Source: Albidovulum marisflavi
Lineage (GTDB): Bacteria; Pseudomonadota; Alphaproteobacteria; Rhodobacterales; Rhodobacteraceae
NCBI RefSeq assembly: GCF_025751435.1
Contig: NZ_JAOWKY010000001.1
Span: forward strand, 1,720,001 to 1,784,000
Length of the DNA: 64,000 nucleotides
Direction of reading: 5' to 3'
Shown here: positions 1 to 64,000 of the stretch, piece by piece
How positions within the stretch are numbered: position 1 is the first letter of the stretch
How the letters are laid out: each line of letters starts with the position of its first letter
Made by a program: the position numbers and the translations under genes
The notes under the pieces: model-generated
The model's database searches: none
The model's input: the letters and a program-made list of their open reading frames with translations, nothing else
What the model was told of the DNA's origin: nothing

Positions 1-1003
1 ATCAACGAGCCGACCCCGGTCGGCAATACTCGTTACGAAACAGCACTGGTACTACATCACTTGTTACCTGGCATCGCCGGAGGTGGAGCTTTCCGGATCC
101 GCCATACCTAAAGGGAACACGAAATCCTTGGCGGGGTTAAGGCGTTTTTTCTCAAAGATGCCCATTTTCATGCTGTTGGCGGTAACCCCACGGTGCGACA
201 GCCGCGCCTTGTGCCGATGCCGCCGAAACAAAAGAAGCAAAGTTCTTAACCTTTCGTTAGGTTTTTGCTGCTCTCGTTTCGGTCATTGTTGCGCATGCCC
301 TGCCAATTCACGTTGGGGTGAGGAGGGCGAGACCATTTGATCATAAGGTATTTTGGTGGTCTCGGCAGCGAAACAATTTGCGTATCTACCAAGCAATTCG
401 ATCCGAAGCGCTGCCATTCATCCGGAAGTTGTGCGCGGAAGTGATTCTTTCTTGGTGATTACGGCAAGAAAGTGGCGTTCGACATGTTCATGTTTGTGCA
501 ACAAAATTTCATCGGGATAATTGCATCCCTGCAACATTAACTGGAGTGGTTGTAGCTGCCTTGCGTGTCGGATCCTCGCGGTCCCGGAGGGGTGATGACT
601 TCACCAGATCGTCAGTCGGCCAGGATGCTCACCACAGGCCGCGACCGCCGCCAAGGATCCGGCGCGCTGCAATCCGGGTCCATGATTGGTGCCGCGACTA
701 AGCGCCTTTCCGTTTCGTATCCAGGTGGTTCGCCCTCAAAACTTGGTGAATGGCGGAAAATGTGCTTTAGTAACAATGTGCGATGTCGCCACAGGGGCCA
801 AATACCGCAACTGGCCCGAACGCCGGCATGTCCGCTGTCGACCCTTTCGGACATGCCAATCGGCCGGTTCAGGACCCTCCACTCGTTCTGTTGGCCGTAA
901 CCAAAGCCGGGCTTGATCGCCTTGATCGACACGCCCTGCGACGATCGCTTGATGTGGGCGCTTGAGTTTGGGTGCCAGAGGTGCGGCGAATGAGGAGGGC
1001 GAA
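1..1003. other. Gene-poor stretch at the left edge
   Basis: I find no open frame here with a convincing ribosome binding site or recognisable protein. Short frames exist on both strands, but they overlap each other and read as low-complexity, arginine-rich translations typical of non-coding high-GC DNA. The first 250 bases are less GC-rich than the rest. The only site I would flag is a TTAA-N7-TTAG motif at 246-260. Bases 545-960 could be a decayed gene, but no family is recognisable. Confidence 0.5.
246..260. promoter_or_regulatory. CtrA-box-like motif
   Basis: The sequence reads TTAA, seven bases, TTAG. This is one mismatch from the alphaproteobacterial CtrA consensus TTAA-N7-TTAA, and the first half-site is the preferred TTAACC form. 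It lies 740 bp upstream of the first supportable gene, so a target is not evident. Such motifs also arise by chance. Confidence 0.2.
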
Positions 1004-1420
1004 GTGTTCAGCAACATCATGGTTCCGGTTGACCTGCGGCATCTTGAAAGAATGTCCAAGTCGCTGCAGGCCGCTGCCGATCTGGCGCGGCTTTATTCGG
1101 CGCGCGTGTGTTACGTGGGCGTCAGCAGCGCAGAGCCAAGCGACCTGGGTCACCGTCCCGAAGAGGTTGCGGCGCGTCTTTCGGGTTTCGCAAAGGCGGA
1201 AGCCGCGAAGCATGGCCATCAGGGCGCGTCCCATCTGGTCATCAACCATGACCCTACCACGGAGCTGGACAAGGCGCTGAACGACGCCGTTGAGGAAGTC
1301 GGCGCTGATCTCGTGGTGATGGCCACGCATATCCCCAACGTGACCGATTACATATGGGCGTCGCACGGCGGCACGCTGGCGCTGCATTCGCCTGTCTCGG
1401 TCATGCTTGTGCGTGGCTGA
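1004..1420 (+). CDS. Universal stress protein (UspA family)
   Basis: A single-domain Usp fold protein of 138 residues. The first strand (SNIMVPVDL) and the last (SPVSVMLVRG) are typical of the family. The usual ATP-binding motif G-x2-G-x9-G-S/T is absent: the corresponding segment reads ATHIPNVTDYIWASHGG, so it is probably a non-ATP-binding type. I place the start at GTG 1004, preceded by GAGGAGGG, rather than at the upstream in-frame TTG at 962, which has no ribosome binding site. It ends 49 bp before a BCCT transporter gene on the same strand. By analogy with TeaD, which modulates the ectoine TRAP transporter, it may modulate that transporter; this is inference. Confidence 0.85.
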   Translation: MFSNIMVPVDLRHLERMSKSLQAAADLARLYSARVCYVGVSSAEPSDLGHRPEEVAARLSGFAKAEAAKHGHQGASHLVINHDPTTELDKALNDAVEEVGADLVVMATHIPNVTDYIWASHGGTLALHSPVSVMLVRG

Positions 1421-1469
1421 AGACCCGAGAACGGACGACAAACTGAAGACTGCGACAGGAGACGGCCAC

Positions 1470-3110
1470 ATGAACGAACAGGACAGCACACAAGGCATCC
1501 CGATCCCGGAAGGCGCAGCGGATATCATCGACACCGATTACATGATCGGCCAGGACAACATTGAGGGCCAGGTTGGGCCCTTCGGCTTCGACGTCCACAA
1601 CCCGGTCTTCCTCGTTTCGGGGCTGACGATCGTGGCGTTCGTGTTCTATGCGCTGGCGCTTCCCGAACAGGCGAGCGACGTCTTCGGCTGGCTTCGGCCA
1701 TGGCTGACCTCGACCTTTGACTGGTTCTTCCTGGGGGCCGCGAACATATTCGTCGTCTTCTGCCTGTTCCTTATCGTCAGCCCTTGGGGTTCGGTGCGCC
1801 TTGGCGGCAAGGAAGCGACGCCCGACTATAGTTACATCGGGTGGTTCGCGATGCTCTTCGCGGCCGGCATGGGCATCGGGCTTATGTTCTTCGGGGTGCT
1901 GGAGCCTGTCTATCACATGGCGATCTCAGAACCCTTGGGTGTACCGTCGCCCATCGCCGAGGACGGAACGATCATCCCCGAAAATGTCGAGGCGGCCAAG
2001 AACATGGGCCTTGCCGCCACGATCTATCACTGGGGACTGCACCCGTGGGCGATCTACGCCATCGTGGCGCTTGCGCTTGCGCTTTTCACCTTCAACAAGG
2101 GGCTGCCGCTGACGATCCGCTCGGCCTTTTACCCCGTGTTCGGAGAGGCGATCTGGGGCTGGGTCGGCCATGTGATCGATATCCTTGCCGTGTTCGCGAC
2201 GCTGTTCGGCCTTGCGACCTCGCTTGGCTTCGGCGCGCAGCAGGCGAACGCCGGGCTTGAGCATGTGTTCGGCATACCCAACAACATCACGGTTCAGGTG
2301 CTGCTGATCACCGTGATCACGGCCGTGGCGCTGGGGTCGGTCCTTCGCGGTCTTGACGGTGGCGTCAAGGTGCTGTCCGAGATCAACATGGCGATTGCGG
2401 CCCTGCTTCTTGTCTTCGTGCTTCTGGCAGGGCCGACCGCGACGATCCTTGCCGATTTCGTCAGCGGACTTGGCGCCTACGCGACCGAGATCGCGCCGCT
2501 GTCCAATCCGTTCGGGCGCGAGGATACCGGCTACATGCAGGGCTGGACGGCATTCTACTGGGCCTGGTGGATCAGCTGGTCGCCCTTCGTCGGCATGTTC
2601 ATTGCCCGCGTATCGCGCGGCCGCACGGTCAGGGAGTTCATCATCTGCGTGCTGTTGATACCGTCGCTGGTATGCGTGTTGTGGATGGCCGTTTTCGGTG
2701 GCGTCGCCATCGACCAGGTGCTGAACAGCCCGACCGACAGCGCGGTCAAGGCGTACGTCATCGACAGCTATGTGCCGGAACTGTCGCTCTTCGCGATGCT
2801 CGAAGGGTTGCCCCTGGCCACGATCACTTCCGTCATAGGGATCGTTCTGGTCATCGTGTTCTTCGTGACGTCGTCGGACTCCGGATCGCTCGTGATCGAT
2901 ACGATCACGGCCGGTGGCAAGGTTGACGCGCCGCTTCCGCAGCGGGTCTTCTGGTGCACCTTCGAAGGTGCTGTGGCGATCGTGCTGCTGGTCGGCGGTG
3001 GATTGGGCGCGCTTCAGGCGATGGTGATCTCGACCGGTCTGCCCTTCACGGCGGTTCTGCTGCTGATGTGCTGGGCCATCCTGAAGGGGCTGATGACCGA
3101 AGCGCGCTGA
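1470..3110 (+). CDS. BCCT family betaine/carnitine/choline-type transporter
   Basis: An inner-membrane secondary transporter for quaternary ammonium or related compatible solutes, 546 residues with about 12 predicted membrane segments. Two family signatures are clear: the glycine-rich GMGIGLMFFGVLEP of TM4 near residue 133, and the tryptophan box GWTAFYWAWWISWSP at about 358-372, followed by GMFIARVSRGRT. The short C-terminus ends at KGLMTEAR, so there is no long osmosensory tail like that of BetP. The ATG at 1470 follows CAGGAGAC; a longer upstream frame overlaps the stress protein and is not supported. Likely cotranscribed with the preceding Usp gene. Substrate cannot be read from sequence. 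Confidence 0.9.
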   Translation: MNEQDSTQGIPIPEGAADIIDTDYMIGQDNIEGQVGPFGFDVHNPVFLVSGLTIVAFVFYALALPEQASDVFGWLRPWLTSTFDWFFLGAANIFVVFCLFLIVSPWGSVRLGGKEATPDYSYIGWFAMLFAAGMGIGLMFFGVLEPVYHMAISEPLGVPSPIAEDGTIIPENVEAAKNMGLAATIYHWGLHPWAIYAIVALALALFTFNKGLPLTIRSAFYPVFGEAIWGWVGHVIDILAVFATLFGLATSLGFGAQQANAGLEHVFGIPNNITVQVLLITVITAVALGSVLRGLDGGVKVLSEINMAIAALLLVFVLLAGPTATILADFVSGLGAYATEIAPLSNPFGREDTGYMQGWTAFYWAWWISWSPFVGMFIARVSRGRTVREFIICVLLIPSLVCVLWMAVFGGVAIDQVLNSPTDSAVKAYVIDSYVPELSLFAMLEGLPLATITSVIGIVLVIVFFVTSSDSGSLVIDTITAGGKVDAPLPQRVFWCTFEGAVAIVLLVGGGLGALQAMVISTGLPFTAVLLLMCWAILKGLMTEAR

Positions 3111-3123
3111 TTGCATGTGGTCG

Positions 3124-3153
3124 GGCGCCTTGCGGCGCCCGCCGCAAGGCGCC
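3124..3153. terminator. Strong hairpin between convergent genes
   Basis: A perfect 13-bp stem (GGCGCCTTGCGGC with its complement) closed by a 4-base loop GCCC, between the end of the transporter gene and the convergent end of the regulator gene. No T-run follows on either strand. It probably acts as a bidirectional terminator or mRNA 3' end. Confidence 0.6.
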
Positions 3154-3171
3154 GTTCCCAAGTGGTCGGAG

Positions 3172-3930
3172 CTAGGCGACGACGACCTTGGTGTTCCACT
3201 CGTCGCAGCGCGCCTGCAATTGGTAATCAAGCGGCTTGTCGGTGAAGAAGGTGTCGATTTCCGAAAGCGACGTGATCCGGGCGGGCGCGCTGCGCCGGAA
3301 CTTCGAATTGTCCGCGACCAGAAAGGTGCGGCGCGATTGTCGGATGATGGTCTGGCTTACACCGACTTCGTGGACATCGAAATCAAGCAGATCCCCGTCC
3401 TGATCGAGCGCCGAGCAGCCGATCACGGCCAGGTCGAACTTGAACTGGCAGATGGTCTGCGTGGTCAGGTTGCCGACAAGCCCGCCGTCGGAACGGCGCA
3501 GCGTGCCGCCAGCGACGATGACCTGGCAATGTTCGTTCTGCGCGAGGATGTTCGCGACATTCATGTTGTTCGTGACCACCAGAAGATCGCGATGCCTCAG
3601 CAGTTCCCTTGCCACGGCTTCGGTGCTGGTGCCGATGTTGATGAAGACCGAGATGCTTTCGGGGATCACGCGCGCGCAGGCGACGGCGATGGCGTGCTTC
3701 ACGTCGGCGTTCAGCGAACGTCGGTCCTCATACCCGATGTTCGTCGTGCCCGAAGGAAGGATCGCGCCTCCGTGCACCCGTTCCAGCCGGCCCGCATCGG
3801 CAAGCTCCGTCAGATCGCGGCGCACGGTCTGGTGCGTGACGCCGAAGTACTCGGCCAGCCTCTCGACGGTCACCTTGCCTTCGCGACGGGCGATCTCAAG
3901 GATTTCCGGGTGCCTGATGGATTGCGACAT
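3172..3930 (-). CDS. glpR: DeoR/GlpR-family transcriptional repressor
   Basis: A 252-residue DNA-binding regulator. Residues 6-57 form the DeoR helix-turn-helix, with the typical TVERLAEYFGVTHQTVRRDL segment followed by HGGA. The rest is the DeoRC sugar-phosphate-sensing domain, with motifs such as NIGTST, VTNNMNVA and VAGGTLR. The ATG at 3930 is preceded by AGGAGGGACAT, a strong site, so the 11-residue upstream extension is not used. It is divergent from glpD across a 306-bp region that holds repeated AAAACGAA elements. By family and location it should repress the glycerol operon and respond to glycerol-3-phosphate; the ligand is inferred. Confidence 0.85.
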   Translation of the reverse strand: MSQSIRHPEILEIARREGKVTVERLAEYFGVTHQTVRRDLTELADAGRLERVHGGAILPSGTTNIGYEDRRSLNADVKHAIAVACARVIPESISVFINIGTSTEAVARELLRHRDLLVVTNNMNVANILAQNEHCQVIVAGGTLRRSDGGLVGNLTTQTICQFKFDLAVIGCSALDQDGDLLDFDVHEVGVSQTIIRQSRRTFLVADNSKFRRSAPARITSLSEIDTFFTDKPLDYQLQARCDEWNTKVVVA

Positions 3931-4236
3931 ATGTCCCTCCTGGTGTGGCGCCGGATGCGCCACGGAGATTCGACAGAATCTGTTTTCTGTGTCACCCTAC
4001 GCCAAACGATCAAAAACGAACACCAGATATCGCTTTTGCTGCGATGAGCTGACAGAAAAACTGACATTCTTGACCACCATGAAAGCGTTCCCTGCGCGAA
4101 AGTGACGTTTTTTGGTCTTGTTAACAGGAGGTTGTCAGATTGGAGCCGGAAAACGAATAAAAACGAACATAAGTGTTTTCATTTGTGTTGCATAACTGTA
4201 TTAATCGAGCACACACGAGCGTCGAGGGGGAGCAAC
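3931..4236. promoter_or_regulatory. Divergent glpR/glpD control region
   Basis: This 306-bp gap contains AAAAACGAACA at 4012-4022 and a tandem pair AAAACGAATA/AAAACGAACA at 4150-4169, followed by a TTTTCATTTG segment that resembles a degenerate inverted copy. DeoR-family operators in alphaproteobacteria are built from repeated TTTCGTTT-type units, of which these are the complement. It is markedly more AT-rich than its surroundings. I could not fix -35/-10 boxes with confidence. Confidence 0.5.
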
Positions 4237-5835
4237 GTGGTGTCCGTGGCAGCCAAAACCGAGACATACGACCTGTTCGTCATCGGGGGGGGCATCAATG
4301 GGTGCGGGATCGCGCGTGACGCGAGCGGTCGCGGCCTGACTGTCTGCCTGGCTGAAATGACCGATCTCGCCTCGGCGACGTCGTCAGCATCCACCAAGCT
4401 GTTCCACGGCGGGTTGCGGTATCTGGAGTATTTCGAATTCCGCCTTGTGCGCGAGGCCCTGATCGAGCGCGAAACCCTGCTGCGCGCCATGCCGCACATA
4501 AGCTGGCCCATGCGCTTCGTGCTGCCCTACCACAAGGACATGCGGTTCGAGGGCATGACGCCAACTTCGCGCGCCCTCAATCTTGTCATGCCGTGGATGA
4601 AGGGCCGCCGCCCGGCCTGGCTGATCCGCCTGGGCCTGTTCCTTTACGATCACCTGGGCGGTCGCGCGATCTTGCCGCCCACCAGTTCGGTCGATCTGGC
4701 GAGCGATCCGGTAGGGGCCCCTCTCAGGGACAAGTTCCGCAAGGCTTTCGAGTATTCCGACTGCTGGGTCGACGATTCCCGGCTTGTCGTGCTGAACGCC
4801 CGCGATGCCGAGGCGCGCGGGGCGAAGATCCTGACGCGGACCAAGGTCGTATCGGCGCGCCAGTCCGGCGGCCAATGGGAGGTGACCGTCCGGAATGACG
4901 GCGGCACGGAAACCATACGCGCACGGATGCTTGTGAACGCGGGCGGACCGTGGGTCGGCAACATCATCCACGAGAAGCTTCATCTGAACTCGAGCGAAGG
5001 CATCCGGCTGGTGCGCGGAAGCCATATCGTGACCAAGCGGCTTTACGATCACGACAAGTGCTATTTCTTTCAGGGCGAGGATGGGCGGATCATCTTTGCG
5101 ATCCCCTACGAGACCGATTTCACGCTGATCGGCACCACCGACGCCGAGCATGAAGACGCGTCGAAGAAGCCGGTCTGCACCGAGGAAGAACAGGACTATC
5201 TGTGCGCCTTCGCGACCAAGTACTTCAAGCGGCCGGTCACGCATGCCGACATCGTCTGGACCTACTCGGGCGTGCGCCCGCTTTATGACGATGGGGCAAG
5301 CTCGGCCACGGCTGCGACGCGCGACTATACGCTCAAGGTCGACACTTCGGTCGGCGCGCCCGTCCTCAACGTCTTCGGCGGAAAGATCACGACCTATCGC
5401 CGCCTTGCCGAAAGCGCCATGAGCAAGATCGCGACGGTGCTGGAAGTCTCGAAGGGCAATTGGACCGCCGGCGTTCCCCTTCCCGGCGGGGACTTCCCCG
5501 TATCGGACGTGACGCGACTGACCGAGGAACTGGCGGCACGTTACCCTTTCCTCACGAGTTTCTGGGCGGGCCGGTTGATCCGGGCCTACGGAACCGAGGC
5601 TGGGCTGATCCTGGGGGACGCTCGGCAAGCGGACGAGCTTGGCACCGATTTCGGCGCGACCCTTACCGAGCGCGAAGTCGTCTGGCTGATGGAAAAGGAA
5701 TACGCGCGAACGGCGGAGGATGTGGTCTGGCGCCGATCGAAGCTTGGTCTGCGGCTGACCGCGAAACAGATCGCCGACCTTGAGGCATGGATGAAGAAGG
5801 CCCGCAGCAACCACACGTTCCACGCGGCTGAATAG
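4237..5835 (+). CDS. glpD: Aerobic glycerol-3-phosphate dehydrogenase
   Basis: A membrane-associated FAD enzyme that oxidises sn-glycerol-3-phosphate to dihydroxyacetone phosphate and passes electrons to quinone. Near the N-terminus is the dinucleotide motif VIGGGINGCGIARDA (GGGINGCG from residue 17), then the GlpD signature SSASTKLFHGGLRYLE, and the C-terminal helical cap. The length of 532 residues is normal for the family. I choose GTG 4237, preceded by GAGGGGGAGC; a second GTG directly follows at 4240. The upstream open frame from 4102 has no ribosome binding site. It is the first gene of the glp operon and is followed 16 bp later by glpS. Confidence 0.95.
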   Translation: MVSVAAKTETYDLFVIGGGINGCGIARDASGRGLTVCLAEMTDLASATSSASTKLFHGGLRYLEYFEFRLVREALIERETLLRAMPHISWPMRFVLPYHKDMRFEGMTPTSRALNLVMPWMKGRRPAWLIRLGLFLYDHLGGRAILPPTSSVDLASDPVGAPLRDKFRKAFEYSDCWVDDSRLVVLNARDAEARGAKILTRTKVVSARQSGGQWEVTVRNDGGTETIRARMLVNAGGPWVGNIIHEKLHLNSSEGIRLVRGSHIVTKRLYDHDKCYFFQGEDGRIIFAIPYETDFTLIGTTDAEHEDASKKPVCTEEEQDYLCAFATKYFKRPVTHADIVWTYSGVRPLYDDGASSATAATRDYTLKVDTSVGAPVLNVFGGKITTYRRLAESAMSKIATVLEVSKGNWTAGVPLPGGDFPVSDVTRLTEELAARYPFLTSFWAGRLIRAYGTEAGLILGDARQADELGTDFGATLTEREVVWLMEKEYARTAEDVVWRRSKLGLRLTAKQIADLEAWMKKARSNHTFHAAE

Positions 5836-5851
5836 GGGTTAGGAGAGAGCA

Positions 5852-6940
5852 ATGACGCTGACGCTTGAAGGGGTCTCCAAGGTCGTGAACGGCCAGCCCC
5901 ACATTCATACGACGGATCTGACCCTTCAGAATGGAACGATGAACGTGCTTCTGGGCCCGACGCTGTCTGGAAAGACATCGCTCATGCGCCTGATGGCCGG
6001 GCTGGACGTCCCGAACTCCGGTCGCATCCTGTGGAACGGCGAGGACGTCACGGGAATGCGCGTGCAGGACCGCAAGGTAGCGATGGTTTACCAGCAGTTC
6101 ATCAACTATCCGTCGATGACGGTTTACGACAACATCGCAAGCCCGATGCGGTTGCTTGGCAAGTCGAAGGACGAAATCGACCGGGCGGTTCGCAAGTCGG
6201 CCGACCTGATGAAGCTGACGCCGATGCTTGACCGCAAGCCGCTTGAGCTTTCGGGCGGACAGCAACAGCGGTGTGCGCTGGCGCGGGCGCTGGTCAAGAA
6301 CGCGGGTCTTGTTCTTCTGGACGAACCGCTTGCCAACCTGGACTACAAGCTTCGCGAGGAGCTTCGCGTCGAGATCCCCAAGATCTTTGAGGAATCCGGT
6401 TCGATCTTCGTCTACGCGACGACAGAGCCGGAAGAGGCGCTGCTGCTGGGCGGCAACACCGCGACGCTTTGGGAAGGACGGGTGACGCAGTTCGGACCGA
6501 CGCCCGAGGTGTATCGCAAGCCGGTCGATGCGACGACGGCGCGCGTCTTTTCCGACCCGCCGATGAACTTCATGCAGGTGTCGAAAACCGGCGGCAAGCT
6601 CATGTTCGGCGACGGGCAGTGGACAGCACTTTCGGGCAAGCTTCGGGACCTTGCGGACGGCCGCTATGTCGCGGGTTTCCGCCCGAACCACGTCGAACTT
6701 GAACGGCACACTGCCGATGCCATGGCCTTTACCGCGAAACTAAACGTGACCGAGATCACCGGGTCGGAAACCTTCGTCCATCTCGATCACCACGGCGAGC
6801 GTTGGGTCGGTCTTGTGCACGGTGTCCGCAACCTGGAGCTGGGCAAGGACGTCAAGGTCTATATCGACTCGGCCCATGTCTACATCTTCGGCGAGGATGG
6901 CGCGCTGGTCGCGCCTGCCGCTTACGCGCTTGCCGCCTGA
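5852..6940 (+). CDS. glpS: Glycerol ABC transporter ATPase GlpS
   Basis: Cytoplasmic ATPase of the alphaproteobacterial glycerol importer described for the Rhizobium glpDSTPQUV operon. It has 362 residues: Walker A GPTLSGKTS at 35-43, signature LSGGQQQR at 133, Walker B LVLLDEP with the catalytic Glu near 158, then a C-terminal TOBE/MalK-like domain. Its switch region reads YATTEPEEA where most ABC proteins have THDQ-type residues, so the switch histidine is missing. It starts after TAGGAGAGAGCA and is followed within 12 bp by the second, different ATPase glpT, so the importer probably uses an asymmetric ATPase pair. Confidence 0.92.
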   Translation: MTLTLEGVSKVVNGQPHIHTTDLTLQNGTMNVLLGPTLSGKTSLMRLMAGLDVPNSGRILWNGEDVTGMRVQDRKVAMVYQQFINYPSMTVYDNIASPMRLLGKSKDEIDRAVRKSADLMKLTPMLDRKPLELSGGQQQRCALARALVKNAGLVLLDEPLANLDYKLREELRVEIPKIFEESGSIFVYATTEPEEALLLGGNTATLWEGRVTQFGPTPEVYRKPVDATTARVFSDPPMNFMQVSKTGGKLMFGDGQWTALSGKLRDLADGRYVAGFRPNHVELERHTADAMAFTAKLNVTEITGSETFVHLDHHGERWVGLVHGVRNLELGKDVKVYIDSAHVYIFGEDGALVAPAAYALAA

Positions 6941-6951
6941 GGGAGGGGAAA

Positions 6952-9752
<2,801 letters not shown>

Positions 9753-9775
9753 CCCAGAGAAAGGGAGGAAACCCC

Positions 9776-10048
9776 ATGGACTGGATGGCCTGGACCGGAC
9801 CGACGGCGATCTTTTTCGCCGTCATCGCCTGCCTTCTCATCACCTTCACGATCCTTGCGATCAGATTTCCCGAGACGCCGCGCGTCGGCGTTCTCCGGAT
9901 CGAAACGACCCGTGGTGACCGACTGTTCATCACGCTTCTGGGTTCGGCCTTCATCAATCTGGCCTGGCTCGGTCTCGTCAGCGCGCCGCAGTGGGGGGCG
10001 CTGATCCTCTGCCTGATCTACGCCGCAGCAGTGTTCCGCTGGGTCTGA
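9776..10048 (+). CDS. glpU: Small membrane protein GlpU (DUF2160)
   Basis: A 90-residue inner-membrane protein with three hydrophobic segments: TAIFFAVIACLLITFTILAI near the N-terminus, a middle helix around LFITLLGSAFINLAWLGLV, and a C-terminal one in ALILCLIYAAAVFRWV. The charged loop PETPRVGVLRIETTRGDRLF is characteristic of the DUF2160 family found in alphaproteobacterial glycerol operons. Its exact role in the importer is unknown. ATG 9776 follows AGGGAGGAAACCCC. It sits between the permeases and the binding protein, as in Rhizobium. Confidence 0.88.
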   Translation: MDWMAWTGPTAIFFAVIACLLITFTILAIRFPETPRVGVLRIETTRGDRLFITLLGSAFINLAWLGLVSAPQWGALILCLIYAAAVFRWV

Positions 10049-10064
10049 GAGGGCGCTTCAAGGA

Positions 10065-10096
10065 GGCGATCCTCCGGTTGGCAAGCCGGAGTCGCC
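10065..10096 (+). promoter_or_regulatory. Intra-operon stem-loop before glpV
   Basis: An inverted repeat GGCGA-TC-CTCCGG / CCGGAG-TCGCC with an 8-base loop and a two-base bulge lies in the 79-bp gap before the solute-binding protein gene. There is no T-tract. Similar hairpins often protect the binding-protein part of ABC operon mRNAs from decay and raise its expression relative to the permeases; that role is inferred. Confidence 0.5.
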
Positions 10097-10127
10097 GTAT
10101 AACCGTAGTTTCCTTAGGGAGGGAGTT

Positions 10128-11849
10128 ATGAAATTGCCATTCAAGTCAACAACAGCCATGGGCATGGCGCTTGCGCTTCTGTCCGGACCGGCCTTCGCCG
10201 GAATGGATGAGGCGAAGGCGTTCCTCGATGCCGAGATCGGCGATCTGTCGACACTGTCGCGCGCCGATCAGGAAGCCGAGATGCAGTGGTTCGTCGATGC
10301 GGCGGCGCCCTTCGCCGGCATGGACATCAAGGTGGTGTCGGAAACCATCACGACCCACGAATACGAATCCAAGGTGCTTGCCCCTGCCTTCACCGCGATC
10401 ACCGGCATCCAGGTCACCCACGACCTGATCGGCGAGGGCGACGTCGTCGAGAAACTGCAGACCCAGATGCAGTCGGGCGAAAACATCTATGACGCCTACA
10501 TCAACGATTCCGACCTGATCGGCACCCACTGGCGCTACCAGCAGGCGCGGATCCTGGACGACTGGATGGCGGGCGAGGGCGCTGACGTCACCAACCCGAA
10601 CCTTGATGTCGATGACTTCATCGGCAAGTCCTTCACGACGGCCCCGGACGGCAAGCTCTACCAGCTTCCCGACCAGCAGTTCGCCAACCTTTACTGGTTC
10701 CGCTACGACTGGTTCAACGACGAAAAGACCAAGGCGGATTTCAAGGAAAAGTATGGCTATGACCTTGGCGTTCCGGTCAACTGGTCGGCCTATGAGGACA
10801 TCGCCGAGTTCTTCACCGGACGCGACATGTCCTACATGGGCGGCCCAACCAGCGTCTATGGCAATATGGACTACGGCAAGAAGGACCCGTCGCTTGGCTG
10901 GCGCTACACGGATGCGTGGATGTCGATGGCCGGCATGGGTTCTGAAGGCGAGCCGAACGGCCTGCCGGTCGACGAATGGGGCATCCGGGTGAATGAGAAT
11001 TCGCAGCCGGTTGGTTCCTGCGTCGCGCGGGGCGGTGCCACCAACTCGCCGGCAGCGGTCTATGCGGTCACCAAGGCGATCGAGTGGCTGGAGAAATATT
11101 CGCCGCCCGCGGCCGCCGGCATGACCTTCTCGGAAGCCGGTCCGATCCCCGCGCAGGGCGAAATCGCCCAGCAGATGTTCTGGTACACCGCCTTCACTGC
11201 CGACATGGTCAAGGAAGGCCTGCCGGTCATGAACGAGGACGGCACGCCCAAGTGGCGCATGGCACCTTCGCCGCATGGCGCCTACTGGACCGAGGGGACG
11301 AAGATCGGCTACCAGGACGCCGGTTCCTGGACGCTGATGAAGTCGACGCCGGTCGATCGCGCCAAGGCGGCCTGGCTCTACGCCCAGTTCGTCACCTCGA
11401 AGACCGTCGACGTGAAGAAGTCCCATGTGGGCCTTACCTTCATCCGCGAGTCCACCATCCAGCACGACAGCTTCACCGAGCGCGCACCGCAGCTTGGCGG
11501 CCTGATCGAGTTCTATCGTTCGCCGGCCCGCGTCCAGTGGTCGCCGACCGGCACGAACGTGCCCGACTACCCGAAGCTGGCACAGCTGTGGTGGCAGAAC
11601 ATCGGCGACGCGATGTCCGGCGCCAAGACGCCGCAGGAGGCGCTGGACTCGCTCTGCGCCGATCAGGAAAGCGTGCTTGAACGGCTTGAGCGGGCTGGCG
11701 TGCAGGGCGACATCGGTCCGATGCTGAACGAGCCGAAGGACCCGCAGGAATGGCTGGACGAGCCGGGCTCGCCCAAGGCCAAGCTTGAGAACGAGGACCC
11801 GACCCCGGAAACGATCAGCTATGACGAGCTGATCGCGTCGTGGAAATAA
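10128..11849 (+). CDS. glpV: Glycerol-binding periplasmic protein GlpV
   Basis: Extracytoplasmic solute-binding protein, 573 residues, with a Sec signal peptide that should be cleaved after ALLSGPAFA (residues 16-24). The mature part is long for a family 1 binding protein and matches the size of the GlpV glycerol receptors. Aromatic-rich segments such as YQLPDQQFANLYWFRYDWF are consistent with a small-polyol pocket. The start follows TAGGGAGGGAGTT, the strongest ribosome binding site in the operon, which fits high expression of a binding protein. A stem-loop precedes and another follows the gene. Confidence 0.9.
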   Translation: MKLPFKSTTAMGMALALLSGPAFAGMDEAKAFLDAEIGDLSTLSRADQEAEMQWFVDAAAPFAGMDIKVVSETITTHEYESKVLAPAFTAITGIQVTHDLIGEGDVVEKLQTQMQSGENIYDAYINDSDLIGTHWRYQQARILDDWMAGEGADVTNPNLDVDDFIGKSFTTAPDGKLYQLPDQQFANLYWFRYDWFNDEKTKADFKEKYGYDLGVPVNWSAYEDIAEFFTGRDMSYMGGPTSVYGNMDYGKKDPSLGWRYTDAWMSMAGMGSEGEPNGLPVDEWGIRVNENSQPVGSCVARGGATNSPAAVYAVTKAIEWLEKYSPPAAAGMTFSEAGPIPAQGEIAQQMFWYTAFTADMVKEGLPVMNEDGTPKWRMAPSPHGAYWTEGTKIGYQDAGSWTLMKSTPVDRAKAAWLYAQFVTSKTVDVKKSHVGLTFIRESTIQHDSFTERAPQLGGLIEFYRSPARVQWSPTGTNVPDYPKLAQLWWQNIGDAMSGAKTPQEALDSLCADQESVLERLERAGVQGDIGPMLNEPKDPQEWLDEPGSPKAKLENEDPTPETISYDELIASWK

Positions 11850-11857
11850 GTCCTGAC

Positions 11858-11882
11858 GGCCGGGGCCTTTTTGGCCCCGGCC
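11858..11882 (+). terminator. Hairpin between glpV and glpK
   Basis: A perfect 10-bp stem GGCCGGGGCC/GGCCCCGGCC with a five-T loop lies just after the glpV stop. The downstream sequence ACCTTACGG lacks a T-run, so it is more likely a partial terminator or 3' stabilising hairpin than a full stop. It could set glpK at a lower level than glpV. Confidence 0.6.
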
Positions 11883-11950
11883 ACCTTACGGGCGCGTCCT
11901 TCGCCCGTTATTTCATGAATATCCGGGTTTCACACTGACAGGGCGAACCA

Positions 11951-13438
<1,488 letters not shown>

Positions 13439-13557
13439 AGCGCGAAGGTGTCGGCGGCGTATCCGGCCCTTTACGGCGCGCGCGGGTGCAAGGGGTGTAT
13501 GATCGCCTGTCAAGATGCCGGGTTTTCGGGTGCCAATCGTGAAGGAGTGGTCTGCTG

Positions 13558-14697
13558 ATGGAACCGTATGGCTTTGCCAGTCCGCGCCTCACGCTTTTCG
13601 GCCGTGGGTGCCGGACCGAGGCTGCCGCTCATATCGCCATGCTGGGCAGGAAGGTGCTGCTTGTTCGCGGCCGCTCGGTCGCCTGGGCAGGGGACCTGCG
13701 CTCGGGGCTGGAGGCGGCCGGGCTGCGCGTGGTCGAAACCCTGGCTCAAGGCGAGCCGACGGTCGGCCAGGTGCGTGCGGCGCTTGAAACCTGCCGCAGC
13801 TTCGGCCCCGATTGCGTCGTCGCAATCGGCGGCGGTTCTGTTGTCGACCTTGCCAAGGCTCTTGCGGCGCTTCTGCCCGCGGGCGGCGATCCCCTGGATT
13901 ATCTTGAGGGGGTGGGCAAGGGGCTGACCCTGGATCCCGATCCTCTGCCGCTTGTGGCGATCCCGACCACCGCCGGGACCGGAGCGGAAGCGACAAGGAA
14001 CGCCGTTCTTGGCGTACCGGATCGCGGGCTGAAGATCAGCCTTCGCGACACGCGCATGATCCCGCGCCTTGCCATCGTGGATCCGGCGCTGACGGACGAT
14101 GCGCCGCGGGCCTTGACCCTGGCCACTGGCCTGGACGCCCTGACCCAGTTGATCGAGGCCTACCTGAGCATTCGCGCCAACATCGTGACCGACGCGCTGT
14201 GCCGCGACGCGGCCCCGAAGGGCATTGCCGCCCTTGGCCGCTTGATGAAGGGCGAGGACCCCCTGGCGCGCGATGCCATGGCAAGGGCGAGCCATCTGAG
14301 CGGCCTCGCGCTGGCGAATGCGGGTCTGGGCATCGTGCACGGGCTGGCGTCCGTCATCGGCGGGCGCGGCGGTTCACATGGCGCGATCTGCGGGCGGTTG
14401 CTGCCCGCGGCGCTGGCGGTGAACGAACGCGCGGCGAGAAAGGCTGGTTTGCCTACCGATCGGTTCGTGCAAGTGGATGAGTGGCTGGCCCAGGGACTTG
14501 GCGGGGAGGTGGGCCGCGGCTCAGACTGCCTGCGACAGTTCGCCGATGCCCATGGCCTGCCATCGCTTCGGGCGCTTGGCTGCGATGCGGGCGAAGAAGG
14601 CGATATCGCCCGCGCCGCGATGACGGCAAGCTCGACCAAAGGCAATCCCGTGCGGTTGGATCTGGAGGAAATCGTCGACATTCTGGCCCGGTCGTAA
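13558..14697 (+). CDS. Iron-containing alcohol dehydrogenase
   Basis: A 379-residue group III alcohol dehydrogenase. The NAD(P)-binding motif GGGSVVDLAKALAAL and the PTTAGTGAEATRNAVL segment are present. Metal-site motifs are ATGLDALTQLIEAYLS and later IVHGLASVIGGRGGSHGAIC. In the first, the usual ligand histidine (DALxH) is glutamine, while the Asp and the two later histidines remain; this variant is common in one subgroup. ATG 13558 follows AAGGAGTGG. The gene lies 119 bp after glpK on the same strand and could oxidise or reduce a short polyol or aldehyde linked to glycerol use. Its substrate is not determinable. Confidence 0.85.
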   Translation: MEPYGFASPRLTLFGRGCRTEAAAHIAMLGRKVLLVRGRSVAWAGDLRSGLEAAGLRVVETLAQGEPTVGQVRAALETCRSFGPDCVVAIGGGSVVDLAKALAALLPAGGDPLDYLEGVGKGLTLDPDPLPLVAIPTTAGTGAEATRNAVLGVPDRGLKISLRDTRMIPRLAIVDPALTDDAPRALTLATGLDALTQLIEAYLSIRANIVTDALCRDAAPKGIAALGRLMKGEDPLARDAMARASHLSGLALANAGLGIVHGLASVIGGRGGSHGAICGRLLPAALAVNERAARKAGLPTDRFVQVDEWLAQGLGGEVGRGSDCLRQFADAHGLPSLRALGCDAGEEGDIARAAMTASSTKGNPVRLDLEEIVDILARS

Positions 14698-14928
14698 CGG
14701 GCCGCAGCCGCCGCTGACCTTCGCCCCGGTCCTGTTTGCGCCCAATAACAGGCATTGCTCAAGCGCGTGCCGCTGACCGCGTTTTGACGGAACCAGGGCT
14801 CAGGCGGCGTCACTGCGTTTCGCGCATCGGTGGCTGGCGTTTGGATGCGCGTCGGCCGCCTTCGCGACGCACCGGCGGATCGCCGCCGCGGTGCACAGCA
14901 TCAATGGTAAGCGAAAAGGCGGCGCCGC

Positions 14929-15051
14929 ACGCTGACCCTCTGGCGATACGACTACAACAACGTCCGGCCACATTCCTCGCTGGGCAACAAGATGCCAGCA
15001 GAAGCGCGCCGATCGCTTGAGCAATCTGAGGGCTCCCTGAGGGCTCCCTGA
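14929..15051 (+). pseudogene. IS3-family transposase C-terminal remnant
   Basis: Translation from 14929 gives TLTLWRYDYNNVRPHSSLGN followed by KMPAEARRSLEQSEG and a stop at 15049-15051. The W-x-x-D-Y-N-x-x-R-P-H-S-S-L block is the end of the IS3-group OrfB integrase, just after the catalytic Glu. Nothing upstream is readable as the rest of the transposase and no start codon fits, so this is a 3' fragment left from a lost insertion sequence. Confidence 0.8.
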
Positions 15052-15059
15052 GGGCTCCG
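15027..15059. repeat. 11-bp tandem repeat, three copies
   Basis: The unit TGAGGGCTCCC occurs twice perfectly and a third time with its last base changed. It spans the end of the transposase remnant, so it arose by local slippage or forms part of the old insertion-sequence end. Confidence 0.7.
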
Positions 15060-15191
15060 CGCCCGGCATGCTTGCCCGACCCGAAACCGACCACTATCAA
15101 ACCCAAGGACTCTCGATATCGACGAGGGAAGACCGGGGGCTGGTCAATGGCGATGCAGGTCCAAGAAGTATTGCGGGTGAAAGGCAGCCGA

Positions 15192-16361
15192 ATGATAGAC
15201 ATCGAAAAGGTCAGATCCGACACCCCCGGCTGTGACTCTGTGCTGCACTTCAACAACGCGGGCTCATCGTTGATGCCGGCCCCGGTCTTTGACGCGGTTC
15301 AGCGGGTCCTGCGCGATGAATACGAGGTTGGCGGCTACGAGGCCGAGCGGCGCGCGCAGGACGACATCGTGGCATTCTATGATGAATTCGCGGGCCTGCT
15401 GAACGCCAGGCCGGACGAGATCGCGTATGTGGAGAATGCGACACGCGCCTGGGACATGGCCTTTTATGGCTTAAGGCTCGGGCCCGGCGACCGGGTCATC
15501 ACGCATGAGTCCGAGTATGCGTCGAACTATCTGGCACTGCTTCAGCAGTCGCGCCGTCTGGGCTTCCAGATTGATCTGGCGCCGTCGGATGCCTTTGGAC
15601 AGATAGATGTTGATGCGCTTGAGCGCATGATCGGCGTTGATACCCGGCTGATCGCCATCACCCATGTCCCGACGCAGGGCGGGCTGGTGAACCCGGCGGC
15701 CGACGTGGGTCGGATCGCGCGAAGACACGGCGTGCTCTATATGCTCGATGCCTGCCAGTCTGTCGGACAGATCGGGTTAGACGTCGAGGTCATTGGTTGC
15801 GATGTCCTGTCGGGAACCGGTCGCAAGTTCTTGCGCGGCCCGCGAGGAACCGGATTTCTTTATGTCCGCACAAGCGTGATCGACAGGATTGACCCGCCGT
15901 TCGTGGATTTGCGCTCGGCGACCTGGACGGAGTCCGACGGCTTCCGGTACGCCGATGGCGCCAGGCGGTTCGAAAACTGGGAAAGCTATGTGGCCGGGCG
16001 TGTCGGCCTGATGACTGCGGTCCGCTACGCGCGTGGCATCGGGCTTGAAAACATCGAACGGCGCGTGTTCGGCCTCGCGCAGGATCTTCGAGACGCGTTG
16101 AGCTTGGTTCCGGGCGTCGAATTGCATGATCTTGGGCAAGTAAAATGCGGGATCGTGACCTTCAGGAAGGACCGGATAGAACCGGCGGCTCTTGCGGATT
16201 TGCTCAGGCGGAAGGCGATCAATGTGTCGGTTTCGGCGTTGCCATATGCCCGCTTGGATCTTGAGCGGCGCAATCTTCCATCCCTAACGCGCGCGTCGGT
16301 CCACTACTTCAATACCGAAGCCGAGATCGGCAGGTTCGCAGACGCGATCAGGGCTGCGTGA
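15192..16361 (+). CDS. Aminotransferase class V / cysteine desulfurase-like PLP enzyme
   Basis: A 389-residue fold-type I pyridoxal-phosphate enzyme. The N-terminus has HFNNAGSSLMP, as in isopenicillin-epimerase-like members. The cofactor region shows THVPTQGGLVNP, MLDACQSVGQ and the Schiff-base lysine in SGTGRKFLRGPRGTGFLY. The C-terminal domain ends with ARASVHYFNTEAEIGRF, typical of the group. The start is uncertain: ATG 15192 gives the best family alignment but has a weak ribosome site, and ATG 15147, with GGGGGC upstream, would add 15 residues. Substrate cannot be assigned; NifS-type iron-sulfur assembly is unlikely without partner genes. Confidence 0.8.
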   Translation: MIDIEKVRSDTPGCDSVLHFNNAGSSLMPAPVFDAVQRVLRDEYEVGGYEAERRAQDDIVAFYDEFAGLLNARPDEIAYVENATRAWDMAFYGLRLGPGDRVITHESEYASNYLALLQQSRRLGFQIDLAPSDAFGQIDVDALERMIGVDTRLIAITHVPTQGGLVNPAADVGRIARRHGVLYMLDACQSVGQIGLDVEVIGCDVLSGTGRKFLRGPRGTGFLYVRTSVIDRIDPPFVDLRSATWTESDGFRYADGARRFENWESYVAGRVGLMTAVRYARGIGLENIERRVFGLAQDLRDALSLVPGVELHDLGQVKCGIVTFRKDRIEPAALADLLRRKAINVSVSALPYARLDLERRNLPSLTRASVHYFNTEAEIGRFADAIRAA

Positions 16362-16529
16362 ACGCCCGCCGATCTGGCAAGACGGGACAGCGCCGCCCTT
16401 GGGACGTTGCCCCAGGGCCGCTGACAATGTGCGGGGCACGGCGTGCGCGAAGCCCTTCTGCGAAGTCTGTCAGCGGCCCTTGGCGGGACTGGTCGCAGCC
16501 CCGCGTTCAAGCCCCCAGGATTGCGCGCA

Positions 16530-17276
16530 CTAGGATTGCGCGGGAAGGTCGGGCTGCTTGACGCGCAGGTTGTTCTGAACATGCTGCACGCCGCTGACCA
16601 TATCCGCGCAGTCTTCGGCCCGCCGCTTGGCGTAGCGGGACTGAACGGTACCGTCCAGCGTCACCTCCCTGTCCTTGACCTCGACGGATATGTCCGTCGC
16701 ATCAAGGGATTCATCGTCGGTCAGCCGATCATTGACGTCCTCGAAAATCCGTTCGTCGGATCGCGTGTAATTCTTCGGCCCGCGGCCCCTGTGATCCATC
16801 TCGCGGCGACGTTCCGCCTCTTCGTCGCCGAACCACGACGACACCTCATCTGCCGCGCGCTCGAAGAAGCCGCGTTCTTCATCCCGCGGCCCACGGTGGC
16901 GGTAGCGTTCGCGGTAGCCAAGGTCGGCGCCGGGGAAGGCCCAGTCGGCAGCGGGCCGGGTGCCATACCAGCCCCCGGCCAGATATCCGCCGGGGATGCC
17001 GCGATAGCCGCCTGCACGGAATCGCTCGTCCCACAACTCCGGGTCCGCGCCGCGACGTCCGTAGGCATCATCGCCTTCCCATCTGCCGCGCCATCCGCGC
17101 CGGCCATAGGGGTCGCGGTCGGGGTCTGAGTAATCCTCCGCGTAATCGCCACCCCGGCGGTCGTCCCGGTCCTGACCATAGTAGCCACGAGCCCGATCCC
17201 GGCGCTGACCTGGATCCCGCTCGCGATAGAAGTTTTCCTGATTTTCGCGCTCATCACGCCGATGACGTCCATTCAT
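16530..17276 (-). CDS. BON-domain protein with long charged N-terminal region
   Basis: A 248-residue protein. The first 180 residues are very rich in Arg, Asp, Gly and Tyr, with repeats of the RDRRGGDY and YGRRG type, and appear disordered. Residues ~185-240 form a BON domain (NYTRSDERIFEDVNDRLTDD, then VTLDGTVQSRYAKRRAED), a fold linked to phospholipid binding and to osmotic shock proteins such as OsmY. No signal peptide is evident. ATG 17276 follows CGGAGAAACATC, which rules out the 8-residue upstream extension. Adjacent to a NepR-like gene, it may belong to the general stress response regulon; this is inference. Confidence 0.8.
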   Translation of the reverse strand: MNGRHRRDERENQENFYRERDPGQRRDRARGYYGQDRDDRRGGDYAEDYSDPDRDPYGRRGWRGRWEGDDAYGRRGADPELWDERFRAGGYRGIPGGYLAGGWYGTRPAADWAFPGADLGYRERYRHRGPRDEERGFFERAADEVSSWFGDEEAERRREMDHRGRGPKNYTRSDERIFEDVNDRLTDDESLDATDISVEVKDREVTLDGTVQSRYAKRRAEDCADMVSGVQHVQNNLRVKQPDLPAQS

Positions 17277-17471
17277 GATGTTTCTCCGGTAGCTCTTCAC
17301 CGGCTCAACACATGCGGCGGGTCAATGTTCCAAAGCCCCGGCTTCGAGTGATGGAAGCCCGCTGGGCTTGATGGTTTCCCAGGTAAAGGGCCTGCCGCGC
17401 CTGCAACGACTGGCGATCGGATGCCTTCCGCCAGCGTTCAAACGTCTTCGTCCGTTCCGCCGGACAACCGA

Positions 17472-17642
17472 TCAGGGCAGGCCTTTGCCGTTTCTCGCCC
17501 GCAATGCATCCTGCAGTTCGCGCGCAAGTTCCAACAGCCTTTCAGGTATCTGTTCCTGTTCGATCTCGCTGAGCTTGCGCAGAAGCGCCTCATCCAGCGT
17601 CTGGACCGAATGCAGATTGGCGCTGTCATCCTGTCTATTCAT
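17472..17642 (-). CDS. NepR-like anti-sigma factor
   Basis: A 56-residue protein. Residues 15-50 form a two-helix pattern with the family core EALLRKLSEIEQEQIPERLL followed by ELARELQDAL, matching NepR, which binds the EcfG sigma factor and is released by PhyR in the alphaproteobacterial general stress response. The ATG at 17642 begins MNRQDDSANLHS; a longer frame to 17753 is less like the family. PhyR and ecfG, its usual neighbours, are not in the window. The upstream AAGTCGG is a weak ribosome site. I recognise the family by pattern only; a profile search would settle it. Confidence 0.65.
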   Translation of the reverse strand: MNRQDDSANLHSVQTLDEALLRKLSEIEQEQIPERLLELARELQDALRARNGKGLP

Positions 17643-18656
17643 CGTCGATCCGACTTCCCACACACGTATCATTACGCAGCAACTTGGGCCTGGATCAATT
17701 TTATTGGCTAAAGTTGCTGACAGCGGGGACTGCGGTCCGCGTCCTTTCCACATTCATCCACACCCGCATCGGCGGCGGCGACTTCCTGCGCGGCATGTTG
17801 ACCAGTCTCGACGTGGCTCCGCTGACCGTGATCATCGTGAACCCGGTTCAGCCCACCAGGGCCGCCGCACGATATGTCAGATATGAAGCGCTACAACTGT
17901 GGCTCGTGGGTGCCAGACGCCCTTCTTGGGCTAGGGATTTGCCACCTGGGTCCTGCGCGTGATGAGTTTTCCAGAAATCTCGTGGAGGGCGGTTTACGCC
18001 CGCTCTTGCCGCAAAAGATAGGCAAAGTATCTTTTCGCGTTGTTCCGCCGCCGGACAGTTCGCCGCTCTCAAGGGCCTGGCGCAGGCATTGGCTGTTGAT
18101 GATTCTGGTGATTCGTACTACCTTTCGGTTTGGGAAATCTGTTGTTGCAAGGGGGCTGGCATCAACCGCAGCATAGCTGCGCCGAGTGCGTTCCGGCGTG
18201 GGTCAAGCGCCAATGGACTGGTGATAACAACATGGTTGTTGGAGCCATTCGGTCGTTCTTGCCTTTCTTCCTTGTCACCGGTGACATGCATTCCTCCATG
18301 CATGCAGGCCGAGCAGACTCTCCCGCAGGGTAATTCAGGCTGATTGAGCGAACGCCTCAAATCGAGCAGGGCTACGCGTTCCTGAGCCAGACTACCAGGG
18401 GGAAGACACTATGTCCGAAACGTCGGTCGCCTGTCCAGGCGCGGCTGTCGCGTACGATTCAAAGGCCGGGGTTCATGGCGCCGGGCTTTCAGCGCGATTG
18501 AGGGCTCTCTTCTCTTAGATACCGGATTCTTTGTTCGACTGGCTCGGAATCATTGGCGCACCGCCGACGGGGGCAGGTGCGGTGGCGCGCGTCGGCGTCG
18601 CGGTCGGGGTTTGCCTGGCCGGATGTTCGAACGCCTTTCCAGATCGGAGCTAGGAC
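17643..18656. other. 1-kb spacer upstream of the secreted repeat protein
   Basis: No frame here has both a good ribosome site and a recognisable sequence. It holds a 20-bp perfect palindrome-like element at 18285-18304. It should contain the promoter of the large secretion substrate that starts at 18657. GC content is visibly lower than in flanking genes. Fragments of decayed genes may be present but none can be named. Confidence 0.45.
18285..18304. promoter_or_regulatory. Perfect inverted repeat, possible operator
   Basis: CATGCAT, six bases, ATGCATG. Two perfect 7-bp arms are spaced as for a dimeric regulator. It lies 350 bp upstream of the large type I secretion substrate gene. No regulator can be assigned. 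Confidence 0.3.
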
Positions 18657-21600
18657 ATGAGTGATCATCTTATCAGTGTTTCAAGCGAGGAAGTGCATAT
18701 AGACGAGACGATGGGACTGCAGGACGGTTCCGACCTTTCGCCGCCGCCGGGCGAGGACAACGACGACAACGACGTTGCGGTGGGATCCATACCGGCGACG
18801 CTTGCGGCGCGTCTGAACGCCATCACGGGAACCTACGCGAACTCAAGCACCGCCAACCTGATCGAAGCGGCGGTCAGCGACAATGAAGTCATCACCGTCA
18901 ATGTCGGCCAAAGCTACGACAATCTTGCACTCACGGATTCCGGTGGCGCGCTGCTGAACGACGTGGATAGCGGCCTGACCACGACGGACGGCCATGCGAT
19001 CCACCTTTTTACCGACACAACGAATGACAACATCGCCTACGGCGTCGACGATGTGACCGGGTTGCTTGTCTTCGTGGTCTATCTTGAAGAGACGGCTTCA
19101 GGCGCGAATGTCTGGCTGGCGCTTTACGACAGCCTTACCCAGCCGACCAATCCGAACAGTTTTGACGAAGCCGTTGATCTGACGAACAAGATCTACGTTT
19201 CGGCCTTTGACGAGGTCGATTTCAGTTTCGACAACGCGCCTCCGGGCGACAACCTGTTCATGGCGTTCTCGAACAACGGCGGCGCACAGACGATCGTCGT
19301 GACCGGGCGCGATCCTGCGAACGAGTCCGAGGGGGAAAACATCTCCTCTGGCGACACTGCGAACACCAGCGGCCAGACCAGCGTCAGCCTTGGGACCAAT
19401 GGCCAGCAGTTCAAGGCGGGCGAAGGCATGTTTGTGACCTTTGTCACGGGCATGAACCCGGATTATGTCGCCGGCCCCGCCCCTGGACCGGATGGTGCGC
19501 CCCTGTCACAGACCGAGGCTGACGTCGAGGCCAACATCGACTTCACCGGCTTCCTGGCGGCGACCTCGGCGGAGTTCCTGATCTCACAGGTAAATCCGGG
19601 CAACTCGTCGACCAGCGTCATGATCCAGATCACCGCTTTCCTCTCGGACGAGGCGGATCCGCTTGACGAGGCCGGGGTGAACTTCGTCGACGAACTCCAC
19701 GATGACACGCCCATCGTGATCACGGATGTCACCATCAACGGCGCCGCCGCCACCTGGAGCTATGTTGACGCCGGGAACCACGCCCTGGGCGTGATCGTCG
19801 AAGGCGTGGTCGATGGCGACATGGTCCAGTACACGACGGCGGGCGACCACACCCGCGTCCTGATCGAGAACGCGCAGCCGACCTCGGGCAAGGGGTCCAA
19901 CATTTCCTTCGACCTTGGCGGATTCAACCTGACGCAGGTTGCCAGTGATACCGAGGAAGTCGGCTCGAAGATGTTCTTCGAAGATGACGGCCCGCAGGCT
20001 GATGTCGCTGCTGACGGCACCGAACCCGGAGCCGCCTACCTGTTCGACGGCAACCAGGCCAGCGGTAACTTCGAAGGGGATAACGGAACCGGCTTGCCGA
20101 CGGGCGACGACCCGCGAGACGGTTCGCCGACATCCGTAGACGTCGATTTCAGCGGCGCGTTCAGCGCCACGACTTCAACGGGTGAAGACGACGAGGGCGC
20201 TTCGACCTCAACGGCCTTCTCTCTTGTGCTGAGCGCGGCGACCGGCTCAACCGTGCAGTTCGGCGGCGCTGACCTGCAAAGCGGCGGCACCGATGTGGTG
20301 TGGGAAGAGGTGACGGCAGGCGTCGCATACCGCGGCGTGCTTGACGGCACCTCGACCGAGGTCTTCAGCCTTTCGGTGAACACGACCACAGGTGTCGTGA
20401 CCTTCAGCCAGTCGATGGTCTTCGACCACGGCACCAACGACTCTGGCCCGTTCAGCACAGACATACTTCTGCTGGACGACAACCAGATCGCGGTGCGGCA
20501 GACGACGACGGTCACGGACGGTGATCTGGACGAGGCATCGGATTACGCCGACGTTGATCTTGGCGGCAACTTCGGGGTTGGCGACGACGGGCCGACGGCG
20601 GACGTGACGCTGTCGGGCTCTGAGCCGGCGGTGAAATATGTCTTTGATGGCGATCTGAGCGGCGGCAACTTCCAGGGGAACAACGGAACTGGTGTGCCGA
20701 CAGACGATGAAGCCAGTGATGGCTCGCCATCTCCCAATTCGGTCAGCTCCGACTTCAGCACCGCCTTCGGTGGCACGGCTACGACCGGCGCGGATGGCAA
20801 CGGTTCGATCACGCCGAGCTATTCGCTGATTCTGGATGTCGCGACGGGCACCCAGGTTCAGTTCAATGACGGGTCGTCGGATATCGGCCTGACCAGCGGC
20901 GGCATAAACGTGGTCTGGGACGATGACGGTGGCAGCGGCGACTATATCGGCATTCTTGCTAGTGGCCCGGATGCCGGCGACGAGGTGTTCCGGATCAGTG
21001 TCGATGGCAGCGGCAACGTCACCTTCACCGAAACGCTGGTCTTCGACCACGGCACCAACGATTCAGGGCCGTTCAGTACCGATCTGCTGACACTCTCCGA
21101 CAACCAGATCAGCGTGCAGAAGTCCGTGACCGCGACCGACAGCGAGGGTGACACCGCTTCGGACAACGAAAGCGTTGATCTTGGCGGCAACTTCGGCGTC
21201 GGCGACGACGGGCCGACGGCGGACGTGACGGTTGTCGCCTTTGATCCGGCGACGAAGTACACGTTCGACGGTGATCTGACCGGCGGAAACTACCAGGGCA
21301 ATAACGGAAGCGGGCTGCCGACAGGCGACCAGGCTGCTGACGGCTCGCCGTCACCGAACGCTGTGACCACCAGCTTCAGCGGCGCTTTCGGCGGATCCGG
21401 CACGACTGGCGCAGACGGGAATGGATCCGTGACGCCAAGCTATGCGCTGGTGCTTGGGGCCGGCCTGTTGGGTACGCAGGTCGAATTCAATGATGGATCC
21501 TCGGACATCGGCCTGACCAGCAACGGCGTCAATGTCGTGTGGGATGATGATGGCGGCAGCGGCGACTTCATCGGCCTTGCCGGCGCGGTCGAGGTGTTCC

Positions 21601-22937
21601 GGATCAGCGTGGACGGCAGCGGCAACGTGACCTTCACCCAGTCCGAGACCTTCGACCACAACGAGGCGGATACCGGTCAGCCCTACACCACGGATCTGCT
21701 GACGCTGTCGGACGGACAGCTCAGCGTGCAGAAGTCGGTGACTGCGACCGACAGTGAAGGCGACACCGCCACGGATTCCGATAGCTTCGACCTTGGTGGC
21801 TACTTCGGTGTCGGGGATGACGGGCCGGCGATCACGGTGAACGACATCACTGGGATCGACTTTGACGACACCTTCCCCGTGGATGGCGTCTGGGCCCACA
21901 GTGCCGGTGCTGACGGGTTCACGTCCCTGTCGATCAACTTCGACAGCTATTCGATCGGCGGTGGCTCAGCCGTCGACGTGGATTCGTCCCTGGGCACGCT
22001 GACGGCACCGAACAGCGGGACCGACTTCGTCTACAACGGCTCGCTGATGGCCGACTTCACCGACGACGGCGTCGCCAATCTCCAGACGGTGAACTTCTCG
22101 CTGACCTTCGAGGATGACGGCACTTACGAGTTCGACCTGACGAAGCCGCCGGGAACGGTCACGACCTTCGACACGACCCAGGGGACGCTGGACGCCGGTG
22201 GACCGGATCCCGTCCGTTCGCTTTTCTTCGGCGGAGACCTGGGCGCGGGGAATGACGACATCGTGTTCTTCGCCGTCGTGCCGACCGCAACGATCGCGAA
22301 TGGCGATGCGGCCATCAACAGCATCCTGGATCTCGTGGAACTTGGAGCGCCGGACCGGGATGAGGCCGAGCTGGAAGGTCTGAATGTTCCGGCCCTGATC
22401 AACGCGGGGACGACGCTGAATGTGTCCTCGTCGGGGATCGGGTTCGCGTCCAACAACGTCAACGGCGCGGACGAAGGGGAAGGAACAGGCGCCTTCGCCG
22501 GAACGACGATCACATCGGGTGACCAAAGCTTTGTCGTGAACCCGGAGATCCTGGTCGACAAGGTCACGGTCCATGTCTCCAACACGGTTGGCGGATACGA
22601 CATGGATGACGAGGATCTTTACATCACCGTCTATTACGCGGACGGGTCGACATCGGGTCCGATGCTGGTGGATGGCCTGAACTACAATGATGTGAAAAAC
22701 CCGGCCGACGACACGTTCTATGTCGAGGCCCCCGGCGACAACAAGATCGACGCGATCCAGCTGACTGTGGGCGTCGGGAGCATGAAGATCCCGGTGATCG
22801 AGTTCGAGGTCGAGAACGAATTCGATCCGCAATCGCTGGATCTGAACTTCACGGCGACGCTGGTTGATGACGACAACGGCGACAATGACAGCAGCTCGGA
22901 CGCGTTCTCGATCCAGATCGACGAGGCCGTCGCCTGA
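18657..22937 (+). CDS. Large acidic repeat protein, type I secretion substrate (DUF5801-like repeats)
   Basis: A 1426-residue, Asp/Gly/Thr-rich, cysteine-poor exoprotein with no Sec signal. Three imperfect repeats of about 200 residues lie at 443-642, 643-849 and 850-1053. Each starts with DDGP and carries FDGD/FDGN, FDHGTNDSGPFSTD or a variant, and DLGGxFGVGDDGP at its end. They resemble the T1SS-143/DUF5801 repeats of bacterial surface adhesins. Classical RTX nonapeptides (GGxGxDxLx) are not obvious. The C-terminus is acidic and ends SIQIDEAVA, probably the export signal. ATG 18657 follows GGAGCTAGGAC. The next two genes encode its presumed exporter. A role in adhesion or biofilm is likely but inferred. 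Confidence 0.85.
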   Translation: MSDHLISVSSEEVHIDETMGLQDGSDLSPPPGEDNDDNDVAVGSIPATLAARLNAITGTYANSSTANLIEAAVSDNEVITVNVGQSYDNLALTDSGGALLNDVDSGLTTTDGHAIHLFTDTTNDNIAYGVDDVTGLLVFVVYLEETASGANVWLALYDSLTQPTNPNSFDEAVDLTNKIYVSAFDEVDFSFDNAPPGDNLFMAFSNNGGAQTIVVTGRDPANESEGENISSGDTANTSGQTSVSLGTNGQQFKAGEGMFVTFVTGMNPDYVAGPAPGPDGAPLSQTEADVEANIDFTGFLAATSAEFLISQVNPGNSSTSVMIQITAFLSDEADPLDEAGVNFVDELHDDTPIVITDVTINGAAATWSYVDAGNHALGVIVEGVVDGDMVQYTTAGDHTRVLIENAQPTSGKGSNISFDLGGFNLTQVASDTEEVGSKMFFEDDGPQADVAADGTEPGAAYLFDGNQASGNFEGDNGTGLPTGDDPRDGSPTSVDVDFSGAFSATTSTGEDDEGASTSTAFSLVLSAATGSTVQFGGADLQSGGTDVVWEEVTAGVAYRGVLDGTSTEVFSLSVNTTTGVVTFSQSMVFDHGTNDSGPFSTDILLLDDNQIAVRQTTTVTDGDLDEASDYADVDLGGNFGVGDDGPTADVTLSGSEPAVKYVFDGDLSGGNFQGNNGTGVPTDDEASDGSPSPNSVSSDFSTAFGGTATTGADGNGSITPSYSLILDVATGTQVQFNDGSSDIGLTSGGINVVWDDDGGSGDYIGILASGPDAGDEVFRISVDGSGNVTFTETLVFDHGTNDSGPFSTDLLTLSDNQISVQKSVTATDSEGDTASDNESVDLGGNFGVGDDGPTADVTVVAFDPATKYTFDGDLTGGNYQGNNGSGLPTGDQAADGSPSPNAVTTSFSGAFGGSGTTGADGNGSVTPSYALVLGAGLLGTQVEFNDGSSDIGLTSNGVNVVWDDDGGSGDFIGLAGAVEVFRISVDGSGNVTFTQSETFDHNEADTGQPYTTDLLTLSDGQLSVQKSVTATDSEGDTATDSDSFDLGGYFGVGDDGPAITVNDITGIDFDDTFPVDGVWAHSAGADGFTSLSINFDSYSIGGGSAVDVDSSLGTLTAPNSGTDFVYNGSLMADFTDDGVANLQTVNFSLTFEDDGTYEFDLTKPPGTVTTFDTTQGTLDAGGPDPVRSLFFGGDLGAGNDDIVFFAVVPTATIANGDAAINSILDLVELGAPDRDEAELEGLNVPALINAGTTLNVSSSGIGFASNNVNGADEGEGTGAFAGTTITSGDQSFVVNPEILVDKVTVHVSNTVGGYDMDDEDLYITVYYADGSTSGPMLVDGLNYNDVKNPADDTFYVEAPGDNKIDAIQLTVGVGSMKIPVIEFEVENEFDPQSLDLNFTATLVDDDNGDNDSSSDAFSIQIDEAVA
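19983..21815 (+). repeat. Three ~200-codon tandem repeats in the exoprotein
   Basis: Units begin at 19983, 20583 and 21204 and end at 21815, each opening with codons for DDGP. The second and third are most alike at the DNA level, for example sharing GGCGACGACGGGCCGACGGC at their starts, which suggests recent duplication. The first is more divergent. Confidence 0.8.
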
Positions 22938-22947
22938 CCGCCTTGCC

Positions 22948-22973
22948 GGGCCCGCCCTTTCTGGGGCGGGTCC
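22948..22973 (+). terminator. Hairpin after the exoprotein gene
   Basis: A 10-bp stem (GGGCCCGCCC pairing with GGGCGGGTCC, one G-T pair) with a 6-base loop, followed by GCCTTTGTTTC. It lies between the exoprotein and its exporter genes and would reduce read-through, setting a high substrate to transporter ratio. Confidence 0.55.
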
Positions 22974-23015
22974 GCCTTTGTTTCTTGCGTATCGCGTTAT
23001 TGGTAGGATGTGCAC

Positions 23016-24737
23016 ATGCCCGAGACATCGAAGGATGCCCGCCTGGACAAGACGATGGGGGCGGTCAGACGACTGTTCCCGGCCCTTGTCGTTCTCAGTT
23101 TCCTTGTCAACCTTCTGCTTTTGGTCAGCGCGCTCTACATGCTTCAGGTCTACGACCGGGTGTTGTCCAGCGGCTCTCTTGATACGTTGGCCTGGCTCAC
23201 AGTCGGGGCGCTTGCGGCGCTGGTGATCTACGGCGTGCTTGAATATGCGCGCAAGGTCATCCTTGGCCGGGCGGCCTACTGGCTTGAGATCGAACTCAGC
23301 GCCCCGGTGATCCGCCGCGCATTGGCCGGGCGGCTCGCGGGCGAGGGCCCGAAGGCCAGCGTCACCGACGTTGCCGACCTGCGGTCCTTCGTCGGCGGCG
23401 ATGCGATGCTGGCCTTTCTGGATGCCCCCTGGTCGCCGATCTTTCTTGCCTTCATCTGGTTGGTGCATCCCGTGCTTGGGATGATCGCCGTCGGTGGTGC
23501 CGTGGTGCTGTTCGTGCTTGCGGTGATCAACGATTTCGTCACGCGCAAGCCGCAACAACAGGTGGGCGCCGAGCTTCGGCGCAGCCATGCAACCGCGCAG
23601 CAATATGTCGACGGCGCCGAGACGGTCAGCCCGCTTGGCATGGCGGAAACTCTGCTATCGCATTGGCAGAACCGGTACGAGGCCGCCCGCTCAGTCCAGA
23701 CGCGGCTTGGCGAGCGGACCTTCGCGATCCTCAGCGGTTCGCGCTCTGTCAGATTGGCTTTGCAGGTGATGATCCTGGGTGCTGGTGCCTACCAGGTTCT
23801 GGCCGGGCAGTTGACCGCTGGCGGAATGGTCGCAGCGGCGATCATCCTGAGCCGCGCGCTCGCGCCGATCGAACGTTCGATCGGGGCGTGGCGGGGCTTC
23901 GTGGCGGCGCGTGCCGCCTATCGGAACCTCAAGGCCGCCTTCGCCCGAAACGACGTGCCCGAAGGTTCGCTGACGCTGCCGCGGCCGGCCGGCAGGCTTT
24001 CGGTCGAGAACGTCTTTTGCCTTGCCCCTCAATCGAGCTCGTTGATCCTTGAGGACATCAACTTTGCGATCGAGCCCGGCCAGGTCTGCGGCGTGGTCGG
24101 CCCTTCGGGGTCGGGCAAGACCAGCCTTTGCCGGTTGCTGGTCGGGGCATGGCGGCCGGTGCGCGGCCACGTTCGCCTGGACGGCGCCGATGTCAGCGCC
24201 TGGAACCCCGAGGAACTGGGCCCCTACCTGGGCTATCTGCCGCAGGAGGTGGAACTTTTCCCCGCCACCGTCGCCCAGAACATCGCCCGGATGCGCGATG
24301 TCGACAGCGAAACCGTGATCATGGCAGCCCGGCTTGCCGGGGTGCACGAGATGATCCTGCGCCTGCCTTCGGGCTACGACACAGACGTCGGGCTGCACGG
24401 TGGTCGCCTGTCGGGCGGCCAGCGCCAGCGGCTGGGCCTTGCCCGCGCGCTGTTCGGGGATCCCGCGCTTGTCGTTCTGGATGAGCCGAACTCAAACCTC
24501 GACAGCAATGGCGAACAGGCGCTCATGGCGGCGATCGGCCATCTGAAGGCGCGCGGCACGACCATCGTCATGGTGACCCACAACGCCGCTGTTCTGCGCG
24601 CCACGGACAAGATCCTGGCGCTAAGGGAGGGCAAGGTCGCTGCCTTCGACGACCGCGACCAGATCTTGCGGATCGGCCGCGGAGAGCAGCCGAAGCCCGG
24701 AGGCAAGAGGGTCGGCAAACTGAGACCAGCGGAGTGA
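23016..24737 (+). CDS. Type I secretion ABC exporter (permease/ATPase)
   Basis: A 573-residue inner-membrane half-transporter of the PrtD/AprD type, without an N-terminal peptidase-like domain. The N-terminal half has about six membrane segments, starting with ALVVLSFLVNLLLLVSALYM. The ATPase half has Walker A GPSGSGKTS (362-370), signature LSGGQRQR (465) and Walker B ALVVLDEPNSNLD, then VTHNAA. ATG 23016 is preceded by GGTAGGA; a GTG six bases upstream is possible. It ends 7 bp before the adaptor gene. With that adaptor and a TolC-like outer-membrane channel encoded elsewhere it should export the preceding repeat protein. Confidence 0.92.
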   Translation: MPETSKDARLDKTMGAVRRLFPALVVLSFLVNLLLLVSALYMLQVYDRVLSSGSLDTLAWLTVGALAALVIYGVLEYARKVILGRAAYWLEIELSAPVIRRALAGRLAGEGPKASVTDVADLRSFVGGDAMLAFLDAPWSPIFLAFIWLVHPVLGMIAVGGAVVLFVLAVINDFVTRKPQQQVGAELRRSHATAQQYVDGAETVSPLGMAETLLSHWQNRYEAARSVQTRLGERTFAILSGSRSVRLALQVMILGAGAYQVLAGQLTAGGMVAAAIILSRALAPIERSIGAWRGFVAARAAYRNLKAAFARNDVPEGSLTLPRPAGRLSVENVFCLAPQSSSLILEDINFAIEPGQVCGVVGPSGSGKTSLCRLLVGAWRPVRGHVRLDGADVSAWNPEELGPYLGYLPQEVELFPATVAQNIARMRDVDSETVIMAARLAGVHEMILRLPSGYDTDVGLHGGRLSGGQRQRLGLARALFGDPALVVLDEPNSNLDSNGEQALMAAIGHLKARGTTIVMVTHNAAVLRATDKILALREGKVAAFDDRDQILRIGRGEQPKPGGKRVGKLRPAE

Positions 24738-24744
24738 CATCGAC

Positions 24745-26256
24745 ATGTTGGAGTATCTGAGTGAACGCTGGAACAGCCTCGCGCTTGAGGCGCGTTGGCA
24801 TGACCTGGCAGCCGACCTTCAGTCGCGCACCGAATGGAGCGCGCGGCTTGATCCGAAGCAGTTCGAAATTGCGCTGGCGGGTGCGATCGGGCTTGCCGCG
24901 CTGGCGCTTTTCGCGCTCGCCATCTGGCTGTGGCAGCGGCGTGTGCCGCGAAGCTTTGCGGGTCGTGCGGGCCTCGGGCGTTTGACGCGCGGCCCACGCT
25001 GGATCGGGTATGCCGCGGCTTTGCTTCTTGCGCTTGGCATCGGCGGCTGGGCCGCGGTGGCGCCGCTGGCCAGCGCTGCCGTCGCGCATGGCGTGGTCAG
25101 TCCCGATGGAAGCCGCAAGACGATCCAGCATCTGGAAGGCGGGATCATTCACCAGATCCACGTTCGGGAAGGCGATGACGTCGAACCTGGGCAGGCGCTT
25201 GTGACGCTGGAAAACATTCAGGCGAGGGCCCGGCACGATGAACTGCTGGAACGTTACTATTACCTGCTTGCGACCGAGGCGCGGCTTGTCGCCGAACAGC
25301 TTGGCAAATCCGAAATCGTGTTCCCCGAGGCGCTGATCACTGCGTCGGACGCCAAGGCGCAGGGCGCCATGACGGGGCAGCGCGACCTTCTGGCAAGCCG
25401 TCTTTCGGCGCGCGCGGGGCGCAACGATATCCTGGCCCAACGCGTCAGGCAGCTTGAGGAACAGAACAACGGCCTGCGCGAGATGATCGCTGCGCGCGAC
25501 GCGCAGCTTGACTTCATCGTGCAGGAAATCACCGCCACCGAACAGCTCTTGAAAGGGGGGCTTTCCACGCAGACCAAGCTTCTTGCGCTGCAGCGCGCGC
25601 GTGAGGAAATCCGCGCCGAGCGCGCGGCCAATCGCGCCCAGATCGCCGGAAACATGGAAAAGATCGGTGAGACAAGGATCCAGATCCTGACCCTGAAGGA
25701 ACAGGAAACCGAGCAGGCCAGCGAACAGTTGACCGAGGTTCGGCGCGCCCTTGGAGAGGTCCGCAGCGAGCTGCCGTCGCGCCGTGATGTGCTTGAACGC
25801 ACCGTCATCCGCTCGCAGATCGCGGGAACCGTGATGAACGTGCGCGTGACGACCGAATCCGGCGTGCTGGAGCCGGGTCAGCCCATCCTCGACATCGTTC
25901 CTGCCGACACAGACCTTGTCATCGATGCCAAGCTTCGACCGGTGGACATAGACAGCGTCCGGCCCGGAATGCACGCGCGGGTCCTGCTGACCGCGTACCG
26001 CCAGCGCAGCCTGCCGCAGATCCATGGTCAGTTGCGCTCGGTCTCGGCCGACCGCATCACCGAGCCCCGCACCGGTGAAGCCTATTTCCTGGCGAAGGTC
26101 GTCGTCGACCCCGATGAACTCTCGGTGTTGCCCGACGTCAAACTGAATCCGGGGATGCCCGCCGACGTGATGATACTGACCGGCGACCGCACGCTTTTCG
26201 AATACCTCGCGCGACCGCTGAGCGAGTCGCTTTGGAGGAGCTTCCGCGAGAAATAG
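24745..26256 (+). CDS. HlyD-family type I secretion periplasmic adaptor
   Basis: A 503-residue membrane-fusion protein. Residues 87-106 form the usual membrane anchor, followed by the lipoyl-like half motif KTIQHLEGGIIHQIHVREGD. A long coiled coil follows (~160-350), then the second half-motif SQIAGTVMNVRVTTESGVLE and a C-terminal beta-barrel. Unusually, about 85 residues precede the anchor and include another hydrophobic segment at 42-63, so the protein may span the membrane twice. It is downstream of the ABC exporter gene and surely its partner. The outer-membrane component is not in this window. Confidence 0.9.
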   Translation: MLEYLSERWNSLALEARWHDLAADLQSRTEWSARLDPKQFEIALAGAIGLAALALFALAIWLWQRRVPRSFAGRAGLGRLTRGPRWIGYAAALLLALGIGGWAAVAPLASAAVAHGVVSPDGSRKTIQHLEGGIIHQIHVREGDDVEPGQALVTLENIQARARHDELLERYYYLLATEARLVAEQLGKSEIVFPEALITASDAKAQGAMTGQRDLLASRLSARAGRNDILAQRVRQLEEQNNGLREMIAARDAQLDFIVQEITATEQLLKGGLSTQTKLLALQRAREEIRAERAANRAQIAGNMEKIGETRIQILTLKEQETEQASEQLTEVRRALGEVRSELPSRRDVLERTVIRSQIAGTVMNVRVTTESGVLEPGQPILDIVPADTDLVIDAKLRPVDIDSVRPGMHARVLLTAYRQRSLPQIHGQLRSVSADRITEPRTGEAYFLAKVVVDPDELSVLPDVKLNPGMPADVMILTGDRTLFEYLARPLSESLWRSFREK

Positions 26257-26312
26257 GAAGAGTCGCGGCGGTTGGTTCATCCCAGACGGCACCGCTGGCC
26301 GCATGGATTCGA

Positions 26313-27953
26313 TCACTCCGCCCCGAAGCGATCCAGCACGTTCTTCGATATTCGCGTGACCTGCGGGTCGCGTCGTAGAAGACCGGCGACCCATTCGCAG
26401 GTGGCTGCGTTGAACACCTCTCCCTGTCCCCGTTTCCAGTGGATCATGACGCCATTGCCTCGGGCGGCCCTGGCCCGCGTCTCGGGCGTGTCGGCGCCGT
26501 CGATCACCTTGGCGCGGAACGCCGCGTCATCCCAGCCGATGTAGCGCGTTTCGCCCCATGTGCCGTGATCGGACTCCACGTTGGCGGCCAGTCCGACGGC
26601 AAGCACCTGGATCGCCGGATCTGCCCCATCCGCCCCGGTGGCAAAGGGGAGCCCGTCCCTGAATACGAGGTCAAGCCCGTCCACCTCGTAGCCGAAGACG
26701 CGTGACCCGGTCCCCAGGGTGTCGCCATATCCCAATCCCGTGCCGGCAAAGGCCCAGTGTTCGGGACGATAGACCGAGTAGCCCGCGCCCCGGCCCGCGC
26801 AGTTGCCAAGACCGGCGTAGACGCCGCGCAGCGCATTAGCGCCGAAGGTCTGGCAGCCTGGGCGGCTGACCGGTGCCGCTTCCCATGCGCCGGTGACGCG
26901 GGCCGCCTGCGAAGTGCCCGCAAGGGGATCCTGGTCGAGAGCGGCGTACTTGTAGCAAACCTGTTGCCGGCCCTCGCCCTCGATCCGCACCTGCCACAGG
27001 AAGTTACCCGCAAAGCGCGCCACCCTGCCGCCGGCATCGACGTAACCGTCGACCGCGTCGCGCATCTCTGCGCTCCAGTATTCGTCGTGACCGACGAAGA
27101 TCAGGCAGCGGTAGCGGTCAATCAGCGACGGGTCCCGGTGCAGGTCGTGCAATGTCGCCATCTCGACGTCGTAGCCCTCTGACTCGGCCCAGCGTGCGAA
27201 GTGCCGTTCGTAGCTTGCCCAACCCGCCGAGGCGAATTTCTTGGAATAACCGTAGGCATAGGCCCATTCCATGTAGGGATAACGAACCATGTCGCCCGGT
27301 CGCGGCGGCCGGTCGGGCAGGGCCCTGGGCGCGCCGTCCGGCAGCTTGCAGAACCCGCGAGTCCATGGTCGATCAAGCGACAGGACGGGTGAGTACGCAT
27401 TGCCCTCCGGTCCCGCTATGCCTTCATAAGCGTTCGATCCACCCCAGCAATTGTAGGCGACCCAGGTGCCGGTGGCGCAGACCATCAGGTAAGGCGCCGC
27501 CGCAAGGTGGGACGCGCGGCGCACAAGGATCAGGTGATGTTCCTCGACCATGTCATCGCCACTGCGGGCGCGAAAGGTGATCAGATATCCTCCGGGGCGC
27601 CAGTCCGCGGGGATCGTCAGGCTATGCTCGACCGGCCAGCCGCAGCCCGTCACCGAGCAATCGGCGGGTGTCGCGTGATGCCGTCCCGGCAGGCCGTCGA
27701 TCTGGTACAGAGGTTCATAGGTTACGCCGTCGCGGCCGATTTCGAGGTCCCAGGTCTCGGCCGTGGTTGAAACGTGCAGTGCGACACGGTCGCCCGGCAT
27801 ATAGGTCATGCGGTCGGAGTATCCCCAGATTTCAAGCACTTCGGCGTTGCGTGCGGGGCCGATGTAGTAATGGTCCAGGATATGGCGCGCGCGGGCCCGG
27901 GTGCGCGGGGTGATCGCGGGGCCGGGCCCTTCGGTGGCGGGATCGATTGTCAT
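26313..27953 (-). CDS. N,N-dimethylformamidase large-subunit-like protein
   Basis: A 546-residue cytoplasmic protein resembling the C-terminal part of the large (beta) subunit of N,N-dimethylformamidase, an amide-hydrolysing mononuclear iron enzyme. Family-like features are the NCWGGSNAYEG segment, the PYMEWAYAYGYSKKF segment and the GHDEYWS motif at 288-294 followed by MRDAVDGYVDAGGRVA. In the Paracoccus enzyme iron is held by two Tyr and one Glu; which residues serve here needs alignment. It is shorter than the ~760-residue DMFase subunit and no small-subunit gene is visible. It starts 5 bp after the CoA-transferase stop, so the two are cotranscribed and may act on one substrate. DMF itself is not implied. 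Confidence 0.75.
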   Translation of the reverse strand: MTIDPATEGPGPAITPRTRARARHILDHYYIGPARNAEVLEIWGYSDRMTYMPGDRVALHVSTTAETWDLEIGRDGVTYEPLYQIDGLPGRHHATPADCSVTGCGWPVEHSLTIPADWRPGGYLITFRARSGDDMVEEHHLILVRRASHLAAAPYLMVCATGTWVAYNCWGGSNAYEGIAGPEGNAYSPVLSLDRPWTRGFCKLPDGAPRALPDRPPRPGDMVRYPYMEWAYAYGYSKKFASAGWASYERHFARWAESEGYDVEMATLHDLHRDPSLIDRYRCLIFVGHDEYWSAEMRDAVDGYVDAGGRVARFAGNFLWQVRIEGEGRQQVCYKYAALDQDPLAGTSQAARVTGAWEAAPVSRPGCQTFGANALRGVYAGLGNCAGRGAGYSVYRPEHWAFAGTGLGYGDTLGTGSRVFGYEVDGLDLVFRDGLPFATGADGADPAIQVLAVGLAANVESDHGTWGETRYIGWDDAAFRAKVIDGADTPETRARAARGNGVMIHWKRGQGEVFNAATCEWVAGLLRRDPQVTRISKNVLDRFGAE

Positions 27954-27958
27954 TCGAA

Positions 27959-30445
27959 CTACTCCGGCAGATAGCGCGACGACCAGCCTTCGGACGCCGA
28001 ACCCGCCTGTATCATGGCGTCCATCTGGTCGCTGTCACAGCCCGCCCGTTGCAGGACCTCGCGCGTATCGGCGCCGTACTTTGGGGCGTGGCCCGGCACG
28101 ATGATCGCCGCGCGTTCCGGTCGCACCGCGTTTGGCGCCACAAGGTCGACCCAGCGGCCCATGGGATGTCGGTCATGACGTACGGCGCGAAAGGTGGCCT
28201 TGCGGATGTCGGGTGGCCCATCGCTTTCCAGCACCAGCGACGCATCCCGGGTCGCGTGGAGCGAGCCGAGCGGAACGATGCCCACCGATCCGCCCGCAAA
28301 GTCCGCGACCCAGTCGGCGATGGGGCGGGTGGCCAGACGCTCGGCCAGCGCCGCCGCCAGTTCGGCGTCGCCCGACATCGTGGCAAGGTCGGCCAGCGCA
28401 GGAATCCGCGCCAGCGCCGCCGCGCGTTCGGTCGGCGCCGCGAAGAACATCCAGCCGTCGGCGGCGCGGTAGCAGCGGTAGAAAGCATCCCAACCCAGGG
28501 CCTCCCGGCCGGAGGGTTCGTTCCAGGGACCGCGACCTGCGAAATCGTACATGAACTGCGCCTGGATCATCTCGCCCGCCGCGGCAAGGGCCGCGCGGGC
28601 CAGGCCGCCGCGTCCCGTCATGCGACGCCGTTCCAACGCCGCACCCAGCGAGACACAGGCGCAAAAGCCCGTCAGGACGTCGATCGTTCCGAAGTGCGCG
28701 TGTTCCTCGGGTGTTTCCATGCCGCCGCCGAAACGCAGCATCACGCCCGTCGCGGCCTGTGCAAGGTCATCGTAGCCAAGATGATCCGACTTCGGCCCCC
28801 GGCGCGGCCCGCCGAACGCATCGAGCTGGACAAGGATCAGCGCCGGATTGATCGCGGCCAGCCGATCCGGAGACAGGCCCAGTGCGTCACGCTGCGCGTC
28901 GGTGCCGTTCATCGTCACGACATCGGCCCCGGCGATCAGCTTGTCCAGCACGCGGCGACCATCCTGGCATGACAGGTCAAGCAATACACTTTCCTTGCCG
29001 CGCTGTGCCTGCAGGCCGAAGACGACGGCGTTCCACGGATCGACCGACGGATCGACAGGCTGGACATGCGTGACTTTTGCCCCGAACCGCGCGAGCGTCG
29101 CGCCGATCGTCGGCCCGGCGATGACGTTCGTCAGGTCCACGACCTTCACGCCGTCAAGCCATCCCGTTTGCGCGCCGGACCCATCCGCTGGCCCGCGTGG
29201 AGCCTCGGCAAGAATTGCGTCAAGCTTCGGGCGCAGGTCATCCGGCACCGGACCCGGCCGCTTGTCCGTCGCGGCGGCATCATCCGCCAGCCAGGCGACA
29301 TTGCCCATCTGCCGCATCCGGCCGTGGCGCGGATCATCGACCTCCAGCACCAGGCCCGCAGCCAGCGCGTGCGGGTCGGCCAGCCATTCGGCAGAGGTCC
29401 GCTGCGCCGTTCCGGGGGCCTTGGCCGCGCCAAACAGCGCCTCCCATTCCGTCGAGGGACGGGTCAGGAACGCCGCTTGCATGGCATCGGCCACGCGCGC
29501 GCGATCGGCGGGACCAACGGGGAAGTTCCGCAAAGCCCAGTCCGCAGGCCATTCCGACCGGTCGAGGTAGGCGTCGAAATCCGGCAGGCTTTCGGCCAAC
29601 GCGTGCAAGCCGAGAACCTCAAGCGCGCGGCGCTGATGGCCCTTGATCGAGCACGACACGACGTAGAAGCCGCGCCCATCGGCACACATGTAGGTACGGT
29701 AGAAAGGATCGAGCAGCGACCAAAGGTCCGCGAAGGCCAGATCCAGCGGCAAGCCTGCCGCCGCGCGCCGGTCTAGTTCAAGCTCTCGCGGGGACTTGTA
29801 GCGGTCAGGGTAGGCTTCGACCTGCTCCGAATTGTAGACCAGTCCCTCGAACAGCGCCGAGGCCAGCGGGACCTCGATATGGTCCCCGCCATTCCGGTCC
29901 CGCGCGCCAAGCGCGAACAGGACCGACATCGCCCCGAACGCGGCGCCGTAGGCGGACGCAAGGCCAAGCGGCGTGAACGACGGGTTGATCCCCATGAGCC
30001 TGCGGTTCAGACCCATGTCGGTGAACTGCCCGGTCCGCGCGGCGATCACCGCCTCCCACGCCGGAAGGTCCGCGAATTCGGGGTCGGCGGATGCGAAACC
30101 CGGAAGCGAAAGCGACACGATCGCAGGGTTCGCCTGCCGCAAGGCAGCGGGGCCAAGTCCCAACCGCTCCATCACGCCGGGGCGGAAATTCTCGATCACA
30201 ACGTCGGATCGTGCAGCGAGGTCCAGCGCCTTTTGCCGCCCGTCGGCCGTCTTGAGGTCCAGCACCACAGAGCGCTTTCCACGCGACAGCATGTCAAAGG
30301 CCGGGTCCTTCCACCTGGGCCCGCCGGGCGGGTCGATCCGGATCACCTCGGCCCCCATGTCGGCAAGGATCATCCCCACCATCGGCCCGGCAAGGAAGTG
30401 TCCGAAGTCAAGCACGCGCAGATGGGACAGGGGGCGGGACGTCAT
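27959..30445 (-). CDS. Tandem-fused family III CoA-transferase (CaiB/BaiF-like)
   Basis: An 828-residue protein made of two complete CaiB/BaiF-type halves (about 1-400 and 415-828). The first begins LRVLDFGHFLAGPMVGMILA and the second VKVVDLTNVIAGPTIGATLA, the same motif repeated. In the second half the catalytic region reads HLGYDDLAQAATG, with the expected Asp at 559. The matching position of the first half is Glu131 in LPAWEAVIAARTG. The fused form replaces the interlocked homodimer. ATG 30445 gives MTSRPLSHLR; the 10-residue upstream extension is less likely. It is cotranscribed with the DMFase-like gene and divergent from an AraC-type activator, so it probably activates a carboxylic acid in an inducible catabolic route of unknown substrate. 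Confidence 0.88.
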   Translation of the reverse strand: MTSRPLSHLRVLDFGHFLAGPMVGMILADMGAEVIRIDPPGGPRWKDPAFDMLSRGKRSVVLDLKTADGRQKALDLAARSDVVIENFRPGVMERLGLGPAALRQANPAIVSLSLPGFASADPEFADLPAWEAVIAARTGQFTDMGLNRRLMGINPSFTPLGLASAYGAAFGAMSVLFALGARDRNGGDHIEVPLASALFEGLVYNSEQVEAYPDRYKSPRELELDRRAAAGLPLDLAFADLWSLLDPFYRTYMCADGRGFYVVSCSIKGHQRRALEVLGLHALAESLPDFDAYLDRSEWPADWALRNFPVGPADRARVADAMQAAFLTRPSTEWEALFGAAKAPGTAQRTSAEWLADPHALAAGLVLEVDDPRHGRMRQMGNVAWLADDAAATDKRPGPVPDDLRPKLDAILAEAPRGPADGSGAQTGWLDGVKVVDLTNVIAGPTIGATLARFGAKVTHVQPVDPSVDPWNAVVFGLQAQRGKESVLLDLSCQDGRRVLDKLIAGADVVTMNGTDAQRDALGLSPDRLAAINPALILVQLDAFGGPRRGPKSDHLGYDDLAQAATGVMLRFGGGMETPEEHAHFGTIDVLTGFCACVSLGAALERRRMTGRGGLARAALAAAGEMIQAQFMYDFAGRGPWNEPSGREALGWDAFYRCYRAADGWMFFAAPTERAAALARIPALADLATMSGDAELAAALAERLATRPIADWVADFAGGSVGIVPLGSLHATRDASLVLESDGPPDIRKATFRAVRHDRHPMGRWVDLVAPNAVRPERAAIIVPGHAPKYGADTREVLQRAGCDSDQMDAMIQAGSASEGWSSRYLPE

Positions 30446-30547
30446 TCTTGGCAGACCTTTCAGGTTCCGGCGCACAGCGCGCCCACAGCAACACTATGCT
30501 TGCGCCGCGCGCCGAGATTGACCAAAGCTGCCAGTAATGTGACTGAT

Positions 30548-31492
30548 ATGGACAATTCAACGATGCCGTTTCGCGTTGCCGTCCTGCTGTTCGAAGATTT
30601 TTCGAACATGGTTCTGTCCTGCTTGATGGAGCCGCTGCGCGTGGTGCGCGACCAATCCGGGGTGGATCTGGCCTTCGTGGTTCTTACGGCAGGCGACCGC
30701 AGTGTCGGCAGTTCCAGCGGTCTGCGCGTCGCCCCTGACACGACGCTTGCCGCCGCAGGCGCGTTCGATCTGTGCCTGCTTGTCGGTGGGGATCGCTTTC
30801 GCGAGGCTGCCGTGGATCCGGACCTGCGGCGAAACCTTCGGCCGATCAGACGCTCTGCCTTCGTCATCGCCGCGGACACCGGTGCCTGGCTCATGGCGGC
30901 GGCGGGACTTCTGGAAGGGCGATGCGCGACGCTGCACTGGCATCTTGTCGACGAGTTCGCCGAGACATTTCCCGGCGTTTCGGTCAGCAGCGACCGGCAT
31001 GTGCGTGACGGGAACCTCTGGACCTGCGGCAGCGCGGCCACCGGACTGGATCTGATACTTGCCTTCATTCGCGACAGGTTCGGATCGACCGCCGCCTTCG
31101 AGGCCGAAGCGATGTTCCTGCATGACAGTGCCCGTCAGGCCACCGATCCGCGCTTCGGCCCCGGCTTGCGCGGGCGAAGCTCGGAGAAGCTTCGAAGGGT
31201 CGTCGCGCGGATGTCCGCCACGATCGAGGCGCCGCCAACCCTGTCCGAGCTCGCGCGCGGTGCGAACCTGTCCGAACGCAGCCTGAACCGGCTGTTTCAC
31301 CGGGAGCTTGGCCAATCACCCGCGCGCTATCTTCAGTTCCTGAGGCTGGCACGCGCGCGCGATCTTGCAACGCATACCGACCTCGGGCTTGAGGAAATCG
31401 CGCTACGTTGCGGATTTTCCAGCGCGTCCGCGCTTTCGCGGGCTTTCGCAAAACGCACCGGGACGCCGATCAGGCGCGCCATGTCACCGTGA
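30548..31492 (+). CDS. GlxA-type AraC-family transcriptional activator
   Basis: A 314-residue regulator. The N-terminal ~180 residues are a DJ-1/PfpI-like glutaminase-like sensor domain (RVAVLLFEDFSNM, LLVGGDRF, IAADTGAWLMAAAGLLEG). The nucleophile-elbow Cys is replaced by Thr in ADTGAW, so it is a ligand sensor and not an amidase. The C-terminal ~100 residues carry two AraC helix-turn-helix motifs (LSELARGANLSERSLNRLF and LEEIALRCGFSSASALSRAF). ATG 30548 lies 102 bp from the divergent CoA-transferase start. Relatives GbdR and CdhR control betaine and carnitine catabolism; here the target is likely the divergent pair. Confidence 0.88.
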   Translation: MDNSTMPFRVAVLLFEDFSNMVLSCLMEPLRVVRDQSGVDLAFVVLTAGDRSVGSSSGLRVAPDTTLAAAGAFDLCLLVGGDRFREAAVDPDLRRNLRPIRRSAFVIAADTGAWLMAAAGLLEGRCATLHWHLVDEFAETFPGVSVSSDRHVRDGNLWTCGSAATGLDLILAFIRDRFGSTAAFEAEAMFLHDSARQATDPRFGPGLRGRSSEKLRRVVARMSATIEAPPTLSELARGANLSERSLNRLFHRELGQSPARYLQFLRLARARDLATHTDLGLEEIALRCGFSSASALSRAFAKRTGTPIRRAMSP

Positions 31493-31668
31493 AGTGGCCC
31501 CGTCCGCTGCCTACGCCCCCGCTTGGCGCGGCACGATCGGCCGAACGAAGTTTACCTGCTCAAACGAACTGCTATAGGTTTGAAACGAGCGGCGGCTTGG
31601 CCACCCTGGCCCGGCACATCCACGACATCAGGGCAGCGCCCCGGACGTTCAAATATGCGAAGGGAGAC

Positions 31669-32127
31669 ATGAGGATGATTGAGAAGCTTCTGGTTGCGGT
31701 CGACGGATCCGGCCACTCTCTCAAGGCGGTCGAATACGCGGCGGAAATCGCTGCCGCCTGCGATGCCACGCTGCTCATCCTCACGGTCATGAGGCCACGC
31801 CAGGCTCCGAAGGTTTCGGAGGAACTGCGCAAGTACGCCCAACTGGAACAGATCGCAGGTGCCGAGTACGAGGCGGTGAAGCTGCTTTCGCGCGAGCTTT
31901 TGTCAGAGGCAGAAGACATCGCGCGGAAGAATGGCGCCAGGAACATCACGAAATCGGTCGAGACCGGACCGGTTGCCCGTACCATCGTCGAGGTCGCCAA
32001 GAAGAGCGAGGCGAGCATCATCGTCATCGGCTCACGTGGTCTTGGGAACATCGAGGCGACACTGCGCGGGGGCGTTTCCCACCGCGTCGAACTTCTGGCG
32101 AAGTGCCCGGTGCTGACGGTCAAGTAA
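31669..32127 (+). CDS. Universal stress protein (UspA family)
   Basis: A 152-residue Usp with the N-terminal KLLVAVDGSGHS strand and the C-terminal IIVIGSRGLGNIEATLRGGV segment. The latter nearly fits the ATP-binding pattern G-x2-G-x9-G-S/T, with Gly at the final Ser/Thr. It therefore differs from the other stress protein at the left end of the window, which lacks the pattern. ATG 31669 follows GGGAGAC; an in-frame ATG two codons later is an alternative. It stands alone, convergent with the oleate hydratase gene. Confidence 0.88.
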   Translation: MRMIEKLLVAVDGSGHSLKAVEYAAEIAAACDATLLILTVMRPRQAPKVSEELRKYAQLEQIAGAEYEAVKLLSRELLSEAEDIARKNGARNITKSVETGPVARTIVEVAKKSEASIIVIGSRGLGNIEATLRGGVSHRVELLAKCPVLTVK

Positions 32128-32162
32128 GGCCGTTCCCGGCGGGCGATCGCAACGCTGGCGGG

Positions 32163-33734
32163 CTACACACCTATCAGGACACGCGCGGCACCGAGCAGGA
32201 CCTTGGGGTCCCGGTCCGTTCGCGCGACGGGCGGGGGCGGTTCGACCCTGCCGGTCAAGCTCGCGACGGCCGTGCGGGCGGAGCGGACCGAATACTCAAC
32301 CGTGAAGACGCAGTCGCGCGGCAACTCGCAGAACTGGCCGATGACGGCAAAGTTGCGCGCGCCGTCCGGGCGCACGTCGGGGCGGTCGCCTGGACGGCGG
32401 GGCATGAACTCACTGGTGATGAAAGGCATCCGGCATGGAACAACGCGCGCGTCCGCGAACCAGGCCTGCTGCTCGGGTGTCAGCCTGAGATGGCCGAAGA
32501 GTTCGGTCAGGATCTCACTCCCATTCGCCTCCCACATCGGTTTCTTCGTGAAATTGCCCGGTCGTTCGCCGCGCAGGCCGTATCCCCAGAAAACATAAGT
32601 GCCGTGTTTCTGCCCGCGAAAATGGGGTTGGTGAAAAAGGACGATGGACAGTGTCCAGTCCGAATCCGCGAACGTCACCAATCCCCCGGTGCCCGTCCGG
32701 TTGTTGGTGAAATCCTCCATGAACTCGAAGAAATCGGGACCGTTCAGCGTTACGGTGAAGGAATGCCACGCGGTCTTGTCGGGATCGCCGCAAAATACCT
32801 CGGGGCGACCAAAGCCCTCGTGCCCGGCCGCCAGTTTCCGCCACAGCGACCAGGCGCCACCCAACTGGTCGTCAAGGCTGGGCGCGCGGTCGTTCGATCC
32901 TGTCACTGAGGCATCGGTCATCGACCCAAGGGTAAGATAGACTTGGTCGCCTTCACCGATCGCCACCGTATCGCCGCTTGCGAGAACCAGGGCGGTGACA
33001 CGGCGATCGTGACGCGTTCCTTCGATCTTTGCGTCGGTCACCTGCGCGCCGGTGCGGACGCGCACGCCGCGTTCCCGCAACCAGCCCAAAATCGGCGCGA
33101 TCATGGAATCGTACTGGTTGTAACGCGTGCGCAGCACACCGGAGATGCGGGTGAAGCCTGGAAAAAGATGAATGAAGCGGCGAAGGTAGCGGCGCATCTC
33201 GACCGCCGAATGCCAAGGCTGAAACGAAAACATCGTTGACCACATCAGCCAGAAGTTGCTGTCAAGAAAGCCTGGTTTGAACCAGTCCTCGATGGATCGT
33301 GCCCCAATCGACCGTTCCGTGTGCAGGATCAGACGGTTGATGTCCACGATGTCCCGCGCCGCAAGCGTCAGGTCATGGCGGTCACTGGCGGGCCTGCCGT
33401 TGCGTACGATCCGGCAATTGGCAGAACCGGGCACCATTCGATTGAATGCAAGGATATCATCCGCTGCCGACACCTTGGGATTGTCCGGCGAAGGAATGGA
33501 ACGCAAGAGGTCGAAGGTGCAGGCGAAATGTTCCTCGAACATCCGGCCGCCACGAACCAGATAGCCGGTTTCGGCGTCTCCGGTGCCGTCCAGAGAGCCG
33601 CCCGCGACCTGCCTTTGTTCGTGGATGTGGATGGCCCGTCCATCGACTCCGGCATCGCGCACCAGAAAGACTGCGGCTGCCAGGCCCGCGATGCCGCCGC
33701 CCACGATGTGATACTGTGCTTGCGCCGGTTCCAT
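32163..33734 (-). CDS. ohyA: Oleate hydratase
   Basis: An FAD-dependent fatty acid double-bond hydratase of the MCRA family, which converts oleate to 10-hydroxystearate and related products. It has 523 residues from ATG 33734, with the FAD motif HIVGGGIAGLAAAVFL at the N-terminus and family segments GGRMFEEHFACTFDLL, FWLMWSTMFSFQPWHSA, YNQYDSM, and TKKPMWEANGSEIL near the C-terminus. An in-frame ATG at 33773 would lengthen it by 13 residues; neither start has a strong ribosome site. It stands alone and is convergent with the stress protein gene. In other bacteria it detoxifies host or environmental unsaturated fatty acids. Confidence 0.92.
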   Translation of the reverse strand: MEPAQAQYHIVGGGIAGLAAAVFLVRDAGVDGRAIHIHEQRQVAGGSLDGTGDAETGYLVRGGRMFEEHFACTFDLLRSIPSPDNPKVSAADDILAFNRMVPGSANCRIVRNGRPASDRHDLTLAARDIVDINRLILHTERSIGARSIEDWFKPGFLDSNFWLMWSTMFSFQPWHSAVEMRRYLRRFIHLFPGFTRISGVLRTRYNQYDSMIAPILGWLRERGVRVRTGAQVTDAKIEGTRHDRRVTALVLASGDTVAIGEGDQVYLTLGSMTDASVTGSNDRAPSLDDQLGGAWSLWRKLAAGHEGFGRPEVFCGDPDKTAWHSFTVTLNGPDFFEFMEDFTNNRTGTGGLVTFADSDWTLSIVLFHQPHFRGQKHGTYVFWGYGLRGERPGNFTKKPMWEANGSEILTELFGHLRLTPEQQAWFADARVVPCRMPFITSEFMPRRPGDRPDVRPDGARNFAVIGQFCELPRDCVFTVEYSVRSARTAVASLTGRVEPPPPVARTDRDPKVLLGAARVLIGV

Positions 33735-33900
33735 CCTGCAGTCGTCCCGTGTCGTTCCTGAAGACCTGCACATGATGCCACTTCTGTTCCACTTTGCGGC
33801 GAGGCGAATTGTAGCATCTCGCCCTCGGCAGCCTTGCCTGTCCACCGCGCCATGTCGCCGGGTTTCCGCGGGGCAGGGGCGCCGCCGCGCGGATCATCGG

Positions 33901-34293
33901 TCAACCGATCCGGGAAAGCAGGGCCAGCACCTCAGAGCGGTTCAGCACACCCAGCAGCCGTCCCTTTTCCAGAACCGGCAATATCCGGTGCGGATGGGAC
34001 AGGAACATCTCGGCGGCCCGCACCAGGTCGTCGTCCGCATCCACAGTGATCACCTTCGCCGACATGTAATCGGCCACCTGGCCCTTCCATTCCTGATAGT
34101 AGCTCGCGTGAAGTGCCGGGCGGAAGCAGTCCTTTTGCGTCAGGATTCCTTCCAGGCTGCCGTCGTCCCTCAGGACCGGCAGGACCTCAGCCGCTTGCTC
34201 GACCATCATCGCGATGGCATTGCGGATCGGCAGGTCCCGGGACACCGTCGGGCAGTTGGTGCGAACGATCGACCGGACAAGGTATTCGCTCAC
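33901..34293 (-). CDS. Tandem CBS-domain protein
   Basis: A 130-residue protein made only of two CBS motifs, beginning EYLVRSIVRTNCPTVSRDLP and later YMSAKVITVDADDDLVRAAE, with the paired strand LPVLEKGRLLGVLNRSEVLA. A CBS pair binds adenosine nucleotides and serves as an energy sensor. The start is GTG 34293, preceded by AGGAGGACGGAGC; it overlaps the nqrM stop by 4 bp (GTGA). It is the last gene of the nqr operon, so it may sense the cell's energy or redox state for Nqr. This is inference. Confidence 0.85.
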   Translation of the reverse strand: MSEYLVRSIVRTNCPTVSRDLPIRNAIAMMVEQAAEVLPVLRDDGSLEGILTQKDCFRPALHASYYQEWKGQVADYMSAKVITVDADDDLVRAAEMFLSHPHRILPVLEKGRLLGVLNRSEVLALLSRIG

Positions 34294-34472
34294 GCTCCGT
34301 CCTCCTGAGGTTCGCGCCTCCGGGCTATCGGGCAGTTCGCGCAGCGGCCGCTGGGCAGGCAGGACGCGGCGCCGCAGCTGGTCTTCGCCGGTCCGCGCCC
34401 AAGCACAAGACCCAGCCCGATGCCGAGGGCGGATGCAGCGAAGATCGCGATGGACAAGAGGGTTTCGATCAT
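34290..34472 (-). CDS. nqrM: Na+-NQR maturation protein NqrM
   Basis: A 60-residue protein with one N-terminal membrane helix (IAIFAASALGIGLGLVLG) followed by four cysteines at 33, 38, 44 and 47 in a K-x-S-C-G-x-x-x-C arrangement. This is the pattern of NqrM, needed for iron delivery to the membrane-embedded Fe centre of Na+-NQR. The ATG at 34472 overlaps the apbE stop by 4 bp. Its presence in the operon argues that the complex carries the NqrD/NqrE iron site, whose cysteines are conserved. Confidence 0.88.
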   Translation of the reverse strand: MIETLLSIAIFAASALGIGLGLVLGRGPAKTSCGAASCLPSGRCANCPIARRREPQEDGA

Positions 34473-35443
34473 AGCAGCAGCTTTGCGATGTCTCCGGTCC
34501 GGACTTGGCGCGGGACAGGGTCGTCGCCGATAAGGAAAAGCGCCGAAACGCCCCGCGCCCGTGCCAGCGCTGGCCCTGCCTCGGCCCCGGCGGCGAACAA
34601 CGCCGTGGCCCAGCCATCGGCGGTCGTGGCGTCGTCGGCGGTGACCGTGACCGACCTGAGCTGCCCTGACGCGGGCCGTCGCCGTGCCGGGTCGATGATG
34701 TGCCCGCTGATCGTGTCGCCGACACCGTAGCTTTGCGCCTTGAGGCTTGACGTGGCCACGGCCCGGCCAGAGGGCAGTTCCAGCACGGCGGTCGGCGGGG
34801 CGTCCGCCGTCGGATGCTCGACCGCCACGCGCCAGGGGCGTCCGGACGGGTGGCTGCCAAGCACCGCAAGTTCTCCTCCCAGATCCATGATCAAGCAAGC
34901 CTGGTCCGCCGCTCTTGCAATCGCGATCGCCCGGTCCAGGGCCCAGCCCTTGGCTATTCCGCATAGGTCGAGTGTCAGGCCGCTGTCGTCCTTGGCGACG
35001 GCCTCTTCCCCGATGCTGACGCCCCGCCAGTTCGGCGCGCCACCGGTGATGGGGCCGAAGCCCCACTGCGCGACCAGCGGCCCGACGGTCGGATCGAAGG
35101 CGCCGCCGCTTTCTGCGGCAAGTGCCAGCGCGGCGGCGATCACCCGCGCGGTGTCGCGGCCGACCCTGCTTGATCCGGCGGGCGCGGTGTTGAAACGGCT
35201 GATCTCGCTGTCCTTCCGCCATGGCGACATCTGGCGGTCGACCTCGGAGAATGCCCGCTCGATCGCCGGGCGCAGCCGCTCAAACCCGCTGCCGGCGGGA
35301 CCGGTGATCCGCCAACTTGTGCCGAAAGCAGAGCCATGGAACGTGTGGACCGCCTCGGCGCGACCCGCCGTGGGCCACAGAAGCGCAGCCCCGACAAGAC
35401 CTAGCGTCTGCCGTCGCGTGGGTTGGATCATCGTCCTTCGCAT
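34469..35443 (-). CDS. apbE: FAD:protein FMN transferase
   Basis: ApbE attaches FMN covalently to Thr in NqrC (and usually NqrB). It has 324 residues, with a twin-arginine-like leader (TRRQTLGLVGAALLWPTAGRAEA), so it is exported to the periplasm, where the FMN acceptor loops lie. Family motifs are HGSAFGTSWRI, the FDPTVGPLVAQWGFG segment, MDLGGELAVLG and SGHIIDPARRR. The start at 35443 is 3 bp after the nqrF stop, with GGAG from inside nqrF as ribosome site; ATG 35431 is an alternative. Confidence 0.92.
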   Translation of the reverse strand: MRRTMIQPTRRQTLGLVGAALLWPTAGRAEAVHTFHGSAFGTSWRITGPAGSGFERLRPAIERAFSEVDRQMSPWRKDSEISRFNTAPAGSSRVGRDTARVIAAALALAAESGGAFDPTVGPLVAQWGFGPITGGAPNWRGVSIGEEAVAKDDSGLTLDLCGIAKGWALDRAIAIARAADQACLIMDLGGELAVLGSHPSGRPWRVAVEHPTADAPPTAVLELPSGRAVATSSLKAQSYGVGDTISGHIIDPARRRPASGQLRSVTVTADDATTADGWATALFAAGAEAGPALARARGVSALFLIGDDPVPRQVRTGDIAKLLL

Positions 35444-35446
35444 GGC

Positions 35447-36670
35447 TCAGACTCCGAAATCGTCATTGTAGATCGAACTTGGCTCGACACCCAACCTCTT
35501 GAGCGTGGCAAGCACCGCCGAGATCATCACCGGCGGTCCGCAAAGGTAATACTCGCAGTCCTCGGGTGCAGGGTGCTGTCGCATCGCGTCCCACAGCGTA
35601 TTGTGTATGAACCCTGTCCGCCCGGTCCAGCGGTCGCCGGGCGCCGGGTCCGACAGGGCGGGCGTCCAGGTGAAATTGGCGTGGTGCTTGGCCAGCGCAT
35701 CGAACTCGTCGGCGTAGAACAGGTCTGCGGCGCTGCGCGCGCCGTAAAAGTACCGGATGACGCGCGACGTGCCACCGGCAAGTTCCTGGTGGATCATCGC
35801 GCGCAGGGGCGCCATGCCGACCCCGCCGCCGACGAAGACCATGTCGCGCGAAGTGGGCTGGACGTGGAAGTCGCCGAACGGGCCCGACGCATCGACCTTG
35901 TCGCCCGGCCTGAGCGAAAAGAGCCAGGAAGATACGATCCCCGGCGGCACCTCACGCTCCCGTCCCGCCGGAGGAACGGCAAGGCGGATGTTGAACACTG
36001 CCTGACTGGCGTCCTGCGGGCGGGATGCCAAGGAATAGGCCCGTGTGACGGGTGCGTCCGAGGCGACCGAAAGGCGCGTCCAGCCCGCGATTTTCCACGC
36101 CTCGCGGAACGCGTCCGGCACCTCCAGGGTCGAGAAGTCCAAAGCGTAGGCGGGCGCGGTCAGTTGCATGAAGTCCCCCGCGCGGAAGCCGTGGTCGCGA
36201 CCGGGAGGCAGGTCCAGCACGATCTCTCGGATCAGCGGAGCGAGCATGCGCGTCGCGGCGACGCTGCAGGTGAAGCCGCCGCCCGCGCTGAGGACGCTGT
36301 CGGGCACCCGCACCGCGCAGTCGCCGCGCAGGCTGGTCTGGCAGGCCAGCCGCACATGCGCCCGCCGCTCGGCTGCCGAAAGCACCCCGCGTTCGGTCGC
36401 CTGCGGCGCTCCGGCTCCGGCACCTTCGACGACGACGCGGCAAAGGCCGCAACTTCCCTTGCCGCCGCACGGCGACGGTATCGCGATCCCCGCGTCCAGC
36501 AGCACCGGAAGCAGCTTGGTCCCGCGATCCGCGGACAGGTGTGTGATGCCGTTGACGGTGACGTCTACACCGCCCTCGGGGATCAGTCGCCGGCGCGCCG
36601 CCAACAGGCCAAGCGCCAGGCCAAAAACCAGCAAGACGATGGTGACGCTACCAATCGCGATTTCGGTCAT
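35447..36670 (-). CDS. nqrF: Na+-NQR subunit F (NADH dehydrogenase subunit)
   Basis: The NADH-oxidising entry subunit, 407 residues. A single N-terminal membrane helix is followed by a plant-ferredoxin-type [2Fe-2S] domain with cysteines 68, 74, 77 and 110 ([13 protein letters not shown]). The FAD domain has RAYSLAS, and the NADH domain has [13 protein letters not shown] and YYLCGPPVM. The protein ends IYNDDFGV, the usual FAD-stacking tail. ATG 36670 overlaps the nqrE stop by 4 bp, so the much longer upstream frame is spurious. Confidence 0.95.
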
Positions 36671-37281
36671 TGCGACGCCGCCATCTGCGCGAAGGACGAA
36701 AAGCCAAGCGACATCAGCCCGGCAAGGACGAAGGTGATACCCAGGCCCCGAAGACCCGCCGGCAGCTCGGCATAGGCCAGCCTGGACCTGATCGCGCCGA
36801 GCATGACCACCGCCACGCCGAAGCCCGCGCCGCTGCCCAGCCCGAAGACGGTGGATTGCGCGAAGGTGTAGTCGCGCTCGACCATGAACAGGCTGCCGGC
36901 AAGGATCGCGCATTGTACCGTCAAAAGCGGCAGGAAAACACCAAAGGCGGCGTGGATTGCAGGGAAGTAACGGTCCAGCAGCATTTCCAGGAACTGCACC
37001 ACGGCCGCGATCACGCCGATGAAGGCGATCAGCGACAGGTAGGACAGGTCCAGGTCCGGCAGACCCGCCCAGCTCCAGGCGCCGGGTGCCAGAAGACCCT
37101 GGTATATCAGCATGTTCAGAGGCACGGTGATGCCCATCACGCCGGTGATCGCGACGCCCAGACCGATCGCGCTTTCCGGCCGTTTCGAAAGTGCGACGAA
37201 GGTGCACAACCCAAGGAACAGCGCCAGCGGCATGTTGTCCACGAACGCAGCCGACAGGAAAAGGGTCCAGAGATCGGTCAT
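36667..37281 (-). CDS. nqrE: Na+-NQR subunit E
   Basis: A 204-residue membrane subunit with six predicted helices. Cysteines 26 (LFLGLC) and 124 (TVQCAILAG) sit where the Vibrio complex uses NqrE Cys26 and Cys120 to hold the intramembrane iron centre shared with Nqr[21 protein letters not shown] is the family signature. It starts inside the end of nqrD (4-bp overlap). Where Vibrio-type NqrE has TVNCAIFGG, this one has TVQCAILAG. Confidence 0.94.
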
Positions 37282-37943
37282 TCCGCCGGCTCCCCGGTCG
37301 GGGGCGGCTCGTGCTCGGGCGCTTCGGCCTGCTCGGGCAGGGCGGACCGGATCGCCCAGACCAGCAGACCCAAAAGAAAGAAGGCCGAGGGCGCAAGCAG
37401 CATCAGCGGCAGCGGCGTGAACCAGCCGCCCTGGTCCGAAAGCGCGAACACCTGATATCCCATCAACTCGCCCTTGCCGAACAGTTCGCGCGCCGCGCCG
37501 ATGACAGTCAGCACCAGCGAATAGCCCAGCCCGTTGCCGAAGGCGTCAACCATCGCCGGGACGGGCGGATTGTGGCGTGCGAAAGCCTCGGTCCGGCCAA
37601 GGACGAGGCAGTTGGTGGTGATGAGCGCCACGTAGACCGACAGTGCCCGGCTGATTTCCGCAAGATAGGCCCGCAGGAGCTGGTCGATGACGATCACCAG
37701 CGAAGCGATGATGACGATCTGCACGATCAGGCGGATCGTGTCCGGAATATGCCGCCGGATCAGGCTGACCGCGCCGGCGGAAAGCGTCATCACGACAGTC
37801 AGGGCGGCCGACATGGTCAGCGCCGTGGGCAGCGAGGTCGTCACCGCCAGCGCAGAGCAAAGCCCCAGGATCTGAAGCGTCACGGGGTTCTGCCGCACCA
37901 GCGGGTCGGTCAGTATGGACCAGAAGTCGAAGCGCCCCGCCAT
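37278..37943 (-). CDS. nqrD: Na+-NQR subunit D
   Basis: A 221-residue membrane subunit. Cys29 ([11 protein letters not shown]) and Cys112 ([10 protein letters not shown]) match, in position and context, the two NqrD ligands of the intramembrane iron centre. The C-terminal ~25 residues are a Pro/Glu-rich soluble tail ([18 protein letters not shown]). It overlaps nqrE and is separated from nqrC by 2 bp. Confidence 0.94.
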
Positions 37944-37945
37944 CG

Positions 37946-38740
37946 TCAGAACTCGCCCCGCCGGATGGCTTCAATCAGGGGGCCGTAGCCCTCGGGCCCA
38001 AGCCAGAACCGGACCATGCGGGTCACCGCGTTGCTGGTGCGGGTCGCGCCGGTGATGCCGTCGACCTCGTAACTGGTGGAGGCCGGCCCGCGGGCGACGG
38101 AAAAGCGGATCGTGCCTTCGCTGTCCCGGACTTCTGTTCCCGGCCAGCTTGACTGCCAGGAGGCCTCGTCGATCCGTCCGCCCAGGCCCGGCGTTTCGGA
38201 ATGGCGTGTCACCGCGATGCCGGCGACCGTGTTCATGTCGCCGCGCAGCGCCAGGATCGCCTCGATCCGGCCGTTGTAGCCCTGTCCCGCGATCGGCAGC
38301 AGCACGAGCGAGACCTGGTCCCCCTCGCGCAGCAGGAAGACCTGCGCGAAGTCCGGGCGGTGACCCAGGCCGGCGATGTCACCGCCGGAGTCGAGCGCCG
38401 ACCAGTTCCCCGGATCGTCCAGCGCGGCCGCAAGACTTTCGGGCGTCACATCGCGTGCCGCGCGGCCCGTTTCAAGGTTCACGACGACGGTCGACAGCGT
38501 TCCGCCGGATTGTTCCAAAAGCGCCGACATGCCGGGGATGCCGCGCACGAGCGATTCGATCCGCGCCTGCTGTTCGGCTGCGCGGTTCGCGGCCTGGATC
38601 GGGCGCAGGATCACGGTCGCCCCGCTGACCAGCGCCGCGCAGATCGCGGAGACCAAGAAGGCGACGATCAGCGTCTTTGTCCGGCTCTCGTTCGGAAGGG
38701 CAAGAAATCGGCGCCAGGGGTTGCGGTCAGGGCCTGCCAT
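37946..38740 (-). CDS. nqrC: Na+-NQR subunit C (covalent FMN subunit)
   Basis: A 264-residue subunit with one N-terminal membrane helix (LIVAFLVSAICAALVSGATV) and a periplasmic flavin domain. The ApbE target motif DGITGATRT is at 227-235, and the last Thr (235) is the expected FMN-phosphoester site. TPGLGGRIDEASW is another family segment. ATG 38740 lies inside the end of nqrB; the 24-residue upstream extension lacks a ribosome site. With NqrB lacking the motif, this is the only visible covalent flavin acceptor of the complex. Confidence 0.93.
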   Translation of the reverse strand: MAGPDRNPWRRFLALPNESRTKTLIVAFLVSAICAALVSGATVILRPIQAANRAAEQQARIESLVRGIPGMSALLEQSGGTLSTVVVNLETGRAARDVTPESLAAALDDPGNWSALDSGGDIAGLGHRPDFAQVFLLREGDQVSLVLLPIAGQGYNGRIEAILALRGDMNTVAGIAVTRHSETPGLGGRIDEASWQSSWPGTEVRDSEGTIRFSVARGPASTSYEVDGITGATRTSNAVTRMVRFWLGPEGYGPLIEAIRRGEF

Positions 38741-39509
38741 GACGCCTCCTTCTTTGTGCCCGCCAGAGCGCGATGGCAGCCTCGTCCAGCAAGGGCGCGG
38801 CAAGGGACGCAAGCAGCGCCGCCGACACCGCGATTTGCACCGGGGCCGCGCCGGACCAGCCGGTCGCGAAGAGCGTCACCAGCAGCGCGTAGACCACCCC
38901 GTTCAGCCAGCGGCCAAGCGCGGTTGCGGCGCTGGTCACGGGATCGCCGACCAGCAGCACCAGCACAACCGAGGCGGCGGGTAGAACCTCGCCCAGGTCA
39001 AGTCCCAGGGCCAGCCCCCCGGCGCCCGCCAGTGCGGCGCCAAGGATCACGGGGCCCGGCATCACGCCCAGGGTAATGCCGATCAGGGCCGCGGGGATTG
39101 CCGCCCAGGCCACGGGAAGCAGGATTTCTGGCCAGTCAAAGCCGGGAAAGCCGAAGCCCAGGAACGCCAGGGCGACGCTTGAGGGGTTCACCACATTCCG
39201 GCCCCAGCCGCCGAACACCAGTTCGCCCATTACTGCGCCGAAGCTGACGCCAAGGATAAGGGGCAACGGCCCAAGCTCCCTTGGCGCCAGCATCGCGATG
39301 GCAAGCGCGGTCGCCACCGCCGAAAGCGACGGCGCCTGCGCGCGCAGCAGCAGAAAGACAAGCTGCCAGATCGCCAGGATCAGCAGGATCAACAGCAGGG
39401 ACAGCGCCGCGTCGCCGCCTTCGAACCAGATCCAGATCAGGGCGAGGGGAAGATAGGCCGCGACAAGCAGGATGGCGACCGTCTCTCTGTCCCAAAGTCC
39501 GCGCCTCAT
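38727..39509 (-). CDS. nqrB: Short NqrB/RnfD-like subunit without the FMN motif
   Basis: A 260-residue polytopic membrane protein in the nqrB position. It keeps the family segments GGWGRNVVNPSSVALAF (compare GxGRNxLNP in NqrB) and LVGDPVTSAATALGRWLNG near the C-terminus (compare DPVSAxxTNxGKW). Canonical NqrB has about 410 residues. The part between these two segments that normally carries the S/T-G-A-T covalent-FMN loop is missing, and no SGAT or TGAT occurs anywhere in the protein. About 40-60 residues are also missing at the N-terminus. It overlaps nqrA by 4 bp and nqrC by 14 bp, so the gene is intact, not truncated by mutation. Confidence 0.85.
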   Translation of the reverse strand: MRRGLWDRETVAILLVAAYLPLALIWIWFEGGDAALSLLLILLILAIWQLVFLLLRAQAPSLSAVATALAIAMLAPRELGPLPLILGVSFGAVMGELVFGGWGRNVVNPSSVALAFLGFGFPGFDWPEILLPVAWAAIPAALIGITLGVMPGPVILGAALAGAGGLALGLDLGEVLPAASVVLVLLVGDPVTSAATALGRWLNGVVYALLVTLFATGWSGAAPVQIAVSAALLASLAAPLLDEAAIALWRAQRRRRHGRP

Positions 39510-40768
39510 GCCGCGAACTCCTTTTCGATCCGGTCAAGCATTCCCCGCAGCAGATCGGCAAGTCGCGCCTGGCCACCCAGGATATAGTCGGCCAGCGCCA
39601 GGTCCTCTTCCAGAAGTGACAGGACGCCAAGCGCCATCGCGGCCTCATCGTCACCCGATGTCAGCGCGCGCACCAGCGCAGTTGCGGGAAGTGCTGCGCC
39701 GAAGGCTTGCGTCAGGGCCGCCGTGGGTATGACCGGCGCGGGCCGCGCGGAGCGGGCCATCGCGGCCCAAAGCCAGTGCCGACGCGCTGGCGCATTCTCG
39801 CGCGGCATCACGCTGACCTGTCGATCGCGCGCGCCCAGCCAATGCGCCTGCCGGCCGTCAAGCGGCGAACCCGACAGCAAGTCGTGCGCGCCGGGCAGGG
39901 CCAGGCGATAGGTCAGCCCCCTCAGGTCCGCGCCGGGCTGGGTGCGCAGCAGGCGACTTTCACGCAGCGCCGGACCGGCGACGTGAACCAGTCGCGTTTC
40001 CGGCGCCATTTGGGTGTCCAGCAGTTCGCCCAAGGCCGCCACGTCCTCGGCATGGATGTCCCAGACGGGGGTGGCGATCCCGGCCGGGAACAGATCGTGG
40101 ATGCGCAATCCCGGCAGCCCCTGCGGGTGGCGCGGACCGCAGTTCACGACCCGCAAGCGGTCACCGCCGGGCCGACCGTCGAACAGCTTCGGCCCCGGGG
40201 ACTGGCAGACGAAGACCGGCCCCTCGGTCAGGCCCGCCAGCGCGTCCAGTCCTTTTGCAAATGACTCCTGCCGGTTCTCCAGCGCCAGCCTCGGATCGAC
40301 GGCCAGCGGGCGCGTGTCGGCGGCCATGACCACGATCGCCTTGGGGATCTCGTCCGGGGCGGGCATTCCCCCGAAGGGCCGCCGGCCCAGCAGCGGCCAG
40401 AACCCGGCACCTTGCATCAAGCCCCGCACCGACCCGCCGTCGGCAAGCTTGTGCGCCACACGGTCGCCGCCGGCTTCGTGAAACAGAACGATTTCGGACA
40501 GTCGGTGTCCGGGCAGCATGCGGACGTGTGCCACCCGTGCGGGCATCGGCGCAACCAGTGCGGTCCCCGCGTGGTCCCGAAGCCTGGCGACCGGCGCGCC
40601 TTGCGCGACGACGGCACCCTCATCGGCCAGGGACACCACGCGCAGCGGTTCTCCCGGCGGCCCGACGACGCCCGCTTCCTCGGTGATTTCGAGGCGTATC
40701 TCCGCGTCGGCGCGCGGTGCGGACGGGAATGGCGGCGACAGCCCTGAGCCAAGGGCGAGGTTTGGCAT
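39506..40768 (-). CDS. nqrA: Na+-NQR subunit A
   Basis: A 420-residue cytoplasmic subunit and first gene of the operon. The N-terminal half holds the RnfC/NqrA barrel-sandwich-like region (GTALVAPMPARVAHVRMLPG). Further family parts are AVDPRLALENRQESFAKGLD and VNCGPRHPQGLPGLRIHDLF. It is more divergent than NqrD-F; the usual N-terminal I-x-x-GLDLPI motif appears only as GSGLSPPFPSAP. ATG 40768 follows CGGGAGAGAAG. A divergent cytochrome gene starts 109 bp away. Confidence 0.88.
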   Translation of the reverse strand: MPNLALGSGLSPPFPSAPRADAEIRLEITEEAGVVGPPGEPLRVVSLADEGAVVAQGAPVARLRDHAGTALVAPMPARVAHVRMLPGHRLSEIVLFHEAGGDRVAHKLADGGSVRGLMQGAGFWPLLGRRPFGGMPAPDEIPKAIVVMAADTRPLAVDPRLALENRQESFAKGLDALAGLTEGPVFVCQSPGPKLFDGRPGGDRLRVVNCGPRHPQGLPGLRIHDLFPAGIATPVWDIHAEDVAALGELLDTQMAPETRLVHVAGPALRESRLLRTQPGADLRGLTYRLALPGAHDLLSGSPLDGRQAHWLGARDRQVSVMPRENAPARRHWLWAAMARSARPAPVIPTAALTQAFGAALPATALVRALTSGDDEAAMALGVLSLLEEDLALADYILGGQARLADLLRGMLDRIEKEFAA

Positions 40769-40877
40769 CTTCTCTCCCGAATACCAACGTTGCCGGTCCG
40801 GCACATTCGCCTTCGAACCGTAACATGCTTGCATTTGATTGGAAGAGGCGGAAAATTGAACGCGGAGTACCATTGCA
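40769..40877. promoter_or_regulatory. Divergent nqr / cytochrome promoter region
   Basis: The 109-bp gap between nqrA and the pentaheme cytochrome gene must hold promoters for both directions. Its right half is AT-rich (TTGCATTTGATTGG and GGAAAATTGAA). I could not define boxes or a known operator such as an FNR site. Confidence 0.4.
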
Positions 40878-42044
40878 ATGCAAGTTCGCTTATCGGTCCA
40901 TGTCATCGGTGTTGGCGCGATCGTCGCGGGGGGCATCCTTGCCGCCAGCACGCCCAGCATCTCGCAGGAAGGCGGCGCCCCTGATGCAGGGGTGCCATAT
41001 GTCCTGCCCCAGTCCGGCCCCTTCAATCCCGAGGACATCGCGATTGAAAACAGCCAGGCGATCACAGACTGGTATCGGTCCGCTCATGCCGACCAGGCGG
41101 CCGAGGCTTTCCGGCATTGGGACGCGGACGAAGAGATCCGCCCTGTCTGCGCCGTCTGCCATTCAGGCGAGGGCTTTCGCGCCTTCCACGGGCTGGACGG
41201 AAGCGCGCCGGGCATTCCGGACAAGCCAATCCCGACCGGCGGTGTGGTCGACTGCGGCACCTGCCACAACGCGGGCCTGTCCAAGGTGAACGAAATCGCC
41301 TTCCCCAGCGGCCTGATGCACCCGGTCGAAGGGGTCGAGGCCGCCTGCCTTACCTGCCATCAGGGCCGCACGGCAGGCGTGTCTGTGGCGAACGCGGTCG
41401 CGGGCAAGAACGACGATCAGCCTGATCCGGAGCTGAGCTTCATCAATCCCCACTACGCCACTGCGGCGGCGACCTGGCTTGGCGGCTACGCGGCGGCCGG
41501 CTTCCACTACGAGGGCCAAACCTACTCCGGGCGGTTCTTCCACGCGCGACCGGTATCGACCTGCAATTCGTGCCATGACCCGCATTCCCTCAAGGTGGAA
41601 TTCGAAACCTGCCTGACCTGCCACCAAGGCACCGAACCCTCAGATATCCGCATCTCGCGGCAAAGCTACGACGGCTCGGGCGATACGTCGGTCGGGATCA
41701 AGCGGGACATCGACAACAATGCGGCGCTGTTGCTGGACATGGTCCGCGAATACGCCGCAGACATCGCGGGCGTGCCGCTTGTCTATGACGGCAACCGCCA
41801 CCCTTATTTCTTCGCTGACGCGAATGGCGACGCGATGGCCGATCAGGCCGAGGGCCGTCCCGTCGTCTACAACGCGTGGACACCGCGAATGCTGCGCGCG
41901 GCTTACAACTGGAAGCTCGTCACCGCAGATCCGGGGAACTTCGCGCACAATCCGCCCTATGCGCTGGAACTGCTTTACGACGCCATCGCCGACCTTGCCG
42001 GACCACTTGGCGTAGACATGGAACGGCTGAATCTTCTGAGGTAG
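40878..42044 (+). CDS. Pentaheme c-type cytochrome
   Basis: A 388-residue exported protein with a signal peptide or N-terminal anchor (HVIGVGAIVAGGILAAS). Five CxxCH haem-binding motifs start at Cys91 (CAVCH), 126 (CGTCH), 157 (CLTCH), 229 (CNSCH) and 245 (CLTCH). The remaining 130 residues have no haem motif. HARPVSTCNSCHDPHSLKV is typical of multihaem proteins with histidine sixth ligands. No named family is certain; it is not NapC, NrfA or TorC by layout. Divergent from nqrA and 24 bp upstream of an antiporter gene, it is likely a periplasmic electron carrier or reductase. Confidence 0.85.
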   Translation: MQVRLSVHVIGVGAIVAGGILAASTPSISQEGGAPDAGVPYVLPQSGPFNPEDIAIENSQAITDWYRSAHADQAAEAFRHWDADEEIRPVCAVCHSGEGFRAFHGLDGSAPGIPDKPIPTGGVVDCGTCHNAGLSKVNEIAFPSGLMHPVEGVEAACLTCHQGRTAGVSVANAVAGKNDDQPDPELSFINPHYATAAATWLGGYAAAGFHYEGQTYSGRFFHARPVSTCNSCHDPHSLKVEFETCLTCHQGTEPSDIRISRQSYDGSGDTSVGIKRDIDNNAALLLDMVREYAADIAGVPLVYDGNRHPYFFADANGDAMADQAEGRPVVYNAWTPRMLRAAYNWKLVTADPGNFAHNPPYALELLYDAIADLAGPLGVDMERLNLLR

Positions 42045-42068
42045 CCAACGATAAAGGCAGGCCCGGGT

Positions 42069-43229
42069 GTGGACCACGAACTGCTTCTGATCACCCTTGG
42101 CGTGCTCTTTCTGGCAGGGCTCGTCGCAGACCAGATCGGCCGGCTCACGCGCTTGCCGCGGGTCACCATGCTTTTGCTACTTGGCATCCTCGCCGGGCCG
42201 TCGGGTCTGAACCTGTTGCCCGACGATGCGTCGGGCTGGTTTGAGCTTGTCTCGGTCGTCGCGTTGACCATGGTCGCCTTCCTTCTTGGTGGCGAGCTGA
42301 CGCGCGAAAATCTGATGCGGCACGGCAAGCCGATCCTGACCATATCACTCGCCATCACCGTCGCGACACTCCTGGTGGTCTGGGCCGGGCTGAGCGCGAT
42401 CGGTCTTGATCCCGGCTTGGCGCTGCTGCTTGGGGCCATTGCGACCGCCACGGATCCCGCCGCCATTGCAGATGGGATCCGTCAGGCCGGCGCGCGCAGC
42501 GGATTTACCGAGACAATCACCGGAATCGTCGCCATCGACGATGTGTGGGGCATCGTTGCTTTCAGCGCCTGCCTTGCACTTGTGGGGCAGGGCGGCGGTC
42601 TGGAAAGCGTTCTTGGCGGGGCGGGGGCCGAACTAGGCGGCGCCGTTCTGTTGAGCTTGGCCATCGGCGTGCCGGGCGCCTTCCTGACGGGGCGCTTGAA
42701 GCCCGGCGAACCGCTGCAGGCGGAGGCTATCGGAATCGTCCTTCTGACTGCCGGGCTTGCGCTATGGCTCGAGGTTTCCTTCCTGGTCGCTGGCATCCTG
42801 ACCGGCGCGCTGATCGCCAATCTGGCCCGCCACCACGACTATGCGTTCAACGAGATCGAACATATCGAATGGCCGTTCATGCTGTTGTTCTTCCTTCTTG
42901 CCGGTGCGTCGCTGGACATCGGCGAACTGGCGATGATCGGCTGGATCAGCTTTGCCTACATCGTGCTGCGCATCTTGTCGCGGCTGATCGGCGGCGAGGT
43001 GGGCGCGGCGTTGGGCGGGGTTTCGGGTCCGCAGCGCCACGCCTACGGTCCGGCGCTGCTGCCGCAAGCCGGAGTGGCGGTCGGCATGGCGCTGGTCGCG
43101 GCCGAGGAGTTTCCCCAGTGGGCGTCGGTCGTGATGGCCCTGACCATCGCCTCGACGGTCGTTTTCGAACTGATCGGCCCGCTTTTCACGGCCGCGGCGC
43201 TGCACTGGCTGGAGACCAGGAACAGATAG
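42069..43229 (+). CDS. CPA2-family cation:proton antiporter
   Basis: A 386-residue inner-membrane protein with 11-13 predicted helices and no C-terminal TrkA-N domain. It has the Na+/H+ exchanger core: TRLPRVTMLLLLGILAGPSG near the N-terminus, then GAIATATDPAAIADGIRQAG and the antiporter motif IVAIDDVWGIVAFS with paired Asp. GTG 42069 follows AAAGGCAGGC and lies 24 bp after the cytochrome gene, so the two may be cotranscribed. It would exchange Na+ or K+ for protons, which fits next to a sodium pump; this is inference. Confidence 0.88.
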   Translation: MDHELLLITLGVLFLAGLVADQIGRLTRLPRVTMLLLLGILAGPSGLNLLPDDASGWFELVSVVALTMVAFLLGGELTRENLMRHGKPILTISLAITVATLLVVWAGLSAIGLDPGLALLLGAIATATDPAAIADGIRQAGARSGFTETITGIVAIDDVWGIVAFSACLALVGQGGGLESVLGGAGAELGGAVLLSLAIGVPGAFLTGRLKPGEPLQAEAIGIVLLTAGLALWLEVSFLVAGILTGALIANLARHHDYAFNEIEHIEWPFMLLFFLLAGASLDIGELAMIGWISFAYIVLRILSRLIGGEVGAALGGVSGPQRHAYGPALLPQAGVAVGMALVAAEEFPQWASVVMALTIASTVVFELIGPLFTAAALHWLETRNR

Positions 43230-43358
43230 CGTCAGAAGGTGGTGATCCTGCAGGGCGAGGCCGGGGGGTGCGACATCTGCAACGGCCTGCCCCGGAGCAA
43301 AGGGTTCTTGGGCTGATTGTCGGATCAATGCTAGTCTGAGGTCTGAGAGGAAAACGGG

Positions 43359-44171
43359 ATGGCGAAAGAAAACACCTATCAGCTTTCGTCGCGCGCGGCC
43401 GAAACCTACGAAGAACAAAAAGTGCCCGCCATTTTCGCTCCGCTGGCCCGAGCGACCTTGGACTCCCTCCAGTTGCCCTGATCCGGCCATGTGCTTGACG
43501 TTGCGTGTGGCACCGGCATCATCACGCGTGAGATCGCGCATCGGCTTGTCGGTCCAAGCCACATTGTCAGCGTGGATATCAATCCAGCGATGATCGAGGT
43601 CGCGCGCCGGAACATGCCGGCCGGCAGTCGTTCATGCGAATTCGTCGTGGCCTCGGTCGACGACATGCCGTTCAAGGACGCCGCCTTCGACGTCGCTTTC
43701 TGCCAACAGGGATTGCAGTTCTTCCCCGATCAAGCGACCGCTCTGGCGGAAATCCGGCGTGTATCGAGGAATGGCGCGAACCTGTGCGTGACGTGCTGGG
43801 CGGCAGTTCCGCAATTTTTCCAGATCGTTTCCGATGTTCTGGGCCGCCATCTCGATGACACGGCCGCAAGAAAGGCCGTGGAGCCGTTCATGTGGAACGA
43901 CGGGGTGCTGATACGCGCGTTGGTCGAACAGGCTGGTTTTGAATGTCCGGCGCCGACGCAGCTGCGTGTGGACCGGAAAATGCCGTTCTCAGCAAGGGCC
44001 GTGCGAAATGAACTTCTGGCTTCGCCAAATGAACCTGCACTAAGGCAAGCCGGGGAAGTTGCGATCACCGAAGTCGTTGAGGCCATTCTGGAACATCTCT
44101 CCCGCTTCCAGAGAGGAGACGACCTGATCATGCCGCAGACGGCGCACCTGTTCTGGGCAACCGCGGTATAG
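43359..44171 (+). pseudogene. SAM methyltransferase gene with an in-frame stop
   Basis: From ATG 43359 (MAKENTYQLSSRAAETYEEQ) the frame reads through a TGA at 43479-43481 (codon 41) into VLDVACGTGIITREIAHRLV and on to FCQQGLQFFPDQATALAEIR, ending at 44171. The parts before and after the stop fit one class I methyltransferase of 270 residues. The downstream half could only start at GTG 43491, losing the N-terminal helix. A nonsense mutation (or sequencing error) is the simplest reading. It is similar to the intact methyltransferase at 61991-62788, which shares the FCQQxLQFFPD segment. Confidence 0.8.
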
Positions 44172-44224
44172 GAGTCGCTGATCCAGCCGGGGCTTTTGCC
44201 CCCGCGATCTTGCAGCGCTTGGGA

Positions 44225-45406
44225 CTATCGCTCGGCACCCATGAAATCATGAAAGGTCGCAAGGAAGACATCCCATGCCGGATTGCCGGGCAACGGAAGG
44301 TGATTGGCCGTCTCAAGCACGACCAGTTCGGCATCGGGGATGGCGGCAGCCATCTTGCGGGCTTCTGACAGGGGATGAACCGCATCGTGGCGCGCGTGAA
44401 CGATGAGGGTCGGGCAGCGTACAAGTGGCAAAAGCGCGGTATTGTCCACCGTGTTGATGGCATCGCGCAGGGCCAGTTCGGTTTCCTTCGAGACCGAACC
44501 CTGAAAATTCCGTGCCGCGGCCATGATGGCGTCCAGCGGTCCTTCGGGCAGATAGGCCAGCATGAATGCAGCGCCGATGCCGTCCGCTTCTGCGCGCCAT
44601 CCTTCGGTTATGAGGCGGCGAAAGGCGTCGCTGGACACATCCGTTCCACTGCGTCTGGATCGGCCCTCGACGTAGCCGCCTGCGATCACAAGCCGGCTGA
44701 CGCGTGTCGGATGGCGAACCGCGAAGCGCAGGGCCGCGTGGACGCCGCCCGATTGCGAAAACAGGGCGAAGCGGTCGAACCCCACGGCATCCGCCACCAG
44801 GCCGATTTCCTCAGCCATTGCATCGTGGTCGATGCATGGCGCACCGGTGCCCGCTTTCTTGAAATCGCGCCTGGTAAAGCGGGCAAGGCGATAGGACTGC
44901 GCCAGCGCTTGCGTTGCATCGCGCCAGTAGCGGGAATTCCACTCCGTCTCGATGTCCCAGGCCGGTGCGTCGACACGCAACAGCGGAGGCCCGTTCCCGT
45001 TGACCGCGTAAGCGATGCTTTCGCCTTCCGTTCCCTTGATGTATCGCACGCGCTGGACGATGGCGCTCGAAGGTTCGTTTGCAGGGGCCTCAAGCGATGG
45101 CGCAGACACATCGGCCACCAGCATAAGGCCGCGCCGAGCCACGGTGCGTATGACCGCCTGCGTCTTGCCGTCGTCGCCCAGTGCCCGCCGCGCGGCGGCG
45201 ATGCAGGCGGAAATCGCGCTTTCCGATATGATGCGGCCCTGCCAGACCTCTTCGATCATTTGGTCGCGCGTGACCAGGTCGCCTGCATTGCGCACGAGAA
45301 GATGGATGAGGTCAAACACCTTGGGCTCTACCGCGACCGGCGCGCCGTCCCGCATCAATGTCAGGCGCGCATCGTCCAGGACGCAATCGGCGAAACGGTG
45401 TTCCAT
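44225..45406 (-). CDS. Winged-helix regulator fused to alpha/beta-hydrolase
   Basis: A 393-residue fusion. Residues 1-100 are an OmpR/CadC-type winged helix (VAVEPKVFDLIHLLVRNAGD, EEVWQGRIISESAISACIAA, RTVARRGLML). Residues ~120-393 are an alpha/beta-hydrolase with a complete-looking triad: Ser219 in LFSQSGG, Asp341 in VHARHDAVHPL and His369 in ETANHLPL. No receiver domain or membrane helix is present. The hydrolase part may sense or process a small ester or lactone ligand and control DNA binding. It is divergent from a small ORF 136 bp away, its likeliest target along with itself. Confidence 0.85.
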   Translation of the reverse strand: MEHRFADCVLDDARLTLMRDGAPVAVEPKVFDLIHLLVRNAGDLVTRDQMIEEVWQGRIISESAISACIAAARRALGDDGKTQAVIRTVARRGLMLVADVSAPSLEAPANEPSSAIVQRVRYIKGTEGESIAYAVNGNGPPLLRVDAPAWDIETEWNSRYWRDATQALAQSYRLARFTRRDFKKAGTGAPCIDHDAMAEEIGLVADAVGFDRFALFSQSGGVHAALRFAVRHPTRVSRLVIAGGYVEGRSRRSGTDVSSDAFRRLITEGWRAEADGIGAAFMLAYLPEGPLDAIMAAARNFQGSVSKETELALRDAINTVDNTALLPLVRCPTLIVHARHDAVHPLSEARKMAAAIPDAELVVLETANHLPLPGNPAWDVFLATFHDFMGAER

Positions 45407-45542
45407 GCCTTGGATGCTACCAAAGTTTCGCCCTGCGTCCCCAGCAAAATCCCAAGCGGATCACAGGGTTTTCCAATGCTTCCCCTCGAGCGAAAGGATG
45501 CTGTGCAGCGCAAGCTTGGATCATCAGCTAGGGAGATAAGCC

Positions 45543-45740
45543 ATGATGGTCCCATTCAACACCGATCTGATGAAATACCCCTCTGCCGCCCACACCGCGG
45601 CGACCGCCCATGAGCGCGAGGTGATCCGCGCCCGCCGCGAGGCGCGCCGCGCCGCCTTTGCCGCTTTCGTGCGCGAAGTTTTTGCCCAGCCACCGCGCCA
45701 CCCGGTGTCCACCATGGCCGATCGGGCGAAGCCGACTTGA
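45543..45740 (+). CDS. Small arginine-rich protein
   Basis: A 65-residue protein with no recognised family. The middle is a basic amphipathic stretch (HEREVIRARREARRAAFAAF) that may form a helix. It has a good ribosome site, AGGGAGATAAGCC, before ATG 45543 (a second ATG follows directly). It is divergent from the winged-helix/hydrolase regulator gene, an arrangement typical for a regulator and its target. Coding status rests on the ribosome site and context only. Confidence 0.55.
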   Translation: MMVPFNTDLMKYPSAAHTAATAHEREVIRARREARRAAFAAFVREVFAQPPRHPVSTMADRAKPT

Positions 45741-46290
45741 CCCATCCAGGCCGTGCACCGATTTGATGGTTTCTGGAAGGGCGCGCTTTCCTTCGCCCAC
45801 GCCAGGGTGGAACTGCATCGTCGGCCCCATCGCGGCCGATCTGATACCGGATCCGGACCTGTCCTAACGCGTGGATGTTCGCGATTGGGTTCGCAATTCA
45901 GAACGGGATGAGCTTGGGGGCGAGCCAGATCATCTGGTATGCAGGCGATCCACATCGGAGTTCCGATTTGCGAAGTGTGGGCGACTGCTGGCGATGAAAC
46001 CAACGGCGAACAGCGGCTTTCGCCTGCGCTGAAAGTCGTTTGCTGTGTTTCGCGCAGCAAATGACGCCTTCGAAATCCCGGGTCAGAGCCACCATGGACT
46101 GTGGGCTGTGGCGACAATGGGCCGGGAAAGGCTGTGAGATCCGGAGACCGCCATCACGAAATTGTGGCCGCGATTCATCGTTCGTTTTCCCGCCTTTCTT
46201 GGGCTTTGGCCGCAAAAGTCCTATAATTCGTTGCAAGGCTTGTGGTCCCCAACTTCGGACGAGCAAGCGCACGCACGATGGGAGATCGCC
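45741..46290. other. 550-bp gene-free stretch with a hairpin
   Basis: No frame has both a ribosome site and a recognisable sequence. GC content falls, and a long imperfect palindrome lies at 46035-46065. The last 60 bases contain the promoter of the Tat-protein gene. Decayed coding sequence is possible. Confidence 0.45.
46035..46065. repeat. Imperfect palindrome / stem-loop
   Basis: Arms GTCGTTTGCTG and CAGCAAATGAC can pair over 11 positions (one G-T pair) with a nine-base loop TGTTTCGCG. It is far from either neighbouring gene end. It could be a dispersed repeat element or a small-RNA terminator without T-tail. Confidence 0.4.
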
Positions 46291-46779
46291 ATGAGTTCCG
46301 TCCTACTCAGCCGCCGCACGCTTCTCGTCGCTGGCGGTCTTGTCGTGGCTGCGGGTCGGTCGGGCCTTCCCGCGCCCGTCCGTGCGGGAGGACTTGCACC
46401 GACGCGCACCATGCGAGGTGGATCCAACAACTACCTTCCCGGCGCGCCGATAGTAGATCGGATCGGCGGCGGCGGCTTTTGGATGTATGGCACAGTGCGG
46501 CGCGCGGGTGACGGTGCCCCGCTTGCGGGTCAGCGGATCCAGATCTGGGCGCATACCACCGAGGGGCACGAGCGTGAGCCACACAGCCATGGTGCCACTC
46601 TGACCGACGCGAATGGCGACTTCCGCCTTGAGATGCCACAGATCGTGCCCGCCTTCGGACAACCGCACGGCCATCTCGCCTATGACAGCGGCGAGTTTGA
46701 AACCGTCTTCCTCCGTCCCGTGATGCGGAGCGCTGAAGACACCAGCCTGGAGGCGCATTTCGTCCTTCAACCGATCTGA
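46291..46779 (+). CDS. Tat-exported intradiol-dioxygenase-like protein
   Basis: A 162-residue protein with a twin-arginine leader (LSRRTLLVAGGLVVAAG) and so exported folded. The mature part is a beta-sandwich like the intradiol ring-cleavage dioxygenase fold: MYGTVRRAGDGAPLAGQRIQ, IWAHTTEGH and TLTDANGDFRLEMP. Histidines in HEREPHSHG and QPHGHLAYD may bind a metal, but the two-Tyr two-His set of true intradiol enzymes is not clear. It is smaller than catechol dioxygenases. ATG 46291 follows GGGAGATCGCC. It is followed 7 bp later by a haem-b-type membrane protein gene, its likely redox partner. Confidence 0.75.
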   Translation: MSSVLLSRRTLLVAGGLVVAAGRSGLPAPVRAGGLAPTRTMRGGSNNYLPGAPIVDRIGGGGFWMYGTVRRAGDGAPLAGQRIQIWAHTTEGHEREPHSHGATLTDANGDFRLEMPQIVPAFGQPHGHLAYDSGEFETVFLRPVMRSAEDTSLEAHFVLQPI

Positions 46780-46786
46780 CCGGGCC

Positions 46787-47407
46787 GTGGCGAAGGACAT
46801 GTCCTTGGTTCGCGCGATCCTGGTCTGGGCAACCATCGTGACGGTCGTTGGTCTGCCGATCTACGCGGCATCGACCAGCCGGCTGCTCGCATGGCGTGAT
46901 CCGATCTACATAGGCGCCGGGTTTGCCGGTGTTGCTGCGATGGCGCTGATGCTGCTTCAGCCCTTGCTGGCAGGCGGGTACCTCCCGGGGCTGCGGGCTT
47001 ATCGGGGACGGCGCGTGCATCGCTGGACCGGCGGCATGCTTGTGTTGATGGTGGTGCTTCACGTCGCCGGCCTTTTTATCACGAGCCCACCGGACGTGAT
47101 CGACGCACTTCTCTTTGCATCTCCGACGCCGTTCTCCTCCTGGGGCGTTGCCGCAATGTCGGCACTCTTTGCCACGGCGCTATTGGTAGCGCTTCGTAGG
47201 CGGTTTCATCGGCGGCTGCGTTTGTGGCGTGTCGGCCACACAACCCTCGCGGTGGTGATCGTCGTGGGAAGTGCGGTCCATGCCATGCTGGTCGAAGGGA
47301 CGATGGAAACGATCTCAAAGGGGGTGCTCTGCGCATCGGTTTTGATCGCGACGGCGAAGGTCGTGATCGACCTCCGTGTGTGGGCGAAGCGAAAGGCATC
47401 CCGCTGA
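46787..47407 (+). CDS. Ferric-reductase-like transmembrane protein
   Basis: A 206-residue protein with six predicted helices. Two helices carry pairs of histidines in the haem-b pattern: VHRWTGGMLVLMVVLHVAG and VGHTTLAVVIVVGSAVHAML. This is the core of ferric reductase/NADPH-oxidase/MsrQ-type domains, without any FAD or NAD domain. GTG 46787 and ATG 46799 are both possible starts; neither has an ideal ribosome site. With the preceding Tat protein it resembles the MsrQ-MsrP layout, in which a haem-b membrane protein feeds electrons to a periplasmic enzyme. The substrate is unknown. Confidence 0.8.
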   Translation: MAKDMSLVRAILVWATIVTVVGLPIYAASTSRLLAWRDPIYIGAGFAGVAAMALMLLQPLLAGGYLPGLRAYRGRRVHRWTGGMLVLMVVLHVAGLFITSPPDVIDALLFASPTPFSSWGVAAMSALFATALLVALRRRFHRRLRLWRVGHTTLAVVIVVGSAVHAMLVEGTMETISKGVLCASVLIATAKVVIDLRVWAKRKASR

Positions 47408-47749
47408 GCCGCGTGGCGGGTTCGGCACGGGGCAACATCCCGTCCCGAACCTTGTCGGCGTCGTCGGTCGAACCAAGGCGTCACTCGAAAACTGACCCTA
47501 TTCCAGGCAGATGAGGACGCAGGTGGGACGCTGGACGCCCGAAGAACTCAACGCAGGATGTGCAGTTGTCGCCCGTCACCCGGCCGGGCGGCGCGGCGGA
47601 CCCCGAAAGGGCGTTGATCGTTGCGGATTTCCGCTGACCAAGTTGTGTTTGACGCTTGTGATCATCACATCAAGTGCAGGTGTTGACGCGGCGCCGAGGG
47701 CCGTTTGGACGAGCTTCGGCGCTGCACGTGCAAAGCGAGGTGACCGAAC
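47408..47749. other. 342-bp spacer without a supported gene
   Basis: Between the membrane protein and the VOC-protein gene. One frame (47511-47753) is open but lacks a ribosome site and family features. The promoter of the two following genes should lie at its right end, where TGATCATCACATCAAG marks an AT-rich segment. Confidence 0.45.
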
Positions 47750-48232
47750 ATGAGCGACCTTGTGACGTGCCTGTGGTTCGACCACGGCGAATCCAGGAAA
47801 GCGGCGGAGTTCTACGCGAGGACCTTTCCCGACAGCCAGGTCGGTCGGGTAAACGCCGCCCCGGCGGACTTCCCCGGAGGGCAGGCGGGTACCGAATTGA
47901 CGGTGGAGTTCACCGTTCTCGGCCGCCGCTTTGTCGGATTGAACGGCGGGCCGAACTTCAAGCCCAACGAAGCCGTGAGCTTTATGGTCGTCACCGATAG
48001 CCAGGATGAGATTGATCGCTACTGGAACGCCATCGTGGGCAACGGCGGCGTCGAAAGTGCCTGCGGCTGGTGCAAGGATCGGTGGGGCTTTTCCTGGCAG
48101 ATCACGCCAAAACTGCTTCTCGATCTGACGACGGACACCGACCCAGCCAAGGCGAAACGCGCGTTCGAGGCGATGATGCAGATGACGAAGATCGACATCG
48201 CCACGCTCGAGGCTGTTGCAAAAACCAAGTGA
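47750..48232 (+). CDS. VOC-superfamily PhnB/YjdN-like protein
   Basis: A 160-residue protein of the 3-demethylubiquinone-methyltransferase-like VOC family (often mis-annotated as such). Typical are [20 protein letters not shown] at the N-terminus, [20 protein letters not shown] in the middle and [19 protein letters not shown] near the end. Such proteins form homodimers; most have no assigned substrate. ATG 47750 follows GAGGTGACCGAAC. It is 12 bp upstream of the DUF1428 gene, a common pairing. Confidence 0.88.
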
Positions 48233-48244
48233 AGGAGATCCGAC

Positions 48245-48637
48245 ATGAGCTATATCGATGGTTTCGTCATCGCAGTTCCCAGTGGAAACAAGACCAGGTT
48301 CAGCGAGCACGCCACGAAAGGCGACAGCGTGTTCATAGACCTTGGTGCCGTACGCGTTGTCGAGTGCTGGGGTGACGATGTCCCCGATGGCAAGATGACC
48401 GACTTCCGCAAGGCCGTGCAGGCGACGGAAGATGAAACGGTCGTCTTCTCCTGGATCGAATGGCCGGACAAGGCCACTCGGGATGCCGCCCACGCGAAGA
48501 TGTCCGAGTGGATGCAGAACCCGGAAAAGGCCGATCCTCGGATGGACCCACAAAAGAACCCGATGCCGTTCGACGGCAAGCGCCTGATCATGGGCGGGTT
48601 CTCACCTCTCGTTGAGCTCGGCAAGAAGGGGGACTGA
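48245..48637 (+). CDS. DUF1428 family protein (YbaA-like)
   Basis: A 130-residue small cytoplasmic protein. MSYIDGFVIAVPSGNK at the N-terminus, VVECWGDDVPDGKMTDF, and MPFDGKRLIMGGF near the C-terminus identify DUF1428, an alpha/beta ferredoxin-like fold of unknown function. AAGGAGATCCGAC precedes the ATG. It is cotranscribed with the upstream VOC protein gene. Confidence 0.9.
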   Translation: MSYIDGFVIAVPSGNKTRFSEHATKGDSVFIDLGAVRVVECWGDDVPDGKMTDFRKAVQATEDETVVFSWIEWPDKATRDAAHAKMSEWMQNPEKADPRMDPQKNPMPFDGKRLIMGGFSPLVELGKKGD

Positions 48638-48791
48638 GGCGGGTCGGGTCGGCAGCTTGTCACCAGCATGGGCAAACTATGGCCGATCGGCGATGGGGCG
48701 GGGAACCGGCTGAACCGAGGGGCGTTTTCAGGCAGACCGCGCCCCTTCGACAAGGGGGCGGTCACCCAGAACCTAGCGCAGGAGATGACCC

Positions 48792-49286
48792 ATGTTGGCT
48801 CATACGAAACAGTTCATTCTGGTCGGTCTTCTCGCGGCCCTTCCCAACACGATCGCCGCGCAGACCGCCGACCAGTCGGCGACGACAACGGCGCAGGATC
48901 CCACAATGGCACAGGATCCGGCAGCGGCAATGGTCGAACCCTCGACAGAGTCGGCCGAGGCGCCTGCCGCGCCGGTCGGCGACATCAACGACCTGATCAT
49001 CAAGCTCGATGGAAGCGTCGAGGGCGTGGTGATCGGCGTTGGTGGCTTCCTCGGCCTTGGCGAGAAGGATGTGGCGGTCAAGATGGATGCGCTCAGCCTT
49101 ACGACCGATCCCGAGTTTGGCACCATCCGACTGACGCTCGGCGCAACGCGCGAAGAGCTGGAAGCCGCGCCGGAATTCAAGACTGCGGCGGAACAGCAAT
49201 ATGAGGCTGAGACCGAGCAAATTCAGCAGAAACTTGAGGACGGTGCCGCAACGACGGAGCCGGCCACAGGCTCTGTCGGCAATTGA
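48792..49286 (+). CDS. Secreted PRC-barrel-like protein
   Basis: A 164-residue protein with a Sec signal peptide (QFILVGLLAALPNTIAAQ). A Thr/Ala/Pro/Gln-rich linker is followed by a small beta-domain (GDINDLIIKLDGSVEGVVIG, VGGFLGLGEKDVAVKMDALS) that matches PRC-barrel proteins of alphaproteobacterial envelopes, and by an acidic C-terminal helix (AAEQQYEAETEQIQQKLED). The start follows CAGGAGATGACCC. Function is unknown; such proteins often rise under stress. Confidence 0.75.
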   Translation: MLAHTKQFILVGLLAALPNTIAAQTADQSATTTAQDPTMAQDPAAAMVEPSTESAEAPAAPVGDINDLIIKLDGSVEGVVIGVGGFLGLGEKDVAVKMDALSLTTDPEFGTIRLTLGATREELEAAPEFKTAAEQQYEAETEQIQQKLEDGAATTEPATGSVGN

Positions 49287-49449
49287 TCTCCGCCACGCAT
49301 GAGCGGAACAGCGTCGGAAGCCCCGCCCGCCGGGGCACCCGAACCCGGTTGCCGGCAGGGACGGCGCGGCGCGGATCTCGCCCCCGGATCATGCGACCGC
49401 GCCGTCCATTTTCGAAAACATGTCCACAGATCAAGAGGAGGTACCTCTC

Positions 49450-49947
49450 ATGTACCGTAAGTTTCTCATCACCGTATGCATCGCTGCGGCGGCAAGCCTT
49501 GGCGGCCCGGCCATCGCCCAGACAATGGTCAAGGAAGTCGAGGTCGACGTCGATCTCGATGCCGTCGAGAACGCAAAGGCGGCCGCACACTGGAGCGAAA
49601 TCGCGTCCGATCTGGAAAACGCCATCGTCGCACGCCTGACCGACAGGCTTGTCGGGGAAAACGAGGAAGGCGCGAAGATCGCCGTCGACATCGACGAAGT
49701 CTCGCTTGCCAGCAGCTGGGACTCTGCAGTTGGCGCGGCTGACTCCAAGCTGGCCGGGACGGTCAATGTCAGCCATGAAAGCGACAACACCGCCTTTGAC
49801 AGCTACGAACTCACGGTCACGTTCGAACAGGCCGGACCCTTCTTCCTGCCCGGAACGGATTTCACGGCGATAACCACCGACAGCCAGGAATACTATGACG
49901 CCATGATCGCCGCCTTCGCAGATCACCTCGTATCCAGGATCGAGTGA
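49450..49947 (+). CDS. Secreted protein of unknown function
   Basis: A 165-residue protein with a Sec signal peptide (LITVCIAAAASLGGPAIAQ). The mature part is acidic, with alternating strands (VKEVEVDVDLDAVENAKAAA, KIAVDIDEVSLASSW, KLAGTVNVSHESDN) and a terminal helix (YYDAMIAAFADHLVSRIE). I do not recognise a family. The start at 49450 has an excellent ribosome site, GAGGAGGTACCTCTC. It follows the PRC-barrel gene by 163 bp. Confidence 0.7.
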   Translation: MYRKFLITVCIAAAASLGGPAIAQTMVKEVEVDVDLDAVENAKAAAHWSEIASDLENAIVARLTDRLVGENEEGAKIAVDIDEVSLASSWDSAVGAADSKLAGTVNVSHESDNTAFDSYELTVTFEQAGPFFLPGTDFTAITTDSQEYYDAMIAAFADHLVSRIE

Positions 49948-50275
49948 CGGTGCGACCGACCCTGAATGCGCAAGCGCGGGCAGGGTCGGGTCCGCGACCC
50001 TGTCGCAGGGAGGAATATTCTCGGTCTCCGATCTGCGTCAGGAGTCGCGATCCCCTGTCATTGCTTGGCCTCTGCAGTACCGTCAGGGGGAAACTGCGTG
50101 TTTTCGGCGTGCGTGGAGTTCATGTTGCGATCCAGCTCGCCTTGGGCGACGATCTGACCCTCGGCGGGCACGACGAAAGGTGTTGGTTGGCCTCGACGAT
50201 TGCCCGCTCGGTCTCAGGCTTCTTTGTGGGCAGTTCAGGGGGCGAAGTTGATCGCACGCAATTTCCGGATCAGCA
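49948..50275. other. 328-bp spacer, nothing recognised
   Basis: Between a secreted protein gene (+) and a small lipoprotein gene (-), which converge here. No supported gene and no clear terminator hairpin was found. Confidence 0.45.
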
Positions 50276-50479
50276 TCAGCACTTGTAAGGATGCTCTTGA
50301 CAATAAATGACGTTGGCTGCCGCACCGACCGCCGCGCCTGTCAATACGTTGCCGTCCAGAATCGCGGCCCCGGCTGCGCCTGCGCCAGCGCCATAGAGTG
50401 CCTGCTCGCTCGTTGTGTCGCCGCAAGCGGCAACCAACAAACACGTTGCGAGAATAGTGAATTGAAACCCTTTCCTCAT
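50276..50479 (-). CDS. Small glycine-zipper lipoprotein
   Basis: A 67-residue protein with a lipoprotein signal; the lipobox LVAAC puts the lipidated Cys at residue 19. The mature 49 residues contain a Gly/Ala zipper (YGAGAGAAGAAILDG, LTGAAVGAAANVIYC) and end with CQEHPYKC, two cysteines that could form a disulfide. It resembles short YMGG/glycine-zipper envelope proteins. ATG 50479 is preceded by AAAGGAGCAGTTAA. Function is unknown. Confidence 0.75.
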   Translation of the reverse strand: MRKGFQFTILATCLLVAACGDTTSEQALYGAGAGAAGAAILDGNVLTGAAVGAAANVIYCQEHPYKC

Positions 50480-51181
50480 TTAACTGCTCCTTTGGTTGGG
50501 TCCGGTTTCTCCCTCGTTCGCGCAAGATCCGTGGCCATCTATTAGCCTTTGGATCGACCCAAGTTGCGCACGACGCAGAGCGACGTGCCTCAAGCCGTAG
50601 GAATTCCTTGTCGCGACCTTTTTTGCGCTTTCACACGCGCAAAGGACAAGGGTGGCCAATCCACTCAGGCCAACCGGGCCATCGGCAGACCAATCCATGA
50701 TAACATGTGATCGGCGCAGATGCCTATCAATGGAAGGGGTGAAATTTGAAAACTTTGCGCAGGAAATGGCGCGAAGTGCTTGGTGACATAGGCGGAAATC
50801 TGTTCAGCCGGGCAAGGAGTTGTTCCAGACGTTGTCCTGGGCGCCCGCCCGAGGGTTCTGGCGACGCAGTGGCGGCAGGAATGAAACACCTTGCCCGCCA
50901 GTTTCCCGGAAAGTTCCTTCTTCGGGATCCGCAGTGCATCCTCCAAGCCCGCAGTGCATCCCCCAAACGCTCCGCCGGCGCCTTGTTCAGAAGCTGACCC
51001 AAATGGTCGAAATGACGATCGATCGCTGTGACCGATAGCTCCCGGTGCCGAGGGGGAAGTGCCGCTGATTGAACGTCGGCTCCTTGCCGTTCGCGGTGAT
51101 TGCATGAAGTGCACAGTGCGTTCATTCTCCGCGCGTCCTGGCCGCGCGCCTGGAACGAAGTCTGCCATGAATGGTTGCGGC
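50480..51181. other. 700-bp stretch, possible decayed gene
   Basis: On the minus strand, two frames in turn give gene-like text (for example AIDRHFDHLGQLLNKAPAER, then IPKKELSGKLAGKVFHSCRH), as if one coding sequence had suffered a frameshift near 50950. At that place a 20-bp unit is tandemly duplicated (50929-50968), which could have caused it. No family is recognised. The stretch separates the lipoprotein gene from the end of the urease operon. Confidence 0.35.
50929..50968. repeat. 20-bp tandem duplication
   Basis: The unit begins CCGCAGTGCATC and occurs twice in direct succession with two or three base differences. 20 is not a multiple of three, so a duplication inside a coding sequence would shift the frame. 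Confidence 0.6.
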
Positions 51182-51823
51182 CTATTCAGCCAAGACCCCG
51201 GCCGCTGGAAGTTGGAATCCGCCAACTCTGCCAAGGTGCGCGGCGATCTCTTCAATCCCCTTGCCGGAGCGAAGGGACGCAAACACGTGGGGGCGACCGT
51301 TGCGCATTCGCGTCGCGTCCCGTTCCATCACCTCGAGCGAAGCGCCGACATGAGGGGCGAGATCGGTTTTGTTGATGACAAGAAGGTCTGATTTCGTGAT
51401 CGCCGGACCGCCCTTCCGCGGGATCTCCTCGCCCGCGGCGACGTCTATGACGTAGATGGTGACGTCCGCGAGTTCCGGGCTGAAGGTGGCCGACAGGTTG
51501 TCGCCGCCGCTTTCAATCAGAACGATCTCGACCTCCGGGTGTCTGGTCCGCATCTCTGCGATGGCGGCGAGGTTGATCGAGGCATCCTCGCGGATCGCGG
51601 TATGCGGGCAGCCGCCGGTCTCGACTCCGATAATGCGGTCCGCGGGCAGCACCTGCATTCGTGTCAGCGCCTCGGCGTCCTCTTGGGTATAGATGTCGTT
51701 GGTAATGACGCCGATCGAAAGCGCCGGGTAGAGCCTGCGCGCGAGCGACGCTGTCAGTGTCGTCTTGCCGGCGCCGACTGGTCCGCCGATCCCAATCCGC
51801 AAGGGGCCGTTGAGTGTGGTCAT
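51182..51823 (-). CDS. ureG: Urease accessory GTPase UreG
   Basis: A 213-residue SIMIBI GTPase that drives nickel insertion into urease. The P-loop [10 protein letters not shown] begins at residue 14. Other parts are [13 protein letters not shown], the metal-site motif [14 protein letters not shown] (CPH) and the base-recognition motif [13 protein letters not shown]. The ATG at 51823 overlaps the ureF stop by 4 bp. The C-terminus is PAAGVLAE. It is the last gene of the urease operon. Confidence 0.96.
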
Positions 51824-52464
51824 GATCGGAAAAGCCTTATGTTCAGGGTTTCGTGCCGCATGGCCGCGACATCGGACAGGAACGCCGTGCCGCCAAGGTC
51901 GTCCAATCCGCGGCCGCGCACCTTGGCCGCAACCTTTCCACATTGTGGTGCGAGGCGCCCGAGAACCGCCTGCCCTTCGGTCTGTCCAAGAGGGATCAGG
52001 CGCACGGCGGCGGATACGATGTTCGAGACGAAGGCCTGCAGATACATCGCCTGAACCGGTTCCAGCGGCAGTTTCGCGAGCCGCGCCGCGCGGCCGAGTG
52101 CGACGGGATAGACAAGGTCCGGCAAGGTGATCCCGTGGCTTGCCAGGACCGTCGCGGTGAAGGCGCTCCCCATCAACAGGCCCTCCCGCAACCGCTCTGC
52201 CGATGCGGCGAAGGCGCGGGCGGAAGCATCGGCAAGGTCCAGTTCATCTTCGTTCCGGGCAGTGTAGGCCGCCGCGACCAGAATCGCGTCGTTGGCCCCG
52301 GTCCCATGCCACAGAACATCCTCCAACCAGGCTTGAAGCGTCCCGCCGTTCCACACGACGCCGTCCTGCACAGCGGTTTCCAAACCGTGGGAATAGGCGA
52401 ACGCGCCCACCGGAAATGCGGGTGACAACCATTGCGCGAGGATGAGCGCGTCCTCAGTGCGCAT
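51820..52464 (-). CDS. ureF: Urease accessory protein UreF
   Basis: An all-helical accessory protein that links UreG to the UreD-urease complex. [19 protein letters not shown] at the N-terminus is the family hallmark. From ATG 52464 (MRTEDALIL) it has 214 residues and overlaps the ureE end by 11 bp. An upstream in-frame ATG at 52485 is possible. Neither has a distinct ribosome site, consistent with translational coupling. Confidence 0.94.
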
Positions 52465-52924
52465 GGGCGGTATGGCCGTGCTCATGCGCGTGGGTGCGGC
52501 CGTGACCATAGGCGCCGCCCTCAGGCGTGAAGGCCGCGCGCGTGGGGCGAACCGTCGCGCCCAGGTGTTCGAGCATGTGGGCGATCACCGGATCGTGCTG
52601 GATGAGCAGCCGGTCGCTTTCCACCTGGCAGGGCGTGTGGCGGTTTCCGATGTGCCAGGCGAGCCGGGGAAGGTTGCCGCAAACCTCAAGCAGGTCCTCG
52701 TTGGCCGCAAGAATTGCGACATGCCGCCCATCGGACAGCACAAGCGCATCACCGCCATCCAGCGATGTGGTCTGCGGCAGATCAACCAGGAAAGCCAGAC
52801 CGCAATCGGTCAGGAGACGCTTGCGCCTGAGGAAACGCGCCGCGTAGTCGAGAGTGCAGGTCAGCGCCAGCCCGCCATGCTTGCACTGGCGATCGACGGT
52901 TTGGGCAACGGGAATCTCTAGCAT
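52454..52924 (-). CDS. ureE: Urease nickel metallochaperone UreE
   Basis: A 156-residue nickel carrier. The N-terminal peptide-binding domain is followed by the metal-binding domain with HIGNRHTPCQVESDRLLI and HDPVIAHMLEHLGATV, where the interface histidine lies. The C-terminus is His-rich ([18 protein letters not shown]), for nickel storage. It is 9 bp downstream of ureC. Confidence 0.95.
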   Translation of the reverse strand: MLEIPVAQTVDRQCKHGGLALTCTLDYAARFLRRKRLLTDCGLAFLVDLPQTTSLDGGDALVLSDGRHVAILAANEDLLEVCGNLPRLAWHIGNRHTPCQVESDRLLIQHDPVIAHMLEHLGATVRPTRAAFTPEGGAYGHGRTHAHEHGHTAHAH

Positions 52925-52933
52925 GTCTTGACC

Positions 52934-54643
52934 TCAGAACAGGAAATAGCGTTGCGCCATGGGCAGGACTTCGGCCGGCTGACACGTTAGAAGTTCGCCG
53001 TCGGCACGCACTTCATAGGTTTCGGCATCGACCTCCATCTTTGGAAGCGCGCTGTTCAAAAGCATGTTGGCCTTCCCGATCGAGCGCGTGTTTCGGACTG
53101 CGACCACATCCTTTGCAAGGCCGAGTTCCTGTCTGATCCCCGCTGCCTCTGCCGCCGCCGAGACGAAGGTAACGGCGGTCCGCTCGACCGAGCGGCCAAA
53201 GGCGCCCCACATCGGCCGGGAATAGACCGGCTGCGGCGTCGGGATCGAGGCATTGGGGTCGCCCATCTGGGCACAGACGATGGTGCCAGACATCAGCACC
53301 ATCTCTGGCTTGACGCCGAAGAAGGCGGGAGCCCACAGCACGAGGTCCGCGCGTTTTCCCTCCTGAACCGACCCGATTTCGCGCGACACTCCGTGTGCGA
53401 CGGCGGGGTTGATCGTGTACTTCGCGATATAACGCCGGACGCGGAAATTGTCGTTCTGACCCGTCTCTTCCGGCAGCCTGCCACGCTGCTTCTTCATCTT
53501 GTCCGCCGTTTGCCATGTACGGATGATCACCTCGCCCACGCGCCCCATCGCCTGGCTGTCCGAAGCGATGATCGAGAATGCGCCCATGTCGTGCAGGATA
53601 TCCTCGGCCGCGATGGTCTCACGCCGGATGCGGCTTTCGGCAAAGGCCACGTCCTCGGGTATCGACTTGTCGAGATGGTGGCAGACCATGAGCATGTCGA
53701 GATGCTCTTCGATCGTGTTGACGGTGAAGGGGCGCGTGGGATTGGTCGACGACGGCAGCACATTGGCGTCGCCGCAGATCTTGATGATGTCGGGCGCGTG
53801 ACCTCCGCCCGCGCCCTCGGTGTGAAAGGCGTGGATCGTGCGGCCCTTGATCGCGGCGACCGTGTTCTCGACGAAGCCCGACTCATTGAGCGTGTCGGTG
53901 TGGATCATCACCTGAACGTCCATGTCGTCGGCGACCGACAGGCAGCAGTCGATGGCCGCGGGTGTCGTGCCCCAGTCTTCGTGCAGCTTCATCGCGCAGG
54001 CGCCGGCCGCCACCATCTCAACCAGCGCGCCGGGAAGCGAAGCGTTGCCCTTGCCCGAGATTCCGATGTTCATGGCCAGCCCGTCGACCGCCTGAAGCAT
54101 CCGCCCGATATGCCACGGCCCCGGAGTGCAGGTCGTGGCAAGGGTTCCGTGGGCCGGGCCCGTGCCGCCGCCGAGCATCGTCGTGATGCCCGAGTGGAGC
54201 GCATCCTCGACCTGTTGCGGGCAAATGAAGTGGATGTGGCTGTCAAACCCGCCTGCCGTCAGGATCCGGCCCTCTCCCGCGATGACCTCGGTGCCGGGCC
54301 CGACAACGATGTCGACGCCGGGCTGGGTGTCGGGGTTGCCCGCCTTGCCAATCTTGTGGATGCGCCCGTTCCTCAGCCCGACGTCGGCCTTGTAGATGCC
54401 GCTGTGGTCAACGATGAGTGCATTCGTGATCACCGTGTCGACGGCGCCCTCTGATCTGGACGCCTGGCTTTGGCCCATACCGTCGCGGATGACCTTGCCA
54501 CCACCGAACTTCACCTCTTCGCCATATGTCGTAAGGTCGTGTTCGACCTCGATGAAAAGCTCGGTATCGGCAAGCCTTACGCGATCGCCGACAGTGGGTC
54601 CGTACATCGCGGCGTATGCGGCGCGGCCAATCTCGCGAGGCAT
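52934..54643 (-). CDS. ureC: Urease alpha subunit
   Basis: The catalytic subunit that hydrolyses urea to ammonia and carbamate; 569 residues, normal length. Nickel-site elements are [14 protein letters not shown] (His pair), the carbamylated lysine 219 in [13 protein letters not shown], and [14 protein letters not shown]. The active-site flap has [20 protein letters not shown] with the catalytic His. It starts 1 bp after ureB and ends MAQRYFLF as usual. No signs of damage. Confidence 0.98.
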
Positions 54644-54644
54644 G

Positions 54645-54950
54645 TCAGAGCTCCCCCATGACGTTCTGGTTGAAGCCGAAGATGCGGCGCGCGCCGGCGA
54701 TCTGGATCAACTGCACCTCGCGGCGCTGGCCGGGCTCGAACCGCACCGCCGTCCCGGCAGGAATATCCAGCCGCATTCCGCGCGCTGCCTTTCGGTCGAA
54801 GTCGAGCGCGGGGTTGGTTTCTGCGAAATGGTAGTGGCTGCCGACCTGAACGGGACGATCCCCGGTATTGGCGACGATCAGCGTGATCGGCGTGCACCCG
54901 GCATTCAGCATCAAGGTGCCGGCGCCCGGTATGATTTCGCCCGGGATCAT
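54645..54950 (-). CDS. ureB: Urease beta subunit
   Basis: A 101-residue structural subunit of the three-subunit urease. It begins [18 protein letters not shown] and has the signature [20 protein letters not shown]. It ends with [14 protein letters not shown], as usual. Its ATG overlaps the stop of the small membrane protein gene by 4 bp. Confidence 0.97.
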
Positions 54951-55138
54951 TTTCCGGCCTTGGCCCTGGCCAAGGCTGCTGAGGCCACGCGGATCAGCCC
55001 CACGGCGCCAAGTGCGGCCGCAGCGCCCAAAACCGCGAACCAGATCTCGCTCCCATGCGGATGCACGTGACCACCGGGATCTGCCAGCGCCTCGCTGGCT
55101 GGCAGAACGGAAATGAGCGTCAGCGCGGCTCTTCTCAT
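54947..55138 (-). CDS. Small membrane protein inside the urease operon
   Basis: A 63-residue protein between ureA and ureB. A short signal-like N-terminus ([18 protein letters not shown]) precedes a His-containing stretch ([12 protein letters not shown]) and one membrane helix ([19 protein letters not shown]). The GGHVHPHG part could bind nickel. ATG 55138 has a strong ribosome site, AAGGAGCCACACA, and its stop overlaps the ureB start. Small ORFs occur here in some Rhodobacterales urease operons; function is unknown. Confidence 0.75.
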
Positions 55139-55157
55139 TGTGTGGCTCCTTATGTTT

Positions 55158-55460
55158 TTAGCGGATCGGATCGTGGACCGTGACAAGCTTGGTTCCGTCG
55201 GGAAAGGTCGCCTCGACCTGAATCTCTCGGATCATCTCCGGCACGCCCTCCATGCACTGCGCGCGGGTGACGACGGCCGCACCCGCCTCCATCATGTCCG
55301 CGACAGACCTGCCGTCGCGGGCGCCCTCGACCACGGCGTCGGTGATCAATGCGATGGCTTCGGGGTGGTTCAGCTTCACGCCGCGCGCCAGGCGCTTGCG
55401 GGCGACTTCGGCAGCCATGGCGACAAGGAGTTTGTCTTTTTCGCGCGGGGTCAGGTGCAT
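55158..55460 (-). CDS. ureA: Urease gamma subunit
   Basis: A 100-residue structural subunit. [20 protein letters not shown] starts the protein. [20 protein letters not shown] and VTVHDPIR at the end are family hallmarks. It is 3 bp downstream of ureD and followed by the small membrane protein gene. Confidence 0.97.
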
Positions 55461-55463
55461 GGC

Positions 55464-56297
55464 TCAAAGGCTCCAAACGGTCGGCAGGCCGCCCTTGGTC
55501 AGGCGGTCGAGAATGGGCAAAAGGGCGCGCCGCAGCAGAAAGCCGTCGGGCGCAAGGACGCGCAGGACCAGAAGGTCATCGGCCTTGAGGGATGCGCCGC
55601 CGGTCACCGGCAGTTCGTTTCTGACCGCAGCCAGATGGCCGGACGCGTCCGGACCGAGGTAGACGACCACCGCCATCGCGCCCGAACCCGCGCCAATTGC
55701 CGTGCGCGCCATCAGCTCGGCAACGTCTCCGCACAGATCGATGCCATCAAGGAAAAGCGGCTTGGTGGCGCGCCAAATCTGTATCCGGTCCTGGAAACGA
55801 ACCGCCGTCAGGATCTCGCCCATCGCGGCGCGCCCGAAGATCAGGGGTTCCACCATCAGCAGGCGCGCATCGCTTGCAAGGTTGATCCGCAACAAGCGCC
55901 GCAGCGCGCAGCGGTCGAAAAGGATGGTTTCCTGCGGCAGCCAGTTCAGGCGGGCGCCGCTTTCGACACAAAGGCGCGTTTCCACCTCGGCAATCTCGTC
56001 GGGCTGCGCGCGATAGGCGCGCTCGGCCGCCTGCGTCGTCAGCGTCAGCTCCGTTCCAGCCCCCGCCCACGCGCTGATCGTGAACCGGTCGCCGCCGGTG
56101 ATGCCGCCAGCCGTGTTCAGAAGCACTGCGTCAATGCCGCTTGCCCTTGGATGCGGAAGCAGCACCTTCAGCGAACCGGACTGCCGCAGGGTTCCGAGAC
56201 GCACCAGCCCGTCTTCGTGCCGCTCGATGGAAAGGCGCACCTCGCCAACGGCCCTGGGCTGAATGGTGCCGATCCGCCGAGCGGAAATGTCTGACAA
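55464..56297 (-). CDS. ureD: Urease accessory protein UreD
   Basis: A 277-residue scaffold that binds the urease apoprotein and recruits UreF-UreG. Typical are RAVGEVRLSIERHEDGLVR, LLNTAGGITGGDRF, LTTQAAERAYRA and WLPQETILFDRCALRR. The likely start is TTG 56297, since no ATG or GTG lies upstream in frame; a later GTG would cut into the conserved GEVRLS. First gene of the urease operon; its promoter should lie in the following 540-bp gap. Confidence 0.93.
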   Translation of the reverse strand: MSDISARRIGTIQPRAVGEVRLSIERHEDGLVRLGTLRQSGSLKVLLPHPRASGIDAVLLNTAGGITGGDRFTISAWAGAGTELTLTTQAAERAYRAQPDEIAEVETRLCVESGARLNWLPQETILFDRCALRRLLRINLASDARLLMVEPLIFGRAAMGEILTAVRFQDRIQIWRATKPLFLDGIDLCGDVAELMARTAIGAGSGAMAVVVYLGPDASGHLAAVRNELPVTGGASLKADDLLVLRVLAPDGFLLRRALLPILDRLTKGGLPTVWSL

Positions 56298-56841
56298 CGC
56301 GTTGATATCGAACTCCCATGCGGCTGACTGCGTTCTTCTTGGCAGATGGAAGTACGAACATCACGCGGCACTAAAGTGTCTGAGGGAGGCAAACGCCCTG
56401 CGCCCAAGAAAAAGGCCATCCGCATCAAAGGTGATCAATATGTAAGCGCCGCACGCATCGCGGGGCGGAGCATGGTTTATTGTCCGAAGGCCGACCATGC
56501 AGGCCAGAAAGGATCACTGCCTTCGCAACCTCGGGCGCGCGATTTGTTGCCGTGCATCCTTGGGCGCGATGAGGTCCGCCAAGCAGAACGCGGGACCCAG
56601 GTCGCCGAGCGCGACCATGTTGAAAGGCGTGACCTGCCAGTTCACGGTCCCAGTTCACGGTCAAGGTGATCGCCGAGCCATTCCGCTGCTTTGCCAGGCC
56701 TTCAGACCGCCTTGTGCGAGGCGGCGATGCCGCCTGCAATGACACGCGCATTCCGAAGCTCGAGTTGACGCTAAATCCTGGCGTCCGCTTAGGTGACCGA
56801 CGCCATGCGGCGCTTGGCAGGATCAAGCACAGGCCTAATGT
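56298..56841. other. 540-bp gap upstream of ureD
   Basis: It must contain the urease operon promoter. No supported gene was found. Reading the minus strand gives short gene-like fragments in two frames (for example NMVALGDLGPAFCLADLIAP near 56610), and a 13-bp tandem duplication lies at 56637-56662, so part of it may be a decayed gene. Confidence 0.4.
56637..56662. repeat. 13-bp tandem duplication
   Basis: CCAGTTCACGGTC occurs twice in direct succession without mismatch, in a gene-free region. The unit is not a multiple of three. Confidence 0.7.
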
Positions 56842-57762
56842 TCAAGATGTTTCGATGGGCAACTCTTCATCTTCGCTCCACTCGGCCCAAGAACCATCGT
56901 AAAGCCGGCAGTTGTTGAAACCCAGCGAGCGAAGGGCAAGAAGACCGCAAGATGCCGCCAGGCCGCGCCCACAATAGGCAATGACCTCTCTGTCCGTCGA
57001 CAGTCCCTTGCTCAGATAGTGGGCCAGGAGAACATGCTGATCGGCAAAACGAAACGAGCCTCGTTCCGACAGTCTCCTCGCGCGTTCCTCGTAAGATGTC
57101 AGAGCAAGCGCGGGATCCATGTTCGAGATAGCGGGAATGTTGATCGCACCTGGGATATGACCGGAACGACCGCCCCAGGTATGCTTGCCATCGCCTCGAA
57201 ACAGGTTGGTGGGTAAACAGTCGACCAGATCGACTGCAGGGTCGTCCAGCGAAGCAATCACATCGGACTTCTGGGCGATCCATTCCGGACGCACGTTAAC
57301 TTGGAAGTCTGTGAATTTCGGCTGAGTGTAGCCGCTCGCCAGAGGACGGTTTTCGAGCTTCCACTGCTGCAGTCCGCCGTCAAGGACCTGCACCCTGTCG
57401 TGACCATAGTAGGACAGAGCCCACCAGAGTCTTGCAGCGGCCAGCGGAAGCCCGGATCCGTCGTAGACGATGACGTGCGAGTCATTTGTTACGCCCAAGC
57501 GGCTCATGATCTTCGCGAAAGCCTCGGGTTTCGCGATCATGTCGGGCACGGGATTGTCCGGGTCGGACAGGTCGGAAACCATGCCAACGTAAACGGCGCC
57601 AGGAATATGTTCGCGGATGAAGTCCTCATCGTCGTCATAGGCGACTGCCTGGCCTTGCTCATCGCGGAATTTCCAGCAGGCGTCGATGATGCAGAGGTCT
57701 GCATCATCCAGATGACTGGCAAGCCATGATGTGGTTGCGAGAGGGCTTGGTTGCTTGGACAT
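56842..57762 (-). CDS. sseA: 3-mercaptopyruvate sulfurtransferase-like two-domain rhodanese
   Basis: A 306-residue protein with two rhodanese domains. The N-terminal (inactive) one has DFIREHIPGAVYVGM and VIVYDGSGLPLAAARLWWAL. The C-terminal one has SGHIPGAINIPAISNMDP and the active-site Cys in VIAYCGRGLAASCG. The E. coli SseA loop reads CGSGVTA, thiosulfate rhodaneses usually CRxGxRA-like, so mercaptopyruvate is the likelier donor. ATG 57762 follows AAGGTCATCG; 45 upstream codons in frame are unlikely to be translated. It stands alone. Confidence 0.85.
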   Translation of the reverse strand: MSKQPSPLATTSWLASHLDDADLCIIDACWKFRDEQGQAVAYDDDEDFIREHIPGAVYVGMVSDLSDPDNPVPDMIAKPEAFAKIMSRLGVTNDSHVIVYDGSGLPLAAARLWWALSYYGHDRVQVLDGGLQQWKLENRPLASGYTQPKFTDFQVNVRPEWIAQKSDVIASLDDPAVDLVDCLPTNLFRGDGKHTWGGRSGHIPGAINIPAISNMDPALALTSYEERARRLSERGSFRFADQHVLLAHYLSKGLSTDREVIAYCGRGLAASCGLLALRSLGFNNCRLYDGSWAEWSEDEELPIETS

Positions 57763-58162
57763 CGATGACCTTGGCACTCGATTCAGATCCAGGTTCGATG
57801 ATAGCGAAGCCTGGGTCATCTGTCCGCCATTTGTCTGAATTGTATCGGTTCGATTGGATCTTGATCTCGCGGCCGAAGCGCATGTCACTTCTGACAACGG
57901 CGATCGCGTGCATCGAATGCGCGGCGGGCAAGCCGGCTGGCTTCGTTGCTCCTTCGCGGATCAGGACGTTTCGCTGCCGCGCGTTTGCCGCGCGCGGACA
58001 GGCTCCGAAACGGTCGATCCAGGCTTGCAGCACGGGAACGCGATCCTTGATCGCGGCATCTTTCGCGTGGGTCCCGGCGCCAGTCACCCCTACCTGGGCC
58101 TTGGCGGGAAGGGGTGGCGGCGCAACCGTGGTGACAATGCCGAAAACAGCGAGATGCGGGAA
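57763..58162. other. 400-bp stretch without a supported gene
   Basis: Upstream of the sulfurtransferase and downstream of the small basic ORF. A minus-strand frame (57704-58087) is open but overlaps the sulfurtransferase start and has no ribosome site or family match. It should hold the sulfurtransferase promoter. Confidence 0.4.
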
Positions 58163-58387
58163 TCACAGGACGTTTTTCTTCATCGCGCCAAGCGTGCGCG
58201 AAGAGCCGCGCCGCGACCTGAGCGGACCGAGCCAGCGCAGGCTCAGCGCGAGCTCCAGAAAACGGATTGCGCGGTAGGTGGCATTCGCGGCGCGGAACGC
58301 CTTTTCTTCGCCAGGGACTTGTGCGCCGAACGCGGCGATCTGGTGGGGCAGCAGGCCTGAGGTCAAGCGCGGGGTATGGCGTGGCAT
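58163..58387 (-). CDS. Small basic protein facing the BTAD regulator
   Basis: A 74-residue protein, unrecognised. Near the middle lies a hydrophobic/aromatic helix (RAIRFLELALSLRWLGPL), followed by a basic tail (RSRRGSSRTLG). ATG 58387 has a clear ribosome site, AGGAGATAGCCCC. It is divergent from the regulator gene 58536 with 148 bp between, so it is a plausible target of that regulator. The helix could associate with the membrane. Confidence 0.6.
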   Translation of the reverse strand: MPRHTPRLTSGLLPHQIAAFGAQVPGEEKAFRAANATYRAIRFLELALSLRWLGPLRSRRGSSRTLGAMKKNVL

Positions 58388-58535
58388 GGGGCTATCTCCT
58401 TTCTTGCGATGATCAAGAGTGCATGGCGCTGCGGGAGCGAAGCGGGACCGGCGACGGGAATTCAGCGGGAATCGAGCAAGACGCTTCTTCATCGACCCTC
58501 CGCGGTCTACTCTTGGTGCAAGAGGGAGCGCATGC

Positions 58536-60482
58536 ATGGCCATGGTGGAGATCAGGCTGCTCGGCGGTTTCGCCTTGAATGTCGCGGGTCTGTCGGTTGA
58601 CCTTGCGGGCCAGAAGGATCGCGCGCTGCTCGCTTTCCTTGCTGCCGAGCCAGACAAACCCCACCAGCGCGAGTGGCTGGCCGGGCTGCTTTGGGGGGAA
58701 AGCGCCGAGGCACGTGCGCGTGACAGCCTGAAGCACGCGCTCGGACGTCTTCGGCATGCGCTTGGGTCGGGCGCGGAGATGCTGGAGGCGGGGCGTGAGG
58801 CGGTGTGCGCAGGTTCCGCGGCTTACTGGCTGGATATCGCAGAGTTCGAGACGCTGTCCGCATCAGACGAGGAAGCGGCACTGGATCGTGCGCTTGGCCT
58901 TTGGGGCGGCGACCTGTTGGAGGGGTTGACGGTCGACGAACCGGGTTTCGAGGATTGGCGTGCGGGATTGGCCGCGCGTCTGCGGCAATCCCTTGATGAT
59001 GCCAGCGCTCGATACCTGACCTTGGTGGCCGAGAGCCATGATCCTGAAAAGGCCGTCGCCGCCGCCAGGCGTGCGCTGCGCCTTGATCCGCAGAGCGAGC
59101 GCGCCTGCAGGCTATTGATGCGCGGGCTCGAGGCGGCGGGGGATAGGGCCCAGGCGATGACTGCCTACCACGACTTCGCGAAACGGCTGATGGCAGCGCT
59201 CGACGTGGCGCCAGACGCGGAGACGACGCGCCTGTTTCAAGAGATCCACGCACGAGGAGCAGGCTTGCCCTTTGTGAATGACCCGGCAGAGGGATCGACG
59301 CGTCCCACGGTCGCCGTACTGCCGTTTCGAACGCTTTTGGGTGGGGAGACATGGTTTGCCGAGGGCATTGCCGAGGAGATCATTACCGCGCTGAGCCGGG
59401 TGCGGGGCATAGACCTGATCGCCCGAAGTTCCAGCTTCACGCTCGGTGCGGACCGGGCGCCCGCCGAGGCCCGACAGGCGCTTGGAGCGCGCTACCTGGT
59501 CCAGGGCAGCACGCAGCGCGACGACAGGGCAGTGCGGATAAACGTCAAGCTGACCGATGCCAGTGCCGGCACGGTCTTGTGGTCCGAGACATTCAACGAA
59601 ACGATGACCGACATCTTCGCACTCCAGGACCGCATCGCGGCGCGCGTTGCAGGGACCCTTCTGCCAAGACTGGAGGCGGCGGAAGTCGCGCGGTCGTCGC
59701 GCAAGCCGACCACGAGCCTTGATGCGTATGACCACTACCTGCGCGGCCTGCCTGAGATGCATCGCTGGTCGAAAGAGTCTTGTGATCGCGCGATCCACCA
59801 CTTCAGCACCGCCACCGAACTCGATCCCGGATTCGCTGCGGCGCATGTGATGAAGGTTCGGTGCTATTCCCAGCGAAAGGCTTCCGGCTGGATGATCGAC
59901 GTCGCGGCGGAAACGGCGGACGCCCTCAGGCTCGCCCGGCTCGCCGCCAACATCGCGCCTGACGACGCGCTGGTTTTGGCCGTGGCCGGGCTGGGGTTGG
60001 GGTATGTCGCGGGGCAGCCCGAGCAGGGCGTTCGACTGACGGAGCGCGCGCTGGCCTTGAACCCGAACCTTGCCTGGGGCTGGGTGTTCTCGGGATGGAT
60101 GCACGTCTGGCTCGGGCTGAGCGAGACGGCGATAGAGCATTTCGCGCGCGCGATGCGCCTCAGCCCTCATGATCCGCAGTTCATGATGATGCAGGCCGGC
60201 ACCGCCTGCGCCTTGTTTACGGCAGGTCGGACAGTCGAGGCCGTGGACTGGGCAGAGGCCGCCGTCGTGGGCAACCCCCAAGTCCTGATTGCCTGGTGCG
60301 CGCTTGCCGCCAGTCGCGCTGGTAGCGGCGACATCGAAGGTGCAAGAAGTGCAATGGCCGAGATCACGCGTCGCGACCCGTCGCTCCGCTCATCAAACCT
60401 GCTGACGTTCTTTCCGATCCGCGGTGAAACGAACATCCGCAAATGGAGGAAGGCGCTGGAACGCGCCGGCCTGCCGGCCTGA
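58536..60482 (+). CDS. BTAD (SARP-like) regulator with TolB-like and TPR domains
   Basis: A 648-residue cytoplasmic regulator. Residues 1-95 are a winged helix (VEIRLLGGFALNVAGLSVDL, then SLKHALGRLRHALG). Residues ~95-245 are the bacterial transcriptional activation domain (LWGGDLLEGL, ALRLDPQSERACRLLMRGLE). Residues ~255-390 are a TolB/FlgO-like domain of the adenylate-cyclase-associated type (TVAVLPFRTLLGGETWFAEG). TPR-like helices fill the rest. The ATG at 58536 follows AGGGAGCGCATGC. It resembles the CadC/SARP-type regulators common in rhizobia and roseobacters. Signal and targets are unknown; a small divergent gene lies next to it. Confidence 0.85.
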   Translation: MAMVEIRLLGGFALNVAGLSVDLAGQKDRALLAFLAAEPDKPHQREWLAGLLWGESAEARARDSLKHALGRLRHALGSGAEMLEAGREAVCAGSAAYWLDIAEFETLSASDEEAALDRALGLWGGDLLEGLTVDEPGFEDWRAGLAARLRQSLDDASARYLTLVAESHDPEKAVAAARRALRLDPQSERACRLLMRGLEAAGDRAQAMTAYHDFAKRLMAALDVAPDAETTRLFQEIHARGAGLPFVNDPAEGSTRPTVAVLPFRTLLGGETWFAEGIAEEIITALSRVRGIDLIARSSSFTLGADRAPAEARQALGARYLVQGSTQRDDRAVRINVKLTDASAGTVLWSETFNETMTDIFALQDRIAARVAGTLLPRLEAAEVARSSRKPTTSLDAYDHYLRGLPEMHRWSKESCDRAIHHFSTATELDPGFAAAHVMKVRCYSQRKASGWMIDVAAETADALRLARLAANIAPDDALVLAVAGLGLGYVAGQPEQGVRLTERALALNPNLAWGWVFSGWMHVWLGLSETAIEHFARAMRLSPHDPQFMMMQAGTACALFTAGRTVEAVDWAEAAVVGNPQVLIAWCALAASRAGSGDIEGARSAMAEITRRDPSLRSSNLLTFFPIRGETNIRKWRKALERAGLPA

Positions 60483-61170
60483 GCGGGCTGCACATGCAAG
60501 CCTGGAGCGGGATGTCTGTTCTTTCCGCGGGTTTTGGCAGGTAGAGATACCGGAGAACCATCAAGGCGCGGCATATCGCGATCGAGCGTCAGACCCGCCC
60601 CAACCCTGGGCGATCTTCCGATAAGCCAAAAGCATCTTATCGGCGGGCAAATCGATGACCCTGCGATCCGTGGCGTAGTTCGGCATGGCGAGCGGATGCT
60701 TCCATGACACGTCCTGCGTCCTCGTCGAAACTGGAAAGGTGCCGGTATCGGTCGAAAGACAGCTGACGCTTCGGCGCACGCGCCGTATCGACCTTGTCCG
60801 CATCAATGACGGGGGCGCATATCGAGCAACCCATCTGATGCTTGAAGCGATCCGAGAAGTATGAGGCCATCGGGCACGAAGTCCATGGTGTTTCATGGCC
60901 TCGCGACCTGACCTTGGCCAGTGGGGAAGCCAAGCAAGGAGCCGATATTTCGCGCGACGTCCGCCGTAGGGAGTTGCATCGCGATACCGGCATCCGGCTT
61001 GAGCCGCGGCAAGGGGCCTATGCGACTTTGCCAATGCTTGCGCCCGAAATTGGCGGTGCGTGACCTGGAGGTGCGCAGCGCGCGGCGTAGCTGTCTGGGG
61101 TGCGAGCGCGACTTCATGAGGTGTCTGTGCTAGTCTGTTTTCGGGCTTCGCGTGACAGACGAGGAAGACC
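60483..61170. other. 690-bp stretch, possible decayed gene
   Basis: No plus-strand gene is supported. On the minus strand two frames give gene-like text (YFSDRFKHQMGCSICAPVID near 60800 and LPADKMLLAYRKIAQGWGG near 60620), suggesting a frameshifted remnant of an unrecognised gene. GC content is lower than in its neighbours. Confidence 0.35.
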
Positions 61171-61956
61171 ATGCAGGACAAGTGGATCGACGGCGACGGC
61201 TACGAGATGTATGTCGGCAGGTGGAGCCGTAGGGTGGGCCTTGGTTTCCTGTCATGGCTGAACCCGCCACCCGGACGGAATTGGCTGGATCTCGGGTGCG
61301 GCACTGGCGCTCTCACATCCCAGATCCTTCAGACCTGCGATCCGAAGTCCGTCATCGGCGTCGAACCGTCAGAGGGCTTTGTCGCGCTCGCACGCGATAC
61401 AACCGACGACCCGCGGGCACGGTTCCTGCAAGGTTCCGGGGAAGAAATTCCGCTCGAAGACGGGGCCGTCGACTACGCTGTCTCCGGTTTGGTGTTGAAT
61501 TTCATTTCGGACAAGCAGAGCGCAATGGCCGAAATAATTCGATGCGTCGCAGATGGCGGAAAAGTCGCGGCCTATGTGTGGGACTATGCCGGTCATGTTC
61601 AGTTCATGCGGTACTTCTGGAACGCGGCCGTTGCCCTTGATCAACACGCAAGGGAAATGGATGAGGGCGTCCGGTTTCCAGTCTGCCGTCCACAGGCGCT
61701 GGAATCCCTCTTTTCATCCTCGGGTCTTCGCAACGTTTCGACAACTGCTATCGACATCGTAACGCCGTTCGAGGATTTCGAGGACTACTGGCGGCCATTC
61801 CTGTCGGGTGTGGGTCCCGCGCCCGGCTACTGCGTATCGCTTGATGACGACCGGCGCGAGGCTCTCAGGACCCGCCTTGCCCAAATCCTGCCAACGGATC
61901 CCGATGGCAGGATCCTGCTCGCGGCTCGGGCTTGGGCAGTTCGCGGCACAAGGTAG
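61171..61956 (+). CDS. Class I SAM-dependent methyltransferase
   Basis: A 261-residue methyltransferase. Motif I is WLDLGCGTGALTSQIL, the acidic motif II is VIGVEPSEGF and motif III/IV is GAVDYAVSGLVLNFISDK. It starts MQDKWIDGDGYEMYVGRWS, a conserved opening of a family without known substrate. The ATG follows GAGGAAGACC. It is followed 34 bp later by a second, dissimilar methyltransferase gene. Confidence 0.87.
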   Translation: MQDKWIDGDGYEMYVGRWSRRVGLGFLSWLNPPPGRNWLDLGCGTGALTSQILQTCDPKSVIGVEPSEGFVALARDTTDDPRARFLQGSGEEIPLEDGAVDYAVSGLVLNFISDKQSAMAEIIRCVADGGKVAAYVWDYAGHVQFMRYFWNAAVALDQHAREMDEGVRFPVCRPQALESLFSSSGLRNVSTTAIDIVTPFEDFEDYWRPFLSGVGPAPGYCVSLDDDRREALRTRLAQILPTDPDGRILLAARAWAVRGTR

Positions 61957-61990
61957 TCATCGAGCGAACAAAAAACTGAAGGAAGCGGCG

Positions 61991-62788
61991 ATGGAAAAGT
62001 CACCCACGTTTGCCGATCGCTATCAGTCCGTGCTGGTTCCGATCATCTTTGAGCCCTGGGCCCGGGAACTGATCCGGCGCGCCGATCCCAAGGCAGGGGA
62101 AGACATTCTGGACCTTGCATGCGGTACGGGCGTCGTCACGAGGCAAGTGGCAAAACTGGCGCCCAGGTTCGGAAGTCTTACCGGGGCCGATCACAGCGCC
62201 GAAATGTTGGAGGTCGCTAGAACGGTCGCGATTCAGGCAGGTCTTGATGCCACCTGGGTTGAATGCGACGCAGCCGAGCTGCCTTTCGAAGACGATTGCT
62301 TCGATCTGGCCTTCTGCCAGCAGGCACTGCAGTTCTTCCCCGATCGACCAGCAGCGCTGCGTGAGTTGCAACGGGTCTTGAAGCCCGGTGGCCGCGTCGC
62401 GTTCTGCGTGCAGAGAGAGCTTGACGTCAATCCCATGCTCCGGGCGCAGGCGGCTGCGCTCGACGCGCATGTCGGAGAGGAAGCGGGGGCTGCCGTCCGT
62501 GCGATTTGCAGCCTGCCGGACGCAGATGACCTTCGGATCCTGTTCGAGGATGCAGGATTTCAGAATGTCGAGGTCAATTCGGTAACCCTGACCCTGTGCC
62601 ACCCCGACGCCAAGGCGTTCGCGGAAGGCGCAATGGGGGGAATGCATACCGGCGACAAGCTTTCTGGCGTTTCCGATCGCGGCGTGGAACGCGCCGTCAA
62701 GGCGTTCCTGGCGGGCCTTGGTGGGTATCTGGATGGACCTGCACTGCGTTTCCCACATGTGTCTAATGTCGTCACGGCCAGCACCTGA
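61991..62788 (+). CDS. Class I SAM-dependent methyltransferase (UbiE-like)
   Basis: A 265-residue methyltransferase with motif I DILDLACGTGVVTRQVAKLA, motif II LTGADHSAEMLEVA and motif IV FCQQALQFFPDRPAALRELQ. It is a full-length paralogue of the interrupted gene at 43359-44171. ATG 61991 follows GAAGGAAGCGGCG. It is probably cotranscribed with the preceding methyltransferase. Substrate is unknown. Confidence 0.87.
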   Translation: MEKSPTFADRYQSVLVPIIFEPWARELIRRADPKAGEDILDLACGTGVVTRQVAKLAPRFGSLTGADHSAEMLEVARTVAIQAGLDATWVECDAAELPFEDDCFDLAFCQQALQFFPDRPAALRELQRVLKPGGRVAFCVQRELDVNPMLRAQAAALDAHVGEEAGAAVRAICSLPDADDLRILFEDAGFQNVEVNSVTLTLCHPDAKAFAEGAMGGMHTGDKLSGVSDRGVERAVKAFLAGLGGYLDGPALRFPHVSNVVTAST

Positions 62789-63003
62789 GCTGAACAGTCA
62801 CTTGCCGGTTGCTTCAAGGGCAGTGATCAATCTTCGGGATGCCCACGTTTGCAGGCGCAAAGTCCAGTCGACAGCGCACCTAATATCTGGCTGGTCCTTA
62901 CCCCTGAAAGTCTTCCGAACTGAGTGCGAGAACCTGATTGTGGCTCCACCCCGGTATCGGGAACGCCCTGGATGGGGAACCCCGGCGCCTGCGCAGCGCT
63001 GAT

Positions 63004-63642
63004 CTACGATTCCAGAATGGCACACACCTCGCGGGCGAGCGCACGCACTTCGTCCGAGGCGGAAGCAGTCCTCTTTACCTCAATCACACCAAGGCCGCTG
63101 CCTAGCGCTTCTGCATAGATCACTCTGTTTGTCAGCGATGACTGCAACTGTATTGCGTCAAGCTCCGCCACGGACTTGGCTACATCTTCGCCGACGCGCG
63201 TTCCTGCACGGGTGCGGTTCATGACAATGTACGTTGGTTTCTTGGCCTGGTTTGCCAGGTCCAGCAGATCATGGGTCGCCCAGACATCAGCCTGACTGGC
63301 AGAGACCGGTACAAGCACCAGGTCCGCCTCGCGCAAAACCCAACGAACATCGCTGTCGGCCTTGGGTGGCGTATCGATCAGAATGACATCCGCCACGCCA
63401 CCGAGCCCTCGGATCGCGCGCGAAATCCCGTAGGCGGTCGCGGTCGCGAACTGGAGGTTCGCATTTTCCCCCAGGGTCTCTTCGCGAATATCCAGCCATT
63501 TGCCAAGGCTTCCCTGGGGATCCGTGTCGAGTAGGGCAACGGTCTTTCCTTCCGCCAGGAAAGCGATTGCCAAGTTAGTCAAGAGCGTTGTCTTGCCCGC
63601 GCCCCCCTTCTGCTGCGCCACACAGATGATTTGACCGCCCAT
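63004..63642 (-). CDS. Orphan ParA-family ATPase
   Basis: A 212-residue deviant Walker-A ATPase (QQKGGAGKTTLLTNLAIAFL, with KGGxGKT at 12-18), Walker A' ALLDTDPQGSLGKW and Walker B DVILIDTPPKADSD. It is short and lacks the N-terminal DNA-binding part of plasmid type Ia ParA. ATG 63642 follows TGGAGGCTTGGCGT, which excludes the 42-residue upstream extension. No parB or parS-like repeats are near, so it may position a protein cargo rather than DNA, or belong to the orphan group in Rhodobacterales. That role is inferred. Confidence 0.85.
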   Translation of the reverse strand: MGGQIICVAQQKGGAGKTTLLTNLAIAFLAEGKTVALLDTDPQGSLGKWLDIREETLGENANLQFATATAYGISRAIRGLGGVADVILIDTPPKADSDVRWVLREADLVLVPVSASQADVWATHDLLDLANQAKKPTYIVMNRTRAGTRVGEDVAKSVAELDAIQLQSSLTNRVIYAEALGSGLGVIEVKRTASASDEVRALAREVCAILES

Positions 63643-64000
63643 ACGCCAAGCCTCCAAAATGCATTCTGCAGCGCAGCATAACGTTTGGGAGATGGAAAGG
63701 CGATAGAGCCATCGCAGAATGGAATCTATCAGAAAACTCTGTGGCTCGATAGCAAAGCGGTCCATCACCGCCGAAGGTACACAGGCCGCATCACGAAGGC
63801 GCCCATTGCCTTCCTACGATCGCATCAGTTCGACGGTTCCTGGCCGAGCGGCAATCCGGGGGGGGGGCGGGATTTCCCATGCCTACCTGATATCGCGTCG
63901 TCACCTCGCCTGCGGAAACCGAGTTTGCCGAATGGTCCTGGCAGTAGTTGCAGAGCTGGTCTTGCTCGGAAGCATACGTCGCTAGAGGCGCCGGTGGTTC
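63643..64000. other. Right-edge spacer, no gene supported
   Basis: A poly-G run (nine G) lies near 63860. One plus-strand frame (63719-63985) is open but has no ribosome site or family features. The promoter of the ParA gene should be at its left end. Confidence 0.4.

Follow-up and report, generated by a model that had tools for sequence, protein, structure and literature searches.

All six subunits of an Nqr complex, NqrA to NqrF, are encoded in order in the window (the whole 64,000-nucleotide stretch of Albidovulum marisflavi DNA that was analyzed), an arrangement that is a membership feature of Na+-NQR, and apbE lies in the same operon together with two smaller genes (Table 1). With the TIGR models of NCBIfam, NqrD, NqrE, and NqrF score above the curated cut-offs and NqrA, NqrB, and NqrC below them. 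The earlier note had placed both apbE and nqrM in this operon. The former is confirmed; for the latter, a 60-residue reading frame is indeed present, but its identity as NqrM was not confirmed by family search, with no match at E up to 0.01 in Pfam or at E up to 1 in NCBIfam, so that “NqrM-like” is an unproved label. Homologues of this frame are found in 35 of 38 loci, and homologues of the CBS-domain protein, possibly a nucleotide-sensing regulator of the complex, in all 38 loci searched. The source genome also encodes complex I, and searches of it returned no second PF03116 protein besides the short NqrB, no other Cytochrome_C7 match and no MtrB-type porin match. Downstream of the cytochrome gene lies a gene of the Na+/H+ exchanger family (42069–43229), which has a homologue within the fetched stretch of 16 of the 38 loci, and positions 44225–45406 encode an alpha/beta hydrolase fused to a winged-helix transcription-regulator domain.

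Table 1. Features of the nqr locus, with positions counted from the first letter of the window.
Feature	Position	Strand	Details
CBS-domain protein	33901..34293	-	start inferred; possible regulator
Cys-rich protein	34290..34472	-	60 aa; NqrM-like by look only
apbE	34469..35443	-	FMN transferase
nqrF	35447..36670	-	NADH/FAD/2Fe-2S subunit
nqrE	36667..37281	-	Fe-S cysteines 26 and 124
nqrD	37278..37943	-	Fe-S cysteines 29 and 112
nqrC	37946..38740	-	flavinylation motif TGAT (Thr233)
short NqrB/RnfD-like subunit	38727..39509	-	260 aa; without FMN loop and without N-terminal quinone-site helices
nqrA	39506..40768	-	420 aa; divergent; TIGR01936 178.9 bits, below the cut-off of 321.05
shared divergent promoter region, nqrA/cytochrome gene	40769..40877		109 bp
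exported pentahaem cytochrome c	40878..42044	+	388 aa; CxxCH at 91, 126, 157, 229, 245

The short NqrB and the other subunits

The reading frame in the nqrB position matches only NqrB/RnfD models among the NCBIfam and Pfam profiles. It scores 62 bits with PF03116, above the cut-off, and 52.4 bits with the NqrB model TIGR01937 (cut-off 349.9), while the RnfD model TIGR01946 gives it 40.5 bits, less than the NqrB model does. Sequence alignment to Vibrio NqrB is clear over residues 136–218 and 341–414 only, the structural match to the same protein begins at residue 48, and the ammonium-channel-like fold and Asp397 are retained. The earlier note had described an otherwise complete Nqr operon whose NqrB is missing the covalent-FMN loop, and this description is borne out: the subunit has the 260 residues reported, the frame contains no flavinylation motif ([STA]GA[ST]), and the loop is missing throughout the aligned short forms. 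The gene overlaps of 4 bp (nqrB/nqrA) and 14 bp (nqrB/nqrC) were also given correctly, and the reading of the short gene as a stable form holds, with the form recurring across relatives. In 56 of 59 intact relatives, with proteins of 256–280 residues, a start codon for nqrB is placed so that the gene overlaps nqrA by the same 4 bp, a count that leans that way because the start nearest the nqrA stop was chosen.

The strict motif occurs in two of the 59 clean intact short NqrBs (L076 at 156 and L085 at 234), both times outside the stretch expected to hold the FMN loop, and the relaxed pattern of any residue followed by GA[ST] matches somewhere in 14 of the 59. Inside that stretch GA[ST] is seen in two divergent short NqrBs, as PGAT at 136 in L085 and as GGAS at 141 in L089, neither with the loop; we read both as chance, though they may represent a remnant or a non-standard site. 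An earlier scan of 76 loci with a loose pattern had given three matches (L025, L029, and L076). A shifted FMN motif is rejected, given that there is none in the window protein and no strict one at the place of the loop in the 59 short NqrBs. A sequencing or assembly deletion is rejected as well, because the short form is carried by dozens of genomes and by complete plasmids.

Also missing is the N-terminal portion of NqrB in which the quinone site is formed. The earlier note had overlooked this loss, as well as the divergent pentahaem cytochrome gene and the CBS-domain protein behind the operon. At the position of Gly140-Gly141 of the ubiquinone site the window protein has Leu45-Ala46, and across the short forms Gly140 is kept in 0 of 63, Gly141 in 24 of 63 and Glu144 in 6 of 63, vs. 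7 of 7 canonical NqrBs for each of the three residues. The equivalents of the riboflavin-binding residues of Vibrio NqrB (Thr162, Gly198, Asn200, Asn203, and Asp346) are kept in the window protein, and riboflavin may still sit there; Asn200 is missing from 13 of the 63 short forms.

The remaining cofactor sites are intact, as the earlier note had stated for NqrC and for NqrD/NqrE. The flavinylation motif of NqrC is found in the window and its threonine (233) in 62 of 64 short-form rows, both NqrD cysteines in 64 of 64 and both NqrE cysteines in 63 of 63 (all four also being present in the window), and the four 2Fe-2S cysteines of NqrF in 62 or 63 of 63. The window NqrA contains only two cysteines. 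The residue table and the cysteine counts leave out L069 and L091, whose operons are in pieces, and the cysteine counts and the tree described below leave out the RnfD-like L211 and L212. Besides TGAT, the window NqrC (38740–37946) has an SGAT tetrapeptide at residues 39–42, within its N-terminal membrane segment, which is probably there by chance.

Distribution and history of the short form

Sixty-eight of 248 family genomes match the window NqrB at E up to 1e-3, of which 31 carry the short form and the rest the canonical one, the short-form call being a reading of score, coverage, and frame length. These 31 include G013 (broken) as well as G159 and G245 (partial, at contig ends), and both forms occur together in G099 and G125. 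GTDB contigs were scanned as well, and of the 46 loci recovered 45 were taken as short; they come from Rhodobacterales, Martelella, Nitratireductor, and contigs labeled Granulosicoccus and Marinicella. In the class search, 3 of 21 matching genomes were taken as short, namely the window's own, G497 (L150), and G362 (L149). The phylum search matched 214 of 398 genomes; among the matches listed, five genomes from the same family each show a single match of nearly full length, and most of the others are split or lie in longer frames. Eight genomes of other families are read as RnfD-like by frame length, and two of these loci (L211 and L212) gave no NqrA or NqrF match.

A quick tree of NqrD, NqrE, and NqrF (55 rows, 828 columns) splits 36 short-form from 19 canonical operons with an SH-aLRT of 100. 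The outermost short form is L149, from another alphaproteobacterial family, in which an nqrBCDEF-apbE set with a short NqrB (5432–12871 in G362) is present and the genome has no NqrA match; upstream of the set, on the opposite strand, is a gene for a tetrahaem cytochrome, separated from it by one of the alanine-dehydrogenase/transhydrogenase type. On the canonical side the outermost operon is L198 (G603), which is long and SGAT-bearing and may hint at how the two forms separated. As covalent FMN is present on RnfD as well as on canonical NqrB, according to passages of PMC12174285, a single loss of the NqrB FMN would be the simplest history.

The short NqrB is also found in four plasmid records, with Paracoccus and Shinella plasmids among the carriers, and all four annotate it as “RnfABCDGE type electron transport complex subunit D.” In the two plasmids examined, the cytochrome-nqrABCDEF-apbE-CBS set lies together. 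The Paracoccus seriniphilus plasmid (L216) has a second large reading frame downstream of the cassette (12734–14773, minus strand), and the 680 residues covered contain five CxxCH.

The pentahaem cytochrome beside nqrA

A reading frame with at least three CxxCH motifs accompanies the short form in 61 of 67 loci (within the fetched stretch), loci that are not independent in that the family set and the GTDB contig set may share species. The 61 include L069, where the cytochrome is in pieces and one piece has five CxxCH, and L081, where a small tetrahaem cytochrome occupies the divergent slot; L077 (30% identity, 125 residues) does not enter any short-form count. In the 20 canonical loci, some of them with short flanks, no frame has even two CxxCH. 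As in the window, the cytochrome gene and nqrA diverge in 56 of 57 measured loci, at distances of 32–225 bp, the exception being the broken L091. For the window protein itself, the predicted structure is poor (pLDDT 67.2).

Six short-form loci lack a multihaem frame. Two of them are contig ends (L049 and L090), and in two others both operon and cytochrome are in pieces (L091 and L197). The last two, L082 and L088, have good flanks and no multihaem frame nearby; a SelO gene is present in L082, and the divergent slot of L088 holds an ethylbenzene-dehydrogenase-type haem protein with one CxxCH. Where the operon is in pieces (L091, L197, and L069) the cytochrome gene is broken too, and because of this the two appear to decay together.

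Cytochrome homologues occur in 40 of the 248 family genomes, namely in 27 of the 31 with the short form vs. 13 of the 217 without it (Fisher p = 3e-22, with kinship ignored), counting G053 as a match though it is weak (E 6.9e-4, internal stops). Leaving out G053, 13 cytochrome loci lie away from short nqr operons, 12 in genomes without the short form and one as a second copy in G047. In nine of these (L138, L139, L141–L145, L147, and L148) the divergent neighbor is a Ferric_reduct/FAD/NAD flavocytochrome of the NOX type, each confirmed by Pfam, and no such frame was found in L136, L137, L140, and L146. The same search found no flavocytochrome frame of this kind in any of the 67 short-form or 20 canonical loci. 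The cytochrome family therefore recurs beside two unrelated NAD(P)H-oxidizing membrane systems, never both in one of the loci studied here. NOX/ferric-reductase-type NAD(P)H oxidases work outward as a rule, and the pentahaem cytochrome with an NAD(P)H flavocytochrome b of this type is a candidate for another electron-export module.

The region between nqrA and the cytochrome gene contains a palindrome of the FNR/CRP type in many relatives (TTGAT-N4-ATCAA in, e.g., L050, L061, L078, L086, and L092). At least 8 of its 10 positions are matched in 26 of 55 intergenic regions, vs. a Markov mean of 3.05 and a maximum of 8 in 200 runs, and the looser TTG-N8-CAA is found in 19 of 55 vs. a mean of 1.1. 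Consensus motifs for CRP, Fur, RirA, Irr, NsrR, and RegA either did not exceed shuffled sequence or did so only slightly. The window's own intergenic region matches only 6 of the 10 positions and the relatives share their sites by descent, so we make no claim of regulation for the window.

The proposed electron path and its meaning

In canonical Nqr, as passages of PMC12174285 describe it, NqrC carries electrons from NqrD/E to the FMN of NqrB, and from there they reach riboflavin and quinone. For the window operon, gene content and sequence make it fairly probable that the product is an Nqr-type complex with a rerouted electron exit, i.e., one that performs NADH:cytochrome c rather than NADH:quinone oxidoreduction. 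Electrons would move from NADH to FAD and the 2Fe-2S center of NqrF, then to the 2Fe-2S center of NqrD/E and the FMN of NqrC, and this periplasm-facing FMN would pass them to the pentahaem cytochrome and on to periplasmic or outer acceptors, while NqrB would be kept as the docking site of NqrC and as an ion channel. Transfer from NqrC to the cytochrome seems the likeliest exit because the last relay and the quinone site are gone and a haem protein is available in the compartment of NqrC. The stricter version, a six-subunit “half-circuit” Nqr acting as an ion-coupled NADH:cytochrome c oxidoreductase with NqrB as ion channel and NqrC dock outside the electron path, is proposed more tentatively, at slightly less than an even chance. 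The flavocytochrome pairing counts for an outward reading, the flavocytochrome being a second system that carries electrons from NAD(P)H outward. Against a rerouted exit count L082 and L088, which do without a multihaem frame, the GA[ST] tripeptides of L085 and L089, the poor cytochrome model, the complex I and the missing MtrB-type match of the genome, and the retention of NqrA in most operons, which has no obvious reason. The strongest objection to bypassing NqrB entirely comes from the riboflavin ligands retained in the window clade, as keeping them would be surprising in a subunit that receives no electrons.

The earlier note had proposed a shorter path or a different cofactor. The loss of the FMN loop that it described stands, and a shorter path that still leads to riboflavin and quinone appears incomplete as an account. 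A different exit and not a shortcut is the better reading because the quinone site is missing and an exported pentahaem cytochrome is conserved as a neighbor. The riboflavin ligands of the window NqrB do favor a path in which the FMN of NqrC swings into the vacant place of the NqrB FMN and reduces riboflavin, followed by quinone or an acceptor on the cytoplasmic side, with the cytochrome as a side branch, and a similar sampling idea appears in passages of PMC11334425 for Nqr/Rnf-like complexes of two subunits in which the threonine is missing from the NqrB/RnfD-like part. We consider such a path unlikely, as the quinone-site helices and the Gly pair are missing, no redox cofactor is expected in an NqrA with so few cysteines, Asn200 is lost from part of the short forms, and the linkage to the cytochrome would be left unexplained.

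The same anatomy would suit electron flow in the opposite direction, in which the cytochrome, reduced by a periplasmic dehydrogenase or an inorganic donor, feeds NqrC, NqrD/E, and NqrF so that NADH is made at the expense of the ion gradient, and RNF is reversible according to passages of PMC12174285. This too is improbable, since the cytochrome family has a NOX/ferric-reductase-type NAD(P)H oxidase as its other partner and the five window neighbors scanned include no periplasmic dehydrogenase. That the operon is a degenerating relic, with NqrB decaying and the complex non-functional or an uncoupled NADH oxidase, is very unlikely despite the copies in pieces, given the deep clade, conserved length, recurrent 4-bp overlap, conserved cofactor cysteines, and the presence of the whole set together on Paracoccus and Shinella plasmids.

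RNF and MmcA are linked in one operon. This pair, from the methanogen Methanosarcina acetivorans, resembles the rerouted-exit complex proposed here in that an Rnf/Nqr-type complex is tied to a multihaem c cytochrome, although MmcA is heptahaem and related to octahaem tetrathionate reductases (PMC11024163), whereas the window cytochrome is pentahaem. RNF also has RnfB/RnfC, uses ferredoxin, and keeps FMN on RnfD, in contrast to the NqrF/NqrA and NADH of the window complex, and no RnfB or RnfC model matched the window NqrA and NqrF genes (among the best 25 of 28 matches for NqrF). RnfD shares with the window NqrB the lack of quinone-site helices but carries covalent FMN (PMC12174285, in the passages cited). 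The Na+-NQR of Vibrio cholerae has the same gene order, NqrA, NqrC-FMN, NqrD/E Fe-S sites, NqrF, ApbE, and NqrB fold; the window operon differs in an NqrB that lacks both the covalent-FMN loop and the ubiquinone site, in its divergent pentahaem cytochrome partner, and in belonging to a clade apart from the 19 canonical operons sampled. Two-subunit NQR/RNF-like systems also have an NqrB/RnfD-like subunit without the FMN threonine, and passages of PMC8238504 and PMC11334425 propose that electrons flow through them in one direction only, from NAD(P)H outward. In those systems, as the same passages describe, NqrB-like and NAD-binding domains are fused and the second subunit is NqrC-like, whereas the window has all six Nqr genes and a short NqrB with PF03116 only and no NAD domain.

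A complete NqrA–F set combining this NqrB loss with a dedicated cytochrome was not found in the open-license PMC literature, and what is new here is the conserved exported pentahaem cytochrome partner of the short-NqrB Nqr operon. Whether ions pass through NqrB or through NqrD/E in Nqr/Rnf pumps is debated, according to passages of PMC12174285. A natural complex without the path from NqrB FMN to quinone would tell the two routes apart, because if it still pumps, redox steps in NqrB are not a requirement for pumping. If the rerouted exit is true, it would add to the respiration of marine Rhodobacterales an entry point from NADH to periplasmic haem, perhaps ion-coupled, in the form of one cassette that is also found on plasmids.
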